Program-made: the position numbers and the translations under genes
Shown: positions 1 to 23,709 of the stretch, in pieces
Numbering within the stretch: the stretch's first letter is position 1
Layout of the letters: every line of letters begins with the position of its first letter
IMG/VR virus record: IMGVR_UViG_3300020121_000056
Span: 1-23,709 of that record
Source of the DNA: a virus
DNA: 23,709 nucleotides
Direction: 5' to 3' (one strand)
The notes under the pieces: generated by a model
Seen by the model: the letters and a program-made list of their open reading frames with translations, nothing else
The model's database searches: none
What the model was told of the DNA's origin: nothing

Positions 1-1
1 T

Positions 2-229
2 GTGAAAGCACTTTGGTATGGCGAGATTGAAGACCCTGAACATTGGGCAGCTCGCGATATCCGCAGGGAAGCGGCGTTGATTGAAGCCAGACAGGAGGCA
101 ACAGCCCTGGCTCAAAAATACCAGCAGATGGCCGGAGGAATGCGTGCCACGGATTCGGATTTTTATAGCACGGAAATTGATCGCCTTGAGCGTCTCGCTC
201 GCATCATTGGCGGTTTGGATCGCACCTGA
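2..229 (+). CDS. Small hypothetical phage protein, possibly 5'-truncated
   Basis: The frame opens with a GTG at base 2 and runs 75 codons to TGA, but upstream sequence is not visible, so the true start may lie before the window. The protein is charged, rich in Arg, Glu and Ala, and looks mostly helical, with an EARQEATALAQKYQQ stretch and an IDRLERLARIIGGL amphipathic C-terminus. I do not recognise a family. It ends 24 bases before the GcrA-like gene and is the first visible member of the early operon. A small structural or regulatory accessory protein is as much as can be said. Confidence 0.55.
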   Translation: MKALWYGEIEDPEHWAARDIRREAALIEARQEATALAQKYQQMAGGMRATDSDFYSTEIDRLERLARIIGGLDRT

Positions 230-253
230 AATCAAAGGGGGGGGTGGGCGGTA

Positions 254-679
254 ATGTGGACAAACGAGCAAGTTGGACTTCTTACGAAGCTCTGGGCGGA
301 TGGATATTCGGCGTCCTTAATTGGCCTTCAGATCGGCTACACGCGCAACGCTGTTCTTGGAAAGGTGTTTCGGCTTGGGTTGGAAAAACGAGCCGAGCGC
401 ATCAGGCCTGTGATTTACAAACCCGCAGCTCCGAGGCCGCGCCGGCATAGAGACGCCTACCAAATGGAGCGGATTCGAGAACGTCAGCGCGAGCGATATA
501 ACGAGCGGAAGGCGTCGCGCGCTGGCGAGCAGAAAGCCTATCTCAAGAACTGCAAGGCGCCAAAGACATCTGCGGCCTACCGCAATCATCTCCCGATCAT
601 GCCAGACATGACCAAGAACCAGCTACGAGCCATGCTGGCGGCTGCGGTCATCAACACAGCGGCAATGGAGGGATCATGA
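254..679 (+). CDS. GcrA-family cell-cycle regulator homologue
   Basis: The N-terminus (residues 1-45) reads WTNEQVGLLTKLWADGYSAS, then IGYTRNAVLGKVFRLGL. This is the GcrA helix-turn-helix signature (W-T-x-E, LW..G.SA..I, TRNAV.GKV.RLGL). GcrA of Caulobacter is a sigma70-associated factor that acts at promoters with CcrM-methylated GANTC sites; it is about 170 aa, whereas this protein is 141 aa with a divergent, very basic Arg-rich middle and a different C-terminus. DNA binding is therefore well supported, and contact with the host sigma factor is not. ATG 254 is preceded by a G-rich tract (237-244) that can act as ribosome binding site. The stop overlaps the next start as ATGA. Role inferred: redirecting host cell-cycle transcription or controlling early phage genes. 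Confidence 0.8.
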   Translation: MWTNEQVGLLTKLWADGYSASLIGLQIGYTRNAVLGKVFRLGLEKRAERIRPVIYKPAAPRPRRHRDAYQMERIRERQRERYNERKASRAGEQKAYLKNCKAPKTSAAYRNHLPIMPDMTKNQLRAMLAAAVINTAAMEGS

Positions 680-819
680 AACCTCGTCTCCGGGATCTCC
701 TGAAGGCCAAGAAAGACGCTCTGCGTAAAGCCAACCCGAAGAGCCGCGATCTTCTTCGGCATCGTGTGCACGTCTTGGAACTCGTTGCACAGCTCAAACG
801 TGAAGTGAGGGCTGCGTGA
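676..819 (+). CDS. Small basic protein, 47 aa
   Basis: The start ATG 676 overlaps the TGA of the GcrA-like gene (ATGA), and the stop overlaps the next start as GTGA, so translation is probably coupled at both ends. The protein is very basic and leucine-rich (RLRDLLKAKKDALRKANPKS followed by RDLLRHRVHVLELVAQLKRE), predicted helical with heptad-like leucines. No family is recognised. The tight packing on both sides is the main support for it being a real gene. It could be a small nucleic-acid-binding or partner-binding accessory protein; that is inference from composition only. Confidence 0.6.
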   Translation: MKPRLRDLLKAKKDALRKANPKSRDLLRHRVHVLELVAQLKREVRAA

Positions 820-1010
820 TCGTCGTAATGCACCGCCCTCCGCTTAAGCGGATAGACTTCTCGCTTAAGCCCCGCGCTATTGAGCCTGAGACGGTCAGCG
901 AGGCGACAATTGTTTTACGCGAGCTTGGCTTGCGTATCGCAAACGAACGCATATGGAGGCTAGTCACTCAATCTGCGGAAGGCTGCAACGCAATGGGAGG
1001 CGAGGGATGA
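816..1010 (+). CDS. Small hypothetical protein, 64 aa
   Basis: The GTG start at 816 overlaps the preceding stop as GTGA; an in-frame ATG at 828 is the alternative and would give a 60-aa product. The stop TGA at 1008-1010 overlaps the next ATG at 1007. The sequence contains RPPLKRIDFSLKPRAIEPET and a helical ATIVLRELGLRIANERIWRLV segment. No domain is recognised. Position inside a run of 4-nt overlaps supports it as a genuine member of the early operon. Confidence 0.55.
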   Translation: MIVVMHRPPLKRIDFSLKPRAIEPETVSEATIVLRELGLRIANERIWRLVTQSAEGCNAMGGEG

Positions 1011-1213
1011 TCGGATACGAGTGGCGCTCGGTCTCCCGCGATGACCTTCAAATCTGGTTCCTCGCAAATTGGGCTTACGTAATGCCGGACTTCGACAAGC
1101 CCGGCAACTACATCGTTGAATGGCGTTCTGAGACCGCTCCAGTCGAGCCGAACCGCGTTCCCGAAACCACCAATGGAGTCAGCGCGGATGGATCAGCCAG
1201 CGCAGGGGCATAA
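1007..1213 (+). CDS. Small hypothetical protein, 68 aa
   Basis: ATG 1007 overlaps the stop of the gene before it (ATGA) and is preceded by GGAGGCGAGGG. A start further upstream in the same frame (953) is less likely because it would overlap the neighbour by 58 nt. The product begins MIGYEWRSVSRDDLQIWFLA and has several Trp and Tyr residues in the first 45 positions, then a polar tail. The last 26 nt overlap the GapR-like gene. No family is recognised. Confidence 0.55.
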   Translation: MIGYEWRSVSRDDLQIWFLANWAYVMPDFDKPGNYIVEWRSETAPVEPNRVPETTNGVSADGSASAGA

Positions 1214-1445
1214 CTCATTCTCGAAAGAGCAATTCAAATCAATCGTTGAGAGGATTGAGCGACTGGAGGAGGAAAAGAAGTCAATCGCTGACGATATTCG
1301 CGACGTCTATGTCGAGAGCAAAGGCAACGGTTACGACGTCAAGGCGCTGCGCACCATCGTGCGACTTCGCAAGCAAGATCCGAATGAGCGTGCCGAGGCC
1401 GAGACGATCCTTGAAACTTATATGCACGCGCTCGGGATGATTTGA
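1188..1445 (+). CDS. GapR / DUF2312-family nucleoid-associated protein
   Basis: The 85-aa product carries the DUF2312 signature: ERIERLEEEKKSIADDIRDVY, then ESKGNGYDVKALRTIVRLRK and an acidic ILETYMHALG end. GapR of Caulobacter (about 89 aa) is a coiled-coil protein that binds AT-rich, overtwisted DNA ahead of replication and transcription and stimulates topoisomerases. Length, coiled coil and the KGNG(Y/F)D(V) turn all match. ATG 1188 is chosen because it follows ATGGAG at a 9-nt spacing and gives the family length; the upstream in-frame ATG (1116) lies deep in the neighbouring gene. The stop overlaps the next start as TGATG. Next to the replication gene, a role in handling DNA supercoiling during phage replication is a reasonable inference. 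Confidence 0.85.
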   Translation: MDQPAQGHNSFSKEQFKSIVERIERLEEEKKSIADDIRDVYVESKGNGYDVKALRTIVRLRKQDPNERAEAETILETYMHALGMI

Positions 1446-2200
1446 TGCGCTGGCTGCGGCTATACGATGACACGATCAACGATCCGAAAGTCATCAAACT
1501 TCCGGAGGCAACCCGTTGGCATTGGGTTGCACTGCTTTGTGTGGCGTCGAAAAACGAAGGAATCTTACCTCCGCTAGATGACATCTCGATACAGCTCCGC
1601 ATTACTCCGGCCAAGGCTACGGAAGTGCTCGCAGCGTTGGTGAAGGTGAAATTGATCGACAAGACAGAAACGGGATTCGCTCCACATAACTGGAACGGTC
1701 GGCAATACAAATCGGACGTTTCAACAGATAGAGTGAAACGTTTCAGAAACGGTAAGCGAAACGCTAGTTCAACCGTTTCAGAAACGCCCCCAGAGACAGA
1801 AGCAGAAACAGATACCGAAGCAAGAGCTTCGGACGCTAGCGCGTCAGACCCGAGGACGCGGCTTTTTCGGGACGGTCTTTCGACGCTCGCCAAGCTGACG
1901 GGAAAGGGCCCTGACGCATGCAGATCGTTTGTCGGGAAGTGCCTCAAAGCAGCATCGGATGACGCTGTGATTGTCCTCGGACTGATCGAGGATGCCCAAA
2001 GAAATCAAGTAGCTGATCCATCCGCATGGATCGCAGCAAGGCTGAAAGGGCCTGACCATGCAAAACCGAAATCCGCAGTCATTCAAGCCGCTGACAACCT
2101 CATCGCAAAACTTACCGAGTTCGACGGCCCAGCAAGAGGCATTGACGACTTACGCGGCGATGCGCGCCAAGATCCTCCTCGGCTGTTATCGCACGGGTGA
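1445..2200 (+). CDS. Replication initiator / replisome-organiser-like protein
   Basis: The 251-aa product begins MRWLRLYDDTINDPKVIKLP and continues with HWVALLCVASKNEGILPPLDDI, the pattern of the N-terminal winged-helix domain of phage replication proteins (lambda O-like or DnaD-like organisers), roughly residues 1-85. Residues about 90-135 form a basic then acidic, low-complexity linker (RVKRFRNGKRN, then ETPPETEAETDTEARAS). A helical C-terminal part includes a DPSAWIAARLKG motif common in this group. ATG 1445 overlaps the GapR stop (TGATG); the TTG just upstream is less likely. Its linker-coding DNA carries a dense repeat cluster (1717-1786), as in lambda O, where the origin lies inside the gene. 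It likely recruits host DnaB helicase; the partner is inferred. Confidence 0.7.
   Translation: MRWLRLYDDTINDPKVIKLPEATRWHWVALLCVASKNEGILPPLDDISIQLRITPAKATEVLAALVKVKLIDKTETGFAPHNWNGRQYKSDVSTDRVKRFRNGKRNASSTVSETPPETEAETDTEARASDASASDPRTRLFRDGLSTLAKLTGKGPDACRSFVGKCLKAASDDAVIVLGLIEDAQRNQVADPSAWIAARLKGPDHAKPKSAVIQAADNLIAKLTEFDGPARGIDDLRGDARQDPPRLLSHG
1667..1786. repeat. CGTTTC/GAAACG iteron cluster, candidate replication origin
   Basis: The hexamer CGTTTC or its complement GAAACG occurs at 1667 (-), 1717 (+), 1735 (-), 1739 (+), 1746 (-), 1758 (-), 1774 (+) and 1781 (-). Seven copies fall within 70 bp. The 13-bp palindrome CGTTTCAGAAACG occurs twice, at 1739-1751 and 1774-1786, 35 bp apart, and GAAACGTTTC forms a second palindrome at 1735-1744. 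A purine-rich strand (about 1790-1826) follows. The cluster lies in the linker-coding part of the replication gene, the same arrangement as ori-lambda inside O. Function is inferred. Confidence 0.6.
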
Positions 2201-2651
2201 GGCTAACGATCCTGAGACATATGTGGCAGCAATAACGGCCATTCTGGCGCGTTACCCTCAAGACGTAGTTACCTCAGTGACCCATCCAGTTACTGGACTT
2301 CCCTCGAAAAAGAGCTGGCTTCCGACTGTAAAGGAAGTCGTTGACGCCTGTAATGAGGCCCACGAGCCGACCCTTCAGAACGAATTGCGGATGAAGCGGA
2401 TCAAGGAACAGCTTGAAGCGAGAGAACGGGAAGAGCGCGGCGAGCGGCCAACGCTGGAGCAGCTCAAGGCAAAGTATGGCCCTAATTGGGGAATCGGAGA
2501 GCAGGAAGAAGCCAAGCGCGATGTCAAATCTGCCCCGACGATCGAGCAGCTTAGCCACCATTACCAGCATTACAATTTGGCGTTCAAGCCGAAGAACCAG
2601 GACGAACTAGAGCAGCAAATCGACCGCGGCATTTCGCCAGCAAGCGTCTGA
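2058..2651 (+). CDS. Conserved phage replication-associated protein
   Basis: This 197-aa product follows the replication initiator, as similar proteins do in many proteobacterial phages. The core (residues about 35-100) has YAAMRAKILLGCYRTGEA, an AITAILARYP helix and the VTHPVTGLPSKKSWLPTVKE segment, typical of a conserved phage protein found next to O-like genes. The C-terminal half is charged and coiled (KRIKEQLEAREREERGERP) with a KYGPNWGIG segment. ATG 2058 implies a 143-nt overlap with the upstream gene; ATG 2160, just before the conserved core, would shorten that to 41 nt, so the start is uncertain. A helicase-loading or helper role is an inference from neighbourhood. Confidence 0.6.
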   Translation: MQNRNPQSFKPLTTSSQNLPSSTAQQEALTTYAAMRAKILLGCYRTGEANDPETYVAAITAILARYPQDVVTSVTHPVTGLPSKKSWLPTVKEVVDACNEAHEPTLQNELRMKRIKEQLEAREREERGERPTLEQLKAKYGPNWGIGEQEEAKRDVKSAPTIEQLSHHYQHYNLAFKPKNQDELEQQIDRGISPASV

Positions 2652-2661
2652 GGAGCAACAC

Positions 2662-3243
2662 ATGCACGGGGCGACAATGACACGGAACATTCGGCGGACG
2701 GGCGTTCGGGCAACGATCAAGGGGAAAGCCAATCCTGAATATCCGGATCAGGCCGATGGCTTTCCAACTCGTGAGCGCCTTGCAAAATCTGATGATGCGT
2801 TCTCGGTAGGTGGAGACGATCGGACAGGCAGGCGATATGTGATGCAGGACAGCCCGTTGGATCGTGCCTTTCGGAAGGGCATCATTTCCGGGTCAGAGCA
2901 TTCTGCGCTGCAAAAGTATCGCCATCATTGGTATCACGCCGGCCAAGCGCCAACGATTGGTTCCGTCGATCTAAACAGGATATTCAGCGCAGAGCCTGGT
3001 GGAGTTGCTGGGATGCCCAAGACGGAAGGGCAGATATTCCACCGTCAGCGTTGGCGGGAGGCTCAGGAGTGCCTAGGACTTCGTTCTTCGGCCATTGTTG
3101 ATAAGCTTGTCTGCCGCGAAGAAACCTTGGAGCTTTGCGGGCAGGCTCTCGGATTCGAAAACAAGCCTCAGGCGATTTCCGCGGCGTCTGTTGTTTTGAG
3201 TGATGCCGGATATCGGTTGGCAAGATTGTGGGGCATTGGGTGA
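2662..3243 (+). CDS. Late-regulator-position protein, DUF6456-like
   Basis: ATG 2662 follows GGAGCAACAC at good spacing; ATG 2677 is a weaker alternative. The 193-aa product has a polar N-terminus, a middle part with DSPLDRAFRKGIISGSEHSA and YRHHWYHAG, and a helical C-terminus (about residues 140-193: RQRWREAQECLGL, VDKLVCREETLELCGQALGF, then a run ending YRLARLWG). That end resembles the C-terminal region of DUF6456-type putative regulators, which have the same order of helices. It is the last early gene and is immediately followed by a TTGACA box and intrinsic terminators. That is where lambda-type phages place Q. A late antiterminator or late activator is proposed from layout; the family match is tentative. 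Confidence 0.5.
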   Translation: MHGATMTRNIRRTGVRATIKGKANPEYPDQADGFPTRERLAKSDDAFSVGGDDRTGRRYVMQDSPLDRAFRKGIISGSEHSALQKYRHHWYHAGQAPTIGSVDLNRIFSAEPGGVAGMPKTEGQIFHRQRWREAQECLGLRSSAIVDKLVCREETLELCGQALGFENKPQAISAASVVLSDAGYRLARLWGIG

Positions 3244-3249
3244 TGGCGC

Positions 3250-3280
3250 TTGACAGGTTAAACCAAATCACACCAAATCA
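3250..3280 (+). promoter_or_regulatory. Possible late promoter with 10-bp-period repeat
   Basis: A perfect TTGACA lies at 3250-3255, seven bases after the stop of the preceding gene. At 17-bp spacing the -10 position reads CCAAAT (3273-3278), matching the consensus at only three positions. ACCAAATCA is repeated at 3262-3270 and 3272-3280, one helical turn apart, across the spacer and -10. The weak -10 plus same-face repeat suggests an activator- or antiterminator-dependent promoter. This is inferred, not demonstrated. Confidence 0.3.
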
Positions 3281-3299
3281 GGCAGGTTCGTGATTTGCG

Positions 3300-3330
3300 C
3301 CCGGCAAGAGAAATCTTGGCCGGGTTTTTT
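3300..3330 (+). terminator. Intrinsic terminator after the early operon
   Basis: CCCGGC (3300-3305) pairs with GCCGGG (3319-3324), and the stem continues as AAGA/TCTT closed by a GAAA tetraloop, with one bulged G. Six T residues follow (3325-3330). This is a strong Rho-independent terminator. It ends the early operon, or works as a tR'-like attenuator just downstream of the TTGACA box. Confidence 0.85.
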
Positions 3331-3377
3331 CATGGATCGCTTTCTGAGCCACGATGTTTCCTCCCAACGACCCCACT

Positions 3378-3420
3378 AGCCCCGGCCTGCTCCCCCAAGC
3401 TCAAAGGCCGGGGCTGTTTT
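3378..3420 (+). terminator. Second intrinsic terminator in the switch region
   Basis: AGCCCCGGCCT (3378-3388) and AGGCCGGGGCT (3405-3415) form a perfect 11-bp GC-rich stem with a 16-nt loop, followed by GTTTTATT. Being a second strong terminator within 100 bp of the first, it makes the gap a firm transcription barrier unless antitermination occurs. Confidence 0.8.
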
Positions 3421-3428
3421 ATTCAGTT

Positions 3429-3495
3429 CGGGATAGCGCTCCGAATAACCTGAACGCCCCCGCGGTCGGTTTGTGAGCCTCGGAGTGCTATCCCG
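3429..3495 (+). other. Long stem-loop upstream of late genes
   Basis: CGGGATAGCGCTCCGA (3429-3444) pairs with TCGGAGTGCTATCCCG (3480-3495) over 16 bp with a single G-U pair; the loop is 35 nt. No T tract follows, so it does not look like a terminator. It lies 31 nt before the first late gene and could be a structured leader, an RNA-processing site or a protein-binding inverted repeat. The rest of the 3244-3525 gap shows no gene on either strand. Confidence 0.5.
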
Positions 3496-3525
3496 TTCAT
3501 TAGCATCACAGATTGGAACTAGATC

Positions 3526-3741
3526 ATGATCGGCGCACTGATCAATCTCGTGGTGCTTCTCATTATCGTCGGTGTCATCTATTGGGCCGTCGTGACCATT
3601 CTTGGCCTGATCCCGCTGCCTGCGCCGATCGCTCAGGTAATCCGGGTTATCCTGATCGTGATCCTGGTGCTGGTTGTCGTCTACGCCCTGATCGGGCTCA
3701 TTGGCGTGGCTGGCGTCGTACATCCTCTGGTATTGCGGTGA
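3526..3741 (+). CDS. Small two-TM membrane protein (Thivi_2564-like), holin candidate
   Basis: The 71-aa product is almost wholly hydrophobic: one TM at about residues 4-28 and a second at about 38-66, separated by the short LIPLPAPIAQVIRVI turn. That LPLPAP..Q..RV(I) turn is characteristic of the Thivi_2564 family of small bacterial membrane proteins of unknown function. The start follows a weak purine stretch (GGAACTAGATC). It is the first gene of the late transcription unit, between the hairpin-rich leader and the terminase genes. Two TM segments and small size fit a class II holin, but a second holin candidate lies at the other end of the late region, so an unrelated inner-membrane role is equally possible. 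Confidence 0.6.
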   Translation: MIGALINLVVLLIIVGVIYWAVVTILGLIPLPAPIAQVIRVILIVILVLVVVYALIGLIGVAGVVHPLVLR

Positions 3742-3780
3742 AATCAGGCAATTTCGTCAATTTGTTAAAGATTCAGAGCA

Positions 3781-4140
3781 ATGGCCTTCGAAAAGGGTAA
3801 ATCTGGCAATCCTGGTGGGCGTTTGAAGGAGAAGGCATTTACCGATGCGCTTCGCCTCGCAGTCAGTCGGGAAGACGGCGAAGGTGTCAAAAAGCTCCAC
3901 AAGATAGCTGAGAAACTTGTCGCATGTGCATTGGATGGCGAGAGTTGGGCAGTGCAGCAGGTTGCGGATCGACTTGACGGAAAGCCGGCGCAGGAATCGA
4001 CGGTGACCATTGACGATAAACGCGATGCAACAGATTGGACCCGCGAAGAGCTGGTCGCCTTCCTCAGTGACGCCGCAGCAGATCGCAAGGGAGCTGCTAA
4101 GGAGGAAGGATGCGGCAGAAAACCTGATCGCGTTCACTGA
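3781..4140 (+). CDS. Terminase small subunit (DUF5681-type)
   Basis: The N-terminus FEKGKSGNPGGRLKEK is the DUF5681 signature (FxKGxSGNPxGR) that regularly precedes phage large terminases. The helical middle (residues 20-75) has LHKIAEKLVACALDGESWAV and the VADRLDGKPAQE motif, with a Trp-rich charged C-terminus (DWTREELVAFLSD). The small subunit binds the packaging start site and stimulates the large-subunit ATPase in the capsid-filling motor. At 119 aa it fits the family. The final 74 nt overlap the large-subunit frame. No strong ribosome binding site precedes ATG 3781. Confidence 0.75.
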   Translation: MAFEKGKSGNPGGRLKEKAFTDALRLAVSREDGEGVKKLHKIAEKLVACALDGESWAVQQVADRLDGKPAQESTVTIDDKRDATDWTREELVAFLSDAAADRKGAAKEEGCGRKPDRVH

Positions 4141-5509
4141 ATACACTTTCCCGCGCTACCGAACGGCTGCGCATCACAGGATCATATCTGAGCAGATCGA
4201 ACGCGTTGAGCGCGGGGAAATAGATCGACTGATGTTGCTGGTGCCTCCACGGCACGGAAAATCGGAACTGGCTTCAATTAGATTGCCCGCCTGGTTTTTG
4301 GGGAGGCAGCCGCATAAGCAGTTCCTATCTGTCTCGGCAACTGAAGGGCTGGCATCTGACTTTGGCCGGGCTGTCAGGAATACCATTGCTAGCCCTGAAT
4401 ATCGGGCGGTCTTTGATACCAGGCTTGCAGAGGACAGCCAAGCCAAGGGCAAGTGGCACACTTCTGAAGGCGGGATTTATTATTCGCTCGGCATCGGCGG
4501 ATCGGTTCTTGGTCGCGGTGGTGATTGTATCCTTATTGATGATCCTTACGCATCGATGGCTGACGCGCTATCGGAACTGACGCGTAAGAACGTCTGGGAT
4601 TGGTATACCGGAACGGCTTACAATCGATTGATGCCGGGCGGTTCTATTGTTGTCATCAATCACCGCATGCATGAGGATGACCTTTGCGGGCGCCTATTAG
4701 CCCAGCAGGCAGCCGGCGGCGACAAATGGGAAGTTGTAGAGCTTCCTGCGATTAATGAAGCTGGCGAGGCTCTCTGGCCAGATGCGTATCCCTTGCCGGC
4801 GCTCGAGCGGATCAGGAAGAACAGCCAGGCTCGGTTTTGGTCGGCGCTATACCAACAGCGACCAGCGCCTGACGAGGGAGATTATTTCAAAGCCGATTGG
4901 CTCAGACCTTATGAAAAAGCGCCAGATGCGAAGACGATGCGGGTCTATGGCGGATCTGATTACGCTGTCACCTCTGACGGAGGGGATTGGACCTGCCACG
5001 CTGTTATTGGAATCGATCCAGAAGGACGCATGTATTTGCTTGATCTCTGGCGTAAGCAGGCCGCGTCGGATGTATGGATTGAGGCGTTTTGTGACTTGGT
5101 TATTCAGCATAAGCCTCTTGGCTGGGCGGAAGAGCAGGGTCAAATCCGATCAGGCGTAGGGCCTTTTCTTGATCGCAGGCAGCGGGAACGAAGGGCCTAT
5201 GTCTTCAGAGAGCAGTTCCCAACTCGCGGCGATAAGGCTGTTAGAGCACAGTCTATCCGAGGCCGAATGGCTCTTGAAGGACTTTACGTGCCTATCAACG
5301 CTCCCTGGTACGCTGATCTTCGAAGCGAGTTGCTCAGCTTCCCAGCCGGAAAGCACGACGATCAGGTGGACGCGCTCGGTCTTATCGGGCAGCTCCTTGA
5401 TAAAATGACATCTGGCCAGAAACCAAAAGAGCCTGAGAAGCCGAAGAACGTGACGGGTTACAAAACAACTTCGCCAGATTCATCTGACGATTGGAAGGCA
5501 GCGCTGTAA
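4067..5509 (+). CDS. terL: Terminase large subunit
   Basis: The protein is the ATP-driven packaging motor and headful nuclease (Terminase_6 type). From GTG 4067 the product is 480 aa and begins with TPQQIARELLRRKDAAENLI, the usual start of this family. Walker A is PRHGKSE at residues 61-67, Walker B is ILIDDP at 155-160, followed by a helical ATPase domain. The nuclease domain begins near GGSDYAVTSDGGDW and ends with HDDQVDALGL, whose aspartates are the expected metal ligands. A longer start at ATG 4010 exists, but its extra 19 residues are read out of frame through the small-subunit gene and look unlike protein. The stop overlaps the next ATG as TAATG. The gene appears intact. Confidence 0.92.
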   Translation: MTPQQIARELLRRKDAAENLIAFTEYTFPRYRTAAHHRIISEQIERVERGEIDRLMLLVPPRHGKSELASIRLPAWFLGRQPHKQFLSVSATEGLASDFGRAVRNTIASPEYRAVFDTRLAEDSQAKGKWHTSEGGIYYSLGIGGSVLGRGGDCILIDDPYASMADALSELTRKNVWDWYTGTAYNRLMPGGSIVVINHRMHEDDLCGRLLAQQAAGGDKWEVVELPAINEAGEALWPDAYPLPALERIRKNSQARFWSALYQQRPAPDEGDYFKADWLRPYEKAPDAKTMRVYGGSDYAVTSDGGDWTCHAVIGIDPEGRMYLLDLWRKQAASDVWIEAFCDLVIQHKPLGWAEEQGQIRSGVGPFLDRRQRERRAYVFREQFPTRGDKAVRAQSIRGRMALEGLYVPINAPWYADLRSELLSFPAGKHDDQVDALGLIGQLLDKMTSGQKPKEPEKPKNVTGYKTTSPDSSDDWKAAL

Positions 5510-5583
5510 TGGCAGTTCCAGCATACCAGGCGCCGTGCAGGGCGAGTGACTACGGTTTTCGCAACGGGAAGCCCACGAAGTAA
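5509..5583 (+). CDS. 24-aa mini-ORF between terminase and portal
   Basis: ATG 5509 overlaps the terminase stop (TAATG), and its own TAA at 5581-5583 directly abuts the portal ATG at 5584. The peptide begins MAVPAYQAPCRASDYG and ends with a basic RNGKPTK. The upstream AAGGCAG can serve as ribosome binding site. Exact coupling on both sides suggests it is translated, either as a small protein in its own right or as a leader that delivers ribosomes to the portal start. No family is recognised. Confidence 0.5.
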   Translation: MAVPAYQAPCRASDYGFRNGKPTK

Positions 5584-6105
5584 ATGCAGACCCTTCCAGC
5601 TACCCAACAGCAGGCAATGCCAGCTGGTCGCAGCGCTGCGCCTGCGATCGATCAGGGCAAGGAGGAAGATTATTACGACGTTACGCGCCTGCGTAGGCAG
5701 TGGAATGATTGGGCCTCGGCAAAGGATGCTGAAGGCCGCGAGATGGTCGAATCTCGCCATTACTACCACGGCGACCAATGGACTGATGCTGAGATTGCCG
5801 CTCTTCGGCGTCGGAAACAGCCTGTGGTTACGTCCAACCGGATAGTGCGCAAGATTGATGCCGTTGTTGGACTTGTCGAGCGGCTGAGGCAGGATCCAAA
5901 GGCATATGCTAGGACGCCGAAGCATGACGAGGGAGCTGAACTCGCAACCGCTACTCTTCGGTTTGTACTCGATAACAACGACTGGAAGTCTAAGTCGAGC
6001 CGTATCGCGCGGGCTGGTGGAATCGATGGCATTTCTGGAATTGAGTATGATCTCGTTCCAGGAGACGAAGGCGATCCTAGCCTCGAAATGCACATCGCCT
6101 ACTGA
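5584..6105 (+). CDS. Portal protein, N-terminal fragment before the TGA
   Basis: This is what standard translation would make: 173 aa. It starts with a polar segment, then YYDVTRLRRQWNDWASA and a YYHGDQWTDAEIAALRRR helix. These are followed by KQPVVTSNRIVRKIDAVVGL and VERLRQDPKAYARTP, the conserved N-terminal part of P22-like portals. ATG 5584 abuts the mini-ORF stop (TAAATG). The fragment ends inside the wing/stem core and cannot form a ring alone. Confidence 0.7.
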   Translation: MQTLPATQQQAMPAGRSAAPAIDQGKEEDYYDVTRLRRQWNDWASAKDAEGREMVESRHYYHGDQWTDAEIAALRRRKQPVVTSNRIVRKIDAVVGLVERLRQDPKAYARTPKHDEGAELATATLRFVLDNNDWKSKSSRIARAGGIDGISGIEYDLVPGDEGDPSLEMHIAY

Positions 6106-6204
6106 GACGGGTTTTTCTACGATCCCCGCTCCGTAGACGAGGGCTTCACGGACGCGCGCTATCTCGGCATAGCTAAGTGGGTCGATCTCGAGCAAGCCAA
6201 GGAG

Positions 6205-7587
6205 ATGTTCCCGAGCAAGGCTGACGATATCGACAGCCTGATGGAATCGGGCGCCGACCAAACGGCTGTTGTTGAAACCGACCGCTCCCGCAACTGGATC
6301 AACGTCAACGAAAAGAAGGTGCGTCTCTCTGATCATTGGTACATCCGTGGCGGCAAATGGCGCTGGTGCATGTATATCGGCAGCGTCATGCTCATGCAGG
6401 GCATTTCCCCTTTTATTGACGAGAAGGGCAAGACGTTCCCGCGCTATCGGATGTACTCTGCATCAGTTGACCATGATGGCGACCGCTACGGCTTCGTGCG
6501 AAACCTTAAAAGCCCCCAAGACGAGGTTAATCACCGCCGCTCCAAGGCGCTACATCTGCTCAATACCCGCCGCGTAGTGTCTGAGAAGGGCGCAGTTGAC
6601 GATATCGAGGTTGCACGTCGGGAATGGGCGAAGCCTGATGGCTGGGTTGAGACTAATCCCGGCTTGAAGATGGAGCCGGATCAGTCTGCCATTGCTGATT
6701 TCAAAGGCCAACTGGAAATGCTACAGGAGGCTAAGAACGAGATTGAGAATTTTGGTCCTAATCCGGCTTTGATCGGGCAAGGACTGGAAGATAGCTCAGG
6801 CCGCGCCATTCAGTTGTTGCAGCAGGCCGGAATCGCAGAACTTGGCCCGTATCTATCGGCATACAAGAACTGGAAGCTGCGAGTTTACCGCGACATCTGG
6901 AATATTATCCAACGCTATTGGACGGCGGAACGGTGGATTCGCGTCACCGACGATCAGAATGTTGCGCAGTTCTTCCAGATCAACAAGCAGGCAACCGACG
7001 AGTACGGCCGACCGGCCATTGTCAACGCGATCGGCTCGCTGGATGTGGATATCATCATCGACGAGGGCCCGGACGCTGTGAATATGCAGGGCGATAGCAT
7101 GATGGTCATGCAGTCGCTCGGCCCGCAGTTTGCGCAGAACTTCCCCGAGATCATGATCGAGCTCTCCCCGCTGCCCAACTCGGTCAAGAAGCCGATGCTG
7201 GATAAGATCAAGGCGAAGCAGGAAGCTCCGCCGCCGCCTGATCCCAAGGTGATGGCGCTCCAGGCCAAAGCGCAACTCGACGCGCAGAATGCCCAGCGCG
7301 AGGACCAGCGCGCCACCGCGCAGGCTCAGCAGGACATGGCTATCGAGGCCCGCAAGCAGCAGATGGCAGAGCAGCAGGCCGCCATGGATGCCCAGATGGA
7401 GCGCATGCGAGCGGCTAACGAGATTGAAATCCAGCGGATGAAGGCCGCGGCTGATATCCAAATCGAGCGCATCAAGGCAGCGAATAAGGCACGCCTCGAC
7501 CAGGAAGCGCATCAGAACAACATGGAGCTTGCGCGGGACAGAGCCGCACAGCAGGCCAAGCTAAAGCCGGTAAATGCTTCAGCTTAA
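6205..7587 (+). CDS. Portal protein, C-terminal fragment after the TGA
   Basis: ATG 6205 is the first in-frame ATG after the stop, but AAGGAG sits directly against it with no spacing, so independent initiation is doubtful; portal homology already begins at 6106. The fragment has the portal core (DHWYIRGGKWRWCMYIGSVM, RSKALHLLNTRRVVSEKG, NPALIGQGLEDSSGRAIQLL). After about residue 340 comes a long Gln/Ala/Met-rich coiled coil that matches the barrel-like C-terminal helix of P22 portals. It is 460 aa if started here. It overlaps the next gene by 14 nt. Confidence 0.6.
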   Translation: MFPSKADDIDSLMESGADQTAVVETDRSRNWINVNEKKVRLSDHWYIRGGKWRWCMYIGSVMLMQGISPFIDEKGKTFPRYRMYSASVDHDGDRYGFVRNLKSPQDEVNHRRSKALHLLNTRRVVSEKGAVDDIEVARREWAKPDGWVETNPGLKMEPDQSAIADFKGQLEMLQEAKNEIENFGPNPALIGQGLEDSSGRAIQLLQQAGIAELGPYLSAYKNWKLRVYRDIWNIIQRYWTAERWIRVTDDQNVAQFFQINKQATDEYGRPAIVNAIGSLDVDIIIDEGPDAVNMQGDSMMVMQSLGPQFAQNFPEIMIELSPLPNSVKKPMLDKIKAKQEAPPPPDPKVMALQAKAQLDAQNAQREDQRATAQAQQDMAIEARKQQMAEQQAAMDAQMERMRAANEIEIQRMKAAADIQIERIKAANKARLDQEAHQNNMELARDRAAQQAKLKPVNASA

Positions 7588-7789
7588 CGAGATGATCTCG
7601 GTCGAAACGCCGTTAGGGCATGGTTTCGCGATCATCTTCGAGTCTGGCGAGCATGACAACCATTGGACGGTCGTGCTGGACAACGGCGCGCTTGTCACCT
7701 TCACGCAAGACCGGATCAGGGTCTCCCGCGACTATACGCACAGGCGCGGGATATCGGATACGGAGATGCAAGAGATCATAAAGGACTAG
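7574..7789 (+). CDS. Small conserved-looking phage protein, 71 aa
   Basis: The product alternates short beta-like segments: SVETPLGHGFAIIFESGEHD, HWTVVLDNGALVTFTQDRIR, then a helical acidic end (ISDTEMQEIIKD). It looks like a small beta-barrel domain. The start overlaps the portal stop by 14 nt; the upstream AAGCCGG is a weak ribosome binding site. No named family is recognised. Position between portal and scaffold suggests a late head-associated or accessory protein. Confidence 0.6.
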   Translation: MLQLNEMISVETPLGHGFAIIFESGEHDNHWTVVLDNGALVTFTQDRIRVSRDYTHRRGISDTEMQEIIKD

Positions 7790-7791
7790 AT

Positions 7792-8217
7792 ATGCCAGGA
7801 CTTTATGAAAGCCTATTTGCCCCACAAGTAAGCCCGCAGCAGACCTTTGCAAATAATCAGCAGTATGCGGCTAATCCGGCTCAAACGAACTACGACACCA
7901 AATTACCTCAGATGGATGAGTTTCAATTCAGGCAATGGGTTGCAGATAGCAAGGTGCCATTCAATCCAAATGCTACTGGCGGTCAAGACTACGACATGCG
8001 TGGGTACTGGCAAGGGTTGATGCAGCAGAACCCTCGCGCGATGTCAGGCGTAAACGCCAATGATGGGCAGTTACATTTCTCGGACAACTGGAAAACGCCA
8101 TATCACCAGTCATTCTCGAATGAGAGCAAGTATGCAGCGCCGAATGCCCCGCAGTGGGTAAACGATAGTCAATTGGCAGCGCCTAATGGCCGCATAGTCT
8201 TTGACGAGCGCAAGTAA
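7792..8217 (+). CDS. Hypothetical P22-like phage late protein, 141 aa
   Basis: ATG 7792 follows the previous stop by two bases and has AAGGACTAG upstream; the same frame extends further upstream only as an out-of-frame reading of the preceding gene. The product is polar, Asn- and Gln-rich, with aromatic motifs FQFRQWVADSKVPFNPN, YDMRGYWQGLMQQNPRAMSG, HFSDNWKTPYHQSFSNESKY and the end NGRIVFDERK. These motifs resemble a conserved hypothetical protein found near the portal in other podovirus-type phages; the function is unknown to me. A 92-nt gap follows before the scaffold gene. Confidence 0.6.
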   Translation: MPGLYESLFAPQVSPQQTFANNQQYAANPAQTNYDTKLPQMDEFQFRQWVADSKVPFNPNATGGQDYDMRGYWQGLMQQNPRAMSGVNANDGQLHFSDNWKTPYHQSFSNESKYAAPNAPQWVNDSQLAAPNGRIVFDERK

Positions 8218-8256
8218 TCGCACGAACCGGCGAAATAGGTTCATGACTACCCGCAA

Positions 8257-8274
8257 GCCTGAGCGACATCAGGC
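8257..8274 (+). other. Small hairpin in the gap before the scaffold gene
   Basis: GCCTGA (8257-8262) pairs with TCAGGC (8269-8274) around a GCGACA loop. There is no T tract, so termination is unlikely. It may influence translation of the scaffold gene that starts 36 nt downstream, or have no function. Confidence 0.2.
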
Positions 8275-8309
8275 AACACGTATGCGCCACGAAACGGCGG
8301 AAAAGGTGA

Positions 8310-9149
8310 ATGACCATGAGTGACGTTGACCAAGTACCAAGCGACGACGAACTGTTTAACGAAGCCGTCTCGGATGAAACGCCGGATGCTCCGGTCGTAA
8401 CCGAGACTGAACAGCCTGCCCGTGATGAAGCTGGCAGGTTTGCCAAGAAGGCAGAGCCGGAAACGGCGGAAGTGGTTGCTGAGACGCCGGTTGAAAAGCC
8501 GGTTGTGGATGACAACGCTTCTCAAGTTCCTTCATGGCGTGTGCGGGAGATCAACGAGGAAAAACGGCGTTTAGCTGATGAACTGGAAGCCTTGCGGGCC
8601 GAACGTGCCCAATGGCAGCGCCAGCAGCAGCCGCCAAAGGTCGATCCGGTTGAGAAGCCTGCAAAGCCTGATCCCCTCCTTGATCCAGATGGTTATGCCA
8701 AGAGCGTTCGTGATGAAATCCGCGAGGAGATCCTGAACGAACGCCGCGAGGAAAGCCTTCAGCGGGCAGCCGAAGCCCATCCTGACGAGTTCAAGGAAGC
8801 CTATGCCGCCGCACAGCGGGCAGTTGATCCGGCTCTAAGAGCCAGGATGCAGGCCAGCCGTGACCCCGGCAAGACGCTTCTGGAATGGCATCGTGACAAC
8901 AAGGTTAAGGCTGAAGTCGGCCACGACCCGAACGCCTGGCTCGAAAAGAAGCTCGAGGAACGCCTCAATGATCCCGCATTCCTCCAGAAGGCGATCGAAC
9001 GTTCCAAGGGCGCAAGTCAACAGGCTGATGGTCGCCCCCGTGTTGAGCTTCCACCCTCGCTGAACGGCGCAAGCCGCTCAAACGCATCGCTGAAGCCGTC
9101 CAACGACGACATCTCCGATGACGAACTGTTCCGAGAGATTGCCGGCTGA
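8310..9149 (+). CDS. Capsid scaffolding protein
   Basis: Located directly before the coat gene, the 279-aa product has the usual scaffold composition: an acidic, disordered N-terminus (DQVPSDDELFNEAVSDETPD), a long charged coiled-coil segment (about residues 75-160: VREINEEKRRLADELEALRA, EIREEILNERREESLQRAAE), and a helical C-terminus ending DDISDDELFREIAG. Phage scaffolds direct procapsid assembly around the portal and are released or degraded before packaging; their C-terminal helices bind coat protein. The start may be ATG 8310 or ATG 8316; AAAAGGTGA lies just upstream, and 8316 has the more usual spacing. An intrinsic terminator follows the gene. Confidence 0.75.
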   Translation: MTMSDVDQVPSDDELFNEAVSDETPDAPVVTETEQPARDEAGRFAKKAEPETAEVVAETPVEKPVVDDNASQVPSWRVREINEEKRRLADELEALRAERAQWQRQQQPPKVDPVEKPAKPDPLLDPDGYAKSVRDEIREEILNERREESLQRAAEAHPDEFKEAYAAAQRAVDPALRARMQASRDPGKTLLEWHRDNKVKAEVGHDPNAWLEKKLEERLNDPAFLQKAIERSKGASQQADGRPRVELPPSLNGASRSNASLKPSNDDISDDELFREIAG

Positions 9150-9174
9150 TCTGCTCAACCAGGCTGACGAAAGC

Positions 9175-9200
9175 ACCCGCCCTTGTGGCGGGTTTTTCTT
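9175..9200 (+). terminator. Intrinsic terminator between scaffold and coat genes
   Basis: ACCCGCC (9175-9181) pairs with GGCGGGT (9187-9193) around a CTTGT loop and runs into TTTTTCTTT. It should cut read-through from the scaffold gene unless antitermination is active. No obvious sigma70-type promoter is visible in the 50 nt between it and the coat ATG. Confidence 0.8.
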
Positions 9201-9243
9201 TGCCCGGTTTGGCGTGAGGCCATCAACAGAAAGGTAGCGGCCA

Positions 9244-10446
9244 ATGGCCCTCACTACGAACCACCCGAACAATGAACTGATCAAATTCCGTCGCAATGTA
9301 GCGACCGACTTTCTCCGTGCCTCCCGGCTCGATCCCTTCATGGGATCGGACCCCACCAACCCGAACATCCGCATGTCGGACCTGGCCGGCGACTGCAAGG
9401 AAATCCGCATTCCGCTGGTGACGCAGCTCATCGGCAACGGCGTCGGCACTGGTACGCTGGTTGGAAACGAAGAAACGCTCGACTCCTACGGCATGCCGAT
9501 GTGGGCCGATTGGGCCCGTAACGCGGTTGCGAACAACCGTGCTGCGAACAAGGAAAACTCGTTCTCGGTCCAATCGACCGCGCAGAGCCTGCTTCGCGGC
9601 TGGGCCCGCCGCATCGTCCGTGACGATCTGGTTGATGCCCTGCTGTCGATCCCGACCTCGCAGATCCAGTCCGGACGGTTCACCTCTCCAGGTAACCGCG
9701 TCAATGGCATCAAGTGGTCGGCCGCGACCGCTGCCCAGAAGAATTCATGGGTGACTGCGAACGTCGATCGCGTCGTGTTTGGCTCCGTGATTGCGAACTA
9801 CTCAACCACCTTCGCAACCGCGGTCGCCAACGTGGACTCAACCAACGACAAGATGACCGCGGCTGTCGGCTCGCTGATGAAGAACGTTGCTCAGCAGACC
9901 GGCGTCTCTGCTTCCAACCCTGGCGTCTACAACGGCAAGCCCAAGATCAGCCCGTTCAGCATCAAGGGCGCCAACAACGATCAGGAATGGTATCTCTGCC
10001 TGACTGGTTCGCGCGGAATGCGCGACCTCAAGGCCGATCCGACCATGTACCAGGCCAACCGTGACGCGCGTGAGCGTGAGAGCGGCGCCACCAAGAATAA
10101 CCCGATCTTCACGGGTGGCGGCCTGATCTATGATGGCGTGATCTATCTGGAAATCCCGGAGATCACCCAGCGCCTGCTTCTGTCCGGCGTCGGTGCCTCC
10201 TCGATCGACGTTGAGCCGGTCTTCCTGCTTGGTCAGGGCGCGCTCGGCTACGTCATGGGCCAGATGCCCCGTCCGACCCGTCGCGATGAAACCGATTATG
10301 ATTTCATCAAGGGTATCGGCATCGAGGCTCAGTACGGCGTGGGCAAGATCGCCAAGGCTCCTCAGTCGGTCTCCGGCGCCACGGTCGGCGACCTCATCGA
10401 TTGGGGTATGGTGACAGGCTTCGTCTCTGGCGTCGCGAACGCCTAA
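9244..10446 (+). CDS. Major capsid protein, N4 gp56 family
   Basis: The 400-aa product matches the N4-gp56 coat family (DUF4043 / phage_capsid_3) in order and motifs: RNVATDFLRASRLDPFMGSD, then IPLVTQLIGNGVGTGTLVGN with NEETLDSYGMPMWADWARNA. The loop GNEE.L followed by an R-A-(V) helix is diagnostic. A central segment (YLCLTGSRGMRDLKADPTMY) and the C-terminal GQGALGYVMGQMPRPTRRDE are also typical. It builds the icosahedral shell with an HK97-like fold. ATG 9244 follows AGAAAGGTAGCGGCC. Hairpin terminators lie on both sides, so coat mRNA may be made as a discrete abundant species. The codon choice is cleaner and more GC-ending than its neighbours, as expected for a highly expressed gene. Confidence 0.88.
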   Translation: MALTTNHPNNELIKFRRNVATDFLRASRLDPFMGSDPTNPNIRMSDLAGDCKEIRIPLVTQLIGNGVGTGTLVGNEETLDSYGMPMWADWARNAVANNRAANKENSFSVQSTAQSLLRGWARRIVRDDLVDALLSIPTSQIQSGRFTSPGNRVNGIKWSAATAAQKNSWVTANVDRVVFGSVIANYSTTFATAVANVDSTNDKMTAAVGSLMKNVAQQTGVSASNPGVYNGKPKISPFSIKGANNDQEWYLCLTGSRGMRDLKADPTMYQANRDARERESGATKNNPIFTGGGLIYDGVIYLEIPEITQRLLLSGVGASSIDVEPVFLLGQGALGYVMGQMPRPTRRDETDYDFIKGIGIEAQYGVGKIAKAPQSVSGATVGDLIDWGMVTGFVSGVANA

Positions 10447-10454
10447 TCCATCTG

Positions 10455-10482
10455 AGCGGCCTTCGGGCCGCTCTTTCCTTTT
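10455..10482 (+). terminator. Intrinsic terminator after the coat gene
   Basis: AGCGGCC (10455-10461), a TTCG tetraloop and GGCCGCT (10466-10472), followed by CTTTCCTTTT. The UUCG-closed stem is very stable. The T tract is interrupted, so termination may be partial, which would lower expression of downstream genes relative to coat. Confidence 0.75.
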
Positions 10483-10507
10483 CATAGACACATAGGAGAG
10501 ATGGTCA

Positions 10508-10921
10508 ATGACCACTCGTACCGACTTCACGCAGCCACAGGCTGGTCTTCTGGGCGAAGCCCGCACCGTGAAAATGCTCGGTCGCCGCGTTACTCTTGCG
10601 GCCACCGATCTCGTTACCGGCAATATCGTTGAAGCGTTCATCGTTCCGGCTGGTTTCACTGTCACCGGCATCCTCGCGGTTGCCTCCGACATGGACTCTG
10701 GCGCTGCGCTGACCTTGAGCGTTGGTGATGCGGCAAGCGGAACCCGTTTCCTCAACGCCTCCACCATCGGTCAGGCCGGCTCTACGACTTCGACGCTTGC
10801 AACGACCGGCGTTCTGTTCGCCTACACGGTGGACACCAAGATCCTGGTGACTTGCACCTTGCAGGGCTCCAGCTCGGTCGCTGGCACGCTCGATCTCTAT
10901 CTGCAAGGCTTCGTCAACTAA
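10508..10921 (+). CDS. Probable head decoration or stabilising protein
   Basis: ATG 10508 has GGAGAGATGG upstream. The 137-aa product is beta-rich, low in charge, and rich in Thr, Ala, Gly and Val: VEAFIVPAGFTVTGILAVAS, ALTLSVGDAASGTRFLNAST, STLATTGVLFAYTVDTKILV. Proteins of this size and composition commonly follow N4-gp56-type coat genes and are thought to coat or stabilise the shell. The family name is not certain. A perfect inverted repeat follows the stop. Confidence 0.55.
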   Translation: MTTRTDFTQPQAGLLGEARTVKMLGRRVTLAATDLVTGNIVEAFIVPAGFTVTGILAVASDMDSGAALTLSVGDAASGTRFLNASTIGQAGSTTSTLATTGVLFAYTVDTKILVTCTLQGSSSVAGTLDLYLQGFVN

Positions 10922-10927
10922 ACGAAC

Positions 10928-10962
10928 AATTGCCTGCCGGTCGCGTTGACTGGCAGGCAATT
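10928..10962 (+). other. Perfect 11-bp inverted repeat between two late genes
   Basis: AATTGCCTGCC (10928-10938) and GGCAGGCAATT (10952-10962) are exactly complementary, with a 13-nt loop. The following CATTTGG is not a T tract, but the arm itself ends in AATT and the structure could slow polymerase or protect the upstream mRNA 3' end. The ribosome binding site of the next gene (GGAGGA) lies 6 nt beyond. Confidence 0.5.
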
Positions 10963-10979
10963 CATTTGGAGGATTTGCA

Positions 10980-11306
10980 ATGCGCAAGGCAACAGCGACC
11001 TATCACGCTCCGGACGGTGACAGCAAGGAAGTCGAAATCGGCGGGATGCATTTCCGCGACGGCGAGGCTGTCGAGATCAACTCGGATGAGCACCCTCATC
11101 TGATGGACAAGCTTCAGGGCAACCAGCATTTCGAGTTCGAGTCTGGCGAGGATGACGAGAAGCCGCGCCGAGGTCGGACGCCGAACCGCGATCTCAAGAA
11201 GGGCATCGAAGAGGCCCGTGATCACGACTTCGAGGCCGATCAACGCGCCAACGCTGCCAAACGGCAGACCGAGGCGGACAAGGCTTCGGCAGAAAAGACC
11301 ACTTGA
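10980..11306 (+). CDS. Small charged head-region protein, 108 aa
   Basis: ATG 10980 follows a strong GGAGGATTTGCA site. The N-terminal half is probably beta (ATYHAPDGDSKEVEIGGMHF, DGEAVEINSDEHPHLMDKL), and the C-terminal half is highly charged and disordered (EDDEKPRRGRTPNRDLKKG, DKASAEKTT). The position matches the small ORF between coat and gp4 in P22-like maps. No enzymatic motif is visible. A terminator follows directly. Confidence 0.6.
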   Translation: MRKATATYHAPDGDSKEVEIGGMHFRDGEAVEINSDEHPHLMDKLQGNQHFEFESGEDDEKPRRGRTPNRDLKKGIEEARDHDFEADQRANAAKRQTEADKASAEKTT

Positions 11307-11314
11307 TCCCAAAT

Positions 11315-11340
11315 GGCCCCTTTCGAGGGGCCTTTTTCTT
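11315..11340 (+). terminator. Intrinsic terminator before the gp4-like gene
   Basis: GGCCCCT (11315-11321), a TTCG tetraloop and AGGGGCC (11326-11332), followed by TTTTTCTT. It ends the coat-proximal transcription unit, 11 nt before the next start codon. Confidence 0.82.
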
Positions 11341-11350
11341 GTGAGGGCCG

Positions 11351-11689
11351 ATGTCCAAAACCCGCGCTGAGATCCAGAAGAAAGCCCTAGATATCCTTGT
11401 CGGAGGTGATGTCGGCGCGAGCATGTCGGATGAGGATGCTACCGCGCTCGATGGTTACATCGATAGCATGGTTGCCGAGATCAACGCGGATGGTATCGCC
11501 TATATTTCCGACCCCGATACTATGGACGATGAACTGTTCATTCCATTCAGCAAATTGGTTGCGAACGCCGCAGCTGAAGAGTTCGGCGGAAAGTCTGATG
11601 AGGAGTTTGCCAAGCAGACGCGTAACCGGATCAGGGTTTTGACCGCGCAAAAGCCCGGTTACGGCCCGCAGATCGTGGACTTTTTCTGA
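11351..11689 (+). CDS. P22 gp4-like head completion / portal accessory protein
   Basis: The 112-aa product is helical and begins with KTRAEIQKKALDILVGGDVG, continuing with MVAEINADGIAYISDPDTMD, FIPFSKLVANAAAEEFGGKS and an RIRVLTAQKPGYGPQIVDFF tail. The pattern 'A...L..l.....a..a..FG', with a basic C-terminal stretch, is seen in P22 gp4-type tail accessory factors, which bind the portal after packaging. Unlike P22 gp4 no muramidase function can be claimed. The gene lies between coat and gp10-like genes as expected. The stop overlaps the next ATG (TGATG). GTGAGGGCC upstream is the likely ribosome binding site. Confidence 0.6.
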   Translation: MSKTRAEIQKKALDILVGGDVGASMSDEDATALDGYIDSMVAEINADGIAYISDPDTMDDELFIPFSKLVANAAAEEFGGKSDEEFAKQTRNRIRVLTAQKPGYGPQIVDFF

Positions 11690-12180
11690 TGAAGCCGGAT
11701 GCTGAGCGTATTCGCGAGTTGCTAGCATATGATCCGCTGACTGGCATGTTCATTTGGCGCGTTTCACCCTCGCGCAATACGCCTGCTGGCTCTGTCGCAG
11801 GCGCAGACTGTGATGGATATCGCCTTATCAGAGTGGATGGCGGCAGATACAAGGCGCATCAGTTAGCTTGGCTGTATATGACAGGCGAATGGCCATCATG
11901 TCAGGTGGATCACAAGGATACTGATCGCTCCAATAATAGTTGGGAAAATCTTCGCCTCGCAACAACTAGCCAAAACAAAGCAAATATGGGCAAGCGCGCT
12001 GACAACACCAGCGGATATAAAGGCGTGCGTTGGTATCCTCAGACTAAGAGATGGGTGGCTCAAATCGGCTTCCAAGGGAGGTCCAAAACCATCGGCTATT
12101 TCCCAACTCCGGAAGACGCGCATGCTGCTTACTGTCAAGAAGCTAAGCGTTTGTTTGGAGAGTTCGCGAGATTTGGGTAA
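11689..12180 (+). CDS. HNH-AP2 homing-type endonuclease
   Basis: The 163-aa product has the free-standing HNH homing endonuclease layout. The N-terminal segment (about 9-66) reads LLAYDPLTGMFIWRVSPSRN then YKAHQLAWLYMTGEWP. The HNH motif (about 68-98) is QVDHKDTDRSNNSWENLRLA with catalytic His (VDH) and the structural Asn pair, followed by SQNKANMG. An AP2 DNA-binding domain (about 106-155) reads GYKGVRWYPQTKRWVAQIGF with a conserved aromatic YFPTPEDAHAAY. Such genes spread by cutting DNA lacking them. It sits exactly between gp4-like and gp10-like genes, with one-base overlaps at each end (TGATG and TAATG). It has no visible structural role and is probably a mobile passenger. Confidence 0.88.
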   Translation: MKPDAERIRELLAYDPLTGMFIWRVSPSRNTPAGSVAGADCDGYRLIRVDGGRYKAHQLAWLYMTGEWPSCQVDHKDTDRSNNSWENLRLATTSQNKANMGKRADNTSGYKGVRWYPQTKRWVAQIGFQGRSKTIGYFPTPEDAHAAYCQEAKRLFGEFARFG

Positions 12181-13625
12181 TGCCGCCTATTCATGTGCCT
12201 TTTCCATTATCCACATCTCCCGGAGCGAATTCCCAAGAGAGTGCGGGCCGGCTCATAAATTGCCTGGCCGAACCACTCGGTAAGGACATCGGGTCACAAA
12301 AAGGGTTTGTCCCTCCGGTCGTCGTCTGGCGCAAGTGTCCCGGACTTGCGCAGTTCTGCACCTCAACGCAGAGCGGTTTCCGCGGCGGATTGCTAGTCGG
12401 TAGCGCGCTCTACACTGCCTGGAGCGGGAAGGCGGCAACGTACACATCTGCTGGTGTTGAAGCGGTCCTAACGGGGACACTGAACGGCACTGAAAAGGTA
12501 TTCTGGGCGCGCAACAACAAGAGCCCGACGCCTGATGTTGTGTGCGTCGCTCCTGGTACTGGAGCGTTTTCGGTATCCTCGACCGCTGTTATCTCGTTTG
12601 CTGATCCAGATATCGGAACGCCCAACAGCGTCGGGTTTATGGATGGATATTTCATCTTCACCTATGGCGACGGTACAATCCAAGCCTCAGGCTTGAACGA
12701 TGTCACGATCGCAACGACGGACAAGACGAAGGAACAGGCCAAGACGGGCGGTTTGACGCGGGGGCTTCCGTTCAACGGGCAATACTACGTCTGGGGGCCT
12801 AACTTCGGTGCGGTCTACTCGGATACTGCGCAGCCGACAGGATTCCCATTTACGCGCTCCTATGTGATCCAGCGCGGTTTGCTAAGCCCGTATGCGGTTG
12901 CAGGTCATGAGGATGGTTTCGGATCTGCTCTTATCTGGGTTGCAGATGATAACTCAGTAGTGCAACACAACGGCACGCCGAACCCGTTGAAGATTTCTCC
13001 GCCTGATCTGGATCGCTTGATCGCTGCGGTAAGCGATAAGAGCACGTTGGAGGCATCTGTATACATCTCGCAGGGGCATCCGAAATGGGTGTTATCCTGC
13101 CCGGCGTTTACATGGGAGTTCGACCTCGGCAGCCAGAAATGGAACGAGCGCGCGAGCTACCAGCAGACGCGCTGGCGGGCAATCAGTGGCATCTCGGCTT
13201 TCGGCAAGTGGGTCACGGGCGACACGCAAGGCAACCGACTGCTGTATCTTAGCGAAACGTCATACGATGAAAACGGTAATCCGCTGATGTTTCAGCTTGA
13301 GAGTGGGCCCGTCAAGAACTTCCCGAACCGAACGAAGGTAGCGCGGGCAGATTTTGATTTCGTGGTTGGAGTTGGGCAGGCAACAGGGGCAGACCCGATC
13401 GCAACTGATCCCAGCGTTGGGATTTCGTGGTCGGACGATGGCGGGACTTCCTGGAGCCAGGAGTTCGTTCGCAAACTCGGTCGGCAGGCAACACCGCAGC
13501 GGATCACGATGCTGCGGACAGGAATGTCTGGGATGCAGGGGCGACGCTGGCGGCTCAAGGTTTCTGATCCTGTCTATGTGGCGTTCATGGGCGCAACGCA
13601 AGATGCACAGTTGAGAAACCACTGA
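12180..13625 (+). CDS. P22 gp10-like packaged-DNA stabilisation / tail accessory protein
   Basis: The 481-aa beta-rich product opens with PFPLSTSPGANSQESAGRLI followed by NCLAEPLG, the usual start of gp10-type proteins (a P-x-x-N.QE.. RLIN.yaE pattern). Later motifs include FRGGLLVGSALYTAWSGKAA, FMDGYFIFTYGDGTIQASGL, SALIWVADDNSVVQHNG and a C-terminal VGISWSDDGGTSWSQEFVRK segment. P22 gp10 forms a ring under gp4 that closes the portal and provides the platform for the tail needle and spikes. Length is close to P22 gp10 (472 aa). The start overlaps the HNH gene stop, and the stop overlaps the next start (TGATG). Confidence 0.8.
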   Translation: MPPIHVPFPLSTSPGANSQESAGRLINCLAEPLGKDIGSQKGFVPPVVVWRKCPGLAQFCTSTQSGFRGGLLVGSALYTAWSGKAATYTSAGVEAVLTGTLNGTEKVFWARNNKSPTPDVVCVAPGTGAFSVSSTAVISFADPDIGTPNSVGFMDGYFIFTYGDGTIQASGLNDVTIATTDKTKEQAKTGGLTRGLPFNGQYYVWGPNFGAVYSDTAQPTGFPFTRSYVIQRGLLSPYAVAGHEDGFGSALIWVADDNSVVQHNGTPNPLKISPPDLDRLIAAVSDKSTLEASVYISQGHPKWVLSCPAFTWEFDLGSQKWNERASYQQTRWRAISGISAFGKWVTGDTQGNRLLYLSETSYDENGNPLMFQLESGPVKNFPNRTKVARADFDFVVGVGQATGADPIATDPSVGISWSDDGGTSWSQEFVRKLGRQATPQRITMLRTGMSGMQGRRWRLKVSDPVYVAFMGATQDAQLRNH

Positions 13626-13822
13626 TGGCGAAGCCGCTGCCAAATCTCGACGTTCCCGTGATTGATCTCAAGACGGGATTCATGACGCAGAGTTGGTACG
13701 AATATTTTCAGTCCCGCAAAGGACTGGCGAACCTGCCTGATGTCTCAACGACCGCACCGACAAACGGTCAGGTGCTTATATACAACTCGACCACGAAGCT
13801 TTGGGTACCTGGAGCGAATTGA
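13625..13822 (+). CDS. Short tail-associated protein, 65 aa
   Basis: The product reads like a fibre or adaptor tip: LDVPVIDLKTGFMTQSWYEY, then LPDVSTTAPTNGQVLIYNST and TKLWVPGAN. The second half (an 'NGQVLxYNSxTxxWxPG' motif) is common in phage tail fibre and tail adaptor proteins. It occupies the slot where P22 has the tail needle gp26, but it is far too short and lacks the long coiled coil, so it is not a needle. It is coupled by TGATG overlaps at both ends. Confidence 0.65.
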   Translation: MAKPLPNLDVPVIDLKTGFMTQSWYEYFQSRKGLANLPDVSTTAPTNGQVLIYNSTTKLWVPGAN

Positions 13823-14493
13823 TGGCTGGTCTCTTCGACATTTTTTCTAATGACAGCGCTGAGCAGGCTGCTCGCGATCGAAATCAGGGCCTTCAGCAGG
13901 GCTACAACTCTCTGTCTGATCTATATGGTCAGGGTCGCAATGCAATCACGCAGGGATATGGACAGGCATCCAGCCTATATGCCCCTCTTGTCGCTTCGAC
14001 TGGAGCTGGCGCGAAAGCATACGGCGATGCGTCAGGCGCAAATGGCGTTACTGGCTTGCAGAACGCCATGGATACGTTCAAGAACAGCGGCCAATATGGT
14101 ACTTACGGGTTTTCGCTCGGCCAAGGGCTCCAGGCGCTTGATCGCACACATGCCGCCGCTGGTAACTTGGCGAGCGGTAATGCTGATGCTGATACACTCA
14201 ACTATGCCACAGGCCTCGCCGGCAAGACGTACTCTGATTATCTGAGTGGTCTTTCGCCTTATCTTGGCGCAAACTCGAATGCTGTTGCTGGTGCTGCGAA
14301 TGCCGCTACTGGTGGCGCAAACGCGTTGAACGCGAGCTATCAAGGGCAGGGCAACGCGGCGAACGCCAACTATACCGGGCAGGGGGCATCCAACGCTGCT
14401 GCCGACATGAACAATTATAACATTAGCCAGAACTTGTGGAACGGCATCGGTAAGGCCGTGAACCTCGGCGCTAGCCTGTTCGGTGGCTTCTGA
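13822..14493 (+). CDS. Probable ejection (DNA transfer) protein, gp7 position
   Basis: ATG 13822 overlaps the previous stop (TGATG). The 223-aa product begins MAGLFDIFSNDSAEQAARDR and is then rich in Ala, Gly, Asn, Ser and Tyr with many short repeats (YGQGRNAITQGYGQASSLY, GAANAATGGANALNASYQGQ, ANYTGQGASNAAADMNN), ending in an amphipathic GKAVNLGASLFGGF. Gly-Ala-rich N-termini of this kind are typical of small virion proteins ejected into the host envelope ahead of DNA. Position matches P22 gene 7. Direct evidence for ejection is lacking. Confidence 0.6.
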   Translation: MAGLFDIFSNDSAEQAARDRNQGLQQGYNSLSDLYGQGRNAITQGYGQASSLYAPLVASTGAGAKAYGDASGANGVTGLQNAMDTFKNSGQYGTYGFSLGQGLQALDRTHAAAGNLASGNADADTLNYATGLAGKTYSDYLSGLSPYLGANSNAVAGAANAATGGANALNASYQGQGNAANANYTGQGASNAAADMNNYNISQNLWNGIGKAVNLGASLFGGF

Positions 14494-16160
14494 TGGCCGA
14501 TATTGACGAGATCATTTCCGGAGCGCGGGGAAATACCCGCTATAGCTTCGATGCGATTGGAGATCCCGTCAAAGCGTTTCGCGATGCTCAGAAGCAGGCC
14601 GATGAAACCAACCTTCGGCGTGCTTTTAAGGATGGCGTTCCGACCGGCCCGGATGGTCAGCCTGACTTTGCGGCAATGTCGAAGATCCTTTTTCAGAAGG
14701 GTGGCCTGAGCGAAGGTGTTGCTGCCTCCAACCTTGGTATTCAGCGCGATCAATTGAAAGCCGGGCAAGACATTGCCGCCAAGATTGGGTCACTCGAAGG
14801 AGGCCAACCGGCGCAGCCATCTATTGTCAGTCCTCCGTCAGCAAATCGAACCGCAACGACGGCGGTAGCTCCTCCGCTCTCCCGCGGTGGTGCTCAGTCC
14901 GGCAGTCAGCCTGCTTCTCAGGGCGGGACAACAATCATGGGCATCTTGTCAGCCCAAGGCATCCCGAACGATCAACTAGGTCCCGCGGCAGCCTCGATTG
15001 CCCGGCAGATTGGTGTTGAAGACCCGAACGCGCCGATCAATGTGCAGGATCCTCAGGTTCGCAACGTACTAGTGCCGGCCATTCAGCAACTGAAGCGGAT
15101 GGGTATTGGTCAGGTTGTTCAGCAGCAGCCTCAGACCGCGCAGGCCGTACCACAGGCTCCGCAGCCACCACAGCAGATGGGACAGCAACCCAACCCGCAG
15201 CAGGATCAGGGAACGTTTGGAGCGCCTCCAGCGACGCCAACCCGTGGTGCTGTCCCGACTGGGATGGACCCTGAAATGCAGCGTAAGATCGCGATCTATA
15301 CTGCATATGCAAGCAATCCGGCCCTTCCAGAAGCGACGCGAAAGGTAATTCAGAGCCGGCTGGAAGCGATGCAGCGCGAGGCCGACCCGACTGGATCGAT
15401 GAAGGAATATGACCTTTACCGGCGACAGGGCGGCAATCTGCCCTTTAATGAATGGCAGGCCGACAACGAGCAGCGCAAGACCGCGGCGACCGAGGAAGCT
15501 AAGCTTGGCGCGCAGAAATATCAGAGCCTGGTCGAAGCCGGCACAAAAGCTCAGATGGAAATTCCGCAACTCGACTTGCTCAAAGAGCAGATGAACGATC
15601 CTAACTTCTTTTCGGGCGCTGGTGAAAAGTATAACCTGCTTTACAAGCGGCTTAAGAGCGCTGTTGGCATCGACCCGGATGCGGCTGTCCCGCAAGAATA
15701 TCTGCGTAAGGCGACGGCTGCCAACGTGCTTTCGTCTCTCGGAGCGCTCAAAGGTCTCGGTCAGATCCGCGTCGCCGAAATCAACATGGCGCGCGAGGCC
15801 GCAGCGTCACCTGAAAACTCGATCCCAGCGAACAAGCTCCTCGTTGAAATCTCCAAGCGAACGCATGAGCGCAACGCCCAGATCGCTGAAATGGCGCAGG
15901 AGTATAAGGACAAAAACGGTGTTCTTGATCCCGGCTTCGACAAGCAGGTAACAGCGTTCTATAAGAAGAACCCGCTATTCAACGATGCCGAAATCAAGGA
16001 CTGGCATAAGGTCATTGGCGAGCAGAAGCAGGCTTCGTCCGCTCCGAGCCAGCAGCGCTTTTCATCGCCCGCTGATGTGCATGCCGCAGTGGCAGCCGGA
16101 AAGCTCAAGTCGGGTGATAGCTTCGTCGATCCGACCGGCAAGACGCGGTACGTGCCCTGA
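14493..16160 (+). CDS. Probable ejection protein, gp20 position
   Basis: The 555-aa product has an N-terminal helical part (DEIISGARGNTRYSFDAIGD, VKAFRDAQKQADETNLRRAF), a low-complexity Gln/Pro/Ala region at about residues 205-260 (VVQQQPQTAQAVPQAPQPPQ), and a long helical, lysine-rich C-terminal half (TAATEEAKLGAQKYQSLVEA, RIAEMAQ-like helices). No enzyme motif is visible. With its neighbours it forms the three-gene block found between tail accessory and fibre genes in P22-like phages, whose products leave the capsid to form a channel across the periplasm. Starts and stops overlap as TGATG on both sides. Assignment is by order and composition. Confidence 0.55.
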   Translation: MADIDEIISGARGNTRYSFDAIGDPVKAFRDAQKQADETNLRRAFKDGVPTGPDGQPDFAAMSKILFQKGGLSEGVAASNLGIQRDQLKAGQDIAAKIGSLEGGQPAQPSIVSPPSANRTATTAVAPPLSRGGAQSGSQPASQGGTTIMGILSAQGIPNDQLGPAAASIARQIGVEDPNAPINVQDPQVRNVLVPAIQQLKRMGIGQVVQQQPQTAQAVPQAPQPPQQMGQQPNPQQDQGTFGAPPATPTRGAVPTGMDPEMQRKIAIYTAYASNPALPEATRKVIQSRLEAMQREADPTGSMKEYDLYRRQGGNLPFNEWQADNEQRKTAATEEAKLGAQKYQSLVEAGTKAQMEIPQLDLLKEQMNDPNFFSGAGEKYNLLYKRLKSAVGIDPDAAVPQEYLRKATAANVLSSLGALKGLGQIRVAEINMAREAAASPENSIPANKLLVEISKRTHERNAQIAEMAQEYKDKNGVLDPGFDKQVTAFYKKNPLFNDAEIKDWHKVIGEQKQASSAPSQQRFSSPADVHAAVAAGKLKSGDSFVDPTGKTRYVP

Positions 16161-18181
16161 TGCCCGTTGAACCCGTCATCACATTCCGGGATCAACCCGG
16201 CGGTAGCTGGGATGCCTTCCCAGATGCCCCGCCGAAGGCCGATAGCTGGGACGCATTTCCGGATAAACCGACGACGGACTATACTGGCGTAGCAAAACAG
16301 GCTGGCGTTGGTGTCGCTAAGGGAGCGATCGGGCTCGGCGGCATCGTCGGAGACCTTCAACAGATCGCCAAGAAGGTCGGCAGCTATCTGCCTGACATCA
16401 AGACCGATCCGGAGTCCGAAAAGTACGCTCGCAAATATGGCCGAATGGGCGATGTTATGTCGGTCGGCCAGCCACCAGAATTCCCGACCTCGCACGACAT
16501 CCAAGGCCAAGTCGAGAAGGTTACGGGAGAGTTTCGCAAGCCGCAGAACCAGACCGAGGCCGATGCCGAAACAGTGGGTGAGTTTCTGCCGGCGGCGCTC
16601 GCTGGGCCCGGCAGTCTCGCGCGCAAGGTCGTCACGCAGGATGCTATCCCAGCGGCTGCATCCATCGTCGCCGGCCGCTATAGCGATCAGAACCCCTACG
16701 TAAAGGCCTTGGCCGGCTTTATAGCAGGAGGCACTGGCGCGGCTCTATCTGGCCCCAACACGGCCGAAAAGCTCCTGAGGGATAAAATCCCGGCCTCTGT
16801 GACTGAGCAGGACGTGACCCGTGCCGGCCAGTTGATTGAACACGCACAGACCCGTGGCGTTACGCTGACATGGCCGGAAGCCTTGTCTCGCGTCACCGGC
16901 CAGCCCGTTTTGACCGATACCCAGCGGATCCTTGAAAGCCACGGTCAGACCAGGCCTCAGATGCAGGAGCTGTTCTCGGAGCGGCCGGCGCAGGTTGAAC
17001 AAGCGGCTCGGAATGAATTCGATCAGATCGGCAACCATCCGGCCTATCCCTCCACAATCGGGCCTCAGGCTGGAGAAGCTGCAAACGAAACGCTAACTGG
17101 TGTCCGTCAAACCATCAATAACGCCGCTGAACCATATTATCAGAATGCGGCTAACGTGCTTCTCACGCCGGCTGAAATGAGCCACGTCCGGGCTATTCCA
17201 GGATGGACGCAGGCCCGCGATGCGGTGCGTAATAATCCTCAATTGAATTGGCGGGTGGCAAACCTCCCTGATCATAGCGTTGGTTTCCTGAACGAGGTCA
17301 AAAAGCAGTTCGACCAGGCTGCGGAGAACGCGGCTTCCAAGTTCAACCCCAGCCGCAATCATCAGGTTCAGGCTTCCAACGAAATGGCGGCTTCGGCCGT
17401 CAAACAGGTCGGCGAGGCGAAGTCTGCGGATTACCAGATCGCACTCGAGATCGGCCGACAGGGCAGACAGCAGTTCCTGGAGCCTCTGCTTCAGGGGCCA
17501 CTTGGTAAGCTCGCCAAGAAGGACATCACTACTCAAAAGGCCATTTCGGCCTTATTCCCTGAGAACCCTGTTCCTGGAACGGCTGGCGAAATTTCGGATG
17601 CGGTGTCAGCTCTGGTTCAGCGCCGTCCTGCCGCTGCTGAGCAGTTGGTTCGCGCTCACGTCGAAATGGTGTTCAACCAAGCGGCGCGAGATCTTCAGGG
17701 CGGCGCCAACCAGTTCGCGGGCGCCAAGTTCGCCGCTAAGCTAGCTGGTGGAGTTCAGCAGCGCGAGAACCTTAGGGCTGCTATCGAAGCCCTCCCGAAT
17801 GGGCAAGCACGCTGGGAGGGCTTTAATCACCTTCTGGATATCATGGCCGCAACCGGGACGCGGCAGCCAAAGGGATCATTGACCGCCTTCAACGCGCTAG
17901 AGGTCCAGTCAATGTCGACGGGCGGCCTTCAGGAGTTGGCGGCGAAGAGCCTCTCTCCCGGTAAGTGGATGAGCTTCGCCAACGATGCCTTCAAGTCGTG
18001 GTCGCTCGGACGAAACCTCGATCAGATCGCTCGCATCATCACGGACCCACGTTCGGGGGATGCCTTGAGACAGATTGTTCGTATCCCACCGGGCTCCGAC
18101 CGTGCGCTTGTGATGGCTGGCCGCCTGATCGCGCTCGGCTCGGCTGTGACGACCGAACAGAGAACCAAGACCGCTAAGTAG
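16160..18181 (+). CDS. Probable large ejection / internal virion protein, gp16 position
   Basis: The 673-aa product has a repeated 'SWDAFPD' motif at residues 13-39 (GGSWDAFPDAPPKADSWDAF). Glycine-rich hydrophobic stretches follow (VGVAKGAIGLGGIVGDLQQI and ALAGFIAGGTGAALSG), which could contact membranes, and then a long helical Ala/Gln-rich body. No lytic transglycosylase or peptidase signature is present. It is the last and largest of the three putative ejection genes. WDAFP-type N-terminal motifs are frequent in internal virion proteins of alphaproteobacterial podoviruses. The last 273 nt are overlapped by a minus-strand frame. Stop TAG. Confidence 0.55.
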   Translation: MPVEPVITFRDQPGGSWDAFPDAPPKADSWDAFPDKPTTDYTGVAKQAGVGVAKGAIGLGGIVGDLQQIAKKVGSYLPDIKTDPESEKYARKYGRMGDVMSVGQPPEFPTSHDIQGQVEKVTGEFRKPQNQTEADAETVGEFLPAALAGPGSLARKVVTQDAIPAAASIVAGRYSDQNPYVKALAGFIAGGTGAALSGPNTAEKLLRDKIPASVTEQDVTRAGQLIEHAQTRGVTLTWPEALSRVTGQPVLTDTQRILESHGQTRPQMQELFSERPAQVEQAARNEFDQIGNHPAYPSTIGPQAGEAANETLTGVRQTINNAAEPYYQNAANVLLTPAEMSHVRAIPGWTQARDAVRNNPQLNWRVANLPDHSVGFLNEVKKQFDQAAENAASKFNPSRNHQVQASNEMAASAVKQVGEAKSADYQIALEIGRQGRQQFLEPLLQGPLGKLAKKDITTQKAISALFPENPVPGTAGEISDAVSALVQRRPAAAEQLVRAHVEMVFNQAARDLQGGANQFAGAKFAAKLAGGVQQRENLRAAIEALPNGQARWEGFNHLLDIMAATGTRQPKGSLTAFNALEVQSMSTGGLQELAAKSLSPGKWMSFANDAFKSWSLGRNLDQIARIITDPRSGDALRQIVRIPPGSDRALVMAGRLIALGSAVTTEQRTKTAK

Positions 18182-18310
18182 CAGTGTGGCGAAGAACGCC
18201 GCGCCGAGTCCAAGGACACCGACAGCGTAAGGGTTGTCAGTCCATTCGTATCTGATGTTGCCGCACATCACCGCGGCTATAATCGACAACTGGAAGAGCT
18301 TCCACATCAT
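17909..18310 (-). CDS. Minus-strand two-TM membrane protein (copy 1)
   Basis: Reading leftward from ATG 18310 (or the adjacent ATG 18307), the product begins MMWKLFQLSIIAAVMCGNIR, a first TM, then YEWTDNPYAVGVLGLGAAFF and ATLLLSGLGSLF, a second TM. The first 43 codons fill the only gap (18182-18308) between two plus-strand genes. From 18181 down to 17909 the frame runs antisense to the ejection gene, and that part (about 90 aa) looks like shadow sequence, so the real C-terminus is uncertain. GAGGCAGAGGCG upstream is a possible ribosome binding site. The start overlaps that of the divergent fibre gene. It resembles the minus-strand protein at 19308-19514 (NI..Y....NPY....FF). Membrane location is solid; function is not known. 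Confidence 0.55.
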   Translation of the reverse strand: MMWKLFQLSIIAAVMCGNIRYEWTDNPYAVGVLGLGAAFFATLLLSGLGSLFGRHSRAERDQAASHHKRTVGARWDTNNLSQGIPRTWVRDDASDLIEVSSERPRLEGIVGEAHPLTGREALRRQLLKAARRH

Positions 18311-19313
18311 GTTGAAACGCCTCTGCCTCGCCCTTGCGGGGCTTTTTGCATTTGTCTCGGTAGCCAGTGGCGCGGGGACTGTTCCTGGCTTTTCGCTGAC
18401 GCCGCAATTTGACCTTTCCGGAAAGGTCGCGCCGGGTTGCAAACTCTACATTATTCAGGCGGGAACGACCAGTACCCCGCAAAATGCCTACCAGGACAGC
18501 GGGCTTACCCTTCTTCAGCCCAACCCGATGACCTGCGATGCAGGGGGGAGGCTAAGCCAATTCTTCGTCGCTGACGGACTGATCAAGCTCAGGTTAACGG
18601 ACAAGAACGGCGTTCAGCTTTTTGTCGGTGATAATCTCCTGGTTGTCGGCCCCAGCTCTGGCGGGGGTGGAGGTGGCGGGACGGTAGATCCAACCACCAT
18701 TGCCGCAACGGGAGACGTGAAGGTTTCCTATGGAACTTCTATCCTGTCGGGATGGGTCAGGGCAAATGGAAGGACGATCGGATCAGCGACGTCAGGGGCT
18801 ACCGAGCGGGCTAACGCGGACACGTCTGCTCTCTTTGTCTATCTGTGGGGGGCCGATGCTAACCTTGCAGTGAGTGGAGGACGAGGCGCGTCAGCAGCGG
18901 CTGATTTCGCGGCCAACAAGACTATTGCTCTTCCGGATTGGCGTGGGCGTTCCATTGCCGGTCTCGATGATATGGGAAATAGTGCGGCGGGGCGGCTTAC
19001 TTCGACGTATTTTGGAACATCGGCGACGGTTCTTGGAGCTGCGGGCGGCACAGAAAGTCGGACTCTGACTGCCGCTCAACTGCCCTCAAACATTCCGTTC
19101 ACAGATCCTGGGCATACACACACAATCACTGCTCGACTTGGTGCCTCAACAACGTTCGGAACTATCGCAGCGGGTGGAAGCGCGGATAACGGCGCTTACG
19201 CTGGAATGGGAGCATCGACGGCGACGACTGGTATCACCATCAATCCAAGCGGCGGATCGGCGCACGCAACCGTTTCTCCAAGGATGCTTGCAACCATTTA
19301 TCTGAAGCTATGA
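18309..19313 (+). CDS. Tail fibre with signal-like N-terminus and tail-collar-like domain
   Basis: ATG 18309 is preceded by GGAAGAG. The 334-aa product begins with a signal-peptide-like segment (basic MLKR, then a hydrophobic core ending VASGAG at about residue 22). A beta domain follows (PGFSLTPQFDLSGKVAPGCK, IQAGTTSTPQNAYQDSGLTL), then a seven-Gly linker at about residue 118. The last part is collar-like: SILSGWVRANGRTIGSATSG, ALPDWRGRSIAGLDDMGN, SRTLTAAQLPSNIPF, a GHTHTI HxH motif and the end SPRMLATIYLKL. That order (W.R..G..LPD.RGR...G.D.MG.....LT..QLP) is the phage tail-collar/fibre-tip pattern, a likely receptor-binding part. Similar proteins occur in rhizobial phages. A signal peptide is odd for a virion protein, and its coding DNA forms an intrinsic terminator. 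Confidence 0.7.
   Translation: MLKRLCLALAGLFAFVSVASGAGTVPGFSLTPQFDLSGKVAPGCKLYIIQAGTTSTPQNAYQDSGLTLLQPNPMTCDAGGRLSQFFVADGLIKLRLTDKNGVQLFVGDNLLVVGPSSGGGGGGGTVDPTTIAATGDVKVSYGTSILSGWVRANGRTIGSATSGATERANADTSALFVYLWGADANLAVSGGRGASAAADFAANKTIALPDWRGRSIAGLDDMGNSAAGRLTSTYFGTSATVLGAAGGTESRTLTAAQLPSNIPFTDPGHTHTITARLGASTTFGTIAAGGSADNGAYAGMGASTATTGITINPSGGSAHATVSPRMLATIYLKL
18325..18347 (+). terminator. Intrinsic-terminator sequence inside the fibre signal-peptide codons
   Basis: GCCTCGC (18325-18331) pairs with GCGGGGC (18336-18342) over 7 bp with one G-U, loop CCTT, then TTTTT (18343-18347). It starts at nt 17 of the coding region and is read as LALAGLF. It would terminate untranslated RNA; translating ribosomes would disrupt it. 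Confidence 0.65.
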
Positions 19314-19514
19314 CCAATCCTTACCATAGCTTCTTCGCATCTTGCTATGCGCCTGATTGATGAAAAATAGCTCAACGATCCGCCCAAAGAAGTAGCCGAT
19401 CATTACTGCGATCAGGCAAGCGACATAGGGATTCAAAAGGTCAAAGTAGATATTTACGGCGGCTATAGAAAACGTCGTAAGTATCATAATAAAATTCCGA
19501 ATTAACGAAACCAT
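19308..19514 (-). CDS. Minus-strand two-TM membrane protein (copy 2)
   Basis: The 68-aa product starts at ATG 19514, with GGAG eight bases upstream, and ends in TAG at 19308-19310, converging with and overlapping the fibre stop by 6 nt. It has two TM segments: IRNFIMILTTFSIAAVNIYF (about 5-24) and NPYVACLIAVMIGYFFGRIV (about 28-47), then a short basic tail (INQAHSKMRRSYGKDWS). It fills an otherwise empty 249-nt gap and has its own promoter-like sequence (19534-19563). Base composition is clearly more AT-rich than its neighbours, suggesting recent acquisition. Topology and the NI...NPY...FF pattern match the minus-strand gene at 18310. Candidates: superinfection exclusion or lysogenic conversion protein. 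Confidence 0.7.
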   Translation of the reverse strand: MVSLIRNFIMILTTFSIAAVNIYFDLLNPYVACLIAVMIGYFFGRIVELFFINQAHSKMRRSYGKDWS

Positions 19515-19533
19515 CGTGTGTGCTCCGAGCTAA

Positions 19534-19563
19534 ACTATACCACCACAAGGTGAATCATATCAA
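19534..19563 (-). promoter_or_regulatory. Sigma70-type promoter for the minus-strand membrane gene
   Basis: Read on the minus strand, TTGATA (19563-19558) is followed by an 18-bp spacer and TATAGT (19539-19534). Each box matches five of six consensus positions. A start near 19527 would leave a short 5' leader containing the GGAG site before ATG 19514. The -35 box overlaps the start codon of the divergent plus-strand gene at 19563. Confidence 0.6.
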
Positions 19564-19904
19564 TGTCGATTACCGTAAGTTCCACGGCGACGAACAATTC
19601 TGACTGGAAGACTCAATTCCAGTTCAATGACGCCGACACTGGTGATTTGATCGATTTCACAGGAGCCACGATCGAGATCGACGTTAAGGATTTCGATGGG
19701 TGCCGACGTATCCAGGCTTCAACGGGGAATGGCCTGATCACCATCCAGAGAACAGGTATCTTTGAACTGGATGTTCCTGCTACGACGATGGAATGCCTTT
19801 GCCCCGGAACCTATCAGGTCGGAGGTGTCTACTCGCTCAACGGTGAAACGATCTCCCTATTTACCGGCTCGCTTGCGATCATCTCCGGAGTTGCGCGGCT
19901 GTGA
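19563..19904 (+). CDS. Small beta-sandwich-like tail protein, 113 aa
   Basis: ATG 19563 follows AAGGTGAATCATATCA. The product is a beta-rich domain: ITVSSTATNNSDWKTQFQFN, DADTGDLIDFTGATIEIDVK, GNGLITIQRTGIFELDVPAT, CPGTYQVGGVYSLNGETISL and a final FTGSLAIISGVARL. This order (W...F.F.D..TG..IDLTGA.I...V, then PGTY) is seen in small phage tail or baseplate proteins with an Ig-like fold similar to the BppU N-terminus. It overlaps the next gene as GTGA. It probably connects or decorates the tail fibres. Confidence 0.6.
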   Translation: MSITVSSTATNNSDWKTQFQFNDADTGDLIDFTGATIEIDVKDFDGCRRIQASTGNGLITIQRTGIFELDVPATTMECLCPGTYQVGGVYSLNGETISLFTGSLAIISGVARL

Positions 19905-20458
19905 CCATCCCTGTCTTGAAGATCAAGATTCTACCGGTCCCCAAGATCAAGGGAAAGATGGATGTCCGCTTTCCTGCGAACGTTGCAGTCGATGAATTCC
20001 TGACGGTCGTTAAAGCAAACGGTATCTATACTTTCGGCATAGATTATACAAAGCTTGATCATAGCGCATTCGTAGACCCTGCTAACACGTATGTTGCAGT
20101 TCTCGACGCAAGTTCAGCCAGCTATAAGATCACGACTTTATCGGTGCTAATTGCAGGGTCTACCGGCATTGTCCAGACCTTCACGGCTGGGGGCTCCGAA
20201 GCTATCGGCGCGAATACTGGCATTGCCGTAGTAAATCAGACTGTAGGCGCAGCCAAAACGCTGACCTTGCCGCTATCTTCCGTAAAGACCTGCCCGGTTC
20301 TTGTCAGCGACTTCAAAGGCGATGCAGGGACAAACAACATCACAATCAATTTGTCAGGCTCTGACAAATTTCCAGGCGGTCTGACGAGTTGGACAATAGC
20401 AGCCGATACAGGAAGCGTCTTCCTAAGGCCAGTGAGCGGGTTAGGGTACGTCCTCTGA
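19901..20458 (+). CDS. Tail-associated beta-rich protein, 185 aa
   Basis: The start is GTG 19901, overlapping the preceding TGA (GTGA). Residues 1-30 are Lys/Val/Pro-rich (TIPVLKIKILPVPKIKGKMD). Then follow VDEFLTVVKANGIYTFGIDY, TYVAVLDASSASYKITTLSV, an ANTGIAVVNQTVGAAKTLTL strand pair, and NNITINLSGSDKF with a C-terminal beta turn region. The 'I.VVN...AA.T.TLP.....g..v.v.D..G.a..n.ItI' pattern is a recurrent beta-helix-like module of phage tail fibres and spikes. It is co-translated with the fibre gene that follows (TGATG). Confidence 0.6.
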   Translation: MTIPVLKIKILPVPKIKGKMDVRFPANVAVDEFLTVVKANGIYTFGIDYTKLDHSAFVDPANTYVAVLDASSASYKITTLSVLIAGSTGIVQTFTAGGSEAIGANTGIAVVNQTVGAAKTLTLPLSSVKTCPVLVSDFKGDAGTNNITINLSGSDKFPGGLTSWTIAADTGSVFLRPVSGLGYVL

Positions 20459-21837
20459 TGAAATCTCTCCATAAGCTTTCCGCGCTCGCTCTGGCGAGCT
20501 TTTTTTATTTTTTTTCCACGCTGGCACAAAATCCCGGAGCCGTTACAAACCATGCACTAGCTGTTGGAAAGGGGCCTGGCGTGCAGGGCTATGGCTCTGT
20601 CCTGCTCGGAAACACGCAAATCGCGGTCGGCCAGACCGGCGCAGATCCTCAGGCGAAGACTGTTTCAGGCGACGCCACGCTGGCGAATACCGGCGCTCTG
20701 ACGCTCGCGGCGGTAAATTCTAATGTCGGCAGCTTTGGGTCTGCTACGAGCTGCGTTTCCTTCACGACGAATGGGAAGGGGCTTATCACTGCGGCGTCTG
20801 CCACGACATGCACGCCGGCCATAGGAAGTATTACCGGCCTCGGGACGGGAGTCTCAACGGCGCTGGGTGTCAATGTAGGAACCGCTGGTTCATTCATCGT
20901 GAATGGCGGCGCGCTAGGCACTCCTGCATCGGGAACGCTGACCAACGCTACTGGTTTGCCGATCGCAACTGGCATCTCAGGCCTTGGGACCGGCGTTGCA
21001 ACGTTCTTGACTACGCCGAGCAGTGCAAATCTGCGAGCTGCGCTAACTGATGAGGTCGGTACAGGAGCGGCATATTTCGTCGGTGGCGCGCTTGGAACGC
21101 CTGCATCTGCAACCCTGACCAATGCGACAGGCCTTCCTCTCTCTGGCTTGAATACTCAGGCAGCATGGTCGTTCGTGGTCAACAACACGTCGGGAGTTGC
21201 TTCCCCGACTGCGGTTGATATCGGGTCTTTTACCGCTAAAGCATCTCCGGCCGGAACGGATCTGATTGTCATATCCGACCAAGCAGCATCTGGAGCGCTG
21301 AAGCGCGCAACGATATCCTCTATTGCATCGGCCGGGTCTGTGGCGTCGATCGCGGGGAATACGGGTGCATTTACGCTGAGCCACGGCATCACGAATAGCG
21401 CGAATGATATCCAACTCTCTCTCAATAGCGCGATCATTTCCACGCAGCCGAGCAACCCTGCCGGAACAACGTCAGCAACTCCAGTGATGATGGGGCTTGG
21501 CGTTACCACGTGCCGCATCACGCCAACATACTCAACGCGAGTTGAATTTGAAATCTACGGTGACATTACCAACAGCACATCCGGTACGGTTACGATCCGA
21601 TACGCTTTTGGGACTGGTTCAGGCCCAGCCAATGGAGCTGCGGCCACAGGCACGCTGTCTGGCTCTTCCCTTGCTCCGTCACTCGCGAGCGTTTCGGATG
21701 TCAAGCCATTCAAAATAGGCAGCATCGTGCAGAGCCTGACAGCCGGAACGACCTATTGGTTCGATCTAGAGATCGGGACAAATGCGGGTACTGCGAACGC
21801 CTTGGCGCTGACATGCAACGCTAAGGAAGTGATGTAA
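20458..21837 (+). CDS. Tail fibre protein with signal-like N-terminus and repeats
   Basis: ATG 20458 overlaps the preceding stop (TGATG). The 459-aa product begins with a hydrophobic leader (MKSLHKLSALALASFFYFFS, then TLAQ). A beta-repeat body follows: GNTQIAVGQTGADPQAKTVS, two copies of a GALGTPAS.TLTNATGLP unit (about residues 151-168 and 210-227), GTDLIVISDQAASGALKRAT, and a C-terminal domain (GTTSATPVMMGLG to the end). GTPASGTLTNATGLP is a familiar repeat of phage fibre and spike proteins. The same reading frame upstream (20389) is only antecedent-gene sequence. The leader's coding DNA contains a strong intrinsic terminator. It probably acts in host recognition together with the 18309 fibre. 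Confidence 0.7.
   Translation: MKSLHKLSALALASFFYFFSTLAQNPGAVTNHALAVGKGPGVQGYGSVLLGNTQIAVGQTGADPQAKTVSGDATLANTGALTLAAVNSNVGSFGSATSCVSFTTNGKGLITAASATTCTPAIGSITGLGTGVSTALGVNVGTAGSFIVNGGALGTPASGTLTNATGLPIATGISGLGTGVATFLTTPSSANLRAALTDEVGTGAAYFVGGALGTPASATLTNATGLPLSGLNTQAAWSFVVNNTSGVASPTAVDIGSFTAKASPAGTDLIVISDQAASGALKRATISSIASAGSVASIAGNTGAFTLSHGITNSANDIQLSLNSAIISTQPSNPAGTTSATPVMMGLGVTTCRITPTYSTRVEFEIYGDITNSTSGTVTIRYAFGTGSGPANGAAATGTLSGSSLAPSLASVSDVKPFKIGSIVQSLTAGTTYWFDLEIGTNAGTANALALTCNAKEVM
20484..20515 (+). terminator. Strong intrinsic terminator inside the second fibre leader
   Basis: GCTCGC (20484-20489), loop TCTG and GCGAGC (20494-20499) are followed by TTTTTTTATTTTTTTT (20500-20515). It begins at nt 27 of the coding region and is read as ALASFFYFF. 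Both the 6-bp GC stem and the 15 T residues are textbook features. The T tracts could also promote polymerase slippage. Confidence 0.75.
20905..21137 (+). repeat. Diverged direct repeat in the fibre gene
   Basis: Bases 20905-20960 and 21082-21137 are diverged copies of a 56-nt unit, 177 nt (59 codons) apart, both encoding GALGTPAS.TLTNATGLP. Differences are mostly silent or conservative, so the repeat is kept at protein level. It is a normal fibre-shaft unit and a site where recombination could change fibre length. Confidence 0.7.
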
Positions 21838-22628
21838 TGGCCTTCATTAACACGCTATATAATCTTTGGCCCAATGGGGACCAGAAGATCAGCGGACTCC
21901 GCGATGGCATCGCAGCAACTGCGCCGGCCGTCTTCGAAAAGTATAAGATAAACACTCCGCTTTTGGTTTCCCACGTCATGGCCCAGATCAGCCATGAATG
22001 CGGGGCGGGGCATGATGTTGTTGAAAGCCTCAACTATAGCGCTGAGCGTATGACGGAAGTTTGGCCCGGCAGGTTCCCTGATATCGCCGCAGCGGCTCCA
22101 TATGCACATAACGAACGTGCTCTTGGGATCAAGACCTACGGAGGCCGGATGGGAAATCGGCCAAATACCGACGACGGGTACACCTATCGCGGCCGTGGCG
22201 GTTCTCAGGTGACCGGGCGAGATGGATACGTCAGGCTTGAGAAGGCTACGGGTCTGCCTGTCCTCGATAATCCAGATCTGGTGCTAGATCCTAAAAACTT
22301 CATGCTTTGTGCGGTAGCTGATTTCGTCGCCTGCGGCTGCCTTCCTTTCGCGTTGCAAGACGATATTTCCGGCGTCTCGGCCATGCTCAACGTTGGTCAT
22401 CTTGTCACGGATACCCGGAAAATTGTCGGATATTCCGAGCGTGTTGATTGGCTGAGGCGATGGAAGTCCGCGCTGGGTAGTGGGCCTATTGATTTCCGTG
22501 TTCCGTTTGCGCCACTCGACCCACCGCCAAAATCGGCGCCACAAGTCGCAGTAAACACCGCTCCAGCGCAACCCGCTCGGAGCGGTTTCTTTTCCAGCCT
22601 CATTTCAATCTTTAAACGAAAGGCATGA
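21837..22628 (+). CDS. Endolysin, GH19 chitinase-like muramidase
   Basis: The 263-aa product matches phage GH19 lysins: LLVSHVMAQISHECGAGHDV with a candidate catalytic Glu54 (HEC motif) and a second conserved Glu63. Then come ESLNYSAERMTEVWPGRFP, IKTYGGRMGNRPNTDDGYTY and the RGRGGSQVTGRDGY loop. The enzyme cleaves peptidoglycan at lysis. The usual catalytic domain of about 200 residues is complete; residues 218-263 form a Pro/Ala-rich tail ending in a hydrophobic/basic FFSSLISIFKRKA. There is no N-terminal signal, so a holin is needed. The start overlaps the fibre stop (TAATG), and the stop overlaps the next ATG (ATGA). Three small membrane genes follow, making a lysis cassette. Confidence 0.85.
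   Translation: MAFINTLYNLWPNGDQKISGLRDGIAATAPAVFEKYKINTPLLVSHVMAQISHECGAGHDVVESLNYSAERMTEVWPGRFPDIAAAAPYAHNERALGIKTYGGRMGNRPNTDDGYTYRGRGGSQVTGRDGYVRLEKATGLPVLDNPDLVLDPKNFMLCAVADFVACGCLPFALQDDISGVSAMLNVGHLVTDTRKIVGYSERVDWLRRWKSALGSGPIDFRVPFAPLDPPPKSAPQVAVNTAPAQPARSGFFSSLISIFKRKA
22573..22593 (+). terminator. Weak terminator-like hairpin near the endolysin 3' end
   Basis: CCGCT (22573-22577), loop CGG and AGCGG (22581-22585) are followed by TTTCTTTT. The short stem makes it weaker than the others. It lies 36 nt before the endolysin stop and could lower expression of the downstream lysis genes. Confidence 0.35.
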
Positions 22629-22789
22629 CTATGTGGACGGCATTTGATTTGACTATTTGCGCAATCAGCTTTGGATCCGGCGGCGCCTTTGTTTGGTTCT
22701 GCAAGGACTGGATTCAGAAAATGGTATTGGGGGCAAATGCCCTATCAGCAAAACTGCACGCAAAGGCTGATGCCTTGCGGAGGTCTTAA
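22625..22789 (+). CDS. Small one-TM lysis-cassette protein, 54 aa
   Basis: ATG 22625 overlaps the endolysin stop (ATGA); ATG 22631 is a two-codon shorter alternative. The product has one hydrophobic segment (WTAFDLTICAISFGSGGAFV) followed by WFCKDWIQKM and a helical basic tail (LSAKLHAKADALRRS). Its place between endolysin and holin suggests an accessory holin, antiholin or spanin-like protein. No lipobox is present, so it is not an outer-membrane spanin. No family is recognised. Confidence 0.6.
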   Translation: MTMWTAFDLTICAISFGSGGAFVWFCKDWIQKMVLGANALSAKLHAKADALRRS

Positions 22790-22791
22790 TC

Positions 22792-23373
22792 ATGGATTGG
22801 AGCACGGTCGGCGCACTCGTTGGTCAGGCTGCCCCTACGATTGGCGGCCTGCTCGGCGGCCTTATTCCATTTCCTGGGGGAGCTATTCTCGGCCAGGTGG
22901 CGGGGAAGGTTCTCGCAGAAGCTCTTGGCGTGCCTCCTACGCCAGCGGCAGTTGCTGCTGCCGTTCAGACTGGAGACCCTGCGACCGTACAAGCAGCTCT
23001 GACTGAGGCAGAAGCCAAGATGAATGCCGAGGTCGATAAGCTGAAGGCTGAGCTGGCAGACGTTCAGGACGCGCGGGCGACAACGGTTAAGTATGTGACT
23101 TCGGGTTCATCCCTATCATTTGGCGCGGTCGTCGTCTCGATCGTAGTTCTGATTGGCTTCTGCGGTATTTCGTTTCTGGCAATGAAGCCTGATCTTGCTG
23201 GCGTCGATAAGAGCGTCACTCTCTTCTTGCTCGGTGCATGGTCTGGTTTCGCCGGCAGCGTAATCACGTTCTGGATCGGTTCGTCGGCTGGGTCTGCTGT
23301 GAAGACTGATCAGATCGCTCAAATGGCAACGACAGCCGCGAACGTGTCCGCGAAAGCGGCATCTAAGAGATAA
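22792..23373 (+). CDS. Holin, GTA-type 3-TM family
   Basis: ATG 22792 has a strong GGAGG nine bases upstream. The 193-aa product has a Gly/Pro-rich N-terminal hydrophobic segment (APTIGGLLGGLIPFPGGAIL), an LAEALGVPPTPAAVAAAVQT stretch, a charged helix (EAKMNAEVDKLKAELADVQD), and two clear TMs (SFGAVVVSIVVLIGFCGISF; a second from VTLFLLGAWSGFAGSVITFW). This order is that of the 3-TM holins of gene-transfer agents and alphaproteobacterial phages. Holins open the inner membrane so that endolysin can reach the cell wall. The family call is good, the holin role is inferred from neighbourhood. Confidence 0.72.
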   Translation: MDWSTVGALVGQAAPTIGGLLGGLIPFPGGAILGQVAGKVLAEALGVPPTPAAVAAAVQTGDPATVQAALTEAEAKMNAEVDKLKAELADVQDARATTVKYVTSGSSLSFGAVVVSIVVLIGFCGISFLAMKPDLAGVDKSVTLFLLGAWSGFAGSVITFWIGSSAGSAVKTDQIAQMATTAANVSAKAASKR

Positions 23374-23383
23374 GCAGGCGGCC

Positions 23384-23410
23384 CAATCTGATGCTTGCGG
23401 CGTCAGATTG
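23384..23410 (+). other. Inverted repeat after the holin gene
   Basis: CAATCTGA (23384-23391) and TCAGATTG (23403-23410) form a perfect 8-bp stem with an 11-nt loop, but only AGCC follows. A T run (23434-23438) lies 23 nt further on, too distant for a standard terminator. It may stabilise the 3' end of the lysis mRNA. Confidence 0.4.
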
Positions 23411-23442
23411 AGCCTAACCACCACTGGAATGAGGTTTTTCCA

Positions 23443-23529
23443 ATGCCGGCTGCCACACATACAACCACGGGTTTCTTAATGAAGCCTGTTCAAAATTGCT
23501 CACGAAAGACGAAGCGCAATGGACAGTAA
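23443..23529 (+). CDS. Doubtful 28-aa ORF
   Basis: A short frame starts at ATG 23443 and ends at TAA 23527-23529, overlapping the next start by 11 nt. The peptide starts MPAATHTTTGFLMKPVQN and ends basic (KTKRNGQ). GAGGTTTTTCC lies upstream. No homology is recognised. It may be a coupling leader for the following membrane protein or chance. Confidence 0.25.
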   Translation: MPAATHTTTGFLMKPVQNCSRKTKRNGQ

Positions 23530-23709
23530 TGCTGTCGCTATCATTGCCTTGGTCTTTGCTGGAATTACATTGACCCTCAATCTAGGGCAGCGGATTTTCG
23601 GTGGTGGTTGGAATTTATCCAAGAACCTGACGGCAGTGGAAACTCGCCTTACGTTAGCTTTGACTGCCACTAAAAACGAAATCGAAGAACGCATCGACTC
23701 TACCAAAAA
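23519..23709 (+). CDS. TM/coiled-coil protein, truncated at the window edge
   Basis: The frame opens at ATG 23519 and is still open at the last base, giving at least 63 residues. It has an N-terminal TM (about residues 4-20: NAVAIIALVFAGITLTL), a short glycine-rich turn, then a helical region (NLSKNLTAVETRLTLALTAT followed by KNEIEERIDSTK) with heptad spacing. This is the layout of an inner-membrane spanin (Rz-like) or of an unrelated phage membrane coiled-coil protein. Its position after holin and endolysin favours a lysis role. The C-terminus is needed to decide. Confidence 0.5.
   Translation, partial: MDSNAVAIIALVFAGITLTLNLGQRIFGGGWNLSKNLTAVETRLTLALTATKNEIEERIDSTK

What the first reader, a model, noticed from the sequence alone, without database searches (positions are those of the whole stretch)
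17909..19514. Paired minus-strand two-TM membrane proteins flank the fibre gene
In a region otherwise entirely on the plus strand, two minus-strand frames fill the only gaps around the fibre gene (starts 18310 and 19514). Both are two-TM proteins with the same pattern: short N-terminus, TM, an NI...NPY turn, TM, FF. They look like diverged copies. Opposite orientation next to host-range genes is typical of moron genes expressed from a prophage, and small membrane proteins of this shape include superinfection-exclusion factors. A fibre gene bracketed by two membrane genes could move as a host-range plus exclusion cassette.
Basis: inference. Interest (0 to 1): 0.7.

Follow-up and report, generated by a model that had tools for sequence, protein, structure and literature searches.

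The report
Antisense membrane genes beside phage injection gene

Summary
ORF A (17909-18307, minus, 132 aa) and ORF B (19308-19514, minus, 68 aa) each have two hydrophobic segments, and profiles of A's relatives rank B above every other frame outside A's own site; 0 of 400 pattern-preserving shuffles match it. A is a real gene: in its non-overlapping part substitutions fall 7/3/24 by codon position, dN/dS about 0.05-0.14. It sits antisense at the same site in 28 of 31 records carrying the same putative ejection-protein gene. It overlaps that gene by 153-408 nt, and the gene's synonymous divergence drops about twofold over the overlap, ending near the antisense stop in three clades: evidence of dual coding. 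B is a window-specific, AT-rich insertion with a near-consensus promoter, inside a segment exchanged together with the fibre tip. Gene order matches P22, where sieA sits antisense in this slot; seven relatives' records carry an integrase. There is no sequence similarity to SieA or to any library family. Best reading: SieA-like superinfection-exclusion proteins acting at DNA injection (about 55%; untested). The 'one cassette' idea holds for B with the fibre tip, not for A.

The parts
17909..18307 (-). ORF A: 132-aa protein, two-helix membrane hairpin (residues 2-55) plus hydrophilic tail
   Evidence: family members in 28 of 31 records; codon-position and dN/dS test; hairpin model
18182..18307 (-). 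part of ORF A that overlaps no other gene (codons 1-42); conserved turn NIxYxWTPNPY
   Evidence: substitutions 7/3/24 by codon position, p = 1.7e-5; invariant residues
17909..18181 (-). tail of ORF A, exactly antisense to the last 90 codons and stop of the gp16-position gene; probable dual-coding stretch
   Evidence: four-fold synonymous divergence of the plus gene 0.255 inside versus 0.546 outside
19308..19514 (-). ORF B: 68-aa two-segment membrane protein, divergent relative of A
   Evidence: profile hit; GC 41% versus 56%; gap absent in relatives
19534..19563 (-). promoter-like site of ORF B, TTGATA-18-TATAGT with TG before the second hexamer
   Evidence: 10 of 12 matches; a consensus match only
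18309..19313 (+). fibre gene; N-terminal two thirds conserved, tip variable
   Evidence: PHROG 8763 tail protein, E = 1.4e-53; alignment
18992..19568 (.). exchanged segment: fibre tip plus ORF B
   Evidence: DNA homology to L004, L005, L008, L010 stops at 18991 and resumes at 19569
16160..18181 (+). 673-aa protein in the position of P22 gene 16; putative ejection protein
   Evidence: gene order only; no profile match to P22 gp16
14493..16160 (+). 555-aa protein in the position of P22 gene 20
   Evidence: gene order only; the gene in this position in Rhizobium phage RHph_N65 is annotated 'putative injection protein'; no match to P22 gp20
13801..14493 (+). 230-aa DNA-ejection protein of the P22 gp7 kind
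   Evidence: PHROG 598 'DNA ejection', E = 1.5e-5
12180..13625 (+). head closure protein of the P22 gp10 kind
   Evidence: PHROG 578 Hc3, E = 4.7e-71

Best explanation
A and B are small inner-membrane proteins made from the strand opposite to the late genes, most likely in the lysogen, that stop related short-tailed phages from injecting their DNA: superinfection exclusion that works like P22 SieA. Shown here: A is a conserved protein-coding gene at a fixed antisense site beside the gp16-position gene; in the window's clade its tail is probably dual-coded with that gene's 3' end; B is a divergent relative that was inserted together with a fibre tip. Inferred: membrane topology (both ends cytoplasmic, the NIxYxWTPNPY turn periplasmic, from charge distribution), expression in the prophage, and the function. 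Proposed steps: the hairpin sits in the inner membrane, its conserved turn meets the conduit that ejected virion proteins build through the periplasm and inner membrane, and the conduit fails to form or open. Keeping the gene beside, and partly inside, the gene of its likely target keeps the two co-inherited.
For: Coding selection. Same antisense site in 28 of 31 records plus five more divergent phages. Gene order equals P22 around sieA, with gp10-type and gp7-type genes recognised. sieA genes examined all lie between 16 and 9, in three types only about 25% identical, so position outlives sequence (PMC10883804). [quoted passage not shown] escape changes map to C-terminal regions of gp16 and gp20. 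Temperate group: integrases in 7 of 13 records and a spontaneously produced B. elkanii podophage with the gene. The slot holds antisense two-segment ORFs in 29 of 62 cases versus 16 of 374 other junctions, with several unrelated sequence types. B: promoter-like site, low GC, insertion.
Against: No exclusion, expression or localisation data. No similarity to SieA or to any PADLOC, Pfam, PHROG or NCBIfam family. The 555- and 673-aa proteins do not align with P22 gp20 and gp16, so 'ejection protein' rests on gene order. SieA has three predicted segments, A has two. No sigma-70-type promoter was found upstream of A. Two relatives' records over 41 kb show no integrase or resolvase.
Confidence: 0.55

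Rival explanations
1. Lysogenic-conversion membrane proteins with another purpose (stress tolerance, envelope change, host fitness) that merely use a permissive antisense slot beside the fibre.
For: Antisense placement and integrases fit any lysogen gene. The USDA 76 member has a weak match to the AciT ciprofloxacin-tolerance family (18 bits versus a cut-off of 100).
Against: Such genes need not be tied to the 3' end of one virion gene; here the site is held across very divergent phages and the frames overlap.
Confidence: 0.22
2. A regulatory role: the minus-strand transcript, rather than or besides the protein, lowers expression of the gp16-position gene and fibre in the prophage.
For: The overlap is antisense to the 3' end of the gp16-position gene, and A starts at the fibre start codon in the window's clade. 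Synonymous constraint over the overlap could also come from an RNA element.
Against: Selection on the protein in the non-overlapping part and change points near each clade's own antisense stop point to protein coding. B overlaps only the last bases of the fibre gene.
Confidence: 0.1
3. A holin, antiholin or other lysis or virion-assembly helper.
For: Small two-segment membrane proteins are common in lysis cassettes (general knowledge).
Against: The endolysin and the neighbouring membrane-protein genes lie together on the plus strand at 21837-23373; a lysis gene opposite to the late operon would be unusual.
Confidence: 0.07
4. Chance open frames, not genes.
For: The overlap is in the exactly antisense phase, in which stops are rare. 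B has no relatives.
Against: A's non-overlapping codons show coding selection and 28 of 31 records keep it. B is found by A's profile, has promoter-like and ribosome-site-like sequences and fills a gap absent in relatives.
Confidence: 0.03

Closest known systems
SieA of Salmonella phage P22 (types A, B, C)
   Same: Antisense small membrane-protein gene directly after gene 16 and before the receptor-binding tail gene, in a temperate short-tailed phage with the same order of head closure and ejection genes.
   Different: No sequence or profile similarity; 162-164 aa with three predicted segments versus a two-segment hairpin; P22 sieA lies 22 nt after gene 16 whereas A overlaps its neighbour by 273 nt; exclusion by A or B untested.
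HK97 gp15 and other small inner-membrane exclusion proteins of temperate phages (from general knowledge; cited in PMC10883804)
   Same: Small prophage-encoded inner-membrane proteins thought to stop DNA entry.
   Different: Long-tailed phage with a different target; no sequence comparison was made here.
Overlapping exclusion genes olg1/sie1 and gene 10 of Pseudomonas phage Fc02 (PMC9936078)
   Same: Exclusion genes that overlap each other on opposite strands.
   Different: They lie beside the repressor, do not overlap a virion gene; no sequence comparison was made here.

Membership tests
P22 SieA | Position between the gene-16 homologue and the receptor-binding tail gene | tested here: met
   Met by gene order; the neighbour is not a recognisable gp16 homologue by sequence.
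P22 SieA | Opposite strand to the late genes | tested here: met
   Window and relatives; P22.
P22 SieA | Sequence similarity to SieA | tested here: not met
   hhalign probability 0.1% with P22 SieA; types B and C were not at hand.
P22 SieA | About 162 aa with three predicted membrane segments | tested here: not met
   A has two segments and 132 aa, B two segments and 68 aa.
P22 SieA | Blocks DNA injection of related phages from the lysogen | not testable with these tools
   Needs infection experiments.
Moron (prophage-expressed insertion gene) | Sits between genes that are adjacent in relatives | tested here: met
   B: gap of 2 nt in L004 and L005, homology resumes at 19569. A: neighbours abut in L060, RHph_N65 and MW202691.
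Moron (prophage-expressed insertion gene) | Base composition unlike the surroundings | tested here: met
   B 41% GC versus 56%, lowest 0.2% of 207-nt windows; A's intergenic part is 56%, so not met for A.
Moron (prophage-expressed insertion gene) | Own promoter | tested here: inconclusive
   B: near-consensus site. A: no sigma-70-type site found; other promoter types not covered.
Moron (prophage-expressed insertion gene) | Own terminator | tested here: not met
   No terminator-like site just after the stop of A or B on the minus strand; the two minus-strand sites near them lie inside the ORFs.
Moron (prophage-expressed insertion gene) | Expressed in the lysogen | not testable with these tools
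   No RNA data available.

The most novel reading that the evidence does not exclude
A widespread, undescribed class of injection-blocking proteins of temperate short-tailed phages whose tail is translated from the strand opposite to the C-terminal part of the very ejection protein they act against. Target and blocker are then locked in one stretch of DNA: a mutation that changes one can change the other, which would keep each phage lineage's exclusion specificity matched to itself.
Probability: 0.22. Interest if true: 0.85.

Novelty: new variant of a known kind. Interest (0 to 1): 0.62.

Why it matters
[quoted passage not shown] A recurring antisense slot, filled by several unrelated small membrane-protein types in mostly metagenomic podoviruses, would be a ready list of new exclusion proteins, testable in Bradyrhizobium, where one prophage with the gene is already in culture. 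Annotation misses the gene because it overlaps a virion gene. The synonymous constraint over the overlap is a good candidate case of antisense dual coding in phages.

Tried and rejected
Relatives of B: none in the phage records or viral contigs, and none beside related fibre tips. Profile similarity of the 555- and 673-aa proteins to P22 gp20 and gp16: none. Structure of the 673-aa protein: too poor to compare (pLDDT 48), so no fold search was made. Tail length as evidence of coding: rejected, because the exactly antisense phase is poor in stops; the synonymous-site test was used instead. Similarity of the L053 and L058 slot proteins to the full-length A profile: not counted, since the tail part of that profile mirrors the conserved plus-strand gene. 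Recombination as the cause of low synonymous divergence in the overlap: disfavoured, because both flanks keep normal divergence (A codons 1-42: 0.48; fibre N-terminus: 0.57). Clade III shows no constraint (0.478 versus 0.518) and clade IV only weak support, so dual coding is not shown for all members.

Full report
What was checked. The window is a 23.7-kb virus record. Both minus-strand frames exist. The fibre gene most likely starts at ATG 18309: in relatives such as L004 that is the first start of the frame. That leaves gaps of 127 and 249 nt, which A and B fill. Relatives have one ATG where the window has two, so A probably starts at 18307.

A is a gene. Relatives were found in ten other viral contigs, then more, and by way of the gp16-position gene in 36 loci. 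In the 42 codons that overlap no other gene, five sequences vary at 7, 3 and 24 sites by codon position (p = 1.7e-5), and dN/dS in the minus frame is about 0.05-0.14, while the other two minus frames look non-coding. Invariant residues across ten members include W2, Q6, I9, A11-A12-V13-M14-C15, N17-I18, Y20, T23, N25 and Y27, that is, the first helix and the turn. Many members have a purine-rich ribosome-site candidate.

Location. Among 31 records with the gp16-position gene and its downstream end held (the window included), 28 carry A antisense at its 3' end with 153-408 nt of overlap (some records are near-identical). Five more divergent phages keep the site with 57-83 nt of overlap, among them the B. 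elkanii prophage ppUSDA76Be-2, where the gene is unannotated. Where it is absent, the genes abut (L060, RHph_N65, MW202691) or the slot holds other hydrophobic antisense ORFs (L053, L058). In loci fetched by the fibre tip, many of them with a different upstream gene, the same slot often holds unrelated antisense hydrophobic ORFs. A crude count gives 29 of 62 slots versus 16 of 374 other junctions with an antisense ORF of two hydrophobic segments; it misses some, including the window's own A because of the chosen fibre start.

Dual coding. The overlap is in the exactly antisense codon phase, so an open frame alone means little. Four-fold synonymous divergence of the plus gene was therefore compared inside and outside the overlap. 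Clade I (the window's): 0.255 versus 0.546; best change point 84 codons from the stop, antisense ORF ends at 90. Clade II: 0.281 versus 0.569; 67 versus 52. Clade V (two sequences): 0.312 versus 0.623; 60 versus 61. None of about 500 rotations reaches these values. Clade VI is weaker (0.507 versus 0.638), IV weak, III negative. The flanks are not homogenised. The simplest reading is that A's tail is translated and selected in the window's clade; an RNA element is not excluded.

B. It is the best match to A's profile outside the slot, and 0 of 400 shuffles reach its hhalign score. No other relative is known. It is AT-rich (41% GC) and has a TTGATA-18-TATAGT site with TG before it and GGAG before its start. 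DNA homology to L004, L005, L008 and L010 stops at 18991 inside the fibre and resumes at 19569 at the next gene. So fibre tip and B were exchanged as one segment, while A belongs to the backbone. Antisense ORFs with one hydrophobic segment after the fibre recur in L064 and L065.

What it resembles. The window has a head closure gene of the P22 gp10 kind (PHROG 578) and a DNA-ejection gene of the gp7 kind (PHROG 598), then two large genes in the places of 20 and 16, then A antisense, then the fibre. P22 has 10, 26, 14, 7, 20, 16, sieA antisense, mnt-arc-ant, 9. [quoted passage not shown] the gp16 escape changes G532W and P546S lie 63-77 residues from the end of a 609-residue protein; every sieA examined in detail sits between 16 and 9, in three barely similar types (PMC10883804). 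A lies against the last 90 codons of the gp16-position gene. That is suggestive, not proof, since the proteins do not align.

Lifestyle. Seven of 13 relatives' records have a tyrosine integrase, and ppUSDA76Be-2 is a podophage spontaneously produced by its host (PMC10127595). Two records over 41 kb gave no integrase or resolvase.

Topology. Mean net charge over the family is +0.6 before the first helix, -0.3 in the turn and +2.9 in the start of the tail; B has +1, -1 and +2. By the positive-inside rule both ends would be cytoplasmic and the turn periplasmic.

Verdict. Observation confirmed. Interpretation partly supported: related antisense membrane genes at an exclusion-gene site, function inferred from position. 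Not a member of the SieA family (sequence and segment number fail); it may work like SieA.

Noticed in passing
window 5584-7587 (+): The portal-like gene is open over 667 codons except for one in-frame TGA at 6103-6105; nonsense mutation, assembly error or recoding not resolved.
   Followed up: partly
window 18309-18380, 20458-20540; L003, L005, L035, L049: Fibre and tail-like proteins begin with signal-peptide-like stretches (for example MLKRLCLALAGLFAFVSVASGAG), while the corresponding fibres of other relatives start directly at MAGTIP.
   Followed up: no
window 11689-12180 (+); L046 about 7055: HNH/AP2-homing-endonuclease-like genes (own reading of the sequence): one between structural genes in the window, one in the A-B fibre slot of L046.
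   Followed up: no
L053 6936-7439 (-): A 167-aa antisense ORF in the slot with what look like four hydrophobic segments, as if a hairpin were doubled.
   Followed up: no
L063, L065, L066, L072, L077, L083, L084, slot upstream of the fibre: A second, unrelated antisense small membrane type with a WWPWN-like turn recurs in the same slot; no family search was made.
   Followed up: partly
L064 3352-3573 (-), L065 3367-3507 (-): Antisense ORFs with one hydrophobic segment fill unusual gaps just after the fibre, so a fibre bracketed by two antisense membrane ORFs recurs with different sequences.
   Followed up: partly

Follow-up and report, generated by a model that had tools for sequence, protein, structure and literature searches.

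Why does the tail-fibre gene of a phage carry, among its first codons, a sequence with the anatomy of an intrinsic (Rho-independent) transcription terminator, and which gene does that element serve? The locus lies in a stretch of viral DNA of 23,709 nucleotides (the window), which comprises positions 1 to 23,709 of the IMG/VR record IMGVR_UViG_3300020121_000056. The features discussed below are listed in Table 1.

Table 1. Features of the window, with positions, strand and basis of assignment.
Feature	Positions	Strand	Basis or remark
Major capsid protein gene	late block		Phage_capsid_3, phrog_334
Head-closure protein gene	late block		phrog_578
Endolysin gene	late block		phrog_181
Intergenic terminator 5' of major capsid gene	9175..9193	+	25 nt past preceding stop
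Intergenic terminator 3' of major capsid gene	10454..10473	+	UUCG loop; also in consensus scan
Intergenic terminator 5' of ORF at 11351	11315..11332	+	also in consensus scan
Tail-collar type gene with signal peptide MLKRLCLALAGLFAFVSVASGAG	18309..19313	+	phrog_8763 tail protein, E 8.7e-54
Terminator hairpin GCCTCGC-CCTT-GCGGGGC + T5, in collar signal-peptide codons	18325..18347	+	
Upstream gene, 185 codons, C-terminus ...SVFLRPVSGLGYVL	19901..20458	+	ORF list
Tail-fibre gene, ATG 20458, stop 21837, 1380 nt, 459 aa	20458..21837	+	ORF list
Fibre signal-peptide codons, MKSLHKLSALALASFFYFFSTLA, predicted cut before Q24	20458..20526	+	simple signal-peptide rule
Terminator hairpin GCTCGC-TCTG-GCGAGC, 6 bp, -9.1 kcal/mol	20484..20499	+	
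T tract T7-A-T8, codons TTT TTT TAT TTT TTT T	20500..20515	+	

The hairpin, the T tract and the gene around them

The element was first noticed in a reading of the sequence alone, and the letters at 20484-20515 are exactly those that it claimed: the arms GCTCGC (20484-20489) and GCGAGC (20494-20499) enclose the loop TCTG (20490-20493) and are followed by seven T (20500-20506), one A (20507) and eight T (20508-20515). The same reading placed the hairpin 27 nt into the gene, and since the ATG is at 20458, the first base of the stem, 26 nt past the ATG, is indeed the gene's 27th nucleotide. A GC-rich stem, a short loop and a T tract directly after it make up the anatomy of an intrinsic terminator. 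When the + strand is scanned along the whole window under strict criteria (dG of the hairpin -9 or lower, 5 or more T in 8), 6 sites emerge, whereas 100 dinucleotide shuffles average 0.44 (sd 0.62); if 7 or more T in 8 are demanded, 3 sites are left, and none of the 100 shuffles has any. A looser consensus scan of 10000-23709 gives no clear excess (18 sites, 14.0 expected, sd 3.8), and shuffled versions of the 61-nt surroundings of the hairpin fold about as well as the real sequence (z -0.10; 81 of 200 equally good). The signal is the perfect GC stem joined to the long T tract and, above all, its conservation.

The fibre gene has the collar-type gene on one side and the endolysin gene on the other. 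Its family assignment comes from homologues, 2 of 10 aligned ones belonging to phrog_11355 ("tail fiber protein"); the window's own fibre protein was assigned no PHROG family, and neither it nor the collar protein has a match in Pfam. The predicted structure of the fibre protein has a mean pLDDT of 35, with a helix at residues 3-19 as its sole feature. The fibre N-terminus has cellular matches in Bradyrhizobium tropiciagri, an Afipia MAG and a Rhodospirillaceae MAG, which makes a host of the Bradyrhizobium type likely. Several relatives have sites like the three intergenic terminators of the late block. Amid the structural genes, at 11689-12180, lies a 163-aa ORF whose product, judged by eye, resembles an HNH-type endonuclease.

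Residues 1-23 of the fibre protein begin with a charged segment, continue as a hydrophobic core and end in small residues, just before Q24. The stretch ALASFFYFF, which the earlier reading took for a hydrophobic leader, is indeed hydrophobic; it is not a separate leader peptide and is better read as part of the Sec signal peptide predicted for the fibre protein, MKSLHKLSALALASFFYFFSTLA|Q, in which the Ala/Leu-rich stem encodes, together with the Phe codons of the T tract, the hydrophobic core. This assignment stems from a simple rule of our own (charged n-region, hydrophobic core, small residues at -3 and -1), and gene calling in the analysis scripts was likewise simple and our own. All 30 fibre sequences satisfy the rule, and the n-region, the h-region and the A|Q junction line up across 29 homologous sequences. 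In the window, the rule picks only two genes, fibre and collar, and both have a terminator within their signal-peptide codons. We also rejected a later start of the fibre gene, at an in-frame GTG (20581, following GGAAAGGGG); homologues have other codons there (GTC in L002, ACG in L004).

Conservation among fibre homologues

Fibre homologues were gathered by a profile search of all loci, with only the mature part as the profile, which yielded 30 distinct N-termini, two of them (L136 and L073) from the same contig. The sequence-only reading had proposed to look for conservation of the stem at synonymous sites in such genes, and this conservation is found: a terminator-like element (dG <= -8) lies within the signal-peptide codons of 24 of the 30 (23 of 29 without the contig duplicate), against 4.83 (sd 1.88) expected after synonymous recoding with phage codon usage. 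Among the sequences below 65% DNA identity, 10 of 16 have the element, with 1.99 expected. In the controls, terminator-like elements occur in 2 of 95 host signal peptides, in 2 of 156 other phage ORFs with signal peptide, and, for ORFs without signal peptide, in 6 of 867 from phages and 0 of 247 from hosts. The cut-off of -8 applies to the recoding, control, identity-filtered and position analyses; -7.5 was used for inside hits in the collar classes, the collar tree and the bacterial-genome sample, and the listing of fibre homologues displayed hairpins down to -4. As the fibre homologues are kin to one another, their counts are of non-independent events.

The stems vary (GCTCGC/GCGAGC, GGTCGC/GCGGCC, GGCTGC/GCAGCC, GCCGCC/GGCGGC and others, in many cases with UUCG as the loop), and the peptides change with them (ALALASFF, VASAAFF, AAFGAAFF, AALSAAFF). 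Additional variants come from bacterial genomes. A fibre-type match turned up in 7 of 391 sampled genomes from the host family, and 4 of the 6 fibre N-termini that were read contain the element. Two of them (L276 and L277) have new stems, and two repeat a known peptide together with its hairpin (L274 that of L167, L233 that of L150); L278 has no element, and L275 retains an AAFF peptide and T6 without the stem. Homologues with the peptide and without the hairpin, which the earlier reading had named as evidence against itself, are thus few, namely 6 of the 30 and L275, while 24 of the 30 keep the hairpin.

Covariation was assessed for 16 of the 24 fibre hairpins (14 distinct), which are those with a 4-nt loop; hairpins with 5- and 7-nt loops, the 5-bp hairpin of L172 and the duplicate L073 were omitted. 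All counted cells (100%) are paired, 2 of the 6 pairs have changed on both sides and 3 of the 6 are invariant. Neither any of 500 shuffles nor any slid version reaches the covariation score. The number of pairs changed on both sides and the number of pair types are weak indicators, because 34 and 280 of the 500 shuffles, respectively, equal them.

Codon choice was compared at residues that are identical between two homologues (23 sequences without L073, forming 243 non-independent pairs). Ala codons agree in 299 of 521 such comparisons within the hairpin, in 114 of 418 further along the signal peptide and in 295 of 954 within the mature part. Phe codons agree in 249 of 293 comparisons within the T tract and in 81 of 176 within the mature part; the codons themselves are TTT 38 times and TTC 3 times in the T tract, as against 15 and 16 times in the mature part. 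Leu codons show no difference (8 of 25 against 103 of 302). The peptide search pattern LASFFYFF may favour peptides with FF, a bias that does not affect the codon tests, since the patterns are codon-degenerate.

Position in fibre and collar genes

The TGA of the upstream gene (20456-20458) and the ATG of the fibre gene share one base. Similar arrangements are the rule: in a survey of 29 of the 30 fibre sequences, with identical starts merged, 28 of 29 homologues have an upstream ORF whose stop begins at a position from -7 to +8 relative to the start of the fibre gene, most commonly in the form ATGA. The exception is L120, with the upstream stop at -19. The hairpin starts 20-29 nt past the fibre ATG and 21-25 nt past the upstream stop, the latter in all 22 genes measured, of 23. 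With the duplicate L073 left out, the hairpin centres of 25 genes scatter with a standard deviation of 1.56 nt when counted from the upstream stop and of 2.49 nt when counted from the ATG (r 0.82), and none of 10000 permutations of the stop positions was as tight as the observed spread. The hairpin is thus held more tightly to the upstream stop than to the fibre start, and therefore the terminator is, in terms of position, that of the upstream gene, with the fibre start floating over it. It falls inside the fibre signal-peptide codons because the fibre start sits on the upstream stop codon.

The collar family offers a comparison at larger scale. The 91 distinct collar starts divide into 51 with a signal peptide and 40 without. 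Those without have a terminator just upstream in 23 cases and none in 17; those with a signal peptide have it inside in 16 cases, inside as well as upstream in 3, only upstream in 13 and in neither place in 19. Overall, 39 starts have a terminator upstream and 19 have one inside the signal peptide, 3 having it in both places. Inside terminators exceed the expectation after synonymous recoding here as well (19 of 52 observed, 1.48 expected, sd 1.15), also below 75% identity (10 of 36, 0.98 expected) and below 65% (3 of 17, 0.24 expected).

The upstream collar hairpins start 35-59 nt 5' of the start codon, with the T tract heading toward the ribosome-binding site, which would leave little space for a promoter between terminator and start codon. 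The inside terminators lie 12-21 nt from the start, and their distance to the upstream stop is loose (16-210 nt), so that the anchoring to a stop is confined to the fibre gene. Collar genes without signal peptide start (M-AGTIPLS...) about where the mature form of those with a signal peptide would start. In three collar genes (L043, L111, L112) another hairpin, followed by a weak T tract, lies at about +62, in the AGTVPGF codons, and could be driven by the codons. A tree of 85 collar sequences has 36 state changes; it was made by a quick method, has many weak branches and is unrooted, so that gain and loss look alike in it, and it omits L038, L161, L182, L186 and L216, which are short, and L207 and L150, which have no usable start.

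What the comparison of homologues establishes, at the level of sequence, is the presence of the element, its conservation beyond the needs of codons and peptide, the covariation of its stem, its anchoring to the upstream stop and the conservation of the signal-peptide features.

What the element may do

Together, our data suggest a model that we consider probable, in which a leaky terminator of the upstream gene is overprinted by the signal peptide of the next gene and steps down transcription of the fibre gene. The intrinsic terminator would mark the end of the gene at 19901-20458, about 21-25 nt past its stop, and with the fibre start codon atop that stop it would come to lie inside the fibre signal-peptide codons, as one of several terminators along the late block (9175, 10454, 11315). 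The distance of the hairpin from the stop would let it fold without hindrance from a ribosome that terminates or re-initiates there. RNA polymerase would stop here only partly, so that the fibre gene and later genes would have fewer transcripts than the upstream genes, and the fibre signal peptide would be exported and cut. Since full termination would silence the fibre gene, either leakiness or antitermination must be assumed. Searches of 12 relatives found no Phage_antitermQ (PF06530), for which the control search did match, and no phage RNA polymerase (PF00940), for which the control likewise had no match, so that this second absence carries no weight.

Intrinsic terminators between genes are known from phage late operons, where downstream genes are still expressed, T-phi of T7 being an example. 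The fibre element resembles them in its GC stem, its short loop and its T tract past a gene's stop, and differs in lying inside the ORF of the next gene, in signal-peptide codons.

A translation-responsive attenuator, as in the sequence-only reading, would work differently: ribosomes coming off the upstream gene would start anew at the overlapping ATG and melt the hairpin, and only brisk translation would let fibre transcription continue. Translational coupling is suggested by the overlap or near-overlap of start and stop in 28 of 29 homologues, and the hairpin would be in reach of an elongating ribosome at its distance from the ATG. Translation-coupled attenuators such as pyrBI, pyrE and ampC-frd are similar in that a terminator lies near a gene junction and read-through could depend on nearby ribosomes. 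The fibre element, however, has no leader ORF of its own, its codons belonging to the 459-codon fibre frame, and no consistent antiterminator was seen for it: in single-sequence folds the 5' arm pairs upstream to varying extent, without a structure in common. Its tighter placement relative to the upstream stop than to the fibre start codon also speaks against attenuation, as do the collar-family terminators of the same kind, which are often outside the coding region. We therefore consider such an attenuator unlikely, though translation may possibly play a role in read-through, because the fibre start overlaps the upstream stop.

The hairpin and the U run could also act on the mRNA, by pausing translation for export, by stimulating slippage or by protecting the 3' end of the upstream message. 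The anatomy would be identical, and T7-A-T8 would be a plausible slippage site, but the T tracts of homologues are frequently just T5-T6 and the same kind of element occurs at intergenic sites, which makes such a role very improbable. Least credible is a by-product of an Ala/Leu/Phe-rich signal peptide that yields palindromes and T runs by chance: such peptides do raise the odds, to the 4.83 of 30 expected, and 6 of the 30 fibre sequences have the peptide without the terminator, but the 24 observed, the low counts among host and other phage signal peptides, the codon conservation and the stem covariation lead us to reject it.

The leaky-terminator model touches on the suggestion, also made in the earlier reading, that an old intergenic terminator was captured into the coding region. 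The positions fit, given the near-fixed distance to the upstream stop and the collar terminators that often precede the start; the unrooted collar tree gives no direction for the change. Our boldest proposal, a tentative one, is that signal peptides of tail genes were made from terminators: a start codon would have shifted upstream past a conserved terminator, perhaps on more than one occasion (fibre and collar), and a GCN-rich stem with its T tract would have become an Ala-Ala-Phe-Phe core, as position and composition suggest. If true, the same DNA would serve as an RNA stop signal and as an export signal, each constraining the other, and terminators would be a route by which signal peptides arise.

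Related observations come from other systems. In E. coli, premature termination inside ORFs and at 5' ends has been mapped by RNA 3' ends and proposed to be regulatory (Adams et al. 2021, PMC7815308); the cases in that paper are alike in that the signal lies inside a coding region or close to its start, where RNA 3' ends are found, and differ in being mapped RNA ends from one bacterium, whereas the fibre case is a comparative sequence pattern in a phage gene family. The main text of that paper contains neither "signal peptide" nor "signal sequence". In yeast, thymine-rich DNA has been linked to de novo membrane segments in whole emerging sequences (PMC7005711); there too, T-rich non-coding DNA can read as a hydrophobic peptide, while the case described here concerns a terminator together with a phage tail gene's signal peptide. 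Searches of open-licence PMC papers, a scope outside which subscription papers fall, listed no title or abstract that mentions a terminator inside the signal-peptide codons of a phage tail gene.

The locus is a compact example of overprinting, in which a protein targeting signal shares its letters with an RNA control element, and its natural variants are numerous enough to show where selection acts. It also suggests that phage annotation should not throw out terminators within coding regions. Conserved export-type signals on tail proteins are unexplained by standard views of virion assembly. Many tail-region ORFs of related phages begin with predicted Sec-type signal peptides, with or without a terminator.
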